From Gelidibacter salicanalis (GTDB taxonomy: Bacteria; Bacteroidota; Bacteroidia; Flavobacteriales; Flavobacteriaceae): a stretch of DNA of 64,000 bases. Below are positions 1 through 64,000 of the stretch, one piece after another. The stretch lies in the NCBI RefSeq assembly GCF_016469035.1, contig NZ_JAEHJZ010000032.1:62001-126000 (forward strand). The letters are read 5' to 3'. Each line of letters begins with the position of its first letter. Within the stretch, counting starts at the first letter, position 1. The position numbers and the translations under genes are program-made. The notes under the pieces were generated by a model that was given only the letters and a program-made list of their open reading frames with translations, searched no databases and was not told the DNA's origin.

Positions 1-2419
1 AAGCAGTAATTCGAGATTGGTCAGGTGCTCTGCCCACTAATCCAAAATCATTGGTTAATAGGAAATTGCTGTCTCCATTTATTTTTGTAATTTCATTCTT
101 GTTGGTAGAGAACGTGCCATTCATTCCATAGTTTAACTTTCCAACTTTTCCTCTATGACCAAGTGCAAGCTCAAACCCTGTGTTGACCATATTGCCAACG
201 TTAAGGATAACCTGAGCATTTTCTCCACCCCCAGCAGATGGTGGTAAAAATATAGGGAAGAGCATATCATCATTGGTGGAGTAATAATAATCTGCCGCTA
301 TGGTCAACTTGTTTTTAAATAATGATAAATCAATACCAAAATTGGTTTGGGTCCTTGTTTCCCATTTTAGTAATTCGTTAGCAAAATCTTCTTGGATAAC
401 GCCCAATTTTATTGTCTCAGCATCGGCCGTAGGATTATAGCCAAAATAGTTGATGTCCGTAGTTAACGTAGGATCAAAAGCATAAGACCGTGTTCTGTCA
501 ACACCTGAAGTTCCTTGAGATATTCTAAATCTAAAACTATTTACAGAAGATTTCAGCTTTTCCCAAAATGGTTCTTCGTCGATGTTCCATGCTGCTGCAA
601 CAGCAGGAAAAGTTCCCCATTGTTCTGTTAAAGCGCTAAATTTCGAGGAGCCATCCCTTCTTAAACTTGAGCTAAATGTATATCTACCTTTATAAGTGTA
701 TTGTATTCTTGCTAAAACACCCATACTTGTGTCTGTATAATCAAAACCTGAAGAGACACTTTGAGTTCCTGTTGCCAAATCTAATACGGTGCTACCTTTT
801 AGCGTAACACCTGCCCGTCTTGCAGAAAATGCTTCACTTATATTTTTACCAGCGGTAACAAATCCTGTAAATGTAAATTCATGGTCTTCATTAATAACAG
901 ATTCATAAGTGGCTCCAATTTCTGCAAGGGAATTGGTCGTAAATCGGGTTCTATTATCTATATAACTATTTTCAGGTTGACTTTGTAATACGCCTAGAGT
1001 ATTAAAAATTTCAGTGTAAGGTCTTATGATTTTACCAATACTGTTTATTTTTGTAATTCCTAAATTGGTGGTTAAGGTTAAATTATCTAAAAGCTTATAG
1101 CTAATATTTGTAGACGCATTAACTCTCGTAGTTTTATCATTATTGGTGGTTCTTAAACTCTCTAAAACCCATCCTAGTCTTATAACATCATCTCCTCCCT
1201 GTTCTAGGTTGTCAATGATATTTAAATCTAAACCATTTTGAGTTGGTCGGTAAATAATAGCTTGAGACAAAAGATTATTTTGAGGAATGTCTCTCTCTTC
1301 AAAACTTAATCCTAAACTTGTTTGAACACGGAGCTTATTTTTTTCATAAACAGTGTTAGCTCTCATATTTAATCGTTCAAACCCAGAATTAATTTGAAGT
1401 CCTTCTTCATTAAAGTACCCTAAACTAACGTTGTAATTTATTTCTTCAGTACCGCCAGAAATTGTTAAATTATGGTTTTGAATGGCAGCTTGATCAACAA
1501 ATACTAGATTATTAATATCTGTTTCATTTTGGAATTGAAGTGGTTGTTGAAGAATTTGAAGATTTACATCTTCCGGAAGGTTTCCATTAACATTAAAACT
1601 TTGAATAACATCAAAATAGGTCTGCTCGACTGAGTTCATCAATGGAACAGCTTTCCGTCTATCCTGAACGGCATAACTGAAGCTTGAACGTACTTGCAAC
1701 GAACCAGGTCGTCCTTTTTTTGTAGTAATAAGAATAACACCTGTGGCACCTCTAACTCCATAAATAGCTGTCGAGGCTGCATCTCTCAGAACTACTAGAG
1801 ATTCAATATCTGATGGTGGGATGTTAGGATTACCATTTTGTGCAATGCCATCAACAACGTATAGAGGAGTGTTGTCGTTGAGTGACGTGATACCTCTAAC
1901 TAATATTTCAGATTCACCACCTGGGGTGGATGAAGAAACTATATTTACACCAGCAACTTGTCCTTGCAGAGCAGACCCCAAATCAGGAGATACGACCCTT
2001 GTAATTTCTTCTGCAGTTAATTGGGTTAGTGCCCCAGTAACTTCCTTCTTTTTTACGGTTCCGTACCCTATGACCACAACCTCATCCAAACCTTCTAATT
2101 TTTCCAACAATACCACATTTAATGTTGCACTTTTGACTTTTAAAGAAGTTTCTTGATAACCAACATAACTGAAAGATAAAACATCTCCAATGGCGGCTTG
2201 AATAGTGTAATTCCCATCGAAATCACTTGCAGTTCCTGTGGTAGTTCCTTGTATGACTATTGTAACACCAGGAACAGGTAAGCCGTCTTCACCAGTGACT
2301 GTACCTTGAATTGTTATCGCATTATTTTGAGCTGATAGACCCCCATGTAAAATTAAAAACAAAATCAGCAAACATTGACTCAAAGCGTTTTTAGTAACTA
2401 ATATTCTTTTTACTTTCAT
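1..2419 (-). CDS. SusC-like TonB-dependent outer-membrane receptor (N-terminal 806 aa; runs off left edge)
   Basis: Outer-membrane porin that, with a SusD lipoprotein, imports oligosaccharides using TonB energy. I read it from the ATG whose first base is 2419: signal peptide ending near LSAQ, then a carboxypeptidase-regulatory-like domain (GTVTGEDGLPVPGVTIVIQG, SDFDGNYTI), then a plug domain (DEVVVIGYG, LYVVDGI, AAIYGVRGATGVILITTKKG-like block) and the start of the beta-barrel (RRDGSSKF, PAVAAAWNIDEEPFWE). The frame stays open to base 2, so the C-terminal part, usually about 200 more residues, and any partner susD lie beyond the left edge. It is a different gene from the complete susC at 7837 and is read in the opposite direction. 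A good TTTG/TAacTTTG promoter lies just upstream and a tandem RGGTAAW-type site further up. Confidence 0.93.
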   Translation of the reverse strand, partial: MKVKRILVTKNALSQCLLILFLILHGGLSAQNNAITIQGTVTGEDGLPVPGVTIVIQGTTTGTASDFDGNYTIQAAIGDVLSFSYVGYQETSLKVKSATLNVVLLEKLEGLDEVVVIGYGTVKKKEVTGALTQLTAEEITRVVSPDLGSALQGQVAGVNIVSSSTPGGESEILVRGITSLNDNTPLYVVDGIAQNGNPNIPPSDIESLVVLRDAASTAIYGVRGATGVILITTKKGRPGSLQVRSSFSYAVQDRRKAVPLMNSVEQTYFDVIQSFNVNGNLPEDVNLQILQQPLQFQNETDINNLVFVDQAAIQNHNLTISGGTEEINYNVSLGYFNEEGLQINSGFERLNMRANTVYEKNKLRVQTSLGLSFEERDIPQNNLLSQAIIYRPTQNGLDLNIIDNLEQGGDDVIRLGWVLESLRTTNNDKTTRVNASTNISYKLLDNLTLTTNLGITKINSIGKIIRPYTEIFNTLGVLQSQPENSYIDNRTRFTTNSLAEIGATYESVINEDHEFTFTGFVTAGKNISEAFSARRAGVTLKGSTVLDLATGTQSVSSGFDYTDTSMGVLARIQYTYKGRYTFSSSLRRDGSSKFSALTEQWGTFPAVAAAWNIDEEPFWEKLKSSVNSFRFRISQGTSGVDRTRSYAFDPTLTTDINYFGYNPTADAETIKLGVIQEDFANELLKWETRTQTNFGIDLSLFKNKLTIAADYYYSTNDDMLFPIFLPPSAGGGENAQVILNVGNMVNTGFELALGHRGKVGKLNYGMNGTFSTNKNEITKINGDSNFLLTNDFGLVGRAPDQSRITA

Positions 2420-2445
2420 ATGTTTTAAGTTTAATTTAGTTGCAA

Positions 2446-2475
2446 CAAAGTTATTTTGATCTATAAGGTCTCAAA
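2446..2475 (-). promoter_or_regulatory. Bacteroidota-type sigma promoter for the partial susC
   Basis: On the minus strand TTTG (2475-2472) is followed after 18 bases by TAACTTTG (2453-2446), a full match to the TTTG / TAnnTTTG consensus of Bacteroidota housekeeping promoters. Transcription would start near 2440, leaving a leader of about 20 bases before the ATG at 2419. Confidence 0.6.
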
Positions 2476-2546
2476 ATCATTATTGTGAGTTATCTATTCC
2501 TGATAAAGTAAAATTAAGTGTTATAGAAAAATAATTAACGTTAATA

Positions 2547-2574
2547 TTTACCCTTTGCTTCTCCAATTTTACCC
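2547..2574 (-). promoter_or_regulatory. Tandem GGGTAAA direct repeat, 21-bp spacing (site A)
   Basis: Two identical heptamers, TTTACCC on the plus strand at 2547-2553 and 2568-2574, sit exactly 21 bp apart and read GGGTAAA toward the partial susC. The same arrangement precedes the GH16, the second susC and the first sulfatase operon. Here the best -7 box (2446-2453) is about 94 bp away rather than 30-32; a weaker TTACTTTA box at 2503-2510 is 37 bp away. Likely activator site; the regulator is inferred. Confidence 0.5.
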
Positions 2575-2674
2575 TTATAGGAAATAAAAGATCAAATCCA
2601 AGTTTGTAGCTATCGCTTTGATATTTATGTATTTATATTGGATTATTTAAGTAATCATACTTGATAATGCACGC

Positions 2675-2914
2675 TTCCCTAAAAATTTTGGATTGAATTA
2701 TCAATAATATTTTTCGACGGATTTACTGGCTAAGCTTAAGCGTGAATTTCATTTTCCATAGATGCCAAATCCTTCGTTTATTTCATAGTTTTTTGTTTGG
2801 TTGTTGGTCGAGGCATATATGATAGTCTTATTTTAAATGTCTTAAAGTGAACTATATATTAGCATAATTTTGAGTTCACTCAAGCATTTAGTATCAGCCT
2901 AAATATTTATGTTT
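2675..2914. other. Non-coding stretch between the partial susC promoter region and the GH16 operon terminator
   Basis: No reading frame, repeat or recognisable relic was found here. The sequence is AT-rich and lies between the upstream region of the minus-strand susC and the terminator of the operon at 3007-4424. Confidence 0.5.
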
Positions 2915-2970
2915 AAAAATAAAAAGTGTAAAATATAGAACAAATGATCCTTGTCTCTATTTTACACTTT
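2915..2970 (-). terminator. Hairpin terminator of the GH16/small-protein operon
   Basis: AAAGTGTAAAATA (2923-2935) pairs perfectly with TATTTTACACTTT (2958-2970). Read on the minus strand the stem is followed by a T-rich run, as in an intrinsic terminator, 36 bases after the stop of the small gene at 3007. Confidence 0.65.
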
Positions 2971-3006
2971 ATAACTTACTTAAAAACATGTGTTGATAAG
3001 CTTTCC

Positions 3007-3366
3007 TTATTTAACTTGTTTCAGTTCTGCGCGCATTCTAGTTAAAAAAGGCTCTAATTCATCATATTGTATTCCAGTCAATTTAATTAATGCATTGTTA
3101 AAATTTTTACTTGCTTCTTGCGTTTTTGATATTTTATCTGCAGAAGTAATGTCTCCACTTTTTTCTTGTTTGGTAGCCTCTCCGTACGCCACAACCATTG
3201 CCGTTCTTATAACTTTAAGCTCATCTTGTTGCAGTTTGTTTAAATTGTACTCTTTTGTGGCAGCTTCAACAAAATATTTATTTTGTCTTTCTTGGTGTTT
3301 GCTTTGTGAGTAAGTTGCTGTAAATGTAATTGCGAGTAATAATGTTAGAATAATTTTTTTCATCAT
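3007..3366 (-). CDS. Small secreted helical protein, unknown function
   Basis: About 119 aa: an N-terminal signal peptide (MMKKIILTLLL...TATYSQ) followed by a highly charged, predicted helical mature part (QDELKVIRTAMVVAYGEA, DELEPFLTRMRAELKQVK). I recognise no family. An upstream in-frame ATG at 3414 would add 16 residues ahead of the signal peptide and overlap the preceding gene, so the start at 3366 (or the next codon, 3363) is preferred. It lies 35 bases after the GH16 gene on the same strand and shares its terminator, so it is probably co-transcribed. A periplasmic helper or binding role is possible but unsupported. Confidence 0.6.
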   Translation of the reverse strand: MMKKIILTLLLAITFTATYSQSKHQERQNKYFVEAATKEYNLNKLQQDELKVIRTAMVVAYGEATKQEKSGDITSADKISKTQEASKNFNNALIKLTGIQYDELEPFLTRMRAELKQVK

Positions 3367-3401
3367 ATTAATATTAAATGTTATACTTAGTTTACTGATT
3401 A

Positions 3402-4424
3402 TTATTTTTGCCAAACCCTGATATATTCTATTTCAAAATCTACCACACCATCATCTTTCTTATCGTCAGGACTCTTAGCTTCTAATTCTTCCTTACTTTT
3501 TGGAATGTCATGCCATGGAAATACTTCTTGGTCAAGCCATAAGCTGATGGGTTTAGTGGCTACATAGCCATTATAGTCATCAGGTAAATTAAGTTCTTTT
3601 CGGTTTTGTTTGACCCATGAGGTGACCTCATCTGCCGTTACAGAAGAAAATAATTGACCATCTATATAATACTTTACACCATTTTCATCCCATTCAATAC
3701 CCCAAATATGAAAATCGTCAGCAACCCTAAAACCTACATCCTTCATTTCTGTATAGGTTGGTTTTCCTGTAAGTGGCTTTTCCCAATCTCTTATTGACCA
3801 CCATAATTGACTATCAAGATGAGATTTACTTGGATTTGAAGAACCTCCATAAAGTTCAAAAAAATCAATTTCCAATTTTTTACCCATAGCCCAAAAAGCA
3901 CTTGAAATTGGTGCATCTGCAGCTTTACTTTTAATTTCGATGTAGCCATATGTAAACTCGTTTCTGCCTATAAAGCACGCTGTAGTTATATTCTCGTATG
4001 GTAAGGCTTCCCCAAATACAGGTGTCTTTATTTCTTCACTAAATGGAAAATCTGGTTCCCAACGTGTTTCTAAAATGAGTTTTCCGTTTTCTAAACGGTA
4101 ATTTCTACCTGAAAACTGGGAAGGAGCGCGCCCTTTCCATACCGTTTTATTTGGTTTGTCTGGGTGTATGTAAAAGGGTTTGTCGTTTTCAAATTTCCCG
4201 ACGATGTACCATTTGTCCTCATCAATTGACGAAGCGTTAAACTCATCACTTATCTCTGGATTAAGTGTCCAATTTCCCAAATTGGCAGGGTCAGAGAATG
4301 GATAAACAATTATGTTTGTACCTGTACTAGTTTGGGTGATGCTTTTATTATTTCCACAAGTTAACAGGAGAAAAAAAATGGCAATTGCTACATATGCAAT
4401 ATTGAAATGTTGGGTAAATTTCAT
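3402..4424 (-). CDS. GH16 family galactan hydrolase, lipoprotein (carrageenase/furcellaranase/porphyranase-like)
   Basis: Beta-jelly-roll GH16 enzyme expected to cleave internal beta-galactosidic bonds of a sulfated galactan at the cell surface. The 340-aa protein has a lipoprotein signal (FLLLTC, Cys23), a conserved YPFSDPANLGNW start and SDEFN block, WKGRAPSQF near residues 96-104, and the catalytic motif LEIDFFELYG, with E185 as candidate nucleophile, D187 and E190 as acid/base. The six-residue ExDxxE form is that of the agarase, porphyranase and kappa-carrageenase branch rather than the shorter laminarinase form. It ends in the usual FEIEYIRVWQ strand. It is related to the GH16 at 14550 (shared WKGRAPSQF, FRxADDFHxxGxEW) but lacks that protein's C-terminal module. 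It is transcribed away from dgoK under a tandem RGGTAAW site. The substrate subfamily cannot be fixed by eye. Confidence 0.88.
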   Translation of the reverse strand: MKFTQHFNIAYVAIAIFFLLLTCGNNKSITQTSTGTNIIVYPFSDPANLGNWTLNPEISDEFNASSIDEDKWYIVGKFENDKPFYIHPDKPNKTVWKGRAPSQFSGRNYRLENGKLILETRWEPDFPFSEEIKTPVFGEALPYENITTACFIGRNEFTYGYIEIKSKAADAPISSAFWAMGKKLEIDFFELYGGSSNPSKSHLDSQLWWSIRDWEKPLTGKPTYTEMKDVGFRVADDFHIWGIEWDENGVKYYIDGQLFSSVTADEVTSWVKQNRKELNLPDDYNGYVATKPISLWLDQEVFPWHDIPKSKEELEAKSPDDKKDDGVVDFEIEYIRVWQK

Positions 4425-4456
4425 GATAATATATTAATTAGAAACAATGATTTTTA

Positions 4457-4521
4457 CAAAGTAATTAGAAAAGAAAAGAATACTATTCTTAAAATTTACC
4501 TGTTGATAAGCAAAAATTACC
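4457..4521 (-). promoter_or_regulatory. Activator-type promoter of the GH16 gene: tandem site B plus -7 box
   Basis: On the minus strand GGTAAT (4521-4516) and GGTAAA (4500-4495) are 21 bp apart and are followed 31 bases later by TACTTTG (4463-4457), a -7-like box. No TTTG -33 element stands at the usual distance, so the promoter looks activator-dependent. A start near 4450 would leave a short leader before the ATG at 4424. Confidence 0.5.
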
Positions 4522-4600
4522 TTTTGAAATAAAAAGGTAAAATAATGCAACATGAGGATAATAGATACTATCTAATAGTGTTCATTTATACAGTTCTTTG
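4517..4600 (+). promoter_or_regulatory. Probable dgoK promoter and shared divergent operator
   Basis: A 9-bp inverted repeat, TTACCTTTT (4517-4525) and AAAAGGTAA (4532-4540), joins the distal half-site of the leftward GH16 promoter to a rightward half-site AGGTAAAAT. A second, weaker rightward copy (AGGATAAT, 4555-4562) follows at 20 bp, and TTCTTTG (4594-4600) lies about 31 bases beyond it, matching the layout of the other sites. One operator may therefore serve both the GH16 and dgoK directions. Confidence 0.4.
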
Positions 4601-4684
4601 ACAATAATGAGTTTTGAATTGTACATAATTTTTATCAATTAAACAGATTGGTTTTTTTACAGTTAAGACTAGAAACATTCAAAT

Positions 4685-5635
4685 ATGGAAATCCCGGAAT
4701 ATTTTATCAGTTGTGATTGGGGAACAAGCAATTTTAGGCTAAGAGTTGTTCATGCAATTTCTTTGGACGTTATAAATGAAATTATAACCAATCAAGGTGT
4801 TAAAAAAGTTTACGATCAATATACAGCACAAAATGAATTATGCCAATTTGATTTTTTTTCTGACTACATAATAAGTCAAATTAAAGTTTTGCCAATCAAA
4901 CATCAAAATCATGTGATTATTTGTTCGGGCATGGCATCCTCTAGTATTGGCCTTTATGAATTGGATTATGTCAACATGCCAATTAAAGCAGATGGAAAGG
5001 ATTTAGAAATAAAGATGCTGCAATTAAAAAATCACTTTGAACTTTTACTAATTTCGGGAATTAAAGATTCACAAGGCGTAATGAGAGGGGAGGAGACGCA
5101 AGCCATTGGATTTGAAGAGCATCTTCAATCCTACGATGAAGGTATTTTACTTTTACCTGGTACACATAGTAAGCATCTCTTATATAAGGAAGGTCATTTT
5201 ATTGAACTCAAAAGTTTTATGACCGGAGAGCTTTTTGAAATTCTCTCTCAAATAAGCATATTGTCTAATTCAATTATTAAGGAAGATACAGAACAAATTT
5301 CTGAAGGTCCTTTTTTAGAAGGCGTAAAATTAGGGAGTCAAGGAAAACTTTCTTCAAGTCTCTTTTCAATTAGAGTGAATGATTTATTCGGGAAATCCAC
5401 CAAAGCTGAAAATTATTTTTATTTAAGTGGCTTATTGATTGGTGATGAATTGGCATATTTGAAAAATGAAACTAAAAAGATATTTTTAGCCGCTCCGTAT
5501 CCACTTTCCAAGCTGTACAAAATAGCATTGGACCATATTATTGGTGCAGGTAATTATATGTTCTTAGATGATGAAATAGTTGAAAAAGCCGTGTTAGTTG
5601 GTCAAAAGAAAATACTAGAATATTATGAAAAGTAA
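4685..5635 (+). CDS. dgoK: 2-dehydro-3-deoxygalactonokinase (DgoK family)
   Basis: Phosphorylates 2-keto-3-deoxygalactonate with ATP in the cytoplasm, the next-to-last step of galactonate and 3,6-anhydro-D-galactose breakdown. The 316-aa protein has the family's N-terminal nucleotide-binding motif CDWGTSNFRLR (residues 10-20), the block VIICSGMASSSIGLYEL, MRGEETQAIGF, LLPGTHSKH and SGLLIGDEL. It has no signal peptide, and its length is normal. It overlaps the aldolase gene dgoA by 11 bases, so the two are translationally coupled, and an AraC regulator follows. In carrageenan-degrading Zobellia the corresponding kinase and aldolase sit beside an AraC regulator, which supports the pathway role here. 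Confidence 0.85.
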   Translation: MEIPEYFISCDWGTSNFRLRVVHAISLDVINEIITNQGVKKVYDQYTAQNELCQFDFFSDYIISQIKVLPIKHQNHVIICSGMASSSIGLYELDYVNMPIKADGKDLEIKMLQLKNHFELLLISGIKDSQGVMRGEETQAIGFEEHLQSYDEGILLLPGTHSKHLLYKEGHFIELKSFMTGELFEILSQISILSNSIIKEDTEQISEGPFLEGVKLGSQGKLSSSLFSIRVNDLFGKSTKAENYFYLSGLLIGDELAYLKNETKKIFLAAPYPLSKLYKIALDHIIGAGNYMFLDDEIVEKAVLVGQKKILEYYEK

Positions 5636-6269
5636 AACATCCTTTAATTGGGACTTATATAAAAAAGCTCCAATAGTTGGCATTGTAAGGAACGCCCCTC
5701 TAGAAACAATTTTGAAAATTGCTGAAACCTATTTAGAGGCCAACTTATATACCATAGAAATTACAATGAATACAGAAGGAGCCATCAATATCATTAGGGT
5801 TCTTCGCAAAGAGTTTCCAACTCTAAATGTTGGTGCAGGAACCGTTTGTTCTAAAGATGATCTAAATAATGCATTAAGTGCAGGAGCGCAATTTATTGTA
5901 ACTCCCATAATAAATGAAGAGGTCATTAAAAGTACTGTTTCACAAAATATACCAATATTTCCTGGGGCATATACACCAACAGAAATTTATAAGGCTTGGA
6001 GCCTTGGAGCATCCGCTGTAAAAGTATTTCCTGCAACTCAATTAGGTACTCAGTATTTAAAAGATGTGATGGGCCCATTGAACCAGATAAAATTACTGCC
6101 CACAGGAGGTGTGTCAATACATAATATTAAATCTTTCTTTGAGGCAGGTGCTATTGGTGTAGGCATGGGCAGCTCTTTGCTTAATACAAAATTGATACAG
6201 AATGGTGATTTTATTGGTCTTAAAAATCATTTTCAGAGTATAAAAAATGAGATTAAAGATTATGTGTAA
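5625..6269 (+). CDS. dgoA: 2-dehydro-3-deoxy-6-phosphogalactonate (KDPG/KDPGal) aldolase
   Basis: Class I aldolase that splits 2-keto-3-deoxy-6-phosphogalactonate into pyruvate and glyceraldehyde 3-phosphate. The 214-aa cytoplasmic protein shows the family landmarks: PIVGIVR (16-22), catalytic Glu45 in YTIEITMNT, GAGTV (70-74), FPGAYTPTEI, the Schiff-base lysine K133 in SAVKVFPA, and the phosphate-binding end PTGGVS and GVGMGSSL. It overlaps the end of dgoK by 11 bases. KDPG and KDPGal aldolases look alike; pairing with DgoK in a galactan locus favours the galacto form. Confidence 0.87.
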   Translation: MKSKTSFNWDLYKKAPIVGIVRNAPLETILKIAETYLEANLYTIEITMNTEGAINIIRVLRKEFPTLNVGAGTVCSKDDLNNALSAGAQFIVTPIINEEVIKSTVSQNIPIFPGAYTPTEIYKAWSLGASAVKVFPATQLGTQYLKDVMGPLNQIKLLPTGGVSIHNIKSFFEAGAIGVGMGSSLLNTKLIQNGDFIGLKNHFQSIKNEIKDYV

Positions 6270-6352
6270 AGACATTTTTTTAACAATTTAATGGATATAT
6301 AGCAGTTTTTTTGACAATTTAGTATTCAATTTCGTTATTATTGAAAAATAAC

Positions 6353-6360
6353 TATCTTTG
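6353..6360 (+). promoter_or_regulatory. -7 box placed for leaderless transcription of the AraC gene
   Basis: TATCTTTG is an exact TAnnTTTG match whose last base is only 5 bases from the ATG at 6366. A start point at the normal distance would fall on or next to the start codon. A -33 element is poor (only TTTCG near 6330). Confidence 0.4.
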
Positions 6361-6365
6361 GTTTT

Positions 6366-7223
6366 ATGAAGCTCGTGTTAAAAAACGCCGATACAAATGC
6401 TTATAAGAAATTAAGTGTCTCAAGAAGGATTCTTCCCTGTTTAGATGTCGCATGGCATTATCATCCTGAATTTGAACTTATTTATATAACCAAGAGTAAT
6501 GGACTACGTTTTGTAGGCGATAGCGTCTCAGCATTTCAACCAGGAGACTTAGTTTTGGTGGGGTCTTATTTGCCACATCTTTGGAGAAATGATCCTTCTT
6601 ATTACAAGGAAGATAGCACGGAAGAAGTGGAAACAATTATAACAAAATTCACCATAGATTTTCTAGGCAATGAGATATTCAAACTACCTGATTTCATTGA
6701 AATCAAGAAACTCTTAGATAAATCAAAATTCGGGATTTGTTTTGGCGTAGAAACAAGTTTGGCGCTTCATAATGAAATTGTAAACTTGCCTAACCTATCG
6801 TCCGTTGAGCAATACATAAAAATCTTGACTATTTTGCAGAAGTTATCATTGACAGATGATATTAGCATTTTATCATCTTCAGACATGAGACAATCAACCA
6901 CAGAAAGTTCTGAGCGTATAGATACGGTGTTAAGATATATTTCCGATAATTACGCCGCAAATATAGGGCTTGACGATATTGCTGATGTGGCGTGCATGAC
7001 TACTAATTCTTTTTGTCGGTTTTTCAAGAAAACAACAAATAAATCGTTCACCCAATTTCTAAATGAGGTGCGAATCAAAAATGCTTCGCGTCTATTAGTA
7101 CAAGATGACATTTCTGTATCTTCAGTTTGCTACGCTGTTGGATATAACTCCATAACCAATTTCAATAAGCAATTTAAGCAAATAATGGGGGTTACACCCA
7201 AAAGTTTCCGAGAAGCTATTTAG
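6366..7223 (+). CDS. AraC-family transcriptional regulator with N-terminal cupin
   Basis: Probable sugar-responsive regulator of the locus. The 285-aa protein has an N-terminal cupin half (AWHYHPEFELIYI, FQPGDLVLVGSYLPHLWRND; roughly residues 25-80) and a C-terminal double helix-turn-helix (residues about 180-285): IGLDDIADVACMTTNSFCRF, FTQFLNEVRIKNASRLL, SVSSVCYAVGYNSITNFNKQ and the closing MGVTPKSFRE. It is an ordinary cytoplasmic AraC, not the HTCS type. It lies 96 bases after dgoA and upstream of susC. In Zobellia galactanivorans an AraC-family gene beside the anhydrogalactose catabolic genes controls carrageenan use; the analogous role here is inferred, as is its binding to the 21-bp tandem sites. 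Confidence 0.88.
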   Translation: MKLVLKNADTNAYKKLSVSRRILPCLDVAWHYHPEFELIYITKSNGLRFVGDSVSAFQPGDLVLVGSYLPHLWRNDPSYYKEDSTEEVETIITKFTIDFLGNEIFKLPDFIEIKKLLDKSKFGICFGVETSLALHNEIVNLPNLSSVEQYIKILTILQKLSLTDDISILSSSDMRQSTTESSERIDTVLRYISDNYAANIGLDDIADVACMTTNSFCRFFKKTTNKSFTQFLNEVRIKNASRLLVQDDISVSSVCYAVGYNSITNFNKQFKQIMGVTPKSFREAI

Positions 7224-7572
7224 GTTCTCACTTACCTAAGAAATATCGAACTTTCTACGCTCAATACATTTATTAACAGAATGTGAAATGTAATTTTATA
7301 TCATCGTGCGTCTGGTGAAAAAGAGATTGCGAAGAACCCTTCGAGATTTAACATAATTATCTTCATAATTGAATGTGTTCAATTATCAATGTGTTCTGCA
7401 TTTCAACTTTGTTTCTCAAGATCAGAGATAATATAAACATGTTTATATCATTTCACTTTTTTATAATTTTTAGTGTTGGCAAAATATAGGAAGGTTTACT
7501 CTATTCTATTTATATCCAATACAATATTTCTACTGTCCATTTAACATTTTTAGTTTCAAATTATTAAAAACT
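7224..7572. other. Intergenic region upstream of susC with an 18-bp palindrome
   Basis: No gene is visible. It contains the perfect palindrome ATATAAACATGTTTATAT at 7431-7448 and two copies of AATGTGTTC (7372-7380, 7388-7396). These may be operator elements; nothing in the sequence ties them to a known regulator. Confidence 0.5.
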
Positions 7573-7638
7573 GGGTAAAATTATAAGATTCTAGGGTAAT
7601 TTAGAATGTTTTTTTATAAAACCCTTATGTTAATTTTG
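7573..7638 (+). promoter_or_regulatory. Activator-type promoter of susC-susD: tandem site C plus -7 box
   Basis: GGGTAAA (7573-7579) and GGGTAAT (7594-7600) are 21 bp apart. Thirty bases after the second copy comes TAATTTTG (7631-7638), a perfect TAnnTTTG box, with no TTTG at the -33 position. The predicted start near 7645 gives a leader of about 190 bases. Confidence 0.6.
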
Positions 7639-7758
7639 TGTTAAGCGCTTTCTTATTCTAATTTGACGCGAACTAATAAATAATTATTTAACTACTTAAA
7701 ATCAAACAATTAATGATATAAACATCTCAAAAGTAATCAACGAAATCATTTCAATAAA

Positions 7759-7788
7759 AATCGGAAAATGGTGGTTCATTTCCCGATT
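7759..7788 (+). promoter_or_regulatory. Hairpin in the susC mRNA leader
   Basis: AATCGGAAAATG (7759-7770) pairs with CATTTCCCGATT (7777-7788) at 11 of 12 positions around a six-base loop, 48 bases before the susC ATG. There is no U-tract after it, so it is not a plain terminator; a role in leader stability or translation control is possible. Confidence 0.45.
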
Positions 7789-7836
7789 GGTTCAAATGAT
7801 TAAAACTTAATTCAATCCTTTATTCAAAACAAAAAT

Positions 7837-10800
7837 ATGAAAAATAACATTCTTTTAAGGATGCTATATCCTTATTATTTACAATTTGATCTAAAATTCA
7901 AACTTACTCTATGCGTATTTGCAATTTCGATTTCTCACTCTTATGCGTATATTAATTCAGAAAACATCAAACCGGAATTTGGTTTGTTTGTGTCATTACA
8001 AAAAACTATTTCGGGTATAGTTTCAGATGCCAATGGACCGATACCCGGCGTGAATGTTCAAATAAAAGGAACGTCTGTTGGCGCCGTTACTGACTTTGAT
8101 GGAAACTATACTATAGATGTAAATGTTGAGAATGCTGTGTTAGTGTTTTCTTATGTTGGGTATACTACCAAAGAAATTGAGATTTTAAATAAGTCGTCAA
8201 TTGACGTAATTCTTGAAGAAGATACGGCCTTACTTGACGAGATTGTCGTTGTGGGCTATACCACAAGAAAACGAGGAGAGCTCACAGGATCTGTTAGTAC
8301 TATAAATTCTGCTGAAATTCAGAACACTTCCAATAAGGATGTAGCTAAATCGTTGGCGGGTAAGGTTTCTGGCTTAATTGTATCCGATAGAGGAGGATAC
8401 CCTGGTTCAAATGATGATATTTCATTGTTAATTCGCGGTAAATCTACTTTAGGGAATAATGCACCCTTAATTTTAATTGATGGAATAGCAGCAGGACAAG
8501 GGTCGTTTTCCCAATTATCACCTCAAGATATTGCCTCTATAAGTATTTTGAAAGATGGTGCAGCAGCAATTTATGGAACTCGCGCAGCAAACGGTGTTAT
8601 TTTAGTTACTACTATGCGGGGTAAACTTGGAAAGCCCAAAATCAACGTATCCACATCTTATAGTTTAGCTAGTTTTTCTTCAACACCAAGCTTAATGAGT
8701 TCTTCACAATATGCCATTTATAACAATGAAATTGCAGATCGAAAAGGTGAACCTCTCCCTTATACTGAAGAAGATATAAATAATTTTGCATCTAATAATG
8801 ATCCTCTCAATTTTCCTAACACAGACTGGAGTGATCTTACATTTGCGAAATCAGCTCCTGAAACTAGAACATCTCTGTCTATTTCAGGGGGTAGTGAGAA
8901 TGTTAAGTATTTTGTCAGTGGAGATGTAACAGATAGAGAAGGCATGTACGCTTCTGGAGATTTAGGTTTTAATCAAAACCAAATACGTTCTAATTTAGAT
9001 ATTGATATCACTAAAAATTTTAAAATTGGCGTGGATTTATCTGGACGATTTGGGAAAACAACAGAACCAGGCGTGGATGCAGGCTATATTTACAAACACA
9101 TTTATACGAACGAACCTACTTTAGTTGGCGTGTATCCTAATGGGCTGCCTTCTGGTGTTGGACTTGAGAATGGAGCAAACCCCTATGTGATGTCAAGTAA
9201 TGAATCTGGTTTTGTTAAAAGAACAGATAATGATTTGAGAAGTAGGTTCTCTTATGATTGGGATTTAAGCAATCTAGTTGATGGATTAAGTTTAAATGGT
9301 TATGCAGGTGTAAGAAGAATGAACAATGACGAAAAATCTTGGTACACCCCTTGGACGGTATATGCTTTTGATACTGCTTCAAATGACTACCTTGCATCGA
9401 CAGGTTTCTCACAACGTGGAAATGAAAGAATACTGAACGAAAGTTTTTGGAAATTTGATGAAACATTATTAAACTCAACACTTCGTTATTCTACAACCTT
9501 TGCAGAAAACCATTCCTTAAGTGGCTTTATTGGATATGAGCAACAAACTTCTAAGTCGCGCAATTTTTGGGCGGAGAGAAAAGGTTTTCCAACCGATAAT
9601 CATTCAGAATTATTTGCGGGTAGTGACGAAGGGCAACAATCCAGTGGTTCTTCTAGCGAAGCCGCTACGGTAAGTTATTTTGGATCGTTATCTTATGATT
9701 TCCTCAAAAAGTACTTTGTTGATTTTACAATACGTCGTGATGGTTCAAGTAATTTTGGGCCCAATAACCGTTTCGGTACCTTTCCTGGGGTTGCCTTGGC
9801 ATGGGCAATAGACAAAGAATCATATATGAAAAATATAGAGTGGTTGAGTGCCTTAAAATTAAGAGCATCTTATGCTGAAATGGGTAATGACCGGATTGCG
9901 CCATTTCAATATTTAACACGCTATAATTATGGTGGTCCTGTAAATGCGGCAAGACCTAACTATTATGTTTTTGGTTTAGCAGGAACAAGTTACAATGGTT
10001 ACACCAGTGCCAATGTGCCTAATCCGGATGTTACATGGGAAACCGCCTTTATGCAAAATATCGGTTTAAACTTTACTGTCCTAAATTACAGGCTGTCTGG
10101 CGACATTAATTATTTTTATCAAAAGAGGGAGGGTATCTTGGTTACAAGGGCAGAGGCAATTCCGGATGCTGCAGGCTTAACCTTGCCAGCAGAAAATATT
10201 GGGAAAGTAAATAACTTTGGTCTAGAGATTGAAATGGTTTGGAAAGATAAAATCGGAAACGTAGATTACAATCTAGGCTTTAATTATACACAAGCAAAAA
10301 ACGAAGTTAAATATTTAGCTGAAGCTGCCGACACGCCCGAAGGCTTAAAGAGAGAAGGCAAACCGTTAGATTCATATGTGGTCTACCCAACAGATGGAAT
10401 CTTTAAAGATCAAGCTCAGGTAGATGCTACAGCAGTTAAATTACCAGGTACTGTTCCTGGGGAACCATATTATTTGGATACTAATAATGATGGTGTGATA
10501 AACTCAAAAGACAGGATACGTAAATTCACTTCCAATGTTCCTGAAATCCAGTACGGTATTTTTGGAGGTATAAATTATGATAATTTCAATTTCAATTTTT
10601 TATTTCAAGGACAGGCAAAAGCGGAAATGTTAGTGTTTTTTGATCAGCAGGGAGCCAAACCCGATTATGTATTCAATGATAGATGGACACCAACCAACCG
10701 CAACGCTGAATATCCAAGAGCCTTTGGAATTAGCGATAGTTATAGCGGTAATCAAAGTGGAAACGTTGATAATTTTGAAGGTGCAGATTTTTGGCTGCGT

Positions 10801-11031
10801 GACGCTTCTTTTTTAAGACTAAAAGAGATTGAATTAGGATATACTTTTAACAAGGACGATATAAAAATAGGTGATTTGAAAGTATTTGTAAGAGGATTCA
10901 ATTTGCTGACTATGTTTTCAGATGTATATAAACTTGGTTTGGATCCGGAGGCAACAGGATATAACAATTTCAGAAATGCGACCTATCCTTCACTCAAGAC
11001 CTATACTTTCGGTGTGAACTTTAGTTTTTAA
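7837..11031 (+). CDS. SusC-like TonB-dependent outer-membrane receptor
   Basis: Complete 1064-aa oligosaccharide transporter. An N-terminal export signal (residues 1-38, unusually long) precedes a carboxypeptidase-regulatory-like domain (ISGIVSDANGPIPGVNVQIK, TDFDGNYTI, about 58-130), the TonB/plug segment (DEIVVVGYTTRKRGELTGSV, ILIDGI, SILKDGAAAIYGTRAANGVI) and a 22-strand barrel ending in the aromatic signature TFGVNFSF. The RDGSSNFG and FPGVALAWAID blocks are standard SusC features. susD begins 12 bases downstream, and the two form the import pore and lid. Regulation is suggested by the tandem GGGTAAW site C and a long structured leader. The transported glycan is presumably the GH16 product. 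Confidence 0.95.
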   Translation: MKNNILLRMLYPYYLQFDLKFKLTLCVFAISISHSYAYINSENIKPEFGLFVSLQKTISGIVSDANGPIPGVNVQIKGTSVGAVTDFDGNYTIDVNVENAVLVFSYVGYTTKEIEILNKSSIDVILEEDTALLDEIVVVGYTTRKRGELTGSVSTINSAEIQNTSNKDVAKSLAGKVSGLIVSDRGGYPGSNDDISLLIRGKSTLGNNAPLILIDGIAAGQGSFSQLSPQDIASISILKDGAAAIYGTRAANGVILVTTMRGKLGKPKINVSTSYSLASFSSTPSLMSSSQYAIYNNEIADRKGEPLPYTEEDINNFASNNDPLNFPNTDWSDLTFAKSAPETRTSLSISGGSENVKYFVSGDVTDREGMYASGDLGFNQNQIRSNLDIDITKNFKIGVDLSGRFGKTTEPGVDAGYIYKHIYTNEPTLVGVYPNGLPSGVGLENGANPYVMSSNESGFVKRTDNDLRSRFSYDWDLSNLVDGLSLNGYAGVRRMNNDEKSWYTPWTVYAFDTASNDYLASTGFSQRGNERILNESFWKFDETLLNSTLRYSTTFAENHSLSGFIGYEQQTSKSRNFWAERKGFPTDNHSELFAGSDEGQQSSGSSSEAATVSYFGSLSYDFLKKYFVDFTIRRDGSSNFGPNNRFGTFPGVALAWAIDKESYMKNIEWLSALKLRASYAEMGNDRIAPFQYLTRYNYGGPVNAARPNYYVFGLAGTSYNGYTSANVPNPDVTWETAFMQNIGLNFTVLNYRLSGDINYFYQKREGILVTRAEAIPDAAGLTLPAENIGKVNNFGLEIEMVWKDKIGNVDYNLGFNYTQAKNEVKYLAEAADTPEGLKREGKPLDSYVVYPTDGIFKDQAQVDATAVKLPGTVPGEPYYLDTNNDGVINSKDRIRKFTSNVPEIQYGIFGGINYDNFNFNFLFQGQAKAEMLVFFDQQGAKPDYVFNDRWTPTNRNAEYPRAFGISDSYSGNQSGNVDNFEGADFWLRDASFLRLKEIELGYTFNKDDIKIGDLKVFVRGFNLLTMFSDVYKLGLDPEATGYNNFRNATYPSLKTYTFGVNFSF

Positions 11032-11042
11032 TAAATATAAAA

Positions 11043-12785
11043 ATGAAAAAAATGAAATATTTTAAATTAAAATATCTTTTTGTTGCATGTGGATTATTTG
11101 CAACAATAAGTTGTGAAGATGTTTTGGACACCACAGCATCAGATGCCTTTGCTGAAGATCTTATTTATAGTGATCCAGCCCAAGTAGAAAGATTGGTTTT
11201 TACTGCTTACAACAGTACTGAAAGTTGGGGGCTGAACAAAAACCAATGGTGGTCAAGACGATTTAATATTGAAGGAGCATCTTATGAAGCTAAGTTTAAC
11301 TTTAACGATATAGATCAGTATAGACTTAGAGCTGGATGGACGGCTTCCAATGTTGGTGTTTTTAAAGAAAAATGGAGTAATTATTGGTTTTATGTAAGGT
11401 CGATTAATGAGTTTTTAGATAGGATTGATACTAGTAAAGCTATGCAAGATAATCCAGAAAAGGTAAGTTTGCTTAAAGCAGAAATGCAGTTTTTACGTGC
11501 CAATCTATATAGCAAACTTATTAGTTTTTATGGTGGTGTTCCTATTTTAGACCGTGCATTAGGCTTAAATGATGATTTTAATTTAGTGCGAAATAGCTAT
11601 GAAGATTGTGTAGATTTTATAATTCAGGACCTTGATGCAGCCGCTGCAATATTACCTGAAACACGTCCTGATGCGGAATATGGTAGAGCGACTAAATTAG
11701 CAGCCTTAGCTGTAAAATCCAGAACTTTGTTATATGCTGCTAGTAAGTTACATGACCCAAGCACATCACCAAATGGCCCATTGTATGATTATACAAAAGC
11801 GAGCAAATGGCAAGATGCAGCAGATGCGGCAAAGGCCGTTATTGATTTAGTAGGTGCTAGGGATTTGATTGCTGTAAATAACGCTACCGATTACCAAAAA
11901 CTATTTTTAACACCTAATCAAGACAATATATTCGTGCGTCCTTATGGAAATGATTATTATGATTTTGGTACCGATGTGAATACATTGTGGGATCAAACAC
12001 AATCTCCTAGCGGTTATGGTGGATGGGGACTATCTTCGCCTTCCCATAATTTTGCTTTAGAGTTTAATATGGCAGATGGTACGAAAACGAGTGGTTCAGT
12101 TTCAACCTACAACCCAGCTAATCCTAACAATAACAGAGAAATGAGGTATTACGCCAATCTTAATTTTCAAGGTGCAATGTTTAGGGGGCGTGCGGTAGAT
12201 TATGCTGTATTGACCCCTTTAACTTCTGGAAACAGTTCACTCAATGGGCCAGATTCTCCAAAAGGATTGGTGGATGGAATCGGGGTAAATCAGGGACATT
12301 CTTCAAAAACTGGGTATAACATTCGGAAATTTCAGGACGAAGGTATTGGATTAACAGATATATCATCTCAACGGCCTTATATATTATATCGTTTAGCTGA
12401 AATTTATTTGAATTATGCTGAATCTTCATATCATGTTGGACAAGAAGCGGCAGCCCGTGAATTTTTGAATAAAGTGATTACAAGAGCTTTACAGCCAGCA
12501 GTTACGGAAAGTGGCATAGAACTTTTAGAAGCTATTAAAAAAGAAAGGCGTATAGAACTGGCTTTTGAAGGACACAACTTTTTTGATGAAAGAAGGTGGA
12601 TGAATGAAGCCCATTTAGGTTTTCCTGTAAAAGGCTTAAAATGGACGAAGACAACATTGGACGTTTATTCATTTACAGAATATACTGTCGTTACAAGACC
12701 ATGGTTTGAAAGACAGTATTATTTGCCTATCCCTGCCACCGAAATCGAAAAGGCTCCGGCGATGTTACAAAATGATGGTTATTAA
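11043..12785 (+). CDS. SusD/RagB-family outer-membrane glycan-binding lipoprotein
   Basis: Surface lipoprotein that binds oligosaccharides and caps the SusC pore. The 580-aa protein has a lipobox (LFATISC, Cys25), the SusD N-terminal region (DPAQVERLVFTAYN), the TPR-like ALxFRAxxY counterpart (AEMQFLRANLYSKLISFYGG, about 142-162), EYGRATKLAALAVKSR and a C-terminal RagB block (YILYRLAEIYLNYAE, ERRIELAFEGHNFFDERRW, QYYLPIPATEIEK). It follows susC by 12 bases and is closed by a strong terminator. Sugar-binding aromatic residues cannot be assigned by sequence alone. Confidence 0.95.
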   Translation: MKKMKYFKLKYLFVACGLFATISCEDVLDTTASDAFAEDLIYSDPAQVERLVFTAYNSTESWGLNKNQWWSRRFNIEGASYEAKFNFNDIDQYRLRAGWTASNVGVFKEKWSNYWFYVRSINEFLDRIDTSKAMQDNPEKVSLLKAEMQFLRANLYSKLISFYGGVPILDRALGLNDDFNLVRNSYEDCVDFIIQDLDAAAAILPETRPDAEYGRATKLAALAVKSRTLLYAASKLHDPSTSPNGPLYDYTKASKWQDAADAAKAVIDLVGARDLIAVNNATDYQKLFLTPNQDNIFVRPYGNDYYDFGTDVNTLWDQTQSPSGYGGWGLSSPSHNFALEFNMADGTKTSGSVSTYNPANPNNNREMRYYANLNFQGAMFRGRAVDYAVLTPLTSGNSSLNGPDSPKGLVDGIGVNQGHSSKTGYNIRKFQDEGIGLTDISSQRPYILYRLAEIYLNYAESSYHVGQEAAAREFLNKVITRALQPAVTESGIELLEAIKKERRIELAFEGHNFFDERRWMNEAHLGFPVKGLKWTKTTLDVYSFTEYTVVTRPWFERQYYLPIPATEIEKAPAMLQNDGY

Positions 12786-12835
12786 TAAAATCCTGGAATA
12801 TCCAAACATGGTTTGTTTGCTTAGTCATTATTTTG

Positions 12836-12868
12836 AAAATACCGAACAAAAATGTTCGGTATTTTTTT
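12836..12868 (+). terminator. Rho-independent terminator after susD
   Basis: AAAATACCGAACA (12836-12848) pairs perfectly with TGTTCGGTATTTT (12853-12865) around an AAAA loop, followed by a T run. It separates susC-susD from the sulfatase operon. Confidence 0.9.
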
Positions 12869-12976
12869 TATAAAAAGGTTGTCTAATTTCAATTAGTATC
12901 TCAAAATGTAATCAGGAAATTATTTGCTTAATTTTAGAAGAAGCCTTAATAGATTTAACTTAAAAAATATCGAATA

Positions 12977-13041
12977 GGTAAATTTTGGTAATCGAAGGGT
13001 AAATTCTACTAATGATTAGTTGAATATTTAAAGTTAATTTG
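12977..13041 (+). promoter_or_regulatory. Activator-type promoter of the first sulfatase operon: tandem site D plus -7 box
   Basis: AGGTAAA (12977-12983) and GGGTAAA (12998-13004) are 21 bp apart, with a third partial copy GGTAAT between them. TTAATTTG (13034-13041) follows about 30 bases later as the -7 box. The predicted start near 13048 supports translation from the ATG at 13069 and not from the TTG at 13039. Confidence 0.58.
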
Positions 13042-13068
13042 TTTAATCCATTTTATAAAAGTATTAAC

Positions 13069-14502
13069 ATGAAAAAAATTCTATTTATTCTTACAACATT
13101 TCTGTTTCTTCACAACAGCTATGCACAGAAACAACCAAACATTGTCTTTCTCTTTGCTGATGATGCAGGTTATGCTGATTTTGGTTTTCAAGGTAGTACG
13201 GTAATGAAAACTCCAAACTTGGATAAATTAGCAAAAAAAGGTGTCAAGTTTACACAAGCGTATGTCACTGATGCCACTTGTGGGCCTTCAAGAGCGGGGC
13301 TTATAACTGGAAAATACCAACAACGGTTTGGATATGGCGAGATAAATGTACCTGGTTATATGAGCGATAATTCCAAGTTCTTAGGAGATGATATGGGGCT
13401 GCCATTAGATCAGGTCACCATGGCGGATTATCTTAAGAAACTGGGCTATGTGAATGCGATGTATGGTAAATGGCATCTAGGGGATGCCGATCGTTTTCAT
13501 CCATTAAAAAGAGGGTTTGACGAATTTTATGGTTTTAGAGGTGGTGCCCGTAATTACTTTGCTTATGAAAACTTCAAAAACGTGCATCATGACAATAAAA
13601 TGGAGCGTGACTTTGGAAACTTTGAAGAACCAGATGGCTATGCTACCGATGTTTTTGCAGATAAAGCCATTTCATTTATTGAAAGAAATCAAGATAAACC
13701 GTTTTTTATATATCTCGCATTTAATGCAGTACACACGCCAATGCAGGCTACACAGGAAGATTTAGACCGATTTCCAGATTTAACAGGAAAACGTAAAGAA
13801 TTGGCAGCGATGACTTGGGCTTTGGATCGTGCCAGTGGAAAGATATTAGATAAATTAAAGGAATTGGGATTAGATGAAAACACAATAGTGGTTTTTTCTA
13901 ATGATAACGGAGGTCCAACTGATAAGAATGCTTCTATAAATTTACCTTTAAGTGGGACTAAATCAAACCATTTAGAAGGTGGCTTAAGAGTCCCTTTTTT
14001 AATAAGCTGGCCCAAACATTTAAAAGGAAATACTGCCTATAATTACCCCGTGAGTACTTTGGATTTATTACCCACTTTTTATGCGGCCGGTGGAGGTGAT
14101 GTTTCTGATTTAAAAGATATAGATGGGGTAAATTTAATTCCATTTTTAAAAGTCGAAATAAAGGGAAGACCCCATGAGACGTTATATTGGAAAAAGGAAG
14201 CTCGTGGCGCAATTCGTGAAGGCGATTATAAATTAATTCGATTCCCGGACAGGCCAGCAGAACTTTATGATCTGTCTAAGGACATCGCCGAGCAAAATGA
14301 CTTAGCTTCAAAATACCCAGAGCAAGTGCGAAATATGTATAAAAAACTTTTTGAATGGGAGCTTACGTTAGAGCGACCTATGTGGATGCTAAAACAAGAG
14401 TTTGAGAAGTATGATATAGATCGTATGGATCGCTACAGAAGCCCGGAGCTTGTTGAAAAAGAAATGCACTTACCAGTGACACGAACTAAAAAGTTAGATT
14501 AG
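13069..14502 (+). CDS. S1-family sulfatase (S1_19-like), secreted
   Basis: Formylglycine-dependent sulfatase removing sulfate esters from galactan oligosaccharides. The start at 13069 gives a clean signal peptide ending SYAQ (residues 1-20). The calcium-binding DD pair ([15 protein letters not shown]31-D32), the modification motif C71-G-P-S-R followed by [20 protein letters not shown] and [11 protein letters not shown] are all present, so it should be active. CxPSRAGLxTGxYQQRFG resembles the S1_19 carrageenan sulfatase group. It is the first gene of an apparent five-gene operon that continues into GH16, GH127, the FG-GAP protein and the MFS porter. A maturation enzyme must come from elsewhere in the genome. 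Confidence 0.92.
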
Positions 14503-14549
14503 AAAAATAGCACATTTGTTAAGTACAAATGGAATTAAAGTTATGTGAT

Positions 14550-16058
14550 ATGAAATATATAAAACAGTACAATCTTGCACTTCTATTCAGTGTATTTATA
14601 TTCTTAAATGCAAGTTGTCAAGTGAAAAAACAATCAGTATTAGAGTCACAGTCAATAGTGGGCCATAATCAAGATAAAAACATTTTGTATTATCCGCATT
14701 CTGATCCTGAAAACACAGGAGGATGGGTTCTTAACAAAGACGTAAGCGATGAGTTTGAAGGCACAGAAATAGATACCACCAAATGGTTTGTTGAGGGGTT
14801 GAATGGTGATTATTATATATGGAAAGGACGAGCGCCTTCTCAATTTGTCCCACATAATGTAATTGTTGAAAATGGTAAACTTAAATTAAGAACCCAATGG
14901 GAGCCTGATTATGCATTTGCGCAGGAAGAATATGCTGATGGCAATATGGGATCAGCTGCCTATGGCATGTATGAAGGTAAGCCATTGCCTATTACTACGG
15001 CTGCCGTGCTTACTAAAAAGCGATTTTTGAATGGCTATATGGAAGTTAAGGCCAAAGTGGGAGACGCTGCCATCACCGCAGCATTTTGGGCTATTGGATA
15101 TGAGCAAGAGTTGGATGTGTTTGAGCTGATGGGGAATCCTAAAAATAAAAAAGGGAATATTAGAGAAAACTCTTATTTAGCTACCGCTCACGATTGGAGC
15201 CCTCCTGCAGAAAGGCCAACAAACGTATTTCAACATACCGAGGATCTACCTTTTAGAACCGCCGATGACTTTCATGTGTATGGCGCAGAATGGGGCGTAG
15301 ATTTTCTTAAATTATTTATAGATGGAGAAATGGTACATCATTTTACTCAAGATGATGTTGGTTTGGATTGGATACTTAACAACCCAATGGAAGTGTGGTT
15401 GGATTCTGAAATATTCAAATGGTTGGGACTTCCTCATAAAGAAGAATTGCCTGTAGATTTTGAAGTTGAATATATGCGCGTTTGGCAACAACCGTCAGAT
15501 AACCTATTAGCTAGAGATCGTGCTTTTTATGGTTTTGAAGGTCCTGTATTATTTGAAGAAAAGCCGAGACCTTTAACTATGGTTCCCGAAGATTCAACGC
15601 CTAACGACTATCAAAAGTTTTGGTTATTTGATGATGTGTCGTCAAAATATCTAAGCATCGTAGAAGGTGATTACGCTACAGGAGTTAACAGTCTTAAGTT
15701 TTCTGGTTTCGGAAAAAATGAAAGTTTGGAAGCCGATAAAGTAGTAGTTGTTTCTCCAGAAGGTGCGTTAAACATACCAGCTGGAGATTATATAGTATCC
15801 ATGAAAGTTTGGTTGGATCAAGGGCGTGTTCCTGAAAAAATCCATGTCACTCTTAGAAGTCCTGAATTAAAAATTGAATTTACAGATCTTTCAGCGCTTC
15901 CAAGACGTCAGTGGGTGAAGGTTGAATCAAAAATATCAAGACAAAAGGCCTCTGAGGATAATGATCAAATGTTGATTGAAATCCATAAAAAAGATTTGCC
16001 TAAAACAAGAGCTGCAAAGCTCTTTATTGACGATATCGAAATTAAGAAATCGAAATAA
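14550..16058 (+). CDS. GH16 galactan hydrolase with C-terminal beta-sandwich module, lipoprotein
   Basis: Second GH16 endo-hydrolase of the locus. From the ATG at 14550 (an in-frame ATG lies at 14529) the protein has 502 aa: lipoprotein signal (FIFLNASC), catalytic jelly-roll from about 45 to 318 with VSDEFEGTEID, WKGRAPSQF, GYMEVKAKVGDAAITAAFW, the catalytic motif E187-L-D189-V-F-E192 and the end VEYMRVWQQ, then about 180 residues resembling a carbohydrate-binding beta-sandwich (WLFDDVSSKYLSIVEGD, AGDYIVSMKVWLDQGR, LFIDDIEI). ExDxxE places it with kappa-carrageenase, furcellaranase or porphyranase-type enzymes. The gene sits 47 bases after the sulfatase and 40 before GH127. The lipid anchor suggests surface display. 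Confidence 0.88.
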   Translation: MKYIKQYNLALLFSVFIFLNASCQVKKQSVLESQSIVGHNQDKNILYYPHSDPENTGGWVLNKDVSDEFEGTEIDTTKWFVEGLNGDYYIWKGRAPSQFVPHNVIVENGKLKLRTQWEPDYAFAQEEYADGNMGSAAYGMYEGKPLPITTAAVLTKKRFLNGYMEVKAKVGDAAITAAFWAIGYEQELDVFELMGNPKNKKGNIRENSYLATAHDWSPPAERPTNVFQHTEDLPFRTADDFHVYGAEWGVDFLKLFIDGEMVHHFTQDDVGLDWILNNPMEVWLDSEIFKWLGLPHKEELPVDFEVEYMRVWQQPSDNLLARDRAFYGFEGPVLFEEKPRPLTMVPEDSTPNDYQKFWLFDDVSSKYLSIVEGDYATGVNSLKFSGFGKNESLEADKVVVVSPEGALNIPAGDYIVSMKVWLDQGRVPEKIHVTLRSPELKIEFTDLSALPRRQWVKVESKISRQKASEDNDQMLIEIHKKDLPKTRAAKLFIDDIEIKKSK

Positions 16059-16098
16059 GTAAAAGTTAAAATTTCAAAATTTACACCCTAATTACACT

Positions 16099-18042
16099 AT
16101 GAAGACATATCAGAAATTAACACAAATAAATATAGGAGATTGTAATTGGACCAATGGATTTTGGGCAGAAAAATTTAAATTGTGCGAGGATGTCATGGTG
16201 CCCTATATGGGCGATGTTTTATGTGGAGATGTCGGCCATGCATTGAATAACTTTAAAATTGCTGCAGGTGAAAAAGAAGGTGAACATAAGGGAATGTTTT
16301 GGCATGATGGTGATTTTTACAAGTTTATGGAAGCCAAAACTTATGTGTATGCCCACACTAAAAACAAGCAACTTTTAGATGAACTCGATGAATATGTTGC
16401 TATCCTAGCTAAGGCACAAGAGGAGGATGGTTATTTGCAAACACAAATTCAGTTAAGAGAAGGGGTTGATAGGTATGAAAACAGGAAATATCATGAAATG
16501 TATAACAGCGGTCATTTATTGATTAGCGCGTGTGCTCATTATAAAATTACAGGAAAAAGAAATTTCTTAGATATTGCCATAAAACATGCCGATTTGATCT
16601 TCACAATCTTTATGCCCGATACGAAGCATTATGGGCGTTTTGGTTTTAACCAGACTCAAATTATGGGATTGGTTGATTTGTTTAGAATAACCGATGATCA
16701 ACGGTATTTGAACTTAGCAGAAAAATTCATTAATAATAGAGGCAAGTATGAGGTAAAACATGACTCCACTACAGAGGGCTATCCTATTGGAGATATGGTC
16801 CAAGAGCGCACGCCTTTAAGAATTTCTGAAGAAGCTGTTGGGCACGCCGTTTTAGCGTTATATTATTATGCAGGTGCTGCAGATGTATATTCTGAATCGG
16901 GCGAGAAAGCCTTGATTGATGCCCTCGATAGGCTATGGGAGAATATCACTGAGAAGAAAATGTATGTTACTGGTGCCGTAGGACAGGCTCATTATGGTGC
17001 TTCCACAAATTTAGATATGATTGAGGAAGGCTTTATAGATGCTTATATGATGCCTAATATGACGGCGTATAATGAAACATGTGCTAATTTGTGTAATGCC
17101 ATGTTTAGCTACAGAATGTTGACTATTCATGGGGAATCCAAATATGCCGACATTATAGAATTAGTATTATATAACAGTGGATTGTCTGGGATAAGTGTGG
17201 AGGGTAAAGATTATTTTTATGCCAACCCATTAAGAATGGTAAATAATACGAGAGATTATCATTCTCATGAAAATATTACAGAAACACCAAATAGACAGCC
17301 TTATTTGGACTGCTTTTGTTGCCCACCAAACTTGGTGAGAACAGTTGCCAAGGTTTCAGGATGGGCGTATAGCCTTACTGAAGACGGAGTTTCTGTAAAC
17401 TTATATGGAAGCAATCATTTGGAAACCAATTTGTCCGATGGTTCCGAAATCAAACTCTCTCAAAATACTCAATATCCTTGGGATGGGTTGGTAACCATAA
17501 CCATTGATGAATGTAAAGCATCGGCTTTTGATATTAAATTACGAATTCCTGCTTGGTGCGAAGATGCGATGCTTTCAGTTAATAATCAGACTGTAGATAT
17601 TGAAATGCAGCCAGGCACATTTGCAGTCATCAACCGCGTTTGGAAAAAAGGGGATGTTATTACATTAAATCTTATAATGGAAGTTAAATTAATAGAAGGT
17701 CATCCTCGTATTGAGGAAGTTCGAAATCAGGTTGCTATAAAAAGAGGGCCTGTAGTTTATTGTATAGAATCTCCAGATCTTCCTGACGGTACTACTATTT
17801 TAGATGTTTATTTTAATGGGGATGCGCCTTTAAAAGCAGTACATAAACCAAATTTTTTAGGTGGCGTCACGGTTGTTGAAACTGAATTGCTACTGCGGAA
17901 AGATCATAAATCAGGCATGTACAGAAGTGTTGAAAAACCAAACTGGGAATCCTATAAAACGCAATTGGTTCCATATTACGCTTGGAGTAATAGAGGACAA
18001 GCAGAAATGACTGTTTTCTTACCTGTAATTTGGAATAATTAA
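16099..18042 (+). CDS. GH127 family enzyme, candidate exo-alpha-3,6-anhydro-D-galactosidase
   Basis: GH127 (DUF1680) retaining glycosidase with a zinc-bound cysteine nucleophile. The 647-aa protein has the (alpha/alpha)6 start NWTNGFWAEKF, the HDGDFYKFMEA block, and all metal and catalytic ligands: E326 and C328 in YNETCANLC, C407 (nucleophile) and C408 in CFCCPPNLVR. The family founder is a beta-L-arabinofuranosidase, but members in carrageenan loci of Zobellia release 3,6-anhydro-D-galactose from the non-reducing end. Operon position between a GH16 and a sugar porter, plus dgoK/dgoA nearby, favours the anhydrogalactose role. It has no signal peptide and is probably cytoplasmic or exported by an unrecognised route. 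Confidence 0.85.
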   Translation: MKTYQKLTQINIGDCNWTNGFWAEKFKLCEDVMVPYMGDVLCGDVGHALNNFKIAAGEKEGEHKGMFWHDGDFYKFMEAKTYVYAHTKNKQLLDELDEYVAILAKAQEEDGYLQTQIQLREGVDRYENRKYHEMYNSGHLLISACAHYKITGKRNFLDIAIKHADLIFTIFMPDTKHYGRFGFNQTQIMGLVDLFRITDDQRYLNLAEKFINNRGKYEVKHDSTTEGYPIGDMVQERTPLRISEEAVGHAVLALYYYAGAADVYSESGEKALIDALDRLWENITEKKMYVTGAVGQAHYGASTNLDMIEEGFIDAYMMPNMTAYNETCANLCNAMFSYRMLTIHGESKYADIIELVLYNSGLSGISVEGKDYFYANPLRMVNNTRDYHSHENITETPNRQPYLDCFCCPPNLVRTVAKVSGWAYSLTEDGVSVNLYGSNHLETNLSDGSEIKLSQNTQYPWDGLVTITIDECKASAFDIKLRIPAWCEDAMLSVNNQTVDIEMQPGTFAVINRVWKKGDVITLNLIMEVKLIEGHPRIEEVRNQVAIKRGPVVYCIESPDLPDGTTILDVYFNGDAPLKAVHKPNFLGGVTVVETELLLRKDHKSGMYRSVEKPNWESYKTQLVPYYAWSNRGQAEMTVFLPVIWNN

Positions 18043-18057
18043 AATTTAATATGCTTT

Positions 18058-19962
18058 ATGTTAGTAAAAAATAAAAAAACACGGTCAACAAAGGCCGTTA
18101 TCTGTTGTCTTTTGATGATTCTTTCATGCCAATCGTATCTTTTGGCACAAACTAAGGTTGGGAAAAACTCGTTTACTGAAGTTTTCCAAGATTTTCCAAG
18201 ACAAGATAAAAATTTAAAAAAGTGGGATGCACCGGTGGTAGCAGATTTAGACCAAGACGGCTTTCCGGATTTACTCCTAAACGACCATACTTTGGGAGTT
18301 CAAGTTTTATGGAATAATCAAGGAAAATTCGCAAAACCCTATGACATTATTATGGGCGATCTACATGGAATTGCTGTTGGAGATATTAATAAAGATGGCC
18401 AGTTAGAAGTTATTATGTCGCGTGGTGGCGGTTCCGGAAGTAATGCTAGAAATTCAAAGATATATACGGTAAAAGGAAGGGAGTTTATTCCATTACCAGA
18501 TTTTGATATTCCTTTAGAAATGATGAGAGGCAGAACCGTAAAGTTTATAGATGGCGATAATGATGGTGATTTAGACCTATTGAACTTTGCGTTCCCAGAT
18601 TCAGAAAAAAAAGGTAAAACTGAGAATTACATCTATAAAAACAATGGAAATGGGGATCTTATACTCCATTCCACATTGCCTGCCATTAAAGTAGATGGAC
18701 AAAAAACCTTAGTTACAGATTTTAATGGGGATAATATTTTGGATATTTTATTGTATGGTCATGGAAACGTAAAAGCGTATCAAGGCAATGGTGATTTAAC
18801 TTATAAGGACGTCACAGATAAAATATTCCCTTACAATTTAGATGAGGTCACTGGTATTTCTGAAATTGATTATGATAATGATGGCGATTTTGATCTCTAT
18901 TTTACAAGAGGCCTAGATTTTGAAAAAGGAGAAACTTTCTATGATAAAGAATCGAAAACTTTCGGATTTTTTACAAAACGCGGTGCATTTCAATTTGATG
19001 ATTTAGAAGTAGGAGAAGTGCTAAATATGGAAAACTTTCAATCACAATGGCCAAATGCGAATACCTATTTTATAGGGGAATCGTCTTATGACTATAAATT
19101 TGAAGGTGAAACACACTCTGGTAAAAATATTAAATTGGTAAATAGCAATGCGCTCGGTTTTCCTGACAATGCAAACTACGAAGATAAAAAGGGCTGGTAC
19201 ATAGGTTATGTTGGAAATAACAAATGGCGCATCGCTGGTTTTCTGTTCGCGCCTGCTTCTGGAATTGTTCACGGTGTAAAAAATTATAAAGAATCAAATC
19301 ATCCAAAAGGTTTGAATGATGTGTTATTAGAAAATAAAAAAGGGCGTTTTGAAGATGTTACCAAACACCTTAAACTTTCTTTTGATGAGCATTCCGTGGG
19401 CGTTCAAACAGCTGATTTTGACAATAATGGATTTCAGGATATTTTGGTTATTAAAAGAGGTGATTTAATTTATGAAAATGAATCATTGCTTTACTTAAAT
19501 AAAGGTAAATTAGGATTTGAAAAAATAGAAAATCACAATATAATTACAACAGAATTAGGGGCTAATGGCATGGCTGTTGGAATTATTGATTATAATCTTG
19601 ACGGTAAGATAGATGTTGTTATCGGTAATGAACGCGGAAAATGGCATCTATTCAAAAATGAATTATCTGAAGCTCAAAAAAACAATTTTGTAATTATTGA
19701 TGTTGATAATTCAAAATCAGAAAAAGCAACTGCGCTTGGGGCATTAGTAGAAATTAAAGCTTGTGGCAATTCACAAAAACAACGCATAGGTTCTACGGGA
19801 GCGGCTTACTCACTTAGTTTTAATAATCTTGTTCATTTCGGATTGGGAGATTGTGATAAGCCTATACAAATAAAAGTCACTTATTCTAACGGCGAAACAA
19901 TTGATCAAAAGGTAAAAAATTTAAATAACATAGTGTCCATTGGAACTATTAATACACCATAA
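18058..19962 (+). CDS. Secreted FG-GAP/VCBS beta-propeller protein with ASPIC/UnbV C-terminus
   Basis: A 634-aa secreted protein with an N-terminal signal (CLLMILSCQSYLLAQ). It has seven or so FG-GAP/VCBS-type calcium-binding repeats spread over residues 55-530: DLDQDGFPDLL, DINKDGQLEVI, DGDNDGDLDLL, DFNGDNILDIL, DYDNDGDFDLY, DFDNNGFQDIL and DYNLDGKIDVV. The last 100 residues match the ASPIC/UnbV (CRTAC1-like) domain (ALGALVEIKACG, GSTGAAYSL, VHFGLGDCDKPIQIKVTYSNG). Such propellers often bind glycans or act as lyases or hydrolases in polysaccharide loci, but no catalytic residues can be named. It sits 15 bases after GH127 and 3 bases before the MFS gene, so it is tightly co-expressed. A short non-repeat insert (residues about 300-430) is unexplained. 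Confidence 0.8.
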   Translation: MLVKNKKTRSTKAVICCLLMILSCQSYLLAQTKVGKNSFTEVFQDFPRQDKNLKKWDAPVVADLDQDGFPDLLLNDHTLGVQVLWNNQGKFAKPYDIIMGDLHGIAVGDINKDGQLEVIMSRGGGSGSNARNSKIYTVKGREFIPLPDFDIPLEMMRGRTVKFIDGDNDGDLDLLNFAFPDSEKKGKTENYIYKNNGNGDLILHSTLPAIKVDGQKTLVTDFNGDNILDILLYGHGNVKAYQGNGDLTYKDVTDKIFPYNLDEVTGISEIDYDNDGDFDLYFTRGLDFEKGETFYDKESKTFGFFTKRGAFQFDDLEVGEVLNMENFQSQWPNANTYFIGESSYDYKFEGETHSGKNIKLVNSNALGFPDNANYEDKKGWYIGYVGNNKWRIAGFLFAPASGIVHGVKNYKESNHPKGLNDVLLENKKGRFEDVTKHLKLSFDEHSVGVQTADFDNNGFQDILVIKRGDLIYENESLLYLNKGKLGFEKIENHNIITTELGANGMAVGIIDYNLDGKIDVVIGNERGKWHLFKNELSEAQKNNFVIIDVDNSKSEKATALGALVEIKACGNSQKQRIGSTGAAYSLSFNNLVHFGLGDCDKPIQIKVTYSNGETIDQKVKNLNNIVSIGTINTP

Positions 19963-19965
19963 TTC

Positions 19966-21531
19966 ATGAGTTCATTCAAGAGAAACGCATTTGCCTATTC
20001 TTCTATCGTTGCGATGGGCGGTTTTGTATTCGGTTTAGATGCCGCTTTAATATCAGGTGCATTTAAATTTATAACGGCAGAATTTAATCTCAATGAATGG
20101 CAAGTGGGCGCCCTTGGTTTTGGACCTGGAATTGGTGTGTTGGTAGCATTGCCATTGGCTGCTTGGTCTAGTAATAAATACGGACGTAAAGCAACTTTAA
20201 AAATCATCGCTGCACTGTATTTAATTTCAGCTTTAGGGTCTGCATTTGCACCTTCTTTTATTACCTTATTTGGAGCCCGATTTTTAGGGGGTCTGGCATT
20301 TAGCTCTATCACTTTGGCCGCTATGTATATTGGCGAAATAGCTCCTGCACAATGGCGTGGTAAGTTAGTATCGATGACGCAAATCAATATTGTTATTGGG
20401 CTTACTGCAGCGTATTTTATAAATTATTGGATTTTACAAGTCACTAACTCTGATGCTGAATGGGTCACAACATTTGGGATAAGAGAATATACTTGGAGAT
20501 GGATGTTAGGCATTGAAATTATCCCTGCTCTAATATGGTTTGGGTTGCTTTATACGGTTCCTTGCAGTCCTGCTTGGTTAGTTTATAAAGGTAAATTTGA
20601 AGAAGCAAAACGAACCTTAACCAAAGTGATTCCAGAATGGGAAATAGATAAACACGTGGCCGAAATGCAGCAAAGCGTTGCAGAAAGCAATAAAGATCGC
20701 TCAGTTGGAAGTCAATTAAAAGAGATTTTTAGTAAAAAAATGAGTATTGTAGCCATAGTGGCTTTAACGATGGCCATTGTACAGCAATCCACAGGCATCA
20801 ATGCGGTATTAACTTATGCGCCAACAGTAATGGAACAGTTAGGTTTAGGCGAAAATGCGGCCTTTGAACAAGCAATTTGGATTGGTTTAACCAGTGTGAT
20901 ATTTACGATTTTATCACTTGTTATGATTGATAAAGCAGGAAGACGACCTATGATGATTTCTGGCCTAGTTTGGGTTATTTTGAGTTTAGGTTTATGTGCT
21001 TATGGGTTTGGCACTGCTAAATATAAAGTTACTAATGAAGCAATTGCTGAAATGCAGGATATTTCAGACGTTAATAAATTAAAAATATTAGTTGGTAAGC
21101 AATTTGCTACGGATATCGAATTTAAAGATGCGGTTAAAAACGTTATGGGTGAGATATCTGCTAGAGATAATTCAAGTGTTTTTTTACAAAAATTTGCAGT
21201 ATTAAATGCAACCTTAATTTTAATTGGGATTCTAAGTTTTATTGCGGCATTCCATTTCTCGGTAGGTCCCATAATGTGGGTACTGCTTTCTGAAATTTTT
21301 CCAATATCCTTAAGGGGTATCGCTATACCTTTTTTCGCTTTAATTTCTAGTACAATAAGTGCTTTAACACAATTATTTTTCCCGTGGCAGCTTGCTAATA
21401 TGGGGGCAAGTACCATTTTTTTATTTTACGGAGGGTTAGTGTTTGTTGGACTAGTGATTTTGTATAAATACTTACCAGAAACAAAGAATTTAACGATAGA
21501 AGAAATTCAGGCTAAGTTGAAAAAAAAATAG
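19966..21531 (+). CDS. MFS sugar porter (sugar:H+ symporter family)
   Basis: Inner-membrane monosaccharide importer of the sugar porter family, 521 aa, with 12 predicted membrane helices. Family signatures present: GFDAALISG-like helix 1 (FVFGLDAALISGAF), SNKYGRKATL after helix 2, LGGLAFSSITLAAMYIGEIAPAQWRG, QQSTGINAVLTYAP in helix 7, DKAGRRPMM, and PETKNLTIEEI at the C-terminus. A loop of about 60 residues between helices 9 and 10 is common in Bacteroidota members. It starts 3 bases after the FG-GAP gene and ends the operon that includes GH127, so the likely cargo is galactose or anhydrogalactose. Zobellia's carrageenan gene set also includes an MFS porter. Confidence 0.9.
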   Translation: MSSFKRNAFAYSSIVAMGGFVFGLDAALISGAFKFITAEFNLNEWQVGALGFGPGIGVLVALPLAAWSSNKYGRKATLKIIAALYLISALGSAFAPSFITLFGARFLGGLAFSSITLAAMYIGEIAPAQWRGKLVSMTQINIVIGLTAAYFINYWILQVTNSDAEWVTTFGIREYTWRWMLGIEIIPALIWFGLLYTVPCSPAWLVYKGKFEEAKRTLTKVIPEWEIDKHVAEMQQSVAESNKDRSVGSQLKEIFSKKMSIVAIVALTMAIVQQSTGINAVLTYAPTVMEQLGLGENAAFEQAIWIGLTSVIFTILSLVMIDKAGRRPMMISGLVWVILSLGLCAYGFGTAKYKVTNEAIAEMQDISDVNKLKILVGKQFATDIEFKDAVKNVMGEISARDNSSVFLQKFAVLNATLILIGILSFIAAFHFSVGPIMWVLLSEIFPISLRGIAIPFFALISSTISALTQLFFPWQLANMGASTIFLFYGGLVFVGLVILYKYLPETKNLTIEEIQAKLKKK

Positions 21532-21851
21532 TCAATTTAATTAAATAATGTTTTGGAAATGAAAAGACATTTTTATTGAAATTTCTTCAACATACTTTTT
21601 GACTTCTTAAATTTAATTATTGGATGCTATTAATGTACCTATACTGCCACAGCCATTGCTTTTAGATGGCATAGAGTAATTTTTAAAAATTGTAATATTT
21701 TTAAAAATACAATGTGAATAGTTGTACTTCCTATCCAAATCACCATTGAGATAATATAATGCACACAAAAGGTAATTTTGACACTTAAAATCGGTTTAAA
21801 TTTTTCGAAATTGTCATACCAGATAAAACTAAATTAATACACATAAGTCTT
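21532..21851. other. Intergenic region before the second sulfatase operon
   Basis: No gene is visible. It holds two TTTTTAAAAA palindromes near 21680-21710 and a TAATTTTG box at 21773-21780 that could be the promoter of the operon starting at 21852. A single RGGTAAT half-site overlaps that box and a partial GGTTTAAA copy lies 22 bp on; this does not meet the spacing of the other tandem sites. Confidence 0.4.
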
Positions 21852-23525
21852 ATGAAAATACGTCTGATTTTAATAGGGTGTTTATTACTTGCAATGAGTT
21901 GTAAGACAAATGAGACCACAAAAAGTGGAACTTCAAAAAAAGAAACATCGAAAAAGAAACCAAACATTCTGTTTATTGCTATCGATGACTTACGTCCGGA
22001 ACTCGGTGCTTATGGTTCTGATGTCGTAGTAACACCTAATTTGGACAAATTGGCAAGTGATGGTTTGCTTTTTAATAGAGCCTATTGTCAACAAGCAATC
22101 TGTAGCCCATCTAGAGCAAGCTTGATGACAGGCGCTCGTCCAGAAACAATTAATGTTATAGAAAACTTCACTTATTTTAGGGATGAAAATCCAGACATGA
22201 TAACCTTACCACAGCATTTTTGGGCTAATGGTTATGAAACTACTTATACTGGAAAAATATATCATAATGATGCCTTTGGTGATCTTGAATTGTCTTGGAG
22301 TAGGAAAGCTGCCACTGAAAAAATGACGATTAAGAAAGAAAGTACTCCTGGTGGCTTTGCTTTGCCTGAAAATCAAGAAATGTTTAGAAAAAACATGGCA
22401 GACATGATTGCTAAATATGGCGAAGATGCACCTAGAAACGGTCTAGGTAAAGGGCCAGCTTATGAAAATGCAGATGTACCTGACACTTTTTATGAAGATG
22501 GTTATAATACAGAGTTGGCAATTGTTACCATGAAGGATATGTTAGAAAAAAATCCTGACAAGCCTTTCTTTTTAGGTCTTGGAATGAAAAAGCCGCATTT
22601 AGATTGGTTAGCTCCCAAGAAATACTGGGATTTGTATAACCCTGATGACATTAAATTAGCTACTCAAACTTCTGGTCCAGAAAATGGTGCTGCCATGGGT
22701 TTACATCCTTCATTTGAATTGCGTGCCAGATATGGCATCCCTAAAGAAGGTCCTATTGAAGATGACCTGGCAAGAACATTAAAACATGCCTATTTGGCCA
22801 GTGTTTCTTATATCGATGCTCAAATAGGTAGAATGATCGACGCTTTGGACGACGCAGGCATAAGAGACAATACCATCATTATCGTTTGGGGAGACCATGG
22901 TTGGCATTTAGGCGAAATGGGGATTTGGGGTAAAGCCACAAATTATGAAATAGGAACACGAGTTCCCTTGATGATTTGGACTCCAGATATGCCATCAGGA
23001 AGTAGAGGGAAAACAACCAACGCATTAGTTGAGTTGGTTGATATGTATCCAACTCTGTCGGAATTGGCAGGTCTCGAACTGCCAACACATTTAGAAGGTC
23101 AAAGTTTTGTTCCCCTATTAAAAAAACCGAATAGAAATTGGAAAAGTGCTGCCTTCAGTCAATTTCCAACACCTGCATTACGAGAGTGGGCTGCAAACCC
23201 ATTGTCAAAGGGAATGCGTGAGACCTATTTTGGCCCTTTAATTAGAGAGGTTGAAGGTAAAATTATTGAACAACAAGGCGATAAATGGGACCGGAAATTA
23301 TTCGAAAATAACTTAATGGGTTATGCAATGCGTACCGATAGGTACCGATTTATTGTTTGGAAGGATTATAAAAATCCAGAAAAAGAACCTGTCTTTATCG
23401 AATTATTTGACCATACAATTGACCCAACAGAAACAAAAAATATAGCTTTTGAAAATCCGGAGGTGGTTAAAGAACTTATGGATCAGTTTAATAAAGGTTG
23501 GGAAGGAAATATGGCAAAATTGTAA
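21852..23525 (+). CDS. S1-family sulfatase (iduronate-2-sulfatase-like, S1_7 type), lipoprotein
   Basis: 557-aa sulfatase with a lipoprotein signal (LLLAMSC, Cys17) and lysine/threonine-rich linker. Landmarks: IDDLRPELGAYG (D45-D46 metal site), the modification motif C84-S-P-S-R followed by ASLMTGARPETINV, GLGMKKPHLDWLAP, and WGDHGWHLGEMGIWGKATNYE for the second metal half-site. The RPELGAYG and WHLGE signatures are those of the iduronate-2-sulfatase-like subfamily, members of which act on carrageenan in marine bacteria. It heads a four-gene run (sulfatase, DUF4380, GH42-like, sulfatase) with gaps of 13, 3 and 11 bases. Exact target sulfate position is unknown. Confidence 0.92.
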   Translation: MKIRLILIGCLLLAMSCKTNETTKSGTSKKETSKKKPNILFIAIDDLRPELGAYGSDVVVTPNLDKLASDGLLFNRAYCQQAICSPSRASLMTGARPETINVIENFTYFRDENPDMITLPQHFWANGYETTYTGKIYHNDAFGDLELSWSRKAATEKMTIKKESTPGGFALPENQEMFRKNMADMIAKYGEDAPRNGLGKGPAYENADVPDTFYEDGYNTELAIVTMKDMLEKNPDKPFFLGLGMKKPHLDWLAPKKYWDLYNPDDIKLATQTSGPENGAAMGLHPSFELRARYGIPKEGPIEDDLARTLKHAYLASVSYIDAQIGRMIDALDDAGIRDNTIIIVWGDHGWHLGEMGIWGKATNYEIGTRVPLMIWTPDMPSGSRGKTTNALVELVDMYPTLSELAGLELPTHLEGQSFVPLLKKPNRNWKSAAFSQFPTPALREWAANPLSKGMRETYFGPLIREVEGKIIEQQGDKWDRKLFENNLMGYAMRTDRYRFIVWKDYKNPEKEPVFIELFDHTIDPTETKNIAFENPEVVKELMDQFNKGWEGNMAKL

Positions 23526-23538
23526 ATAAAAATACACA

Positions 23539-24987
23539 ATGAAATTTTTTCTATATTGTTTTATAACATTACTAACTTTTAGCTGTATAGCTCAGCAATC
23601 GCAAACAGTTTCTGTCGAAGAGAATTACAAAGGATGGAATTGGGAGAATGTGCATGTTGCTAAAAATAAATACATTAGTGTGGTGGTGGTGCCAGATGCT
23701 GGTGGAAGAATTTTAGAATACAATTTAGGTCAAGTCCCTTCATTATGGTTGAATCCTGAGTTATTAGGCAAAACCTTTCCTGCAACCGACAAGGTAAAAA
23801 TAAACGAGTGGCGCAATTTTGGGGGCTATCGGTTGGTACCACTGCCTTACGAAAATTGCTCGGTAGATAAGTTAGGAAATCAAGGTAAACGTTGGCCACC
23901 ACCAGCTATTATTGGCGATGCTAAGTATGACATTACTATTGGTGAAAATAAATTAGGCTTTCAAACTATTGAAGTAGAATCTGGTGTACAGCAGTTGCCT
24001 GTTCCACAGTTTTTCGAAAATCAAGGATTTGTCTATCCTAATAAAATAGAAGAAGAGCTCCAGTATTCAAGAACACTCTATATTGAGCCTAACAGTAGCT
24101 TAGTGTATATAGATCATACGCTCAAAAATGTTGGTGATACAAATGTGAAACGTGGACTTAAAATATCAAGTCAGCACGTTTCAGAAACTAAACGTGGTTT
24201 GCGGGATGGTGAGAATTATGTGGCTTATATTCCGTTTGATAAAAGCCTTAAATTACCCAATGGAGAACAATTTGAGATTACTACAGATTCGGAACAGCGT
24301 TGGAAATATCTTAATCGAAATCGTTTCAAACTAGATAAAAACAATCCGGAACATATTGAGAAATATTACAATAATGGTACAAATTGGAATGGTGAGGTGG
24401 CACCGGGAATTTATGAAGTAGCATACGACTATAATCAAATGGCAGGCATTCATATGATTTCTTCAGAGTCTTGGTTATGTTACGTCAATAAAAAAACAAA
24501 CACCGCTTTTGCAAAAATAATGGAACCGTACAATCCTGAATTAGAATATGACCAAGGATTGAATAATGCTATTTTTTGTAGTGGTTTATCTGAAGGTTAT
24601 ATAGAAACTGAAGTGCAAACACCACTATACGATTTGGCACCAAAGAAAAGTTTTATATATAGAGAAATTCACGGCGCAGCACAAATTGAGAACGCACCAG
24701 TATTGGGCGTGAATGTTGCAGGTATTATAACTAAAAAGTTGGCGTTCACGGATACGGGGAAAAAAATGATTGGCACTTATGGTGTGTTTAAGGAAGGAAA
24801 AGCTGTATTGCAATTTAAAACAGGGGGTGAAGTATTGAAATCTCAAGAACTAAACACCGTCAATCCTTTGGAAATATTTAAGCTGAATGTAATAGTAGAT
24901 AAACCGGACTATTTCGATACAGTACAAATTGTGATTGTAGATATTCAAAAGAACGAAACAGTATTAGATATACTTTATTTAAGGTGA
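23539..24987 (+). CDS. DUF4380-family secreted protein, mutarotase-like fold
   Basis: 482-aa secreted protein with a signal or lipoprotein leader (LLTFSCIAQ). It resembles DUF4380 proteins, which adopt a galactose-mutarotase-like beta-sandwich: VAKNKYISVVVVPDAGGRIL, SLWLNPELLGKT, WRNFGGYRLVPLP, YSRTLYIEPNSSLVYIDHTLKNVG, followed by a C-terminal beta-domain (residues about 385-482). No catalytic activity has been assigned here; carbohydrate binding or epimerisation are possible. It is sandwiched between a sulfatase (13 bases) and a GH42-like enzyme (3 bases), so it should be made with them. Confidence 0.7.
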   Translation: MKFFLYCFITLLTFSCIAQQSQTVSVEENYKGWNWENVHVAKNKYISVVVVPDAGGRILEYNLGQVPSLWLNPELLGKTFPATDKVKINEWRNFGGYRLVPLPYENCSVDKLGNQGKRWPPPAIIGDAKYDITIGENKLGFQTIEVESGVQQLPVPQFFENQGFVYPNKIEEELQYSRTLYIEPNSSLVYIDHTLKNVGDTNVKRGLKISSQHVSETKRGLRDGENYVAYIPFDKSLKLPNGEQFEITTDSEQRWKYLNRNRFKLDKNNPEHIEKYYNNGTNWNGEVAPGIYEVAYDYNQMAGIHMISSESWLCYVNKKTNTAFAKIMEPYNPELEYDQGLNNAIFCSGLSEGYIETEVQTPLYDLAPKKSFIYREIHGAAQIENAPVLGVNVAGIITKKLAFTDTGKKMIGTYGVFKEGKAVLQFKTGGEVLKSQELNTVNPLEIFKLNVIVDKPDYFDTVQIVIVDIQKNETVLDILYLR

Positions 24988-24990
24988 ATT

Positions 24991-27273
24991 ATGGGAAAAA
25001 GTGTCTTTTACGTTATATTAATTTTTAGCATCTTGTTTGTGAGTTCTGGACAATCACAATCTTCCGAAAAGATCGCAAATCAAAAAATAAAGGAGTTAAA
25101 AAAACTTATACAAGCTTTAGAAAAACTAAATATAGAAGCTTTTAAAGAAGAATTGGCAATCGCAACGGCTGAAGAATTCTTGAAATATGCCAATTGGGAT
25201 GAAAAAAACATCAAAGAAAACACGGAACATTTCAAGCAGATAAACATCTACAAAGACAGTGCACTCGTAATGGCTCAGAAGTTGCCTGAATTTGAAAGAA
25301 ATGATATCATAAAGTTATTAGACGAAACAATTGAAGTGGCTGAACTATTGATATCAGGTAAAATTAAAAGAACTCCATATGTTAGACCTGATTGGTCACA
25401 AATAGTAATTGATGGAAATCGTTTGTTATATAGAAACAAGCCCGTGTTTTTGCATGATTACACATGGAAGCCAAGCACACCAAAACTATCGAAGTACTTT
25501 GGTGGTTTGAATAATTTTTTAATCAATCCTAATCAGCTAAAAACTAAAAACGGAGATCTGAATTCAAATGTACTCCAACGCTTGAAGGAAGGTTCATCTA
25601 ATAATGCTGGATTTGTTTTTATCTCACATAAAGACACCCCTCAATGGGCAGAAGAAGTCTATGGTACTGAGTTGGATAAAATAATGGGTAAGCCTTTTAC
25701 ATCCTATGATATAGATAATCCAGGTGCAAGAGATATGTTGTCCAAACTATTCAAGGCCACAGTTCCATATTTAGCAGATAAAAAACACACACAATTAGGT
25801 TATATGTTGGCTAATGAACCACGCTGGGCTAATTATTCCAATGGAAATAAAAATGTGTGGTTTAGGGCAGATGTATCAAAATACACATTAGATAAATTTG
25901 AAACTTGGCTTCATAAAAGGCATGAAACCATTGAAAAATTGAATTTACTTTGGGAGACAAATATGTCTGATTTTAATGAGGTAGCGTTACAGCTTCCGGT
26001 TGATCTATCTGAAAGAGGAACTGCAAAATGGTATGATTGGACAACGTTTAATCAAGAGCGTGTAACAGAATGGTTTACATTCATGAAATCTGAAATTCGT
26101 AAGTACGATCCCCAAGCTAAAGCTCATTTAAAAGTGATGCCTTCAATTTTTACGGATAATGATCCCGACAGCGGTGTCGATTGGGAAGCACTGACTGAAT
26201 TGAGTGAGATCAATGGAAATGATGCCGCATCTCATTACAATACAACAAAACCAAATTCTAGTGATTGGGATGATAATTATGCTTGGGGCTGGCGAGAGTT
26301 GTTTATGGGATATGATTTTTTGAAATCTATTCAGCCCAACCAAATTAATTTTAATTCTGAGAGCCATCTATTGAGCGGAAGTCATGTGCGCGATTTATAT
26401 ATGAATCCAAAATATGTAAGAGCGGCATATTGGTCTGCTCATATATTAGGATTAAACGCTACACAAACTTGGTTTTGGCCTCGGAGACCTGACGGTTCTT
26501 TACGACCAAATTCCGAAAAAGGATATGCAGGATCTAACAATCAACAGCCACGCGTAACTTTTGAGCTGGAAAACACGATATTGGATCTAAATCGTTTTTC
26601 GGAAGAAATCACGGCATTTCAACAGCAACGAAAGCCAATTCGGTTATATTACTCTAAAACATCGGCAAGTCAAAATGCAGATTACATGAACAAAACTTTT
26701 GGCTTGTATGAAAGTTTGAATTTTGAAGGCATTCCTCTAGGTTTTGCGACTGAAAATATCATCAAACGGATTGATAATAAGGAGTGGGAAGTCATTTTAA
26801 TTTATGAAACTCAACAAGTCACCATTGACGAACTGCAAGCGCTTCAATATTATTTAGATAACGGCGGAACTATAATTACAGATGAAATAAGCCTGAAAAC
26901 TGATGCCTATGGAGCATCACTTCCTGCTTTGGATCAAAGTAAAGGAAAGCTACTTGTCGTTTCTACTTTGCAAGAAATGAAAGGAAGAACACTTTCATTA
27001 TTACAAGAAAAAGAATTATTGCCAGCAATTGAAATCATTGAAAATGATGGTGAGAGTGCTAAGAAATGCATCTGGCGAGTGATTGAAAATGACAAAGGAA
27101 ACCATGTGTTATCCGTTGTTAATGTTGGGAAACATGACGTCACGTTAAATTTTAGAAATAGAAAAACAAATAGAGCAATAGCTTTCAAAGAATTAATAAG
27201 TGATATACCAATCAAATTTGGTCCAGTATTAAAACCTTACGAAGTTTTGTTTATCGAAGAACTTAAAAATTAA
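24991..27273 (+). CDS. Clan GH-A beta-galactosidase-like enzyme (GH42-like), copy 1
   Basis: 760-aa secreted enzyme (signal ending SSGQSQ) predicted to remove beta-linked galactose-type residues from oligosaccharides. After a helical N-terminal segment (residues 25-125) comes a TIM barrel with acid/base E276 in LANEPRW and nucleophile E457 in NFNSESH, then a Rossmann-like trimerisation domain (WEVILIYETQQVTIDELQAL, DNGGTIITDE) and a C-terminal beta domain, as in GH42. It is clearly homologous to the minus-strand gene at 29708 (shared FLKxANWDE, ANEPxW, NSESH, YAGSNNxQP). It may belong to a carrageenan-specific relative of GH42 such as GH167; only a profile search would tell. Confidence 0.8.
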   Translation: MGKSVFYVILIFSILFVSSGQSQSSEKIANQKIKELKKLIQALEKLNIEAFKEELAIATAEEFLKYANWDEKNIKENTEHFKQINIYKDSALVMAQKLPEFERNDIIKLLDETIEVAELLISGKIKRTPYVRPDWSQIVIDGNRLLYRNKPVFLHDYTWKPSTPKLSKYFGGLNNFLINPNQLKTKNGDLNSNVLQRLKEGSSNNAGFVFISHKDTPQWAEEVYGTELDKIMGKPFTSYDIDNPGARDMLSKLFKATVPYLADKKHTQLGYMLANEPRWANYSNGNKNVWFRADVSKYTLDKFETWLHKRHETIEKLNLLWETNMSDFNEVALQLPVDLSERGTAKWYDWTTFNQERVTEWFTFMKSEIRKYDPQAKAHLKVMPSIFTDNDPDSGVDWEALTELSEINGNDAASHYNTTKPNSSDWDDNYAWGWRELFMGYDFLKSIQPNQINFNSESHLLSGSHVRDLYMNPKYVRAAYWSAHILGLNATQTWFWPRRPDGSLRPNSEKGYAGSNNQQPRVTFELENTILDLNRFSEEITAFQQQRKPIRLYYSKTSASQNADYMNKTFGLYESLNFEGIPLGFATENIIKRIDNKEWEVILIYETQQVTIDELQALQYYLDNGGTIITDEISLKTDAYGASLPALDQSKGKLLVVSTLQEMKGRTLSLLQEKELLPAIEIIENDGESAKKCIWRVIENDKGNHVLSVVNVGKHDVTLNFRNRKTNRAIAFKELISDIPIKFGPVLKPYEVLFIEELKN

Positions 27274-27284
27274 TCTTTTAACTT

Positions 27285-28787
27285 ATGAAAAAACTAATAA
27301 AAACACTGATCGTAAGCAGTTTAACACTGTTTTTAGCAACGAGTTGCAATTCCACCAAAAATGGCGCAGATGAATCCAAGAAGTCAACTGAATCCATCGA
27401 AACTGTAATAAATACGCCAAAACGTCCAAACATAATCATGATTTTATGTGATGACCTTGGTTACGCTGATGTGGGGTTCAATGGTTCAAAAGATATTAAA
27501 ACGCCAGCATTAGATGCTTTAGCTGCAACTGGAACAAAATTTACATCGGGCTATGTGCCACATCCATTTTGTGGTCCAAGTAGAGCAGGAATTTTAACAG
27601 GTCGTTACGCCCATACCATTGGCGCACAATTTAATTTGCCTCCAAATAGTGAAACAATTGGAGAAGGCATTGATGTCAACGAAAAATTCATGAGTAAAAT
27701 GCTTAACGAGTCGGGTTACAGGACTGGACTTGTCGGAAAATGGCATTTAGGCGCAATAGATAAGTATCATCCGAATAATAGAGGGTTTGATGATTTTTAT
27801 GGTTTTCTAGGCGGAGGACATGACTACCATCCAAATGAGTATAAAGCGAAATTCGCAGATGCTAAGAAGCGTGGGGCAGACGTAATTTTCGAATATTTAT
27901 TACCTCTTGAACATAATGGAAAAGAAGTAAAGGACGATGATGAATACTTAACAGATGAGTTGTCTAATCATGGAGTACAATTTATAGAAGAATCCTCTAA
28001 AAAAGATAATCCATTCTTTTTATTTATGTCCTATAATGCACCACACACACCGTTAGAGGCCAAAAAGGAAGACATGGAATTGTTTGCTGATATCAAAGAT
28101 AAAGATCGCCGTACTTATGCAGCGATGGTTTATGCTGTAGATAGAGGAGTGCAGAAAATTGTTGAAACTTTAAAGGCCACTGGAGAATATGAAAATACAT
28201 TGATTGTTTTTTATAGTGATAATGGCGGACGACCTGATAAAGGTGCAAGTAATTTCCCTTTAAAGGAAGGTAAGGGAAGCGTTTATGAAGGTGGTTTTCG
28301 GGTGCCAATGTTTTTTCACTGGAAGGGGGTTGTGCCAAGTGGTGTAATTTATAATAGCCCAGTTTCTGCTTTAGATTTATATCCAACATTTGCGAAATTA
28401 GCAGATGCTAAAATTCCAGCAGCGAAGATTTTAGACGGGAAAGACATGTGGAATAACATCATGATAAATAGAGAAGGTCGCATAGATGACAACATCTTTG
28501 TCATGAGGCACAGAAATGGATTTAGTGATGTAGGTGTCAGAAATGGAAAATGGAAAGCGGTGAAGGCCTATAATCAGCCATGGAAGTTATTTGATATTGA
28601 AAAAGATATTGAGGAAGCTAATGATGTTAGTAATGCCTATCCAAAAGTTCTAAAAAAATTAGTTGCAGATGCCCAAGATTGGAGTAAGACCCATATCCAA
28701 CCAAGATGGTGGCATGATGAAAAAACTGGCATTGAATGGAAAGCTGATGGGATGCCACATTTTGATAAAACATTTCATCTTAATTAA
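27285..28787 (+). CDS. S1-family sulfatase (S1_19-like), lipoprotein
   Basis: 500-aa sulfatase with lipobox (TLFLATSC, Cys21). Key sites: CDDLGYADVGFNG (D56-D57), the modification motif C96-G-P-S-R followed by AGILTGRYAHTIGAQFNLP, GKWHLGA, HTPLEA, YSDNGGRPDKGASN and KGSVYEGGFRVP. All active-site elements expected of an S1 enzyme are present. The CGPSRAG block resembles the sulfatase at 13069, but the sequences differ elsewhere, so they probably attack different sulfate positions. It is last in its operon and followed by a strong terminator. Confidence 0.92.
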   Translation: MKKLIKTLIVSSLTLFLATSCNSTKNGADESKKSTESIETVINTPKRPNIIMILCDDLGYADVGFNGSKDIKTPALDALAATGTKFTSGYVPHPFCGPSRAGILTGRYAHTIGAQFNLPPNSETIGEGIDVNEKFMSKMLNESGYRTGLVGKWHLGAIDKYHPNNRGFDDFYGFLGGGHDYHPNEYKAKFADAKKRGADVIFEYLLPLEHNGKEVKDDDEYLTDELSNHGVQFIEESSKKDNPFFLFMSYNAPHTPLEAKKEDMELFADIKDKDRRTYAAMVYAVDRGVQKIVETLKATGEYENTLIVFYSDNGGRPDKGASNFPLKEGKGSVYEGGFRVPMFFHWKGVVPSGVIYNSPVSALDLYPTFAKLADAKIPAAKILDGKDMWNNIMINREGRIDDNIFVMRHRNGFSDVGVRNGKWKAVKAYNQPWKLFDIEKDIEEANDVSNAYPKVLKKLVADAQDWSKTHIQPRWWHDEKTGIEWKADGMPHFDKTFHLN

Positions 28788-28822
28788 ATCTCATTTATAT
28801 ACTCAACTCTCAGAAAGTGTGT

Positions 28823-28866
28823 AAACAAAAATGGGCAGGGATTATATTCCCTGTCCATTTTTGTTT
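28823..28866 (+). terminator. Terminator of the second sulfatase operon
   Basis: AAACAAAAATGGGCAGGGA (28823-28841) and TCCCTGTCCATTTTTGTTT (28848-28866) form a 19-position stem with a single mismatch around a six-base loop. Confidence 0.85.
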
Positions 28867-28890
28867 AATTTAATATCTGACGTTCATCAT

Positions 28891-29123
28891 ATTGAAGATT
28901 TTGTAATATCGCTTTCATTGAGGATATAAACAAAGTTGGTGAACGCGCCATTTTAAATATGATTCAAAAGAGTAGCATCGAAATGAGGTTGTAGGACAAA
29001 ATTGGTAATCAGGATATTCAATGAGAAGCCTCATTGGCACTTAAAACTGCGATGATTAAGATTAGAAAATCAATGCTGTTTTGTAACGATTTAGAACCTG
29101 AATTTTTCGAAAATAATAAATAA
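28891..29123 (+). pseudogene. Possible decayed coding remnant, family not recognised
   Basis: One frame reads GERAILNMIQKSSIEMRL, stop, DKIGNQDIQ, stop, EASLALKTAMIKIRKSMLFC and ends FFENNK before a stop. The residue composition and the even amphipathic spacing look coding, but two in-frame stops interrupt it and there is no start. I cannot name a family; it could also be chance. Confidence 0.3.
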
Positions 29124-29137
29124 CACTATCCGATCAA

Positions 29138-29312
29138 GTGTGTAATTTTAAAATAGCAGGAGTTGACATTTTTAAATCTTAACCTGCATTTTTTATAGAT
29201 CGTTAGGAACTGATTCCGAAGATCCCTTAAAATTAATCATCTCTCTTAACAATGTGTAAAAATTATATAATAAAATAGCGGGGTCCACCGCTATTTTATC
29301 AACTTACACACA
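29138..29312 (+). repeat. Two further GTGTAA-led hairpins in the gene desert
   Basis: At 29138 GTGTGTAA precedes an imperfect stem (GCAGG 29156-29160 with CCTGC 29183-29187) and a T run. At 29270-29299 ATAAAATAGCGG pairs perfectly with CCGCTATTTTAT around GGTCCA, flanked by GTGTAA and TTACACA that extend the symmetry. Together with the terminator at 28823, also preceded by GTGTGTAA, this makes three similar units with no intact gene between them. They may be terminators left from deleted operons. Confidence 0.45.
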
Positions 29313-29707
29313 TAATGAGATATTCCCGAAAATAAGTTTTTTCATCAATTACTAAGATCAGATAAGTGACTTCAATATTTGGTTAATTCGTTTTTGAGCT
29401 GACGTCATCGTTAAGTTGTTCGACACCTTTCCTTGAAAATAATAATAAAATACAGAATTCCAGTAATTTTTACTTCTTCATTTGAAATTTATTAGGGTGA
29501 TTTTATTTGTTTTATTGCGTGCGTCATATGTGAAAGCTATATCAATTTGATTCTTATTCGAGTCTCTTCAGATGATAGTAAAACCTATAAATTCTTTAGA
29601 ACCATAAAAGAGAATTTTATTAATTCCACATTTAAAATTTTAGAACGACCTCGTGCTCCCAATCATTAACATGTACATATAAAAATCATTTTATAATTTA
29701 GAGCTTT
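29313..29707. other. Non-coding stretch downstream of the minus-strand GH42-like gene
   Basis: No open frame, relic or clear repeat was recognised on either strand. Confidence 0.5.
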
Positions 29708-32080
29708 TTATTGTTTTTCTTTCACTTCAAGTAATAGTATCTCTTCTGATGCTAAGTCAAAAATTGAATCTACATTATTGGAAGTCATTAAGTTAATAAT
29801 GGTTGCTTCAGCTCCGGATTTAAACGAAAGCTTGACCTTTGTAGTCTTATGACCTACATTCAATAAATTAACTAAATAAGAACTATCTGCTTGTTGCACA
29901 ACACGTGAAACAATTGTTTTATGGGACTCCCCATTGTCTGATTCGATAATAATATTAGGCATTTGATCTTCTATTTCTTTTAATGCAACTTTCTTCAACT
30001 TGAGAATGTTCGAATCCTCTATGTTGATTATTTTTCCTTTACTATTAGATAAATTTTTCAATCGTTTTTCTCCATACTCATTCATCGATAAGCTGTTGGA
30101 CGAATCAAGGATCACAGTGCCTCCATTATCTAAATAGGTTTGAAGTGCAGAAAACTCGGCATCTGTCACATAGTTGGTTTTATAAACAACGATCGCTTTC
30201 CATGTGTTATCTTGTTTTTCTATGATGTTTTTAGTGACAAAACCTAGAGGAATGCCTTCAAAGAATAAGGATTCGTAAAGTTCATTTGTTTTAGTCATAT
30301 AATCAGACGTGTTAATTGCAGCAGTCTCTGAATAGAATAATCGTAGGGGGCGGGCTTGTTGACGAAGAGCAATTATTTCTTCGGAGAAAGTATTTAAATC
30401 GTACATTACTTGCGTCACTTCGTTTGTAATATGAGGCTGCATATTATTTGAGCCTGCATATGCACCTCCTAAACCAGGATCGAAAAAATTTAAGTCGCCT
30501 TCCAAACGATCTTCAGGTGATCCATCGGGATCGCGAGCCCAAAACCAGCCCATATTAGCATCCATACCCATTAACGTAGATAACCAATACACATTGCGCA
30601 CATAACTGGTGCGTGCCTCTAAATCTCTCCACATACCAGATGAAAGGAAATGGGATTCAGAGTTAATGTTGATTTTATTTGGACTAACCGACTCTAAGAA
30701 ATCATGTAAAATTGCCATCCCATCCCATTTATAGGCATACTTCTTGTGCCATTCAGAATCAATGTGAGGTCTAATGCTCGGGCTGCCCAACGCTTTGGCG
30801 TCATGACCTATCATGGTTGTTAGTTCAGTAAGCGCTTCAAAATCGATCCCATGAGAGCGAGAGTCCTCATAGAATGAACGTGGAAACAATTTGATGTGAG
30901 TATTAGCTTCTGGATTTACAGAATGTAATTCATCTTGATTAAACTTAAACCACTCCGTACTTCTATCCATATGGTAGCGATTCCAATCATACCATTGTGG
31001 GGAGCCTCTTAATGATGTATCAATGGGAATTTCAATTTCAACTGTATCAAAATTATCAAATGATGCACCCCAATTAGAATTCAATTTCTTGATATTTCCC
31101 TGATAGGCTTTATTTAGCCAAGATCTGAACTTGTTCCGGGTATAAGATGAGATGTCATTCATCTCATCGTATTTGTAGGTCCAATGATTTTTTTCTGAAT
31201 ACCAATGTGGCTCGTTGGCAAAAATATACCCTAACTCTGTAACTTTTTTGCCTTTTGTGAGTTTCCCGGTATGTCGGATGATTTTTCCCCAAACTTCTCT
31301 TGCAAGAGGGTTGTCAATATCAAAACCCGTAAATAACGAACGACCTTTTCTGATTTCTGGTTCTTGCTTTTCCACCCATTCAGGAATTCCCATAGACCAA
31401 TAATATAAAAATCCAATATTAGTATCAGGTATATCTGTGAGTTTGCTCATTAACTCTTCATCGAAGGTTCCATCTTCTTTTAATAAAAAAGAGTTAATAG
31501 CTCGGTCATGATCTACAGGATAGAGGTTTTCTCCCCCATGATACATGGCTCCTAAATGATCATTGTAAACTTCGGTATTCGTTAAAGGTTGACCAACTGT
31601 TTTTGAAAAATAATCATATGGAAAAGAAGGCCTGTTATTGCTAATAAACATGTTGTCTCCCGCTTTGGTATTTTGCCAGTCTACTTTATTGACAGGTCGG
31701 CGCCGAATTTCGCCATTAAGTTCTTGTTTTAGAATATCTATCCCTTTATCTAAAATTTCGATAACTTTTTTACGCTCATAATCTGGTAATTCTTCGGCAA
31801 GTTGTAGCTTGTTTTCAGCATAATAACGTTCATAGCCAAACAGTTTCTCAATGGCTTCTTTATTGGCTTCATCCCAATTGGCAAATTTTAGAAACTCTTT
31901 AGAAAACCATAATAGCGTTTTTTCTCTAGTTATATCTATAGATTTGTCTTCTGCTTCTTTCATTAAAGATTCAAGAGTCTCAATTTTCTTTAAGGCCTCT
32001 TTTTCGAATTTAGAGGAATTGCTGCACGCGTTAAGAACTATAATAAATACGAGACCAATTATCAATGTGTGTTTTGTCAT
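29708..32080 (-). CDS. Clan GH-A beta-galactosidase-like enzyme (GH42-like), copy 2, lipoprotein
   Basis: 790-aa paralogue of the enzyme at 24991 with a lipoprotein signal (IIVLNACSN). Same architecture: helical N-terminal region (EFLKFANWDE), TIM barrel with acid/base E290 in FANEPHW and nucleophile E475 in NINSESHFL, a Rossmann-like domain (WKAIVVYKTNYVTDAEFSAL, DNGGTVILD) and a C-terminal beta-domain (YLVNLLNVGHKTTKVKL). It is monocistronic and faces away from the HTCS gene. It contains segments missing in copy 1 (WARDPDGSPEDRLEGDLNFF), so specificity probably differs. Substrate is inferred to be a partly desulfated galactan oligosaccharide. Confidence 0.8.
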   Translation of the reverse strand: MTKHTLIIGLVFIIVLNACSNSSKFEKEALKKIETLESLMKEAEDKSIDITREKTLLWFSKEFLKFANWDEANKEAIEKLFGYERYYAENKLQLAEELPDYERKKVIEILDKGIDILKQELNGEIRRRPVNKVDWQNTKAGDNMFISNNRPSFPYDYFSKTVGQPLTNTEVYNDHLGAMYHGGENLYPVDHDRAINSFLLKEDGTFDEELMSKLTDIPDTNIGFLYYWSMGIPEWVEKQEPEIRKGRSLFTGFDIDNPLAREVWGKIIRHTGKLTKGKKVTELGYIFANEPHWYSEKNHWTYKYDEMNDISSYTRNKFRSWLNKAYQGNIKKLNSNWGASFDNFDTVEIEIPIDTSLRGSPQWYDWNRYHMDRSTEWFKFNQDELHSVNPEANTHIKLFPRSFYEDSRSHGIDFEALTELTTMIGHDAKALGSPSIRPHIDSEWHKKYAYKWDGMAILHDFLESVSPNKININSESHFLSSGMWRDLEARTSYVRNVYWLSTLMGMDANMGWFWARDPDGSPEDRLEGDLNFFDPGLGGAYAGSNNMQPHITNEVTQVMYDLNTFSEEIIALRQQARPLRLFYSETAAINTSDYMTKTNELYESLFFEGIPLGFVTKNIIEKQDNTWKAIVVYKTNYVTDAEFSALQTYLDNGGTVILDSSNSLSMNEYGEKRLKNLSNSKGKIINIEDSNILKLKKVALKEIEDQMPNIIIESDNGESHKTIVSRVVQQADSSYLVNLLNVGHKTTKVKLSFKSGAEATIINLMTSNNVDSIFDLASEEILLLEVKEKQ

Positions 32081-32673
32081 AATAACTAATGATTAATAAG
32101 TTAAATTAGATTATGTAAAATAGCAATAATCAGAAAGAATAATAATCTCCATAATTACCATGATATAGTATGAATTTAACCAAAGAAAACAAATTGATTT
32201 ATTAAGATGATTTCTGATGTCTGTGGTAAGAGAGTTTACTTATTGATTTATTATACAGTTTTTTATAAAGATTTTCAACATTCATTAATAACAAAATATT
32301 ATAAACATTATGAACTTTGTAAAATTTCTACTCCAAACGGTTAGAGTTTTACACTTATCATAACAGAGAGTATTGATGATTCGTACTCACAAAGAGATTA
32401 GAATTAGATTTCAAATTATAATTTGGAATCTATGACGTAATAAATGATTAAATTATAGTTTTTGAAGGAGAATGGAATATTGTGTCATCACAAAATTCGA
32501 TTTCGGTTTAGAAAGAATCGGGAAATATGGCAATTACAAAATAACTGAAGTATAATCCTGCTTTCAGCAGACCCTAAATATTCTTTTTATTCTGTTCTAA
32601 ATCTTGTGTAATTGCTTAGATTTATATTTTATTGAATAATAATAAATTCTATAATATAGTTATTTTAAGCTTT
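32081..32673. other. Divergent intergenic region between GH42-like copy 2 and the HTCS gene
   Basis: AT-rich and without genes. It should carry promoters in both directions but I find no full TTTG/TAnnTTTG match. Near its right end, 32564-32580, it carries a 17-base copy of the right tip of the downstream IS. Confidence 0.5.
32564..32580 (+). repeat. IS right-end remnant upstream of the HTCS gene
   Basis: TCAGCAGACCCTAAATA is identical to 38599-38615, which covers the end of the intact IS right inverted repeat plus the adjacent TAAATA duplication. Homology stops abruptly on the inner side, so only the IS tip remains. Confidence 0.65.
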
Positions 32674-35600
32674 ATGTTGAATAAACACCTAATTGTTCTA
32701 CTATTTACTTTATTCTCCATTAATTGTTTAATTGCCCAAGAAAAAAATTTAAGATTTTCTCAAAAATTTAATATTTCTGATGGATTAGCACATAACGGGG
32801 TTACATCTATGTATGAAGATTCCAGAGGGTTTCTGTGGTTTGGTACTTATGATGGAATAAGTAAATATGATGGTTATGAATTTAGAACATATAAGAATTC
32901 CATTGATGAAGATTTTTTAACAAGCAATCGGGTTAGGTCTATAAATGAAGACAATCATGGCAATTTATGGATTGGAACAGATGAAGGAATAACAGTTTTT
33001 AATTTTCTCAGTGAAAAGTTTACTAAAATCCATTTAAATAAAATATCTGGAAAAAAAATTAATGGACCCATTATCCGTAAAATTTTAATAGATAAAGAAT
33101 CTGATTTGGTGTTATGCCTGACAGAAGGCTATGGAGTGTTAGTTTTTACAAAAGACTTTGAATTTTTGGGGCAGTTTAAACCATCACAGAAAATCTACCC
33201 GAATGACGTTTCATTTTTTGACGGAATACATTTGGATGAAACATCATTTCTATTTAGTACATCTTCGGGATTATTACTTTTCGACATAACTGATAAAACT
33301 TTCAAATCTATTTTAAATAATGAAATCAATTATGCAAATTCGATTATTGCGATTGATGAGAAAACCTTATTGGTTTCACTTTCTAAAGGAGTATCAATGA
33401 TAAAATATGATGCAAATTTGGAAGCTAAAACCTTTAAAATTGTATATGAAGGATTAGAAAACTATAAGTTTAATGATCTTTTGCTTGATAAGCAGGGGAA
33501 TCTTTGGCTTAGCGAATTAAATGATGGTGTTTTTAAAATTGACGATTTAGAATTAATTAGGAATAAGAAACAGTTTGAATTAGAAAATTTTAATGATAAC
33601 CTTAAGATTTTAAGAGGAAGTTTTTTAATGACAACAAAAGAAAATGATTGTTGGTTTGCTACTTTTAATAAAGGAGTATATAAAATTAATAATAATATCA
33701 ATCCATTTAAGAGTTATAATATTAAGATGGATTACAAATTTGGATTGCGTTCCAATAGTGTCACTCATATTGCACCAATAGGTCAAGACCATGTTTATGT
33801 ATCTGCAACTTTAGGTGGTTTAGCATTGTTCAATACAAAGAGTGGTACGTTTAAACCTTTACCATTTAATCTACCTGATAAAGCAGACCTAAACGTAGAA
33901 GCCGTATACACTGATTCAAAAAAAAATATTTATATCTATATCGTAGGTGAATCTACGATATATCGAAAAAAACCAGGGACTGATGATTTTGAAAAAATAC
34001 CTCTAAAAAATCTTTTGTCATCGACTTCTCCAGGGATAAGATCTTTTACAGAGGATGCACGTGGGAATATTTGGATAGGTGCTTTTAACGACGTCTACAA
34101 GATATCTATAAATGAAGTCAATAAAGTTGTTAAAGTAGAATCATTAAATGACAACCCCTATTTTAAGAATAAAAAAATATCACTCGCAAGAAGGATTTAT
34201 GCTGACCCTATTTTCGATTTTATATGGATTGGTGCAGATTCTGATGGATTGTTTAGGATAACCAATAAAAAAGATACTGTGATTGAAGAATTGGTTATTG
34301 ATCAGTTCTTGAAGGATAAACACAATCAATTTTCTATATCAAGTAATTTTGTGTCTTCAATGATTAGGTTGCCTAATGACGACATGTGGATCGGAACCGA
34401 AGGTGGTGGGATTTGCAAAGTTATAGATAGTGATTCAAATCCTAAATTCATTCCTTTTACTGAGAAAAATGGGTTATCAAATAATGTCGTAAAAAACATA
34501 TTATATGATGATGAGTATAATTTATGGATTACGACCAATATAGGGTTGAATAAGTTTAATACGCGAGAGAATAAATTTAGAAAGTTTAATTCCACCGATG
34601 GTTTACCTTTTGAAGACTTCTGGTTTGCTGCCGAAAAATTAGATAATGGTACCATGATTTTGTCCGGTCTGGATGGTTTTTGTTATTTCAACCCTAAGGA
34701 CATTCATACTACTGAAAAACTTCCGAAATTGGAATTTGAGAATTTGAAAATTCTCAATAAAATAATTGTCCCAGGTGATACAATTAATGGTCGCGTTTTA
34801 CTGAATAGAAGTTTGACCTACGTAGATGAAATAGAACTTACACATAATGAGAATGCATTTTCACTAGATTTGACAAGTTTACATTTTGCCAACAACAAAA
34901 ATCATTTTATAAAATATAAATTATTGCCAATAAATCAAGATTGGATAGAAGTCCCCTCCAATCAAAGAACAATTAATTATAGCGGCCTCAGACCGGATGA
35001 ATACGAATTAATAGCGATTGCTTCAAATTCATTGAATGAATGGACCGTTCCAAAATCATTAAACATAATAATTAGACCTTCCATTTGGAACACTAATTTA
35101 GCCTATATAATTTATACTTTTTTAGGTGCATTCTTAGCTTATGTAATCATTAGCTTCATTTTAAAAATTCAATCTTTAAACTATAAAGTAAAAATAGAAC
35201 AATTGGAAATCGATAATGTTAAAGAAGTAAATGAAGCCAAATTACGTTTTTTTTCAAATATTTCCCATGAAATAAAAACACCTTTAACATTAATTTCAGA
35301 ACCAATCAATATGTTATTAGAGCGTTTTAAAGGTAATCCAGATATTGGCGAAAAACTTGTCTTAATGGAGCGTCAGTCTAAAAAAATTCATCATTTAATA
35401 GAACAGGTACAAGACTTTAGAAGATCGGATGTCAATGCATTAAAGATGAATTATTCAAGATTTAGCTTTAACTCGTTTGTTGAAGATATAGTTGAGGACT
35501 TTAAACTTTTAGCGAAAAATGACAACAAAAATCTGGAAGTTATAGGCGAAAAATCGATCATTGTGGTTTCAGGTGATAAAGATAAAATGGAAAAAATATT

Positions 35601-36798
35601 TAATAATTTGCTTAGCAATGCCTTTAAATTTACTAAAGCTAGCGACACTATTAAAATCAAATACAAGAGTGATGGAAAGGATCTAATTGTTTCCATTATA
35701 GATTCTGGTATGGGCATAGATAGTATAGACTTAGAGCATGTTTTTGAGCGATTTTATCAATCCCACAAACAACAAAATGTTCACATACAAGGCTCAGGTA
35801 TTGGTCTGGCTTTCTCAAAGAAATTAGTAGAAATGCATTATGGATTTATAGAGGCTACCAGTACATTAAATTATGGAACGACCATATCTATTCGTTTGCC
35901 TATAGTTAGAGAACTTCTAGAAAAAGAAGTCATTGAAGATATTAAATTACCAAAAGAAAAAGAGATTGTCGTAGATAATCATTTCTTTAAGGAAGCCTCA
36001 ATAAATGATATTACAACTAATGGAGATTTTTCCGAGGCTCTTATTTTTTATGCTGAGGACAACTCTGAAATGAGACATTTTGTAGCTGAAATACTTTCAA
36101 AGTTTTTTAGAATTAAAAGTTTTAGAAATGGACAAGAATGCTATGATGCATTGGAGGACGAATGGCCAGACATTGTAATCAGTGATGTTCAAATGCCCGA
36201 ATTAAATGGTTTAGATTTGTGCATAAACATAAAATCAGATTTAAAAACAAGTCATATTCCAGTAATCTTACTTACGGCGCTTACAAATATTGAAGATCAT
36301 TTAAGAGGTATAAGAGACGGAGCAGATGCTTACATTAAAAAGCCGTTTAACGTCCAGCATTTAGTTACGAATATTGAAGCCTTACTGACCAATAGAAAAC
36401 AGCTACGTGAACGTTATCAAATAGGCATTCCATTAACTAAAGAAAACAACAAAAACAATAGAAATGATAATGCCTTTCTCGAAAAACTTTATAGTTTAAT
36501 TGAAGAGAATCTTGATAATCACAACTTCGATTTAAATAATTTGACCAAAGAACTTTACCTGAATAGAACACACTTTTACCAAAAAGTAAAAGAGTTGACT
36601 AATCAGACACCTTTTGAATTGCTTAAAAATTATCGACTAAAAAAAGCAGGAGATTATTTATTAGAGAATAAATATTCTGTTAACGAAGTTTATATGATGA
36701 CAGGTTTCAAAAGTAGAACACACTTCACTAAAATTTTTAAGGAAAAATTTGGTGTCTCACCTAGTAAATATGAAGGCGAGTCTAGTGCAACTTCCTGA
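32674..36798 (+). CDS. Hybrid two-component system (HTCS) sensor-regulator
   Basis: One-protein sensor and regulator of polysaccharide loci: a periplasmic propeller senses oligosaccharide and the cytoplasmic part binds DNA. The ATG at 32674 gives 1374 aa with a good signal peptide (MLNKHLIVLLFTLFSINCLIAQ, start); an in-frame TTG lies at 32632. Domains: Reg_prop beta-propeller repeats (for example GLAHNGVTSMYEDSRGFLWFG, NLWIGTDEG, MWIGTEGGG) to about residue 720, Y_Y_Y domain, membrane helix near 809-831, HisKA with H865 in FFSNISHEIKTPLTLI, HATPase (NNLLSNAFKF, DSGMGI, GSGIGLAF), receiver with D1171 in IVISDVQMPELNG, and a C-terminal AraC-type HTH. All phosphorelay residues are intact. The IS lies 60 bases downstream. 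Confidence 0.95.
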   Translation: MLNKHLIVLLFTLFSINCLIAQEKNLRFSQKFNISDGLAHNGVTSMYEDSRGFLWFGTYDGISKYDGYEFRTYKNSIDEDFLTSNRVRSINEDNHGNLWIGTDEGITVFNFLSEKFTKIHLNKISGKKINGPIIRKILIDKESDLVLCLTEGYGVLVFTKDFEFLGQFKPSQKIYPNDVSFFDGIHLDETSFLFSTSSGLLLFDITDKTFKSILNNEINYANSIIAIDEKTLLVSLSKGVSMIKYDANLEAKTFKIVYEGLENYKFNDLLLDKQGNLWLSELNDGVFKIDDLELIRNKKQFELENFNDNLKILRGSFLMTTKENDCWFATFNKGVYKINNNINPFKSYNIKMDYKFGLRSNSVTHIAPIGQDHVYVSATLGGLALFNTKSGTFKPLPFNLPDKADLNVEAVYTDSKKNIYIYIVGESTIYRKKPGTDDFEKIPLKNLLSSTSPGIRSFTEDARGNIWIGAFNDVYKISINEVNKVVKVESLNDNPYFKNKKISLARRIYADPIFDFIWIGADSDGLFRITNKKDTVIEELVIDQFLKDKHNQFSISSNFVSSMIRLPNDDMWIGTEGGGICKVIDSDSNPKFIPFTEKNGLSNNVVKNILYDDEYNLWITTNIGLNKFNTRENKFRKFNSTDGLPFEDFWFAAEKLDNGTMILSGLDGFCYFNPKDIHTTEKLPKLEFENLKILNKIIVPGDTINGRVLLNRSLTYVDEIELTHNENAFSLDLTSLHFANNKNHFIKYKLLPINQDWIEVPSNQRTINYSGLRPDEYELIAIASNSLNEWTVPKSLNIIIRPSIWNTNLAYIIYTFLGAFLAYVIISFILKIQSLNYKVKIEQLEIDNVKEVNEAKLRFFSNISHEIKTPLTLISEPINMLLERFKGNPDIGEKLVLMERQSKKIHHLIEQVQDFRRSDVNALKMNYSRFSFNSFVEDIVEDFKLLAKNDNKNLEVIGEKSIIVVSGDKDKMEKIFNNLLSNAFKFTKASDTIKIKYKSDGKDLIVSIIDSGMGIDSIDLEHVFERFYQSHKQQNVHIQGSGIGLAFSKKLVEMHYGFIEATSTLNYGTTISIRLPIVRELLEKEVIEDIKLPKEKEIVVDNHFFKEASINDITTNGDFSEALIFYAEDNSEMRHFVAEILSKFFRIKSFRNGQECYDALEDEWPDIVISDVQMPELNGLDLCINIKSDLKTSHIPVILLTALTNIEDHLRGIRDGADAYIKKPFNVQHLVTNIEALLTNRKQLRERYQIGIPLTKENNKNNRNDNAFLEKLYSLIEENLDNHNFDLNNLTKELYLNRTHFYQKVKELTNQTPFELLKNYRLKKAGDYLLENKYSVNEVYMMTGFKSRTHFTKIFKEKFGVSPSKYEGESSATS

Positions 36799-36857
36799 TA
36801 TTGCATCGATACCTAGAGCCATCAACACACATTTTTTACACAGGACTACATTAAATA

Positions 36858-38608
36858 GGGCTTGCTGATTTTCGACTCCACAGTCTCTTAAGTGTTAATA
36901 ATCAGCAATATATGTTAATAAGTATAGGCCTTTTATTTGGCTCAAATGCAAGGGTTTTGCGAACTTGTAACAGAAACCCTTGCAGATATGATAAAATATA
37001 CGCCCGCATCCCAATTGACCTTAGCTGGTTTTGAACATCCCTTTGAACGCGATCTAGACCCAGCAAACCGTTGGGTAAAAATGGCAAATATTATCCCCTG
37101 GGATGAGCTTGCCACAATATATGCCCGCAACCTGGACAGCAAAAGTGGAAGGCAGAGCGTTGATATACGCCTTGTTATTGCAGCTCTGATAATCAAGCAC
37201 AAGCTAAAGCTTAGCGACCGTGAGACGGTCAGTACCATATCTGAAAATATTTACATCCAATACTTCTGTGGCTACAGGGCCTTTAAGATAGAAGATCCGT
37301 TTGACGCATCACTTTTCGTGGATATTCGCAAACGAATGGGAGCAGATGCCTTTGATAGTTTTAACGACGTGGTCATTGCCAGAGCGGAAGAACTTGTAAA
37401 CGGACGTAAACGCATCATGTCAGGACAGGCCGCGAAAAAAGATAACGGCGGCCAAGGTGAAGATGGCCCAAGCGATCCGTCCGATCCAAACCTGCCTCCC
37501 AATAAAGGCACGCTAAAACTGGACGCCACCGTGTGCGACCAGCAGATAGCCTACCCCACAGACATTGGGCTGTTGAGCACCGGCCGTGGGGAATGTGAGC
37601 GCATCCTGGACTTACTTTACAAAATAGCGGTCGAACAGAACCTTTACTCAGGCGCTAAACCGAGAACGTACCGTAGAAATGCACGCAAGGACTATTTGAA
37701 TATTTCGAAGAAAAGGAACAACAGTCGAAAAAACATACGCAAAGCCATAGGCAAGCAGATAGGTTACGTTGAACGGGACATCAAGCACATAGAAAACCTG
37801 CTCGATCTTCTTGGCACACGCTCCACGGCATGGCCATTGACCAAACGCGATCAACGTATATACTGGGTGGTACGCAATATTTGTGCACAACAAAAAACGA
37901 TGTATGAAAACAGGGAACACAGCCATCCGGACAGGATAACAAGTGTGTACCAGCCATATGTACGTCCCATGGTAAGGGGAAAGAGCAAGAATAAAATAGA
38001 GTTTGGCGCAAAGATCAACGCCAGCGAATGCAATGGCATGTCCAAAATAAACTCCATAAGTTGGGATGCCTACAATGAAAGCACTGAACTTAAAATGCAG
38101 GTAGAAGAATTTCGGAAGACCTATGGCCGGTATCCGGAACTATTGCTGGCAGATGGGATCTATATGACGCGTGGGAACAGAAAGTATATGAAAGAAAAAG
38201 GAATAAGAATAGTGGGCAAACCACTGGGAAGGCCTCCCAAAGTAGAACTCTCGCCATACCAAAAAGGAAAACAAAGGAAAGAGCGCAATCAGCGCAACCT
38301 GATAGAGGGCAAATTTGGACAGGCAAAAAACGGATATAACCTTAACTGCATCAGAGCCAGACGCAAAGACACATCGGAAAGCTGGATAGCTGCGATCTTT
38401 TTCGTAATGAACCTAATAACCCTTGGAAAAGTGGCCGAAAAATACTTTTTTTGGCTGCTAAAATCCCTGCAACACACAACAAAGTGGCTAAGTATGATTA
38501 CTACGGTCTTGTTTAAGTGCGAAAAACTAATGTGGCAACAAAAATCAAGATTAGAAGCCGACAAAATTCGATTTTTAGAGTTTTCACGTTTTTGAAAATC
38601 AGCAGACC
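36858..38608 (+). mobile_element. Intact insertion sequence, IS1182/IS5-like with DUF772-type transposase
   Basis: About 1.75 kb bounded by inverted repeats: GGGCTTGCTGATTTTC at 36858-36873 and, on the opposite strand at the right end, GGGTCTGCTGATTTTC (38608-38593), 14 of 16 identical. A perfect 6-bp direct repeat TAAATA flanks it (36852-36857 and 38609-38614); in such AT-rich DNA this could partly be chance. The element is visibly richer in GC than its surroundings, which supports recent arrival. It separates the HTCS gene from the decayed right half of the locus. Confidence 0.85.
36946..38595 (+). CDS. IS transposase, DDE type with DUF772 N-terminal domain
   Basis: Cut-and-paste transposase of the element. 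From the ATG at 36946 it has 549 aa (a TTG start 9 bases upstream is possible). N-terminal DUF772-type region (SVDIRLVIAALIIKHKLKLSD, YFCGYRAF), a variable acidic, glycine/proline-rich linker (GGQGEDGPSDPSDPNLPP), then the DDE core: TLKLDATVCDQQIAYPTD (first Asp), ELLLADGIYMTRGNRKYM (second Asp) and NLIEGKFGQAKNGY (Glu). The frame is intact, so the element could still be active. The gene stops inside the right inverted repeat region. Confidence 0.9.
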   Translation: MQGFCELVTETLADMIKYTPASQLTLAGFEHPFERDLDPANRWVKMANIIPWDELATIYARNLDSKSGRQSVDIRLVIAALIIKHKLKLSDRETVSTISENIYIQYFCGYRAFKIEDPFDASLFVDIRKRMGADAFDSFNDVVIARAEELVNGRKRIMSGQAAKKDNGGQGEDGPSDPSDPNLPPNKGTLKLDATVCDQQIAYPTDIGLLSTGRGECERILDLLYKIAVEQNLYSGAKPRTYRRNARKDYLNISKKRNNSRKNIRKAIGKQIGYVERDIKHIENLLDLLGTRSTAWPLTKRDQRIYWVVRNICAQQKTMYENREHSHPDRITSVYQPYVRPMVRGKSKNKIEFGAKINASECNGMSKINSISWDAYNESTELKMQVEEFRKTYGRYPELLLADGIYMTRGNRKYMKEKGIRIVGKPLGRPPKVELSPYQKGKQRKERNQRNLIEGKFGQAKNGYNLNCIRARRKDTSESWIAAIFFVMNLITLGKVAEKYFFWLLKSLQHTTKWLSMITTVLFKCEKLMWQQKSRLEADKIRFLEFSRF

Positions 38609-38649
38609 CTAAATAAACATATAACTACATAGTAAGCAGATTGGAATTA

Positions 38650-38657
38650 TAATTTTG
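38650..38657 (+). promoter_or_regulatory. -7 box upstream of the T9SS cargo gene
   Basis: TAATTTTG matches TAnnTTTG 28 bases before the ATG at 38685 and about 36 bases outside the IS. No TTTG is found at the -33 distance. Confidence 0.35.
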
Positions 38658-38684
38658 GAGTAATTAATCTTAAAATTATAAATT

Positions 38685-39434
38685 ATGAAAACAATTCTAC
38701 TAAAAAAAACATTATTAATACTTGGTCTTGTTGTGAGTGTTTCAAGCCTTGGTCAGATTGATTATACCTTTGATTCGGGCGATGAAGGTTTTGCCGTAGC
38801 TGGTGCTGGAGGACCAAGTCTTGCCGCTTCAGGAGGACTTTTGATAGTAACTACTGGTACGGGAGACAATACTCAATTAAGAAAAAACGCAAATGATGTG
38901 GGAGATCCAACAACGTTGACTACCATTCTTATTGATATGAAAAATAACTCTAATTCTGATCGGTTTGTACTTCAAACTGTTTCCGGGGGGGTTACTAGTA
39001 TAGCGACAATAGCAATTAGCACTGGAGATACTGACGAGCAAACCTATAGAATAGATATTCCAGCAGGATCTACCACATGGGTTGGTGCTTTTCAATTAAG
39101 ATTACGTTTTACTGAAGCTGGTGGAGCTGATTTAGATGGAGGAACAATTGAAATTAACAGAATTCAAATTGTGGATCCTGCTACTTTAAGTACTGAAGAA
39201 TTTTTAGCAGATGATTTTTCAATATATCCCAATCCAGTGTCAGATTTTGTAAATGTTAAACTATTAAAAGACGCTAAAGTCTCTATTTTTAACATAAATG
39301 GTAAATTAGTAAAATCTCACGAGTCTTTTATAGGAGAAAACAGAATTGATGTTTCTAATCTTTCTGCAGGAGTTTATCTTATGGAGCTATCATCAGAAGG
39401 GAAATCAATGACAAGTAAGATTATTTTAAAATAA
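38685..39434 (+). CDS. Secreted T9SS cargo protein with C-terminal sorting domain, unknown function
   Basis: 249-aa protein with signal peptide (residues 1-23, ending SLGQ), a beta-rich middle (residues 25-165: IDYTFDSGDEGF, LRKNANDVGDPTTL, WVGAFQLRLRFTEAGG, IEINRIQIVDP) resembling a small carbohydrate-binding or jelly-roll module, and a type A T9SS sorting tail (FSIYPNPVSDFVNVKLL, FNINGKLVKS, IDVSNLSAGVYLMEL, SKIILK). It should be secreted through the type IX system and attached to the cell surface. There is no catalytic domain, so a glycan-binding or adhesin role is possible. It lies between the IS and a chimeric pseudogene and has its own promoter and terminator. Confidence 0.75.
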   Translation: MKTILLKKTLLILGLVVSVSSLGQIDYTFDSGDEGFAVAGAGGPSLAASGGLLIVTTGTGDNTQLRKNANDVGDPTTLTTILIDMKNNSNSDRFVLQTVSGGVTSIATIAISTGDTDEQTYRIDIPAGSTTWVGAFQLRLRFTEAGGADLDGGTIEINRIQIVDPATLSTEEFLADDFSIYPNPVSDFVNVKLLKDAKVSIFNINGKLVKSHESFIGENRIDVSNLSAGVYLMELSSEGKSMTSKIILK

Positions 39435-39462
39435 AAAAACAGTAATTTGAACTTGTTTAAAG

Positions 39463-39493
39463 AAGGGGTAGCGTTCAGAGCAATCCCTTTTTT
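39463..39493 (+). terminator. Terminator after the T9SS cargo gene
   Basis: AAGGGGTAGC (39463-39472) pairs at 8 of 10 positions with GCAATCCCTT (39480-39489), followed by a T run. Confidence 0.65.
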
Positions 39494-39599
39494 GTTAAAC
39501 TATGATTATATAATTTATGTATTTCAAAATACAGGTATTATTTGAAAGTAAATATTTACGATCACTAATATATTGTTATTAAAATTAGAAATACTAATT

Positions 39600-41155
39600 A
39601 TGAAAAAAATCCCACATAAAAACGAGTTCAGAAGTTTGCTATTAATTCAGATGTTATTTTTTACGGCAAGCTGCGTTACAGCACAAAAAAATAGTAAAGT
39701 AGACTATTCTAACAAAGGTGTGTATAGTATCGAAACGGGTCTTACAATTACAAAGGTCAGAACAGCAGAGGACAAAAAACAATCATATGTTGTTGCAACG
39801 AGCTATGAAGGCACTATGATCGCAGTAAGTTACAATGGCGACATTTTATGGAAGAACAAATTATCGGGTTTTATGAATCACGACATTTGCGCTGCAGATA
39901 TTAATAAGGATGGAATTGATGAAGTTTTAGCAGCAAATGCTGATGGTTCTATTTATTGTTTAGACAATAAAGGAAAATTACTTTGGCAATTTAAACAGAA
40001 CGACACACCTATGTATGCAGTTACAGTTGTTAAAAAAGACAACCAAGCTAATGTAGTTTGTGGAGGTTACGATAATAGTTTCTACTATGTATCTAGTGAT
40101 GGACAGTTAATTAGTGAAGTGAATTCAAAAACATATTCTATAGAAAAGCCATTTGGTAATGTTACTCATAAAGATTTACCACAAGACGGTTTACACATTA
40201 CAAATTTTTTAAAACCTGGAAACTCAATGGAAAGGATATTTTAATTGTTCATGGTGTTCAAAACAGTATGACGGCGATGGTTCTATTTATTTGTTTAATC
40301 CTTTGGAAAACTTGCCTTTTGAATCTTTCAGTGTGCAAAAACGAGGGCCTTATGGCGACTTAAGAGTAGTTTTGACGCTGATTCTGAAGGGAGTAACGTA
40401 ATTTTATTGGGGCGTACTGGAGCTCAAGCTGAAGGGATGACCTTTAGAATTATAGATACAAAATCCCCAAATAAGCAGAGTGTTCAAGATTTTAGTAAAT
40501 CTAAAGATAAAGCATCATTAAGAAGAGGTATGTATCGGGTTATACAGCCAGAAGTTATCGATAATAATGGTAAGCCAGCTTATATGTCTTTATTTGGAAG
40601 TAATATTGTTATTTCAAATATTGGAGAAGCACAAACTGCTGCGGAAGTCATACCAACACGGTTTTCTTTTAATGATATGTTTAAAGACCCAAATTCTAAT
40701 AAAGTAATATTAGCAAGTGTACAAAGTGGTGGTGGTGCAATACATATTATCAATTTTGATAATAAGGAGTGGAAAAATGAATATAAAAAATTGAATCCAC
40801 CAGGGAAAATTCAGGAGATTCTATCTAATTCAGCTAAAATCAAACAAAATTTAAAAAGCTTTAAAAAGCCTTCATATCAAAAAGAATCGGCTCCTGTCTA
40901 TTTTATGTCCGAAAACAGAAACAATCCAGACGCATCTAAAGCTATTGAAAACATTGAAGCAAGATATTCCAATCCAATATTTTTAAACGGAGGAAATTTT
41001 GACAAAGAAAATTGGGATCGTTCTGAAATGACCAGCGAGATATGTAAAAATAAGCGTGATGGTCGAATGAAATATATACTATCCCAAAGTGAAGTTTTAG
41101 ATATAATTGAGAAAAAGCATCAAAAGTCTAATGGAAAGGGAATTTCCTATTGGGG
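39600..41155 (+). pseudogene. Broken copy of the 949-aa beta-propeller protein (5' part of a chimeric pseudogene)
   Basis: From the ATG at 39600 the translation follows the intact protein at 51299 over about 510 residues (ITKVRTA, NKLSGFMNHDI, CLDNKGKLLWQFKQND, CGGYDNSFYYVSSDGQ, SKTYSIEKPFG, then RGMYRVIQPEVID, FSFNDMFKDPNSN, NGGNFDKENWDRS, KRDGRMKYILSQ, GKGISYWG). It has at least three frameshifts, near 40226, 40270 and 40365, and the first leads to a stop at 40242. At about 41155, where the intact copy continues GGHGNDPYMFQ, homology ends and a different gene begins. The C-terminal half, the likely business end, is missing, so no function is expected. Confidence 0.85.
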
Positions 41156-41935
41156 AAATAAGAGTTGGAGGTATAGATCAAATTGTAGCAAGAAATATTG
41201 CTTCTACAAATGGTAACTCGGCTGTAATGCTTTCGCCACACGCTGTTCACAATGGGTCGATAGATGTGGAAGGTGTTACAGCTATAAGTAGTGGTTTTGC
41301 AATTCGTGCTGAAAGTGGTTTTATATCAAAAAAATACGATCAAAATATAGGGCTAACGGATGGAACGTTCAAATCTATTTACATAAGGGATGTAACAGCC
41401 ACCTTCGGCGAGTTGGCCGAGTTAAAGTCTAAACATTTTAAGCATTATCCCTCTGAAATTCCTAACCCAACAGTTGAAGCTACCTATCCTAATTATAATG
41501 AGCCTACCATCTATATCGGTTCATCAATTGCTACTGTAATGGTGGAAACAAATTACACATGTACCAATGGGGTTCAAACCGTAGTTGTTGAAGAGCCTGT
41601 GCTTGGAATTGGTTTTCTGTATCAAGAAGATATTATACCTGCTGAATTTATAGATGTAGATTGTAAAACTTAATCCATAAAAAAAACAATAATATTGCAC
41701 AAGTGTTTCCAAATCCGACTTCAAAACTAATACACATTAAAGGAGAGCAACCTATAAATAAATAATTGTTTATCCAGCTTCACGAGTTATTGTAGGTAAT
41801 ATAAATTATTCAGGAAAAAATAGAACATTTAATATAGATGTATCCTATTTATCATCTGGGATGTGTTTTTTTAATCCATTACAGATTTAGGAAATTCCAT
41901 GAGAAGGATGCTTGTTAAATTCTAACAGATGAAGG
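41156..41935 (+). pseudogene. C-terminal remnant of a beta-helix enzyme with T9SS tail (GH82 iota-carrageenase-like)
   Basis: Directly joined to the broken propeller gene is an open stretch reading IRVGGIDQIVARNIASTNGN, VMLSPHAVHNGSIDVEGVTA, SIYIRDVTATFGELAEL and ending at a stop at 41671. The regular alternation of short hydrophobic strands fits a right-handed beta-helix, and the phrasing resembles GH82 iota-carrageenases as I know them; the family call is moderate. After the stop a shifted frame gives a typical T9SS tail (AQVFPNPTSKLIHIKG, then NIDVSYLSSGM, then in a further frame ITDLGNSMRRMLVKF, stop 41933-41935), broken by one stop and at least two frameshifts. A secreted T9SS enzyme has thus been lost here. 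Confidence 0.65.
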
Positions 41936-42123
41936 TTTTTAATACTTGACCCAGGCATTTTACTCTTATTTACAGTTATCCATACCTGTTGATTATGAGT
42001 AGTATCAAACTACATCTTATTTATCGTTGGATACATTTTGTTTATTGGTAAAGACAACGAATAGGCATCCAATAAGGAACTTTATAAATATTAAAACTAA
42101 TTATTAATTAAAATTTATTTATC

Positions 42124-42459
42124 ATGAAATTATTGAGAGGAAGTGTTTTGTTAATGTCAATATTGGCATTGTCAAATGTTAGTGCTCAGGATGTAAGAGC
42201 TCAAGATATCATTGGAGAAGTAAAGAATAAATTTGTAAAAATTGATAAAGATAAAGATAACTCTATTTCAATCGCGGAGATGAATGAGCTGTATAAAAAC
42301 GAAATCAACAAAGCAGGACAGCCAAAAGGAGACATGTTCTTTTGGGGTTTAGATAAGAATGAGGATAACATGGTGACTCTTGAAGAGTTTGCTCTGAAAC
42401 CGGACTGGAAATTGGCTAGAAAAAGAGCTAAAGAGAATTTAAAGAAGGCCAAATTATAA
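42124..42459 (+). CDS. Small secreted EF-hand calcium-binding protein
   Basis: 111 aa with a signal peptide (residues 1-21, ending VSAQ) and two canonical 12-residue EF-hand loops: D41-K-D43-K-D45-N-S47 to E52 and D77-K-N79-E-D81-N-M83 to E88, paired as in a calmodulin-like lobe. The C-terminus is lysine-rich (KRAKENLKKAKL). It should bind calcium in the periplasm or outside the cell. It lies just ahead of a sulfatase gene; S1 sulfatases need calcium, but a functional link is only a guess. Confidence 0.75.
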   Translation: MKLLRGSVLLMSILALSNVSAQDVRAQDIIGEVKNKFVKIDKDKDNSISIAEMNELYKNEINKAGQPKGDMFFWGLDKNEDNMVTLEEFALKPDWKLARKRAKENLKKAKL

Positions 42460-42572
42460 AAGTAAAAAGGTTTAAACACATGAACTTATATTAACCAAAT
42501 AGAGAAACTTAAACCAGCTCACTGTGTAGATAAGTGATAGTAACAGCAGAAAAAATTTAAAAATCATCAAAC

Positions 42573-44060
42573 ATGATTATAAAAATGAAAATGGCATCAA
42601 AATCAATATTTTTTAGGTTTATCTTTAGTGGTTTCTTCATTGTTTTTTTTAGTGCTTGTTCAAACAAAAAATCTTCAGTTACTGATAAGAAAAACACTCC
42701 AAACATCATTCTTTTTGTTTCCGATGATCATGGCATTGATGCTCTAGGTAGTTATGGAAATTCCATTATAAAAACACCGAATTTAGATAAATTGGCTTCT
42801 GAAGGTATTAGGTTTACAAATGCCTATTGTACTAGCGCCAGTTGTGCAGCTAGTAGGTCGGTAATTCTATCAGGATTGTATGGTCATGCTACAGGCTCTT
42901 ATGGGCATGTGCACGATTATCATCATTTTAGTACGTATGATAATGTTCAATCACTGTCAAAAAGACTCTCGAATGCGGGATATCTAACGGCTAGGATTGG
43001 GAAATATCATGTAGCACCAGAAAGTGTATATGTATTTGATGAGGTGTTAGAAGCAGACCCAAGGAATACTGTCGAAATGGCTAATGCCAGTGTGGATTTT
43101 TTAAATGGTGACAAACCGTTTTTCTTATATTTTTGTACAGATGATCCGCATAGAGGCGACCCTTTTAACCCTGAACCCTGGGATGCGCCAAATAATTTCG
43201 GGAATAAGAAGGAAGGTTATGTAGGCGTGGAAGAAGTGATCTATAATCCCAAAGATGTTTTGGTACCAGAGTTTCTTCCCGATACTAAAGAAACCCGTGA
43301 AGAAATTGCACAATACTACCAAAGTGTTTCTAGAATAGACCAAGGCTTCGGTAAATTAATGGCGCATTTAAAAAACTCGGGTAAAATAGATAATACTATA
43401 GTTATTTATATTTCAGATAATGGTATGGCCTTTCCTGGAGCGAAAACTACGGTTTATGAGCCAGGCATAAAGTTGCCTTGTATAATAAAAGATCCAACAA
43501 AAACCAACAAAGGGATTACAAACAGCGCAAGAATCTCATGGGTAGATTTAACACCCACCATACTAGATATGGCTCAAGTAGATTTTAATAGTGATGATTT
43601 CCATGGCAAATCTTTCTATAACATATTGGATACCGAAAAACCTAAGGGATGGGATAAAATATATGCTTCTCATACATTTCATGAAATTACCATGTATTAC
43701 CCTATGCGTGTGGTAATTGATGGTGATTACAAATTAATATGGAATATCGCATATCCATTAGATTATCCATTTGCATCAGACTTATGGGCCTCGTCAACAT
43801 GGCAAGCTATTTATAGAAATGATCAAAAGTATTTTGGACATAAAACGGTAGAAGCGTATATAAACAGACCAGAATTTGAGCTGTTCAACCTCTCAAAAGA
43901 TCCAAACGAATCCAATAATTTGGCTAATAGTGATCAATATTTAGATGTTTTCAACGCCATGAAGAAAAAATTAAAAATCTTTCAGCAAAACACTAATGAC
44001 CCATGGCTCATTATGTGGGATAACGATGCTTCATTGCAGGGTACAGGAGTAAATCTTTAA
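42573..44060 (+). CDS. S1-family sulfatase with CAASR motif (heparan N-sulfatase-like, S1_8 type), lipoprotein
   Basis: 495-aa sulfatase, start at 42573 or at the in-frame ATGs 12 and 18 bases later; lipobox FFSAC (Cys29). Active site: VSDDHGIDALGSYGN (D51-D52), modification motif C91-A-A-S-R with Ala instead of the usual Pro, HATGSYGHVHDYHHF, DDPHRGDPF and ISDNGMAFPGAKTTVYEPG. These features resemble the N-sulfoglucosamine sulfohydrolase-like subfamily, which in marine bacteria includes galactan O-sulfatases. The CxA variant suggests maturation by an anaerobic-type sulfatase-maturating enzyme. The gene is followed, 110 bases on, by a GH110 gene, repeated later as the propeller enzyme-GH110 pair. 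Confidence 0.88.
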   Translation: MIIKMKMASKSIFFRFIFSGFFIVFFSACSNKKSSVTDKKNTPNIILFVSDDHGIDALGSYGNSIIKTPNLDKLASEGIRFTNAYCTSASCAASRSVILSGLYGHATGSYGHVHDYHHFSTYDNVQSLSKRLSNAGYLTARIGKYHVAPESVYVFDEVLEADPRNTVEMANASVDFLNGDKPFFLYFCTDDPHRGDPFNPEPWDAPNNFGNKKEGYVGVEEVIYNPKDVLVPEFLPDTKETREEIAQYYQSVSRIDQGFGKLMAHLKNSGKIDNTIVIYISDNGMAFPGAKTTVYEPGIKLPCIIKDPTKTNKGITNSARISWVDLTPTILDMAQVDFNSDDFHGKSFYNILDTEKPKGWDKIYASHTFHEITMYYPMRVVIDGDYKLIWNIAYPLDYPFASDLWASSTWQAIYRNDQKYFGHKTVEAYINRPEFELFNLSKDPNESNNLANSDQYLDVFNAMKKKLKIFQQNTNDPWLIMWDNDASLQGTGVNL

Positions 44061-44170
44061 AAAGAACATTTCATTAAAAATTAAAGTTGAAAGCTACCTT
44101 TAGGTATAACGAATTTGATTTTAAACTGCATGCTTTAGTTTTAAATCTAGGGAATAAATTAAATTAAAAT

Positions 44171-45991
44171 ATGAAAAAACTCAGTATCAATCTGTCTGCC
44201 TCGATTCTTTTTTTAGTCTCAATGCTCACTTTTTCAGTTTCAGCAACCGAAATTATAAACATAAAATATGCAGATGGTGATATGACTTCCATAGTAAGAA
44301 ATGCTATTGGAAATGCTAAGAGCAAAGACATTAAACTCGTTTTTGAAAAAGGCATTTATAATTTTAAACCAGAGTATGCTATAGGAAAATTTCTCTATAT
44401 CACAAATCACGGAAATGGTTTCAAAAAGATAATTTTTAATTTTACAGGATTTGACTCCGTTGCAGTTGATGGGCAAGGTTCAGAATTTATATTTAATGGT
44501 GCCTTGATGCCTTTCATTTTTGAAGCTTGTAACAAAGTAAGTATCGAAAACATAACTATAGATTGGGATATTCCATTTGTGTTTCAAGGAGATGTTGTCG
44601 ACGTTAATCCTGCAGAACACTACATCGATTTAAAACCATATACTAAAGGATTTTCATGGGAATTAATAGATGGAAAAATAATATTCCCAAATATTGATGG
44701 TTTTAAATTCACTAAGTTGGGTAGTACCTTACCTCATAATAAAAAAACTAAAGCTATAGCATATGGTGCATTAGACATGGATTTGGATCCTGATTATGTA
44801 GAGAAATTATCCAATGGCAATTTACGGATCCATCAAAAAAGCATGCCGTATTTTCCAGCAATCGGAACAGTGCTTAACTCAAAAGGTGATCGTGAAAACG
44901 ATAGATATGCCCCGGCTTTTTTAACTAGAAACTCAAAAAACGTACATTTTGAAAATGTAGTTGTTCACCATGCTTTAGGTATGGCATTTTTATTTGAACG
45001 AACAGAAAACATCAAGATATTAAATTCAGGGGTTTATATACGTGAAGGTTCAGACCGGGTTATCTCTGCAACTGCTGATGCTACGCATTTTGCAAACTGT
45101 AAAGGTGATGTGTTAATAGAAAATTGTCGAATTGAAGGCATGTATGATGACGGTACAAATGTACACGGCACCTACGTGCAAGTAATTGACGTGTTAGATG
45201 CTAAAACGGTTCGAGTGGCTTTAAAACATTTTGAGCAAATGGGCTTTCAATTTGCAGGACCAGGAGATGAAATTTGGTTTATAAAAAGTCCGAATCCACA
45301 ACGTGCGGAAGAGGGGATTGTGAAAAATGTTCAAACTGTAAATGAGAAATATTCAGATTTAACTTTTACTAATAATTTACCCGGAAACTTAAAATCAGGT
45401 GATATATTAGAAAATAAGACTTGGAATCCTGTTTTTACTATGCGGGGAAATACAATTAAAGATCATAGAGCGCGAAATATAATTATTAAAACACCATTTA
45501 AAATTCTGATAGAAAATAATAATTTATCGTCAATGATGTCGTCTATAATGTTGCGTGGAGAAACTTTCTTTTGGTTTGAATCAGGCAATGTTGAAGACGT
45601 CATTATTAGAAACAACCACTTTACTCGTTCTGCTTATGGTGGTTCGGAACATGCCGTATTAAATGTGTCGCCGCGTCTGGGAAAAAGTTTTGATCAAACG
45701 ATGACTTATGATAGGAACATTCTGTTTGAAAATAATATTATTGAAACCTTCGATAACCGCATTGTTTGGGCAGATCGTTTAGATGGTCTAATAATAAGGG
45801 GCAATACCATACGGCAAACGTTTACGGACAATCCTCTGTTCCCTGATGCTTTTATGTTCGATTTGGTGAATTGTGATAATATTCAAATAATAAATAATAC
45901 TTATGAGGGGAAAAATACGAATATCATAAAGGTCGATAGTCCATCTAGTAGAAATTTAGTAATTAAGAATAATGTGGGCTTTAAAAACTAA
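44171..45991 (+). CDS. GH110 alpha-1,3-galactosidase-like enzyme, copy 1
   Basis: Inverting exo-alpha-galactosidase family with a right-handed beta-helix fold. 606 aa with signal peptide (ending VSATE). Conserved GH110 blocks: GSEFIFNG, ITIDWDIPFV, VVVHHALGMAFLFERTENI, TADATHFANCKGD (D303) and MYDDGTNVHGTYV (D326, D327), then ENKTWNPVFTMRGNTI, HRARNIIIKTPF, SSIMLRGE and ENNIIETFDNRIVWADRLDG. The Asp pair 24 residues apart is the expected catalytic pair. GH110 members remove alpha-1,3-linked galactose, including from lambda-carrageenan-type oligosaccharides. A paralogue lies at 54180. Confidence 0.83.
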   Translation: MKKLSINLSASILFLVSMLTFSVSATEIINIKYADGDMTSIVRNAIGNAKSKDIKLVFEKGIYNFKPEYAIGKFLYITNHGNGFKKIIFNFTGFDSVAVDGQGSEFIFNGALMPFIFEACNKVSIENITIDWDIPFVFQGDVVDVNPAEHYIDLKPYTKGFSWELIDGKIIFPNIDGFKFTKLGSTLPHNKKTKAIAYGALDMDLDPDYVEKLSNGNLRIHQKSMPYFPAIGTVLNSKGDRENDRYAPAFLTRNSKNVHFENVVVHHALGMAFLFERTENIKILNSGVYIREGSDRVISATADATHFANCKGDVLIENCRIEGMYDDGTNVHGTYVQVIDVLDAKTVRVALKHFEQMGFQFAGPGDEIWFIKSPNPQRAEEGIVKNVQTVNEKYSDLTFTNNLPGNLKSGDILENKTWNPVFTMRGNTIKDHRARNIIIKTPFKILIENNNLSSMMSSIMLRGETFFWFESGNVEDVIIRNNHFTRSAYGGSEHAVLNVSPRLGKSFDQTMTYDRNILFENNIIETFDNRIVWADRLDGLIIRGNTIRQTFTDNPLFPDAFMFDLVNCDNIQIINNTYEGKNTNIIKVDSPSSRNLVIKNNVGFKN

Positions 45992-45995
45992 CCCT

Positions 45996-46245
45996 ATGAT
46001 CTTAAGACTTAAACCAATACTTCTAATAGTTTTTTTAATGAGCTCATTTGTATTGAGCGCACAGACATTGGGAAATGAGGCTGAAGCGAAAATTAAAATA
46101 TTGTAATCCCTTATGTCAAAGGCAGAAAAAAAAGGGATTGATGTTCTCGAGAAAAAATAACGCTTAATGATACTAAAAAAGCACTCGTTTGTAGAGACTT
46201 ATTAAAAGGGACTTTGGTAGATTCTAATCCAAGCCTAAGACCTTA
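45996..46245 (+). pseudogene. Decayed N-terminal remnant of a secreted protein, possibly a GH42-like gene
   Basis: An ATG at 45996 starts a good signal peptide (PILLIVFLMSSFVLSAQ), then the frame stops after EAEAKIKIL. Continuing past that stop, and past one frameshift, gives SLMSKAEKKGIDVLEK and ITLNDTKKALVCRDLLKGTL. The first block resembles the helical N-terminus of the GH42-like copy 2 (ETLESLMKEAEDKSIDI). No other homology remains before the next gene. Probably a third GH42-like gene reduced to its tip. Confidence 0.5.
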
Positions 46246-46284
46246 ACGATGTTTATTTTGATGAAATCACTAAAAATTAAAATG

Positions 46285-47190
46285 ATGAAGCTTTACCTCT
46301 ATACTTTTATACTATTATCAATCATTTTAACAGGTTGCAAAACAACAATAACGGATAGTACTATAGTTAAATTGAAGGACACAATAGATGTATACGTGGT
46401 GCTATTGGCAGGACAATCTAATATGGCTGGTGCAGGAAACTTTGATGCATTAGATATTGAAGCGATAGAAAGAATTAAAAATGTTTCCAATCGAGTAGCT
46501 TTAAGCTACAATGGGGGTAAAGTAAAACCCTTATCCTATTACGACAATACCCCTTCTGAAAAGTATGATTTTATAAAACGTTTTGGTCCAGAACTGTTCA
46601 TGGGGTTAACCTTGGCAGAAAACAATCCAAAACAAGAATTTTTATTTATAAAACGGTCACAAGGAGGAACTGCATTGTATGGGGCATGGAATCCAAAATG
46701 GACACTAGAAAAAGCAAAAGCAGTAGAAAAAGAACAGAAACAAGATGTTCAACTTTACAACACACACATCGAAGATATCAGAGCGAACCTTAAAGCATTA
46801 GAAGCTCAGGGCAAAAGCTATAAGATTATAGGATTAGCCTGGATGCAAGGCGAGAATGATGCTGCGAAAGAGGTGAGTGCTACAACCTACGAAAGCAATC
46901 TCAAAATATTGATTAAAAGTTATAGGGATGAGTTTGATGTAGAGGATATGCCATGTGTTATCGGGCAAATAAATTCAAAATATGGAAACTTTAAAGCAGG
47001 TCCTAATATGGTGAGACAAGCTATGGAAGATGTCGCACAATCAGATAAAAATGTAGAGGTAATAAAAACGACCACAGATACGAGTTGGAGTGATTATCCT
47101 AAACATGCAGATAATGTGCATTACAACGCAGAAGGGCAAAGACGTTTGGGCATAGCATTTGGAGAGCAACTAATTATTTTAAATAAGTAG
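46285..47190 (+). CDS. SGNH-fold carbohydrate esterase (sialate O-acetylesterase/CE6-like), lipoprotein
   Basis: Predicted periplasmic or surface esterase removing acyl groups from sugars. In-frame ATGs exist at 46249 and 46261; the ATG at 46285 gives a compact lipoprotein signal (LLSIILTGC, Cys18) and 301 aa. The SGNH blocks are LLAGQSNMAGAG (catalytic Ser45), RSQGGTALYGAWNPKW, GLAWMQGENDA and, at the C-terminus, DNVHYNAEGQRRLG, carrying the catalytic Asp/His pair. It resembles the DUF303/CE6 group. Carrageenan is not commonly acetylated, but natural red-algal galactans can be methylated or otherwise substituted, so its target here is open. Confidence 0.82.
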   Translation: MKLYLYTFILLSIILTGCKTTITDSTIVKLKDTIDVYVVLLAGQSNMAGAGNFDALDIEAIERIKNVSNRVALSYNGGKVKPLSYYDNTPSEKYDFIKRFGPELFMGLTLAENNPKQEFLFIKRSQGGTALYGAWNPKWTLEKAKAVEKEQKQDVQLYNTHIEDIRANLKALEAQGKSYKIIGLAWMQGENDAAKEVSATTYESNLKILIKSYRDEFDVEDMPCVIGQINSKYGNFKAGPNMVRQAMEDVAQSDKNVEVIKTTTDTSWSDYPKHADNVHYNAEGQRRLGIAFGEQLIILNK

Positions 47191-47191
47191 T

Positions 47192-47475
47192 ATGAAACAC
47201 TTTATATCACTCATAATAATCGCTGGTTTTTATTCATGGGAAATTGAAAAGAATTCTAAAATGGAAACAGCTAAACAACCCAATATCATTATTATCTTAG
47301 TAGATGTATAGGGCACTGGAGATGTTATATTTAACGGTTCAATATTTTTTGAAACCCCAACCTTAGATATTGTGCAAAAGAAAGTTTGCTTTAAAGAAAT
47401 ATATGCATCCAAAATATTCGCCTCGATAAGGTCAAACTTTTCAGGAAAACAATCCTTTAGAACAGGTGTTTAAAC
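47192..47475 (+). pseudogene. Decayed sulfatase remnant
   Basis: An ATG at 47192 starts a leader, followed by KQPNIIIILVDV, a TAG at 47309, then GTGDVIFNGS, ETPTLDIVQKK and YASKIFASIRSNFSGKQSFRTGV before another stop. This tracks the N-terminal 90 residues of S1 sulfatases (NIIxILxDDxGxGD, TPxLDxLA, CxPSR, TGxxxxRTG). The cysteine motif is destroyed and the rest of the gene, about 400 residues, is gone. It lies immediately upstream of an intact sulfatase. Confidence 0.8.
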
Positions 47476-47606
47476 CGTTCGATTTTTAGAAAAGGATCAA
47501 AAAATTATCTTAGGCTTTTATTAGTTTGTAGCATAATTTTAGTCGAATTAAACCAAAATAAAAAGTAAAAGTCTAATAAATTTAAAACGAATAGTACCAG
47601 AACAAT

Positions 47607-49109
47607 ATGAATTTAAAATTTTTAAAACTTTGTACAGTAATTTGTTTTTTTACATTCTTAGCGTGTCATGCCCAAAAGCAAAAAAGCAATAGTCTAGTCA
47701 GTGATAAGCAAACGGCCACGAAGCCTAACCTCATCATTATTCACACAGATGAGCATAATTTTAGAACCTTGAGTTGTTATCAAGAATTATTGCCAGAAGA
47801 TCAAGCTTTTGTTTGGGGGAAAGGCAACAATACAAAAACGCCTAATATTGATATTTTGGCTAAAGAAGGCGCTATAAGCACGAGTTATTACGCGTCTTCA
47901 CCAGTGTGTACGCCTTCAAGAGCGTCTTTGGTTACAGGCTTGTATCCTCAAGCTACGGGTGCACCACAAAATGGTCTTCATATTCGTGAAGACATTCCAA
48001 CCTTTGCAACTATTCTTAGAGACGAAGGTTATTCAACCTCTTATGTTGGCAAATGGCACCTTGCTGGTCATGAGAAATACACTTTCGGCATTAAGTATAA
48101 GGCAGGATTTGAAGACAATCGCTATATGATGCGAGGTGGTCATGCTCCATACTTTCATGTTAAAGATGGTGAGGTGTTAAAAGGAATTAGCGAAAATGTG
48201 GCAGCAAAATTCTCTAAAAACGAAGTGATACATGCGACAGATTTTTTTACTGATAAAACCTTAGAGATTTTAGAACGTGATAAAGACAAGCCTTTTGCAT
48301 TAATGGTGTCTATTCCAGACCCACATACACCTGATTATGCTAGGCCACCTTATGATACTATGTATAGTAATTTGGAATTTATAGCACCAATTACAATGGC
48401 GCCAGAGTATGTTGCAATAAAACCTTCATGGGCTACTGATACTTCTAATAATGAAACTATTGGCGAGAAATCGTTCGATAATGATAAAGAAGCTTTAAGG
48501 CAATATTTTGGAATGGTAAACCATATTGATGATAGTGTGGGACGCATTTTAGAATTTCTGGAGGTCAATAACCTAGCGGAAAATACTATTGTAATTTTTA
48601 CTTCAGACCATGGTGATATGTTTTTTGAACATAATCGTAGAAATAAAGGTGTGCCCTATGAAGCATCAGCGCGTATTCCATTTATAATTCGTTATCCAAA
48701 TAAAATACCAAAAGGAAAAGTAATTAATACTGCTTATACCAATGTTGATTTTGCACCAACAATTTTAAGTTTGATGAACGTGAAAACAGATGCCAAGTTT
48801 CATGGTTTAGATACTTCGGAAGATTATACAAATACTGATAAAGTTGTGAATAGCGACCGAATAACGTACTACGCCAAATCTGGAGGTTGGTGGGTAACAG
48901 CTGTTAACGACCGTTATAAACTAGTGATCGATAAAAAAGAAAAACCATATTTATTCGACTTAGAAAAAGATCCAAATGAGCTCATTAACTTTTATTATAA
49001 TAAAGACTACGCAGACATAGCAAAGATGATGCAAACGGAATTGTTTATTCAGCTGAAAAAGTATGATGAGCCTGGGTTAAAAGCAAATCAACAGTATATA
49101 ATAGAGTAA
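47607..49109 (+). CDS. S1-family sulfatase (choline-sulfatase/arylsulfatase-like), lipoprotein
   Basis: 500-aa sulfatase with lipobox (FFTFLAC, Cys20). Instead of the usual DDxG it has HTDEHNFRTLSCYQ at the first metal site (D48), then the modification motif C101-T-P-S-R with ASLVTGLYPQATGAPQNG, GKWHLAGHEKY, SIPDPHTPDYARPPYD and FTSDHGDMFFEHNRRNKGVPYEASARIP. The metal and formylglycine sites look complete. The TDEHN start is found in choline-sulfatase-like members; I do not assign an S1 subfamily. A dead sulfatase precedes it and another sulfatase follows after 480 bases. Confidence 0.9.
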   Translation: MNLKFLKLCTVICFFTFLACHAQKQKSNSLVSDKQTATKPNLIIIHTDEHNFRTLSCYQELLPEDQAFVWGKGNNTKTPNIDILAKEGAISTSYYASSPVCTPSRASLVTGLYPQATGAPQNGLHIREDIPTFATILRDEGYSTSYVGKWHLAGHEKYTFGIKYKAGFEDNRYMMRGGHAPYFHVKDGEVLKGISENVAAKFSKNEVIHATDFFTDKTLEILERDKDKPFALMVSIPDPHTPDYARPPYDTMYSNLEFIAPITMAPEYVAIKPSWATDTSNNETIGEKSFDNDKEALRQYFGMVNHIDDSVGRILEFLEVNNLAENTIVIFTSDHGDMFFEHNRRNKGVPYEASARIPFIIRYPNKIPKGKVINTAYTNVDFAPTILSLMNVKTDAKFHGLDTSEDYTNTDKVVNSDRITYYAKSGGWWVTAVNDRYKLVIDKKEKPYLFDLEKDPNELINFYYNKDYADIAKMMQTELFIQLKKYDEPGLKANQQYIIE

Positions 49110-49593
49110 TTTAATTGTTATCTAGTATAATAAAATCGGGTGTGGATAAAAGATATTTTAACACTTGGAAAAATCCTATCTATATTTAGAATCTGAAAAC
49201 TTTCTAGTATGGACTTAAATTATTCACTTATTGTCTAGAATGCAGTCTCTATGTGGAACTGGAAATTTGATTTCGTTGTGAAATTTTCTGAACGTCATCA
49301 AAGTTTTATTGATAAAGAATTTACAGGAAAACTAAAGACCGGTAAAATATTCCAGTGCCTTCCACCATGTATAGGAATCTTGATCATGTATAATGGCAAT
49401 CCCATAATACGCAATTCATACCTTACTTCTTATGGAGTAATTGCGGTACCTAAAAATTAATAGTTTGGTTGCCCTAGTTTAGGGAGTAGTGCTTATAATT
49501 TTATTAATAACGACATTTCATTTACCATAAAGGACATCCTTTTCTTGGTGTTGTGTTAGTTTTAACAAAAAACAGTTACTTAATCTATTTTAT
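49110..49593. other. Gap with one doubtful 69-codon frame
   Basis: Apart from a 69-codon frame at 49251-49460 (start MWNWKFDFVVKF, no signal peptide, no family recognised) nothing is visible. Given the relics elsewhere in this part, the frame may be decayed coding sequence and not a gene. Confidence 0.35.
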
Positions 49594-51117
49594 ATGAAAA
49601 GAATGTCATCAATAGTACTGCTATGTTTAATTCTCATAAGTACTTTGTTTTCCTGTAATACGAAAGCCCAAATTAATAAGAAGCCCAATATTCTTTGGGT
49701 CATTGCCGAAGATCTTTCTCCATTTATGGGAAGCTATGGCGATTCTATAAATGAAGGCCACACCCCAATTATCGATAATTTTGCTAGTGAGGGGGTGTTG
49801 TTTAAACGTGCTTATACTACAGCGCCTGTATGTTCTGCAGCTAGGTCGGCTCTAATTACAGGAAAGATGCAAACCACCACAGGAACTCACAACCATAGGT
49901 CCAATCGTTTTAAAGATGGTGAGGTGGTGCCAGAGGATCTACGGATTTTATTGCCAGATGATATGAAAACTATTCCTGAATTGATGAAGAAAGCGGGGTA
50001 TTTTACCTTTAATAGTGGGAAAGATGATTATAATTTTCACTATAACAGAAGAGCACTTTATGATGTGGGAACTAAAGAAGATTATAAGGCGGGAATGAAC
50101 GGATGGCAAGGTAATTTTGCAATAGACTACATGAGCGTTAAGGATTACGTATGGAATGCACGACCAGATAAAAATCAGCCATGGTTTGGACAGGTCCAAA
50201 TAATGGGTGGAAAAAGAGATGCTCAATATGTAAGAGCCGGAGAAGAATTAGGGCCTAAAGATGTGCCTTTACCACCTTATTTTCCAGATATCCCTTCGCA
50301 ACGCAAAGCATGGACAAACCATTATAATGCAAATCGTGGGTCAGATGTTACTTTTGAAAACATCCTAAAACAACTAGAGGCAGACGGAGAGCTGGAAAAT
50401 ACTGTAATTTTCTTTTTTTCAGATCATGGTAGTCCTACATCATTGAGACATAAGCAATTTTGTTATGAAGGTGGTATGCAAGTGCCCTTAATTATAAAAG
50501 GAAGTCATCCAGGTTTAAAGGCTGGCCTCGTACGAAACGATTTGGTATCCCTGTTAGATGTTTCTGCAACCACCTTAGCATTAGGAGGGGTAGAGTTACC
50601 CGGGTATTTAGATGGACAAAATTTGTTTTCGGAAAATTATAAAGAAGTACAATACGTGATAGGTGCAAGAGACCGTTGTGATTATTCTATAGATCGTATT
50701 AGAACGGTGGTTTCTGATCAGTATCGCTATATTAGAAACTACTACCCAGAAAGACCTATGATGCAAGCTGGATATCGAGATGATAAACCTATTGTAACAG
50801 ATTTGAAAAAGTTACATGATGAAGGGAAATTGACAGCATATCAAGACAAACATTGGTTTGGTGATCGGCCCGTGGAAGAATTTTATAATTTAAAAGCAGA
50901 CCCGCATCAAATAAATAATCTTGCCGAGAACCCAGAATATGCAGTACTCTTAAAAGGACATAGTGATTTTTTAGAGGATTGGATTAAAGAAACTGATGAT
51001 AAAGGCCAGTATCCGGAGGATACAGCACAATTAAAAGCGACTTTCAACTTGTGGAAAGACCGTCCTGTTTTTAGGGAAGCCAACGTAAATCCTGAATATA
51101 ACCAGTTTAAGAATTAA
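49594..51117 (+). CDS. S1-family sulfatase with CSAAR motif, lipoprotein
   Basis: 507-aa sulfatase with lipobox (STLFSC, Cys21). Sites: AEDLSPFMGSYGDS (E39-D40 where most have DD), modification motif C80-S-A-A-R with SALITGKMQTTTGTHNHRSNR, FFSDHGSPTSLRHKQFCYEGGMQVP, and the C-terminal block FYNLKADPHQINNLAENPEY. The motif departs from CxPSR at two positions (Ala for Pro and Ala for Ser); the Arg and Cys are kept. It is related to the sulfatase at 61661 (AED start, THxHRSNR, EEFYNLKxDPHQxNNLA). Activity depends on a maturation enzyme accepting CxAxR. It precedes the propeller enzyme by 181 bases. Confidence 0.9.
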   Translation: MKRMSSIVLLCLILISTLFSCNTKAQINKKPNILWVIAEDLSPFMGSYGDSINEGHTPIIDNFASEGVLFKRAYTTAPVCSAARSALITGKMQTTTGTHNHRSNRFKDGEVVPEDLRILLPDDMKTIPELMKKAGYFTFNSGKDDYNFHYNRRALYDVGTKEDYKAGMNGWQGNFAIDYMSVKDYVWNARPDKNQPWFGQVQIMGGKRDAQYVRAGEELGPKDVPLPPYFPDIPSQRKAWTNHYNANRGSDVTFENILKQLEADGELENTVIFFFSDHGSPTSLRHKQFCYEGGMQVPLIIKGSHPGLKAGLVRNDLVSLLDVSATTLALGGVELPGYLDGQNLFSENYKEVQYVIGARDRCDYSIDRIRTVVSDQYRYIRNYYPERPMMQAGYRDDKPIVTDLKKLHDEGKLTAYQDKHWFGDRPVEEFYNLKADPHQINNLAENPEYAVLLKGHSDFLEDWIKETDDKGQYPEDTAQLKATFNLWKDRPVFREANVNPEYNQFKN

Positions 51118-51298
51118 CGAATTTCAGGATTAATTAAAAGGTTTTTCGCTAATGGATGAGGATTTTCTGACTTATAACTCAAGTTGGTTTCAAGAGTAAA
51201 CTAACACATACATTTAATTTACTTAATCATACCTTTTTCAAGGTAATAGGAATCAACTTTGCTTAGCCAATAGCGTAAATATTATAAAATTAAAATAT

Positions 51299-54148
51299 AT
51301 GAAAATAAATGCCATTGTTATTTTAAAGGTTTTTTTAGCTATGCTGTTATTTATTAATTGTTCTGCTACGCAATCGGGTGATTCCAAAAACTCAAATCTA
51401 AAAGATTTTGGGGTGAAAAGTATAGATACAAAATATACCATTACTAAAGTTCGTACAGCAGTTGATGAAAAAGGTAGCTATGTAGCTTGTACGAGTTATG
51501 AAGGTACTGTTTTGGCAGTGGGATATGATGGTAAAATACGATGGGAAAATAAGCTATCAGGGTACATGAACCACGATATTTGGGCTGGTGATATTGATAA
51601 TGATGGTATTGATGAGATTTTTGTAGCCAATGCAGATGGTAATGTCTATTGTTTAGATAATCAAGGGAAACTACTGTGGCAATTCAAACAAAATGATGCT
51701 CCTATGTATTCGGTTTGTGTTATTAAGGATGAAAACCAATCGTATGTGGTTTGTGGTGGTTACGATAACAGCTTTTACTACGTATCAAAAACAGGGGCAT
51801 TGGTTAGTGAAATTTCTTCCAAAAACTATTCAATAGAAAAACCTTGGGGTAAAGCCGTACATCAAGAATTGCCACCAGAGGGATTGCATATCACTAATTT
51901 CTTGAGACCAGCAAAACTTGGTAACGGAAATGAGATTTTAGTAGTTCATGGTGTTCAAAATAGTATGAGTTCAAACGGTTCCGTCTATTTCTTTAATCCT
52001 TTAGAAGCAAAGCCATTCCAATCTATTGCCATCAAGAAGAATGGTCCTTTTGGTGATGTTAAAATTGTAGATGCAGACCAAGATGGGTATAGTGAGGTGT
52101 TATTGGGACGTGTAGGAGCTAAAGCAAAGGGAAGTGGCGTGGTGATTTTAGATACTAAAAATTTAGAGCAGAGGTATTTAGATATTAAAAAGGTCAAGGA
52201 TAATGCACTAAATAGAGGGATGTATCGCGTGACGCAGCCAGAAGTTATAAATAACCAGGGAAAATCGGCTTACATGGTATTGCTTGGTAGTAATATTATT
52301 CTATCAGATCTTGGCTCTAATATGGCAGATGCCGAAGTTGTTTCTACACAGTTTTCGTTTAATGATATGGTTAAAGACCCAAACTCTAATACGGTTGTTT
52401 TGGCTAGTGCGCAGAGTGGGGGTAGTGCTATTCATATTATAAATTTTGATAATGACTTATGGAAAAAAGATTATAAGAACTTAAATCCAATTGGTAAAAT
52501 TCAAAGTATTTTAACAAATACCAACGATATAAAGAAAAATCTAAAAACCTTTAAGAAACCATCAACGCAATGGGAGTCTGCTAAAGTTTATTTTATGACT
52601 GAAAATAGAAAAGATGACGCAGCGGCAAGGGTTATAAATAGTATTGAAGCCAAATATGATAATCCTGTATTTTTGAACGGAGGCAATTTCGATAAAGAAA
52701 ATTGGGACCGTTCTGCCATGGCTAGCAAAGTTTATAGAGATAAACGTGATGGGCGGATGAAATATACTTTATCACAAGATGAAGTTCTGGAAAAAATAAC
52801 CAAGATGCATAACCAGTCTCATGGTAAAGGGATATCCTATTGGGGTGGTCATGGTAACGATCCATATATGTTTCAGGTGGCTACTACTATGAAAGGTTTG
52901 GACATTGCGAATGGTAAGAAAACGGTATTGGTGTTTCCAGAGGTTGTGGACCATACCGATGAGTTTAAGTTTGTGATGAATGATTTGCTGTTGCCATTGG
53001 CGGATTATTCCAAAACACGTAATGCCAATTTATATATGCGAAATAAGCATTTATTTTGGCAATCTGATGTCTATTCAGATAAATGGCAACCCTTGGTGTC
53101 TGGGAAATATGCGAGTGTATTTGTACCCGCCATGGAAGAGACCACAGATAAGTCCATGGAGTTGAGCTTAGCCTCCAGAATGGGACTATGGGCTGCTGGT
53201 TCTGTTGATAGTTGGGGGGCGCGTTGTGCAAGAGATAATGCCAGTTTTGATCGTTTGCGCCAGCATTCTAATCAAACCTTACCCAATCATTTTTTAAAAA
53301 CAATGGTTTATAGTATCGCTAGTGGGGCTCAATATATTAATAACTTCGAGGTAGATCAAGAGTATATGAGCTTGCTTTGGGAACTCGTAGCAGAAGGAGC
53401 GCTATATGTACCTAAACGTTCTGATATCTTAAGTTTTTCGCCTGTACATTTGAGTGTTAACAACCCTAACGAAGCGTATATTAAGAACACCAGTAATGTA
53501 AAATGGTTGACTTTTTATGAAAAAGGAGCAGATAATGACGATTCGTTTGCTTTTAGTAGATTAAATGGAACATGGCCAGGAGCGCCACTAACCGAATGGG
53601 ATTTCTCAAGATATGCAGCAGGTGAAAAGGAAAGACGCTTAAACTTTATTCCAAAATATAACAACGGAATGGTTTTGATTACCCCACCCCAAAATGGCGT
53701 TTTTGTTGATAAAGAGGCTGTTAGAAAACCTTTGGCAGATAATATGCATCCTTGGTATAAGAATATTTTAAAAGAATACCATACCGATGGAAAAAACTAT
53801 ATGTCGGCAGATGGTAAAATACTATATAAACCAAGTGAGTATTATAAAGTGATTGAGGAGGATATTAAGAAAAGTGCTTCGCTAATTCCTGTAAATGTAT
53901 CCGGTAATGTAGGTTGGGTAGTGGCACAAACGGGACCGAAAAATTTACGATTAACAATTGTGGAAAACGGATATATTAATCCTAACAAAGCAGTTGCTAC
54001 CGTAAAAATTAATGCTATAAAAGTAAAAATCATTACAGATATTCTTAATGGAGAAGTCTTTAAAACAAATACGGACGCTTCATTTAATATAGATATTCCA
54101 TTAGGTGGATTTCGTTTTATTGATATAGAGTTGGAAGAAAAATTATAA
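51299..54148 (+). CDS. Large beta-propeller enzyme candidate, possible GH150-type lambda-carrageenase, lipoprotein
   Basis: 949-aa protein with lipoprotein-like signal (LLFINC, Cys21). The N-terminal half has FG-GAP/PQQ-like propeller repeats (EGTVLAVGYDGKIRWENKLSG, AGDIDNDGIDEIFVANADG, YCLDNQGKLLWQFKQND, DADQDGYSEVLLGRVG). The second half (about 470-949) is alpha/beta with conserved-looking polar clusters (NGGNFDKENWDRS, GISYWGGHGNDPYMFQ, FPEVVDHTDEF, NNFEVDQEYMSLLWELVAEG, GTWPGAPLTEWDFSRYA) and ends in a beta-domain. No standard glycosidase motif is visible. Length and propeller content resemble lambda-carrageenases (GH150) as I recall them, and a GH110 follows 31 bases downstream, fitting lambda-type substrate. 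The GH150 call is inference; a broken paralogue lies at 39600. Confidence 0.5.
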   Translation: MKINAIVILKVFLAMLLFINCSATQSGDSKNSNLKDFGVKSIDTKYTITKVRTAVDEKGSYVACTSYEGTVLAVGYDGKIRWENKLSGYMNHDIWAGDIDNDGIDEIFVANADGNVYCLDNQGKLLWQFKQNDAPMYSVCVIKDENQSYVVCGGYDNSFYYVSKTGALVSEISSKNYSIEKPWGKAVHQELPPEGLHITNFLRPAKLGNGNEILVVHGVQNSMSSNGSVYFFNPLEAKPFQSIAIKKNGPFGDVKIVDADQDGYSEVLLGRVGAKAKGSGVVILDTKNLEQRYLDIKKVKDNALNRGMYRVTQPEVINNQGKSAYMVLLGSNIILSDLGSNMADAEVVSTQFSFNDMVKDPNSNTVVLASAQSGGSAIHIINFDNDLWKKDYKNLNPIGKIQSILTNTNDIKKNLKTFKKPSTQWESAKVYFMTENRKDDAAARVINSIEAKYDNPVFLNGGNFDKENWDRSAMASKVYRDKRDGRMKYTLSQDEVLEKITKMHNQSHGKGISYWGGHGNDPYMFQVATTMKGLDIANGKKTVLVFPEVVDHTDEFKFVMNDLLLPLADYSKTRNANLYMRNKHLFWQSDVYSDKWQPLVSGKYASVFVPAMEETTDKSMELSLASRMGLWAAGSVDSWGARCARDNASFDRLRQHSNQTLPNHFLKTMVYSIASGAQYINNFEVDQEYMSLLWELVAEGALYVPKRSDILSFSPVHLSVNNPNEAYIKNTSNVKWLTFYEKGADNDDSFAFSRLNGTWPGAPLTEWDFSRYAAGEKERRLNFIPKYNNGMVLITPPQNGVFVDKEAVRKPLADNMHPWYKNILKEYHTDGKNYMSADGKILYKPSEYYKVIEEDIKKSASLIPVNVSGNVGWVVAQTGPKNLRLTIVENGYINPNKAVATVKINAIKVKIITDILNGEVFKTNTDASFNIDIPLGGFRFIDIELEEKL

Positions 54149-54179
54149 TATAAGTAGAAATTAAAATCTTAACATCCAC

Positions 54180-55985
54180 ATGCACAAATTATCCATATAC
54201 TTATTAATACTCGTTTTCTTATCAGCGTTTGATAGTAATGCAACAGAGGTTATTCAGATAAAACATTCAAAAGACGACATAACTTCAACTGTAAGGGAGG
54301 CTATAGCCAATGCTAAAGGGAAGGATATAAAACTAGTTTTTGAAAAAGGGGTCTATAAATTTTTACCAGAATATGCGCTTAGCAGATTCTCATTTATTAC
54401 TAATCACGGTAATGGGTATAAATATGTCGCTTTTCGATTTGAAGATTTTGAATCTGTGGAAGTTGAAGGTAATGGTTCTGAATTTATCTTTCATGGCAAA
54501 ATAGCACCTTTTCAGTTTGAAAATTGTAAAAAAATAGAGGTTAAAAATCTTATTGTAGACTGGGATATCCCATTTGTGTTTGAAGCCGAAGTTCTTAAAG
54601 TAAATAAGGAAGACAACTGGTATGATGTTAAACCTCTAAAAGATGGGTACTCATGGTCTTTTCAAAACAATAATATAACGTTTCCAAATATTGACGGTTT
54701 CAGCTTTCAGGAGTTTGGTCATACCCATTTCTTTGATCCCAATACAAAATCGACATTTTATGGATCTTGGAATTTGCATCCAAACCCAGAAAAAGTAGAA
54801 GATCTTGGTAATGGCGTATATAGATTTCATGAGAAATTAAAAAAGTATCCTTCTGTTGGAGCAATCATGGCTTCAAAAGGAGGTAAGAATGAAAATCGAT
54901 ATGCTCCGGCCTTTCAGGTGATGAATAGCAAAAATATAACTTATGATAAAGTTGTAGTGCATCACGCTTTGGGGATGGCTTATTTATTTGAGCGTTCAGA
55001 GAATATTAAAATTGTTAACTCTGGGGTATACACCAGAGATGGTTCGGGTAGATATATTTCTAGTACAGCTGATGCTACACACTTTGCAAATTGTAAAGGC
55101 GATATTTTAATAGAAAACTGCCGTATTGAAGGCATGTTAGATGATGGTACCAATGTGCACGGTACTTATGTGACGGTAGATGAAATTATAGATGAATACA
55201 CCGTAAGAATTGCATTACAGCATTTTGAGCAACTCGGGTTTCGGTTTGCAGACGTTGGAGACGATGTTTGGTTTATTCAAAAGCCGAGTCCAAAACGCGG
55301 AGCAGTAAATGAAGTGGTTAAAACTAAATTTATAAACGAAAAATATACAGAATTGACGTTTAAGAATAAGCTGCCAAATAATTTATCTAAAGAAGATATT
55401 TTGGAAAATAAAACTTGGAACCCTGTATTTACAATGCGTGGATGCCGTGTAACCAAACATAGGGCCCGGAATGTCATGATTAAAACACCTCTAAAAATTG
55501 TGATTGAAGATAATTATTTCTCTTCAGATATGTCATCTATAGGGTTGCGTGGAGAAATTTTTAAATGGTACGAATCAGGAGCTGTGGAAGATGTTGTGAT
55601 CCGTAATAATCACTTTGTAGATTGTGCGCATGGAGGAGCTGATCATGCTGTACTTTGGGTATCGCCTCTATTAGGTGATGGCTTTAATCAAGAAGAAATT
55701 TATGACCGTAATATTGTATTTGAAAACAATACCATCGAAGGTTTTAATAATAGAATTGTATGGGCAGACCGTTTAGAAGGATTGGTTTTTAAAGGAAATA
55801 CCATTATTCAAACAAACAATAGAGAAGCATTATATCCGGATGCCCCACTTTTTGAATTTACAAATTCTAAGGATACCAAAATTATAAAAAACACGTATAA
55901 AGGAGATGTTAATTCGCATATCAAAGCAGATAAAATATCCAATGAAAGTTTGAAAGTAAAAAGGAATAAGGGAATTAAAAAATGA
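54180..55985 (+). CDS. GH110 alpha-1,3-galactosidase-like enzyme, copy 2
   Basis: 601-aa paralogue of the GH110 at 44171 with signal peptide (ending SNATE) and the same blocks: GNGSEFIFHGK, LIVDWDIPFV, VVVHHALGMAYLFERSENI, TADATHFANCKGD (D298), MLDDGTNVHGTYV (D321, D322), ENKTWNPVFTMRGC and FNNRIVWADRLEGL. The catalytic Asp spacing of 24 matches copy 1. Differences cluster in the middle (residues 165-215: GHTHFFDPNTKST), suggesting a shifted substrate preference. It lies 31 bases after the propeller enzyme and 54 before GH2, forming an exo-acting cassette. Confidence 0.83.
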   Translation: MHKLSIYLLILVFLSAFDSNATEVIQIKHSKDDITSTVREAIANAKGKDIKLVFEKGVYKFLPEYALSRFSFITNHGNGYKYVAFRFEDFESVEVEGNGSEFIFHGKIAPFQFENCKKIEVKNLIVDWDIPFVFEAEVLKVNKEDNWYDVKPLKDGYSWSFQNNNITFPNIDGFSFQEFGHTHFFDPNTKSTFYGSWNLHPNPEKVEDLGNGVYRFHEKLKKYPSVGAIMASKGGKNENRYAPAFQVMNSKNITYDKVVVHHALGMAYLFERSENIKIVNSGVYTRDGSGRYISSTADATHFANCKGDILIENCRIEGMLDDGTNVHGTYVTVDEIIDEYTVRIALQHFEQLGFRFADVGDDVWFIQKPSPKRGAVNEVVKTKFINEKYTELTFKNKLPNNLSKEDILENKTWNPVFTMRGCRVTKHRARNVMIKTPLKIVIEDNYFSSDMSSIGLRGEIFKWYESGAVEDVVIRNNHFVDCAHGGADHAVLWVSPLLGDGFNQEEIYDRNIVFENNTIEGFNNRIVWADRLEGLVFKGNTIIQTNNREALYPDAPLFEFTNSKDTKIIKNTYKGDVNSHIKADKISNESLKVKRNKGIKK

Positions 55986-56039
55986 TCTTCTTATTTGTAA
56001 GCTACCAATACTATTTGTGTATCATTTTAAAAATATTTT

Positions 56040-58532
56040 ATGAGCAAGTCATTAAACTACAAACAATTATTTCATCTACTCGTTTTTATACTAATTGCTA
56101 CGAGTGCCGCTAATAGTCAAGAGCGCATTATCGAGAACTTTAATAAGGAGTGGAAATTTGCCCGTTTTGGAGCGATGCCTGATGGTTCAATCTTACAGGA
56201 ACCAGAAAATTTAGACGAAGCACATTATGATGATAGCGATTGGCGGGTATTAAGTGTGCCGCATGATTGGGGTATTGAAGGTCCTTTTCGTGCCGATTTA
56301 CCAAATCAAACTGGCAAATTACCATGGGCAGGTATTGGTTGGTATCGCAAAAATTTCACATCCCCAAAATCCGATGCAGGTAAGCGTGTTTTTATAGAGT
56401 TTGATGGAGCCATGTCTGGAACCACAGTTTGGGTAAATGGAGGTTTTGCAGGTGAATGGCCTTATGGGTACTCATCCTTTAGGTTTGATATTACAAATCA
56501 TATAAAAGTAGGAGAAGAAAACACGGTTGCAGTTCGATTAGATAATAAAGAAGAATCCTCTAGGTGGTATCCAGGGGGCGGGATATATCGACACGTGCGT
56601 TTGGTTAAAACAAACCCAGTCCATATTGCACACTGGGGTGTCTTTGTAACAACTCCTGAGGTTTCGAAGGAAAAGGCAACCGTTCATATAAAAACTGATA
56701 TTGAAAATGCATCTAAAAATCTTGAAGTCTTGCATGAAATATTCACTAAAGGTGATAATCCCTTAAAAGTAGCGGAACAGAAAACAAAATTCATTGCAGA
56801 GGTTACTATTGAGATAGCAAATCCTAAGCTCTGGGATTTAGAAACCCCAAATCTTTATGAGGTGAGAACCACTTTAATTCAAGATGGAAAGCCTATCGAT
56901 AATTACGTTACATCGTTTGGGATAAGAACCATAGAGTTTACTGCAAATAATGGGTTTTTGTTAAATGGTGCGCGTGTTCAGATAAACGGTGTCTGCCAAC
57001 ATCATGATTTAGGACCGTTAGGAACAGCCATCAATATCAGAGCCATGGAGCGCCAAATTGAAATATTGAAAGCATTTGGAACCAATGCCATTCGAACTGC
57101 GCACAACCCGCCTGCGCCAGAGTTTTTAGATTTATGTGATAAAATGGGGATTTTGGTTCAAGTAGAAGCTTTTGATGTTTGGAATAAAAAGAAATTAGAT
57201 AACGATTATGCTTCACTTTTTGGGGCTTGGCATGAGCGCGATTTGAGAGCTATGGTTAAGCGAGACCGTAACCATCCCTCTGTAATTATGTGGAGTACAG
57301 GTAATGAAATGATAGAATTAAGAGAAGGTCAAGATGCTCCTATAGCCATGATGCTTGCTGATATTATTAAATCTGAAGATGCGACCCGACCAACCACTTT
57401 TGGAAATAGTAGACCAGAGGGTTTGATTAATGGATTTCAAGAAACAGCAGACGTCCATGGGATAAATTATAAACCACATTTGTATGAAGAATTCCATCAA
57501 GCAAATCCAAATATACCATTGTACGGAAGTGAGACCGCTTCCACAGTAAGCTCTAGAGGAGAATATTTTTTCCCAGTTTCAGAAAATAAAAATGAAGGTT
57601 CTGGCGGTTATTTTCAGGTAAGTAGTTATGATTTTTCAGCGCCTAATTGGGCATATCGTGTTGATATTGAATTTGAAGCTCAAGACAGAAATCCATTTGT
57701 AATGGGAGAATTTGTCTGGACAGGGTTTGATTATATTGGAGAACCTACACCTTACAACAAGGATAAGACCAATCTTCTCAATTTTACAAATCCGGAGGAA
57801 AAAGAAAAAATGAAAGTGGAACTTGAAAAACTAGGTGGAAATATTCCTCCAAGAAGCTCCTATTTTGGCATTGTAGATTTATGTGGTTTTCCAAAAGACC
57901 GTTATTATTTGTATCAATCTAAATGGCGCCCAGATTTACCTATGGCACATATTCTACCACATTGGAACTGGCCTGAACGTGTAGGTGAGGTTACACCTGT
58001 TTTTGTGTATACTTCTGGAGATGAAGCAGAACTTTTTTTAAACGGAAAGTCATTAGGAAAAAGAAAAAAAGCACCATACCAGTACCGATTACGTTGGGAT
58101 GACGTGGTGTATAAGCCAGGAACGCTTAAAGTAGTGGCTTATAAAGACGGGAAGGTTTGGGCTATAGATGAAGTGAAAACTACTAAGAAAGCAAACAAGC
58201 TAGAAATGGAAGCAGATAGAAATATAGTAATTGCCGATGGACAAGACCTGTCTTTTGTTACTGTGAAAATTTCAGATAATAATGGTTTGACGGTGCCAAG
58301 AACGCATAATAATGTGAGTTATAGCATAGAAGGACCAGGAGTAATAATAGGTATAGGTAATGGCGACCCTACCAATCATGAATCGTTTCAGGCTAATCAA
58401 AGAAAGGTATTTAATGGTTTGGCTTTGGTGATTATAAGAACCAAAAACGGAGAACCTGGAGAAATTGTTTTAAAGGCGGAGTCGGAGGGTTTAAAAGCAT
58501 CTAGAATCAGCATTAAAAGTATTTCTGAATAG
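56040..58532 (+). CDS. GH2 beta-galactosidase-like enzyme, secreted
   Basis: 830-aa glycoside hydrolase with signal peptide (ending AANSQ). Domains: sugar-binding jelly roll (FNKEWKFARFG, LSVPHDWGIEGPF, GIGWYRKNF, GGIYRHVRLVKTNPVHI), Ig-like domain, TIM barrel with INGVCQHHDLGPLGTAI, TAHNPPAPEFLDLCDKMG, acid/base E423 in WSTGNEMIEL and nucleophile E498 in LYGSETAS, VMGEFVWTGFDYIGEP, then DUF4982 and Ig-like C-terminal domains. It should release non-reducing beta-galactose from desulfated oligosaccharides, the counterpart of the GH110 and GH127 activities. GH2 enzymes are frequent in carrageenan loci. A second GH2, decayed, lies at 63200. Confidence 0.9.
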   Translation: MSKSLNYKQLFHLLVFILIATSAANSQERIIENFNKEWKFARFGAMPDGSILQEPENLDEAHYDDSDWRVLSVPHDWGIEGPFRADLPNQTGKLPWAGIGWYRKNFTSPKSDAGKRVFIEFDGAMSGTTVWVNGGFAGEWPYGYSSFRFDITNHIKVGEENTVAVRLDNKEESSRWYPGGGIYRHVRLVKTNPVHIAHWGVFVTTPEVSKEKATVHIKTDIENASKNLEVLHEIFTKGDNPLKVAEQKTKFIAEVTIEIANPKLWDLETPNLYEVRTTLIQDGKPIDNYVTSFGIRTIEFTANNGFLLNGARVQINGVCQHHDLGPLGTAINIRAMERQIEILKAFGTNAIRTAHNPPAPEFLDLCDKMGILVQVEAFDVWNKKKLDNDYASLFGAWHERDLRAMVKRDRNHPSVIMWSTGNEMIELREGQDAPIAMMLADIIKSEDATRPTTFGNSRPEGLINGFQETADVHGINYKPHLYEEFHQANPNIPLYGSETASTVSSRGEYFFPVSENKNEGSGGYFQVSSYDFSAPNWAYRVDIEFEAQDRNPFVMGEFVWTGFDYIGEPTPYNKDKTNLLNFTNPEEKEKMKVELEKLGGNIPPRSSYFGIVDLCGFPKDRYYLYQSKWRPDLPMAHILPHWNWPERVGEVTPVFVYTSGDEAELFLNGKSLGKRKKAPYQYRLRWDDVVYKPGTLKVVAYKDGKVWAIDEVKTTKKANKLEMEADRNIVIADGQDLSFVTVKISDNNGLTVPRTHNNVSYSIEGPGVIIGIGNGDPTNHESFQANQRKVFNGLALVIIRTKNGEPGEIVLKAESEGLKASRISIKSISE

Positions 58533-58537
58533 TTTTA

Positions 58538-58660
58538 ATGACATTTCAAAATACAATAAATAAGATTAATATGGATGTTTCTCATCTATCAAAAGATATT
58601 TATTTTGTTCATCTCAAATCCCATGACAATTTAGTTTTACAAAAGATAATCAATAATTAA
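58538..58660 (+). pseudogene. Orphan tail of a T9SS cargo gene
   Basis: A 40-codon frame reads MTFQNTINKINMDVSHLSKD, IYFVHLKSHDNLVLQKIINN and a stop. DVSxLSxDIYFVxL ... KII is the standard end of a type A T9SS sorting domain (compare IDVSNLSAGVYLMEL in the gene at 38685). The body of the gene is absent. The remaining bases to 58827 show nothing else. Confidence 0.55.
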
Positions 58661-58827
58661 ATTTTGATTTTGACATTTTTGTTTAATTGTAAATTTATAG
58701 TTCAAATAAAAATTCAGTTAAGCATATTTATACTTGTACTACGCTTATTTAACGACAAGGTTTGATAGGAACGGAGCGTATAATTAAAATAAAATAATTT
58801 AATTTTTTTATCATAATAATCAAAAAA

Positions 58828-60216
58828 ATGAACGTAAAGATTAGTAGTTTATTATTTGTGTGTTTTATCTGTATAATTTTTTTTTCGTGTAAAAACAAAA
58901 AAATTGTAGATAGTATAAACAGTGTAAATATCCAAAAAGAGGATGACAAACCTAATATCGTATTGTTATTTGTTGATGATTATGGATGGGCAGATGTGGG
59001 ATATCGAAATGATATCTTCAGTACGCCAAATATCAATCAGCTTAAAAAGGAAAGTTTGGATTTTCAAAGAGCCTATATTCCAACACCCACTTGCAGCCCT
59101 AGTAGATTGTCACTTTTAACAGGTAAGGAAGCGGTTAGAGTCCAAATGGTTAGGCATATAGATATCGATCCTGAAAATCCAGACGCAAAATTTGGTCTTT
59201 GGCCTAAAGACCCCGTTCAGATGCCTTCCATAAACTACTTGCCTTTGGAGGAGATAACCTATGCAGAGCGGCTAAAGGAGTTTGGTTACTATAATATGTT
59301 TATTGGTAAATGGCATTTAGGACATGAGGGTAAATACCCTATCAATCAGGGGTTTGACGCTGAATTTGGCACAACAGATCATGGTAATCCAAGCAATTAT
59401 TATTATCCTTTTTTCAAAGGAGGGGACCCAAATAATTTTATGAAAAATTATAAAGAAGGCGATTATCTTACAGATGTTTTAACAGACGGAGCAGTCGATT
59501 TTATCAAAGATTATGATAAAAAAGCTCCTTTTATGTTATCGTTTTGGTACTACTCAGTACATGGACCTTCAATTGGAAGAAAAGATCTATTAAAAAAATA
59601 TCAAGATGCAGGATTGGAAGGCAAATATGTTCACCACGCCGCTATGGTGGAGGCCATGGACGAATCTGTAGGTCGGGTTAGAAAAGCTTTGGAAGAAAAA
59701 GGGATTTCAGAAAACACGGTAATTATTTTGTTGTCCGATCAGGGAGGTGCCTATACTAATGCACCCTTGAACGGTGGAAAAAAAGGAGGAAATGCTTTGG
59801 GTGAAGGCGGAGCGAGGGTGCCTTTTATGGTTAAATATCCTGGCATTACCAAGCCAAATACAGAAACGAGTATTCCAGTACAATCCATCGATTTATACCC
59901 AACTTTAATTGAAATAGCTTCAGGGAAAACATATGAAGGCAACCAAATTCAGGGTGTAAGCTTAATGCCAATCTTGAAAGGGAAAGATTTGGAGCCTCGT
60001 AATTTATATTTCTTTAGAAGTTATGAAGATCAATATGCAGCAGTCATCTCTGGTGACTGGAAGCTTGTTAAATACCATAGTGGGAAATTCCAACTATTTA
60101 ATGTTACGAAAGATATAAGTGAGCAAAATGATCTTATCGGTACAGGATTAAAAATTGAAAAAACACTAAAGAGCGACTTGTTGAACTGGGAAAAAGAAGC
60201 CGTTCCTATATACTAA
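58828..60216 (+). CDS. S1-family sulfatase, lipoprotein
   Basis: 462-aa sulfatase, lipobox CIIFFSC (Cys21). Landmarks: FVDDYGWADVGYRND (D50-D51), modification motif C89-S-P-S-R followed by LSLLTGKEAVRVQMVRHI, GKWHLGHEGKYPINQGFD, YYSVHGPSIGRKDLL, LSDQGGAYTNAPLNGGKKGGN (metal Asp) and GEGGARVPFMV. The active site is complete. It opens a run of three tandem sulfatases with gaps of 10 and 15 bases, clearly one transcription unit. Subfamily not assigned. Confidence 0.92.
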   Translation: MNVKISSLLFVCFICIIFFSCKNKKIVDSINSVNIQKEDDKPNIVLLFVDDYGWADVGYRNDIFSTPNINQLKKESLDFQRAYIPTPTCSPSRLSLLTGKEAVRVQMVRHIDIDPENPDAKFGLWPKDPVQMPSINYLPLEEITYAERLKEFGYYNMFIGKWHLGHEGKYPINQGFDAEFGTTDHGNPSNYYYPFFKGGDPNNFMKNYKEGDYLTDVLTDGAVDFIKDYDKKAPFMLSFWYYSVHGPSIGRKDLLKKYQDAGLEGKYVHHAAMVEAMDESVGRVRKALEEKGISENTVIILLSDQGGAYTNAPLNGGKKGGNALGEGGARVPFMVKYPGITKPNTETSIPVQSIDLYPTLIEIASGKTYEGNQIQGVSLMPILKGKDLEPRNLYFFRSYEDQYAAVISGDWKLVKYHSGKFQLFNVTKDISEQNDLIGTGLKIEKTLKSDLLNWEKEAVPIY

Positions 60217-60226
60217 ATCGATAAAA

Positions 60227-61645
60227 ATGGAATCCATAAAACTTATACTTGTCCTTGCGGTATTGCTGGCTTTAAATTCTTGTAAGACTATAGAAAAAGA
60301 AAGTGAAATTGTTGAGGTCAAACAAAATTATTCGGGAAATAAGCCCAATATTATTTTTTTACTCACTGATGACATGGGCTATGGTGAATTGGGTTCTTAT
60401 GGGCAAGAGGTTATAAAAACACCATTTTTAGATTCCTTAGCTAGAGAAGGCATGCGTTTTACGGATTTTTATTCTGGCACTTCTGTATGTTCGCCCTCAA
60501 GGGCTTCTTTAATGACTGGTTTACATACAGGCCATTTAAGTATTCGTGGCAATAAGGGAGTTGTAAATAAAAAATGGGGTAGAGTACCATTGAGAAAGTC
60601 TGAGAAAACTATTGGCGAAATGCTACAAGCTGTTGGTTATCAAACAGCCATGATTGGGAAATGGCATTTGGGTGTTCCAGAAGATGTTTCTACCTGGGCC
60701 AAAGGCAGGGGCTTTGATTATGCTGTACAAGAGCAATGGGGTGAAGATGCTAAGGGTAATGAAATAGACGAGCGGGTACATTGGGTAAACAATAATGAAG
60801 ATTCTATTTTTTACGATTACAATAAGTATAAATGTCTGGATGAATTTAGAACCAATTTTGCATTGGAATATTTAGATAATAAAGCACACGACAAGCCTTA
60901 TTTTTTATATATGTCGTATAGAGTGCCTCATGCACATGAACTGTTTTTAAGCGAAACCAACTTGTATTATGATCAAATCCAAAAATGGCCTGAAATAGAA
61001 AGACGACATGCTGCACGTATTACAATGTGGGATCAGGAAGTTAGAAGATTGTTTCAGAAGTTAGAGGAAAATGGGGAATTGGAAAATACGCTCATTATAT
61101 TTTCAAGCGATAATGGACCAACGGGAGAAAATCATCATGATTATAAGTTTTTTAATAGTTCCGGCGGTTTAAAAGGGTACAAAAGGGATCTTTATGAAGG
61201 CGGTGTGAGGGTACCGATGATAGCTTATTGGAAAGGTAAAATAAGTCCAGGCACCTCAAGTGACCATCCAAGCGCATTTTATGATGTGATGCCAACACTT
61301 GCAGAAGTAGCAGACGCAGAAGTACCCAATAAAACAGATGGGATTTCATTCTTGCCAGAATTATTGGGAAAACCTCAAGATAAGCACGAATTTTTGTACT
61401 GGGAAATTCAAGAAGGACGTTCGGTAAGTGGGTTTAGGCAAGCTACACGTTTCGGTAACTGGAAAGCGGTGCGATACGGAAATAATTATCATACGGAGCT
61501 GTATGATTTATCCAATGATTTGTATGAACAGCATGATGTTTCTAAATCCAATCCAGAGCTAGTTAAAAAAGCAGATGTCATTTTAAAAAGAGAGAGTGTG
61601 AAAAACGAACACTTTCCTTTTTCAGGGGGTATTTTTAAAAAATAA
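60227..61645 (+). CDS. S1-family arylsulfatase A-like sulfatase, lipoprotein
   Basis: 472-aa sulfatase, lipobox LLALNSC (Cys19). Landmarks: LTDDMGYGELGSYG (D48-D49), modification motif C88-S-P-S-R with ASLMTGLHTGHLSIRGNKGV, GKWHLGVPED, YRVPHAHELFL, FSSDNGPTGENHHDYKFFNSSGGLKGYKRDLYEGGVRVP and the C-terminal FGNWKAVRYGN. TGLHxGHxxIRGN and SSGGLKGYKRDLYEGG are typical of the large arylsulfatase A-like branch used for galactan 4- or 6-sulfates in Bacteroidota. Middle gene of the three-sulfatase run. Confidence 0.92.
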   Translation: MESIKLILVLAVLLALNSCKTIEKESEIVEVKQNYSGNKPNIIFLLTDDMGYGELGSYGQEVIKTPFLDSLAREGMRFTDFYSGTSVCSPSRASLMTGLHTGHLSIRGNKGVVNKKWGRVPLRKSEKTIGEMLQAVGYQTAMIGKWHLGVPEDVSTWAKGRGFDYAVQEQWGEDAKGNEIDERVHWVNNNEDSIFYDYNKYKCLDEFRTNFALEYLDNKAHDKPYFLYMSYRVPHAHELFLSETNLYYDQIQKWPEIERRHAARITMWDQEVRRLFQKLEENGELENTLIIFSSDNGPTGENHHDYKFFNSSGGLKGYKRDLYEGGVRVPMIAYWKGKISPGTSSDHPSAFYDVMPTLAEVADAEVPNKTDGISFLPELLGKPQDKHEFLYWEIQEGRSVSGFRQATRFGNWKAVRYGNNYHTELYDLSNDLYEQHDVSKSNPELVKKADVILKRESVKNEHFPFSGGIFKK

Positions 61646-61660
61646 ATAAATTGTAATTTT

Positions 61661-63193
61661 ATGAAAACATTAAAAATAATTGTTTTTTTTGGGGCTTTAT
61701 GCGCTACCATTGTTGCTTGTAAAACCAATACGAATTCTATTATTACTGAAGTAAAAACTGAATCTAAAGCCTCGAGACCCAATATCATTTGGCTTATGGC
61801 AGAAGATATAAGCACCGATTTAGAGTGCTATGGTATGCCAGATGTGAAAACACCCCATTTGAATAAAATGGCGCAAGAGGGGGTTCGGTTTGACAATGCT
61901 TTTGTGACTAATTCTATTTGCTCGCCTAGCCGTTCTGCAATGATGGTGGGGACACACCAAGTGAAGACCAATACACATCACCATAGAAGTAATAGGAATA
62001 TTCCGTTAGATTCACAATTTAAACCTTTCACAGCTTTATTACGAGATGCAGGATACACCACCATTTTAGGAAACCATGCTGTAATGAATAAAGGTCGAAA
62101 AATTGATGTAAATTTTAAAAACGAACCTATTGGCGAATGGGATGGAAAATCAAAATTTGGATTATTTGATAAGTACGATACGTTTGAAAAAGCAGACGAA
62201 CCATTTTTTGCACAGATACAATTGCTCGTTACCCATAGAGGCGATTGGTGGGATGAGGTTAGGAACCAGTCAGAACACCCTGTAAACCCAGAAACTGTAA
62301 AAATGCCTCCGTATATGGCAGATCATCCCGCAGTTCGATTGGACTGGGCAAAATATCTGGATCAGATTGAGTATATGGACAATGAGGTGGGCATGATCTT
62401 TAAAGAATTGGAAGACAAAAACATGGCAGATAATACCATTGTTATTTTTATTGGCGATAATGGACGTTGTAACATCCGTGGTAAAGGCTATTTGCAAGAT
62501 CCTGGATTGCGCATTCCATTGATTGTATATTACCCGAGTCAGTTTAAAGGTGGCGAAATTAGAAAAGATGTGGTAAGCGCTACGGATATTACGGCATCTA
62601 TCATAGATTTTGCTGGTGTTGATGTGCCAGACTACATGACAGGAAAACCCATATTTTCAAAAGATTTTAAACGAGAATATGTCTATGGAGCAAGAGATTT
62701 ATGGGATGAAATAGAAGAGAAATCCCGTGCGGTGATATCAGAAGATTGGGCTTACATAAGAAATGATATGCCTGAAGTACCTTATGATGCAGGTCAAGCT
62801 TATTTAGAATTCTACCGTCCAGCCGTTCATATTATGAGAGCACTAAATAAAGAAGGTAAGCTAAACGAAAATCAAAAACCCTTTTTTGAACCTACAAAAC
62901 CAATTGAGGAATTGTATCATTTAAAAGAAGACCCACATCAATTAAATAATTTGGCGAGTCAACCAGAATATATAGAGGTTCTAGAAAAACTCCGAGAGCA
63001 AACCAAACGTTTTGATATGCAAATGTCGCCGGTAAGCACTATATATGAGCCTATTATTACAAAGGGGCCGGAGATAATGGAATGGCTGAAAAAAGAACGT
63101 CCAGAAGATTATGCAAGAATGCTAGCGGGTGAAGAAATAGGATATAAGAGGATTACCGATTTATATAAAAAGAAAAAAGACAATCAAAAATAG
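61661..63193 (+). CDS. S1-family sulfatase, lipoprotein
   Basis: 510-aa sulfatase, lipobox CATIVAC (Cys20). Landmarks: MAEDISTDLECYGMPDVKTP (E48-D49 at the first metal site), modification motif C87-S-P-S-R with SAMMVGTHQVKTNTHHHRSNR, LLVTHRGDWW, FIGDNGRCNIRGKGYLQDPG and ELYHLKEDPHQLNNLASQPEY. It is a relative of the CSAAR enzyme at 49594 but keeps the standard CSPSR motif. Last gene of the three-sulfatase run; a decayed GH2 starts 7 bases after its stop. Confidence 0.92.
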   Translation: MKTLKIIVFFGALCATIVACKTNTNSIITEVKTESKASRPNIIWLMAEDISTDLECYGMPDVKTPHLNKMAQEGVRFDNAFVTNSICSPSRSAMMVGTHQVKTNTHHHRSNRNIPLDSQFKPFTALLRDAGYTTILGNHAVMNKGRKIDVNFKNEPIGEWDGKSKFGLFDKYDTFEKADEPFFAQIQLLVTHRGDWWDEVRNQSEHPVNPETVKMPPYMADHPAVRLDWAKYLDQIEYMDNEVGMIFKELEDKNMADNTIVIFIGDNGRCNIRGKGYLQDPGLRIPLIVYYPSQFKGGEIRKDVVSATDITASIIDFAGVDVPDYMTGKPIFSKDFKREYVYGARDLWDEIEEKSRAVISEDWAYIRNDMPEVPYDAGQAYLEFYRPAVHIMRALNKEGKLNENQKPFFEPTKPIEELYHLKEDPHQLNNLASQPEYIEVLEKLREQTKRFDMQMSPVSTIYEPIITKGPEIMEWLKKERPEDYARMLAGEEIGYKRITDLYKKKKDNQK

Positions 63194-63199
63194 CATAAA

Positions 63200-64000
63200 G
63201 TGATAAATGGTTTTTTTAGGCAGTTTACAAAATATGCAACAGCACTATTGTTGATGGTGAGTTTGGTATTGTCTAACGCGATAGATAGTCCAACCGATCA
63301 AACAAGGATAAGTATTAATTCAGATTGGAAGTTTAAACTCTTAGACGATAAAGATGCTGCTAAAGAAGGTTTTTAATCCATGCATTTTAATGATTCAGAT
63401 TGGGAATGTTAAAGTTTGCCACATATCAATAATCAATGGTAGGGTGTTTATTGGAATCCTAAATCATTTGAAGTCCCAGACTTTAACGATAACAAGAACG
63501 CTACCATTGAGCAGGAAGCGACCGTGATCCATTACATCGATTGGATAAATCGCGAATAGGTCTCGGTACATAATGGCAGGTTTCTTCCTGTCAAAATAGA
63601 TGTTACAAAACACCTTAAAAAAGAGGGCGAAATTATTTTTGCGGTAAGACCTAATAATACAGACAATCCGATTACTGGGCCAAAACCATTAAAAATATTG
63701 GACTTAAATATGTTTGGTGGACTTTATAGAAATGTGTAGATAACGGTAAAAGAAAAAATATATATATCACCTCCCATTTTGGCCAATAAATAGCGGTCGG
63801 AGGAATTTTTATTACATACACCAAAGTCTCCGAAGAAGAATCTGTAGTAAACATCAAACCCCATATTGTTAATGATAAAGATTCAAGAAAGGTAGGACTA
63901 GTTCAGAATGTTTTTTATAAGAACGAAATGCCTATAAAACATAAAAGTGACCAAATAAAGTTAAAGGCGGAAAGTGAATTAGAAACTAGTGGACATTTTT
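63200..64000 (+). pseudogene. Decaying GH2 glycosidase gene (runs off right edge)
   Basis: From about 63200 one frame reads a signal-like start (RQFTKYATALLLMVSLVLSN) and then GH2 N-terminal blocks: INSDWKFKLLDD, FNDSDWEC, SLPHINNQW, VSVHNGRFLPVKIDVTKHL, IIFAVRPNNTDNP and LDLNMFGGLYRNV. Six or more in-frame stops (first at 63374) interrupt it, falling at both variable and conserved positions, while the frame itself is largely maintained. This is a recently dead gene rather than a recoded one. It is not the same GH2 branch as the intact enzyme at 56040 (GGLYRNV versus GGIYRHV). The catalytic part would lie outside the window. Confidence 0.85.

Follow-up and report, generated by a model that had tools for sequence, protein, structure and literature searches.

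A 21-bp RGGTAAW repeat pair as the predicted operator of a stand-alone AraC regulator in a Gelidibacter salicanalis carrageenan locus

The window, a stretch of 64,000 nucleotides from the 5.16-Mb genome of Gelidibacter salicanalis, carries the genes, candidate operators and promoter boxes collected in Table 1. The left susC operon, which extends to G000:C242:54601, runs in the order susC-susD-two genes-enolase-superfamily dauB homologue-aldehyde dehydrogenase dauA homologue. For the sulfatase of the operator 5 unit, the closest PDB entry is the exo-4S-kappa-carrageenan sulfatase 6prm, and ATG at 13069 is more likely to be its start than the listed TTG at 13039, because the predicted -7 box occupies 13034..13041. 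The stand-alone AraC-family gene encodes a 285-aa protein that combines features of the AraC/XylS family: a C-terminal two-helix-turn-helix domain (HTH_18, PF12833, E 3.5e-21, residues 205-283), a cupin-like N-terminus, and a tandem direct-repeat candidate operator by the promoter. In its AlphaFold model (pLDDT 84, pTM 0.61), the helices match AraC-type domains (TM up to 0.90 of target), and the predicted N-terminal sensor matches the regulatory domains of RhaR and AraC (TM of target 0.46-0.62).

Table 1. Candidate operators, -7 boxes and genes in the window (R1 and R2, profile models)
Feature	Position	Strand	Sequence or context	Evidence
Operator 1	2547..2574	-	GGGTAAA-N14-GGGTAAA; 5' of left susC operon	R1 genome rank 3, E 2.3e-5
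Degenerate -7 box of operator 1	2509..2517	-	TTAATTTTA; offset as at other sites	sequence
Operator 2	4495..4522	-	AGGTAAT-N14-AGGTAAA; 5' of GH16 3402-4424	R1 genome rank 2, E 1.4e-5
-7 box of operator 2	4457..4464	-	TTACTTTG	offset 34
Operator 3	4535..4562	+	AGGTAAA-N14-AGGATAA plus T, one mismatch; 5' of dauC-dauD homologues	R2 genome E 0.0053
TTTG of operator 3	4597..4600	+	part of -7 box GTTCTTTG	offset 34
Operator 4	7573..7600	+	GGGTAAA-N14-GGGTAAT; 5' of susC 7837 - susD 11043	R1 genome rank 4, E 1.45e-3
-7 box of operator 4	7631..7638	+	TAATTTTG	offset 34
Operator 5	12976..13003	+	AGGTAAA-N14-GGGTAAA; 5' of sulfatase/GH16/GH127/transporter genes 13039-21531	R1 genome rank 1, E 9.2e-8
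-7 box of operator 5	13034..13041	+	TTAATTTG	sequence
Possible sixth operator (ambiguous)	21749..21776	+	one mismatch; 5' of sulfatase 21852	R2 E 8.8e-4 in window, 0.04 whole genome
AraC-family regulator, proposed binder of operators	6366..7223	+		HTH_18, AraC fold, ortholog clade support 100/100
GH16 gene	3402..4424	-	3' of operator 2	domain search; PDB match 9ijc
2-keto-3-deoxygalactonokinase and KDPGal-type aldolase (dauC, dauD homologues)	4685..6269	+	3' of operator 3	domain search
susC and susD	7837..12785	+	3' of operator 4	domain search
Sulfatase, GH16, GH127, FG-GAP protein, sugar transporter	13039..21531	+	3' of operator 5	
Hybrid two-component regulator (HTCS), rival candidate	32632..36798	+		

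A sequence-only reading of this DNA had described four RGGTAAW pairs exactly 21 bp apart. All four are present, starting at 2547, 4495, 7573 and 12976; three had been placed correctly and the last one base too high, at 12977. We observed a further site, operator 3, which was absent from that list and diverges from operator 2, an arrangement with a counterpart in the relative locus L041. At operators 2, 4 and 5 a TTTG starts 34 nt past the inner copy, so that the TTAnTTTG box starts at 30, in agreement with the 30-32 bases given for these three. The 2547 site had not been counted as having such a box, yet its TTAATTTTA is only one letter off. Operator 4 is the weakest of the four exact sites and is unconvincing on its E-value alone. 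The pair at 21749 is outranked in the whole genome by an unrelated R2 match at 0.029, and its inner repeat overlaps or belongs to a TAnnTTTG. A one-mismatch pair at 36554 was dropped because it lies inside the HTCS gene.

The exact pattern RGGTAAW-N14-RGGTAAW occurs eight times in the genome, with four of these within this 10.5 kb, or 0.2% of the genome (P = 1.2e-9, for a region chosen post hoc). The remaining four fall within stop-free runs, three of them 289-501 codons long and the fourth 98. When at most one mismatch is tolerated, the window holds seven matches, compared to a shuffled mean of 0.59 (100 shuffles, largest 4). Against the eight genomic pairs, the pattern reversed as a control gives five, and the bare pair is therefore not common in the genome as a whole; summed over 27 ortholog genomes, it gave 151 matches versus 201 for the reversed pattern. 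Since the control was not exceeded in the ortholog genomes, we rejected the whole-genome count of the bare pair as proof. The signal resides instead in place, spacing and context.

Spacing was evaluated in the 28 loci that carry an ortholog of the 6366 AraC gene. They contain 23 exact pairs at 21 bp, distributed over 14 of the loci, and between zero and two pairs at each other spacing from 10 to 32; no exact pair at 21 bp was found in 52 loci whose AraC is a distant relative (paralog). When the window's sites are included, an ORF test places 26 of 27 exact sites between genes, and the remaining one overlaps a 111-aa opposite-strand ORF. The -7 box is no part of the search pattern. TTT stands at the corresponding place in all 27, and a TTTG starts 33-35 nt past the inner repeat in 22, at exactly 34 in 17. 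A TTTG at offsets 2-16, the expected position of a -33 box, was found in none of the 27, as the sequence-only reading had noted for three of its promoters. Positions 13-16 of the first half-site lean to GTTA (T14 in 20/27, A16 in 23/27), while the second half-site has A33, A36 and T38 instead. A second sub-box shared by both half-sites was considered and discarded: because the second half carries other letters than GTTA, a common bipartite half-site is unsupported.

Model R1 was trained on 23 sites from relatives, with the window excluded. Applied to the whole genome, it returned the four exact window sites as its four best matches (E 9.2e-8 to 1.45e-3), followed by a match at 0.076. At E <= 0.01, R1 sites were present in 25 of the 28 ortholog loci, including 11 that had given no training site, compared to none of 52 paralog loci. 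This comparison supports the proposal, already made for the four named promoters, that the AraC at 6366 acts on them; the phrase "all these promoters" appears apt, if incomplete by one site. Among 149 family genomes, all eight whose ortholog is at least 58% identical match R1 (best E <= 8e-5). Two of them, G002 and G138, correspond to training records L037 and L041, and another is the genome of the window itself, which leaves five that are new. In the control genome G188, exact pairs pointed, as predicted, to a previously unlisted 63% ortholog, which lies 32 bp from one pair. Of the 68 model sites in relatives, 57 stand ahead of a gene with a homologue on the window's contig, mostly susC (17), GH127 (12) and dauB-type genes (8). 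Ortholog locus L040 gave no site with R2, and locus L251, where a 43% AraC lies beside dauA/dauB homologues, gave none by model.

R1 E-values near 0.001-0.01 are over-optimistic in whole genomes, as R1 also matched 23 of 141 family genomes that have no close ortholog. Three matches were strong, those in G001, G129 and G030 (E 9.4e-6 in G030). The other 20 genomes gave weak single matches (best E 2.6e-4 to 9.5e-3), which we regard for the most part as background from an AT-rich profile. They include G011, which falls in a Zobellia-type set, and G018, where the match adjoins an AraC gene (R2 E 0.016). In a tree that took in 28 of the 52 paralog loci, the window AraC clade (33 rows, support 100/100) stands apart from the Zobellia-type clade (3 rows, 100/99), and only weakly supported branches join the two; the window AraC is 37% identical to the AraC of the Zobellia-like genome G001.

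The sequence-only reading had named the HTCS as the competing candidate, and a 21-bp spacing, though real, does not decide the matter alone because the HTCS motifs predicted in Bacteroides likewise consist of direct repeats with a mean separation of 21 bp (PMC3878776). The HTCS has an AraC-type DNA-binding domain, belongs to the same cluster, and has a homologue in 15 of the 28 AraC-ortholog genomes (E <= 1e-150). However, 10 of the 13 ortholog genomes without one at that threshold have sites beside their AraC (E <= 0.01), and two more gain sites with R2. Within the family sample, G119, G138 and G145 have the AraC and sites without the HTCS, whereas G019 and G051 have the HTCS with neither an AraC ortholog nor a site. 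The HTCS also lies apart from the sites, its right-hand half of the window showing no convincing site with R2. When 12 upstream stretches, mostly from that half, were searched for 20-22-bp repeats as an HTCS motif, scattered pairs matching at 7/8 were obtained, none of them shared. The sites therefore follow AraC orthologs rather than the HTCS, and we consider binding by the HTCS very unlikely. Since the candidate operator tracks one regulator gene, the sites are very probably the landing sites of that regulator.

AraC-family proteins can activate or repress, and the regulator might bind these sites mainly as a repressor or in a dual role. The complex phenotypes of a mutant of cgrA, which encodes the AraC-type regulator CgrA (ZGAL_3159) in the carrageenan locus of Zobellia galactanivorans, on solid media would fit such a role (PMC5698469). 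Against repression, the site is placed immediately 5' of the -33 region, clear of the -7 box and start, and the -33 box is missing from every exact site; in addition, deletion of cgrA slows growth on carrageenan while leaving growth on agar unaffected (PMC5698469). This makes a chiefly repressing or dual role quite improbable. A general promoter element, or a chance product of AT-rich upstream DNA, is less credible still. The bare-pair counts in ortholog genomes, being no higher than the reversed control, would suit either, but spacing 21 alone is favoured, solely in loci of this AraC clade, and the distance to the -7 box is fixed. A profile built from other species recovers the same four sites, and a general element would need sites before unrelated genes here, where the next-best match has E 0.076. 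The spacing counts and genome ranking rule out chance: the repeats in the window are real.

Collectively, the repeats, their spacing, the fixed box distance, the co-occurrence with the AraC clade and the gene content, all read from the DNA, make it highly likely that the 21-bp RGGTAAW pair is the operator through which this AraC and its orthologs activate promoters without a -33 box. As part of this interpretation, and with the same confidence, five promoters of one locus would be under the operator, covering two susCD pairs, dauA-D, GH127, sulfatase and GH16. For binding, activation, dimer geometry and inducer, we infer the following. Two AraC subunits would sit next to each other on the same face of the helix, the outer RGGTAAW lying near -70 and the inner half-site covering roughly -49 to -33, where it reaches the usual place of the -33 box. 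RNA polymerase would then use the TAnnTTTG-like -7 box, ending at about -5. Because the promoters lack a -33 TTTG, bound AraC probably replaces that box in the manner of class II activation, of which araI1-araI2 at E. coli pBAD is an example. The probable inducer is 3,6-anhydro-D-galactose (D-AnG) or a product made from it. The numbering uses a -7 box at -12 to -5, the position given for Flavobacterium psychrophilum (PMC9723704).

The window sites precede what has been published as the core carrageenan system. In Zobellia this comprises dauA-D, dagA (GH127), cgsB and cgtAB, with D-AnG as inducer; on D-AnG, log2 fold changes are 7.0 for ZGAL_3157, 7.1 for ZGAL_3150 and 4.3 for the closest susC (cgtA), and ZGAL_3158 and ZGAL_181 respond with 4.1 and 5.1 (PMC5698469). 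The three strong sites of G001 precede the counterparts of ZGAL_3157, ZGAL_3150 and cgtA, and the profile search found no site 5' of the ZGAL_3158 counterpart. From AraC to GH127, the gene order of G001 is that of Zobellia minus the ZGAL_3151 counterpart. The main text of PMC5698469, supplements apart, contains no occurrence of operator, consensus, MEME or DNA binding, and the literature searched yielded no report of an AraC operator for the carrageenan regulon, nor a DNA site for the Zobellia AraC gene, which is needed for normal growth on carrageenan. The gain is a precise predicted operator and geometry for AraC activation at Bacteroidota promoters without a -33 box.

We lean, somewhat tentatively, towards a wider reading in which one operator and promoter geometry is common to two approximately 37%-identical AraC clades, in Flavobacteriaceae, Cytophagales, Saprospiraceae and Bacteroidales-type hosts, and brings both the outer-membrane transport of carrageenan and its monosaccharide pathway under one cytoplasmic signal, D-AnG or a product. 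If so, the operator would be a portable control code that outlasted changes in regulator and gene order with its letters intact. It would then serve as a reliable marker for carrageenan genes, distant ones included, in unannotated genomes. The predicted operator also offers a simple separation of monosaccharide-controlled genes from those under other carrageenan signals. These findings suggest that a polysaccharide locus of Bacteroidota, susCD included, can be under a stand-alone AraC despite an HTCS in the cluster.

At E. coli pBAD, araI1-araI2 are tandem half-sites 21 bp apart, the inner one abutting the -35 region in class II activation. The window system resembles it in the 21-bp tandem half-sites and, by model, in the cupin-type sensor and two-HTH domain; it differs in half-site sequence, in its Bacteroidota -7/-33 promoter, in the sugar, and in showing no sign of a distant looping half-site. 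With the Zobellia CgrA system it shares an AraC-type regulator in a carrageenan locus, dauA-D and GH127, and with Zobellia-like G001, whose sequences were compared, a like operator type ahead of like target genes. Unlike in G001, the AraC belongs to the separate clade described above, and unlike in Zobellia, the cluster has its own susCD and distributes its dau genes between two operons. The predicted HTCS operators of Bacteroides are likewise direct repeats, on average 21 bp apart, before susCD operons, recognized through AraC-type domains, but an HTCS is a membrane-spanning sensor kinase fusion, whereas the sites described here follow a stand-alone AraC of 285 aa (PMC3878776 for the Bacteroides operators).

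All four RGGTAAW-N14-RGGTAAW pairs (21-bp spacing) reported in the sequence-only reading were present, with one coordinate shifted by one. Across the 5.16 Mb of the own genome, the exact pair occurred eight times compared with five for the reversed control, and 10.5 kb of the window contained four of the eight; those elsewhere lay within stop-free stretches of 289-501 codons (three pairs) or 98 codons (one pair). A 71-position profile built from 23 relatives' sites, with the window sequence excluded (R1), returned the window sites as its top four matches genome-wide (E 9.2e-8, 1.4e-5, 2.3e-5, and 1.45e-3), followed by a fifth at E 0.076. Profile R2, trained on 68 sites from relatives, additionally recovered 4534-4599 in the own genome (E 0.0053).

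Window coordinates of the putative operators, candidate regulators, and lambda-carrageenase features
Feature	Position	Strand	Downstream genes
Putative operator 1	2547-2574	-	susC-susD, two further genes, dauB homologue (enolase superfamily), dauA homologue (aldehyde dehydrogenase)
Putative operator 2	4495-4522	-	GH16
Putative operator 3	4535-4562	+	dauC-dauD
Putative operator 4	7573-7600	+	susC-susD
Putative operator 5	12976-13003	+	sulfatase, GH16, GH127, FG-GAP protein, transporter
AraC gene	6366-7223	+	
HTCS gene	32632-36798	+	
Transposase ORF	36937-38595		
Lambda-carrageenase pieces	39573-41673		
Intact lambda-carrageenase	51299-54148		

Scanning a species-genome collection with the AraC protein yielded 80 loci, 28 with a relative at 59-73% identity (orthologs) and 52 with a relative at <=41%. 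In a protein tree (n=67) that sampled 28 of the 52 distant loci, 32 sequences grouped with the window AraC in a fully supported clade. The ortholog loci (525,554 bp) held 23 exact pairs at spacing 21, spread over 14 loci, and only 0-2 pairs at each spacing of 10-20 and 22-32, while the distant loci (910,835 bp) held none at spacing 21. At E <= 0.01, R1 identified 53 sites in 25 of the 28 ortholog loci and no site in the 52 distant loci (best 0.018). R2 extended sites to ortholog loci L042 and L057, leaving only L040, whose contig stops ~540 bp past AraC. In G188, chosen as a control genome, one contig carried two exact pairs separated by 11 kb; as predicted from these pairs, an AraC search revealed a 63% ortholog (C14:46422-47270) that lies 32 bp upstream of one pair.

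Over 149 family genomes, R1 matched 31 at E <= 0.01, including all eight with a close AraC ortholog (best E <= 8e-5 each); excluding training loci and the own genome leaves five of these eight. Genomes lacking a close ortholog matched in 23 of 141 cases versus a nominal 1.4, so whole-genome E values of 0.001-0.01 are unreliable alone. Strong matches among these 23 came from G001 (a Zobellia-like genome), G129, and G030, the last with a single match (C14:38703-38772, locus L214; E 9.4e-6).

The 21-bp spacing does not discriminate between AraC and the HTCS as the binder, since predicted Bacteroides HTCS motifs in PMC3878776 are also direct repeats averaging 21 bp apart. However, the HTCS was absent at E <= 1e-150 from 13 of the 28 AraC-ortholog genomes, 10 of which nonetheless had AraC-adjacent sites, while G019 and G051 encode the HTCS with neither AraC ortholog nor site. 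Sites therefore track AraC orthologs, and distribution, unlike spacing, decides for AraC, as the sequence-only reading had proposed; recognition of the pairs by the HTCS instead is very improbable. The AraC clade has distinct letters in its two HTH motifs (TTNSFCRFFK and NSITNFNKQF, compared with, for instance, NPTAFCRFFK and NNLSNFNRQF in distant relatives), which is suggestive only but is the expectation for a common target. Two Polaribacter loci (L032:8996-10864 and L034:8998-10864) each encode two tandem AraC copies of this clade.

Alignment of 27 exact sites uncovered a strong TTTG-ending box in addition to the repeats. TTTG began 34 nt after the inner repeat in 17 sites, 33 in two, and 35 in three; the remaining five had TTT plus a different fourth letter at an unchanged position. 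None of the 27 had TTTG at offsets 2-16. If the box occupies -12 to -5, the position mapped for the -7 box in Flavobacterium psychrophilum (PMC9723704), the outer repeat would begin near -70 and the inner half-site would span about -49 to -33, which would suit an activator standing in for the -33 box. At the sulfatase (13039-13069), the listed TTG start overlaps the -7 box, and the ATG at 13069 is the better fit to the promoter. No operator was found ahead of the AraC gene in the window, unlike L050, where one lies immediately upstream. Because only 5 nt separate the end of TATCTTTG (6353-6366) from the AraC start codon, the AraC message may be nearly leaderless. In Algibacter mikhailovii (L033:17230-17490), two opposite-strand sites with identical 28-bp cores 233 bp apart look like an inverted copy of a single operator.

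Genes after operator 1 share a strand, are 12-115 bp apart, and continue along the window's contig. The closest PDB match of the first sulfatase is the exo-4S-kappa-carrageenan sulfatase 6prm (E 1e-217). The gene set behind the operators matches the core carrageenan system (dauA-D, dagA, cgsB, cgrA, cgtA, and cgtB) described in PMC5698469. Of the 68 sites in relatives, 57 lie ahead of genes that have a homologue on the window's contig and 10 ahead of genes that have none; the remaining one reaches the locus end. Separately, lambda-carrageenase pieces (CGLA propeller and middle domain) scattered across separate ORFs represent a decayed second copy adjoining the transposase ORF.

The G001 AraC is 37% identical to that of the window. 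It is followed by a transporter, a site, symporter, dauB, dauA, dauC, dauD, a near-identical match to PDB 5opq (3,6-anhydro-D-galactosidase; presumably ZGAL_3152), a second site, GH127, transporter, GH127, and GH127. Apart from lacking 3151, this is the published ZGAL_3159 to 3147 order, ZGAL_3159 being CgrA, the AraC-type regulator of the Zobellia galactanivorans carrageenan regulon. G001 has its third strong site 265 bp upstream of the susC most similar to that of the window (56%, the next best being 37%), and in G011 the most similar susC (67%) likewise lies 300 bp downstream of a site. A 43% AraC relative in L251 (G050:C10:20001-40000) adjoins dauB and dauA homologues with no such site nearby, and is perhaps a regulator with a different operator.

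Counting against a link to CgrA, G129 lacks a close susC, and ZGAL_3158 and ZGAL_181 respond to 3,6-anhydro-D-galactose (D-AnG; PMC5698469); no site was found before the ZGAL_3158 counterpart in G001. Supporting the link, log2 changes on D-AnG in the same source were 7.0, 5.2, and 5.6 for 3157-3155, 7.1 for 3150, and 4.3 for cgtA, and <= 0.8 for cgkA, cgiA1, and cgiA3. Collectively, these comparisons suggest that the repeat pair is very probably the operator of the stand-alone AraC, in a fixed activating position, governing core carrageenan genes. What may surprise specialists is its reach: two AraC clades share letters and geometry ahead of the same genes, across several families of the phylum, in agreement with the induction data published in PMC5698469.
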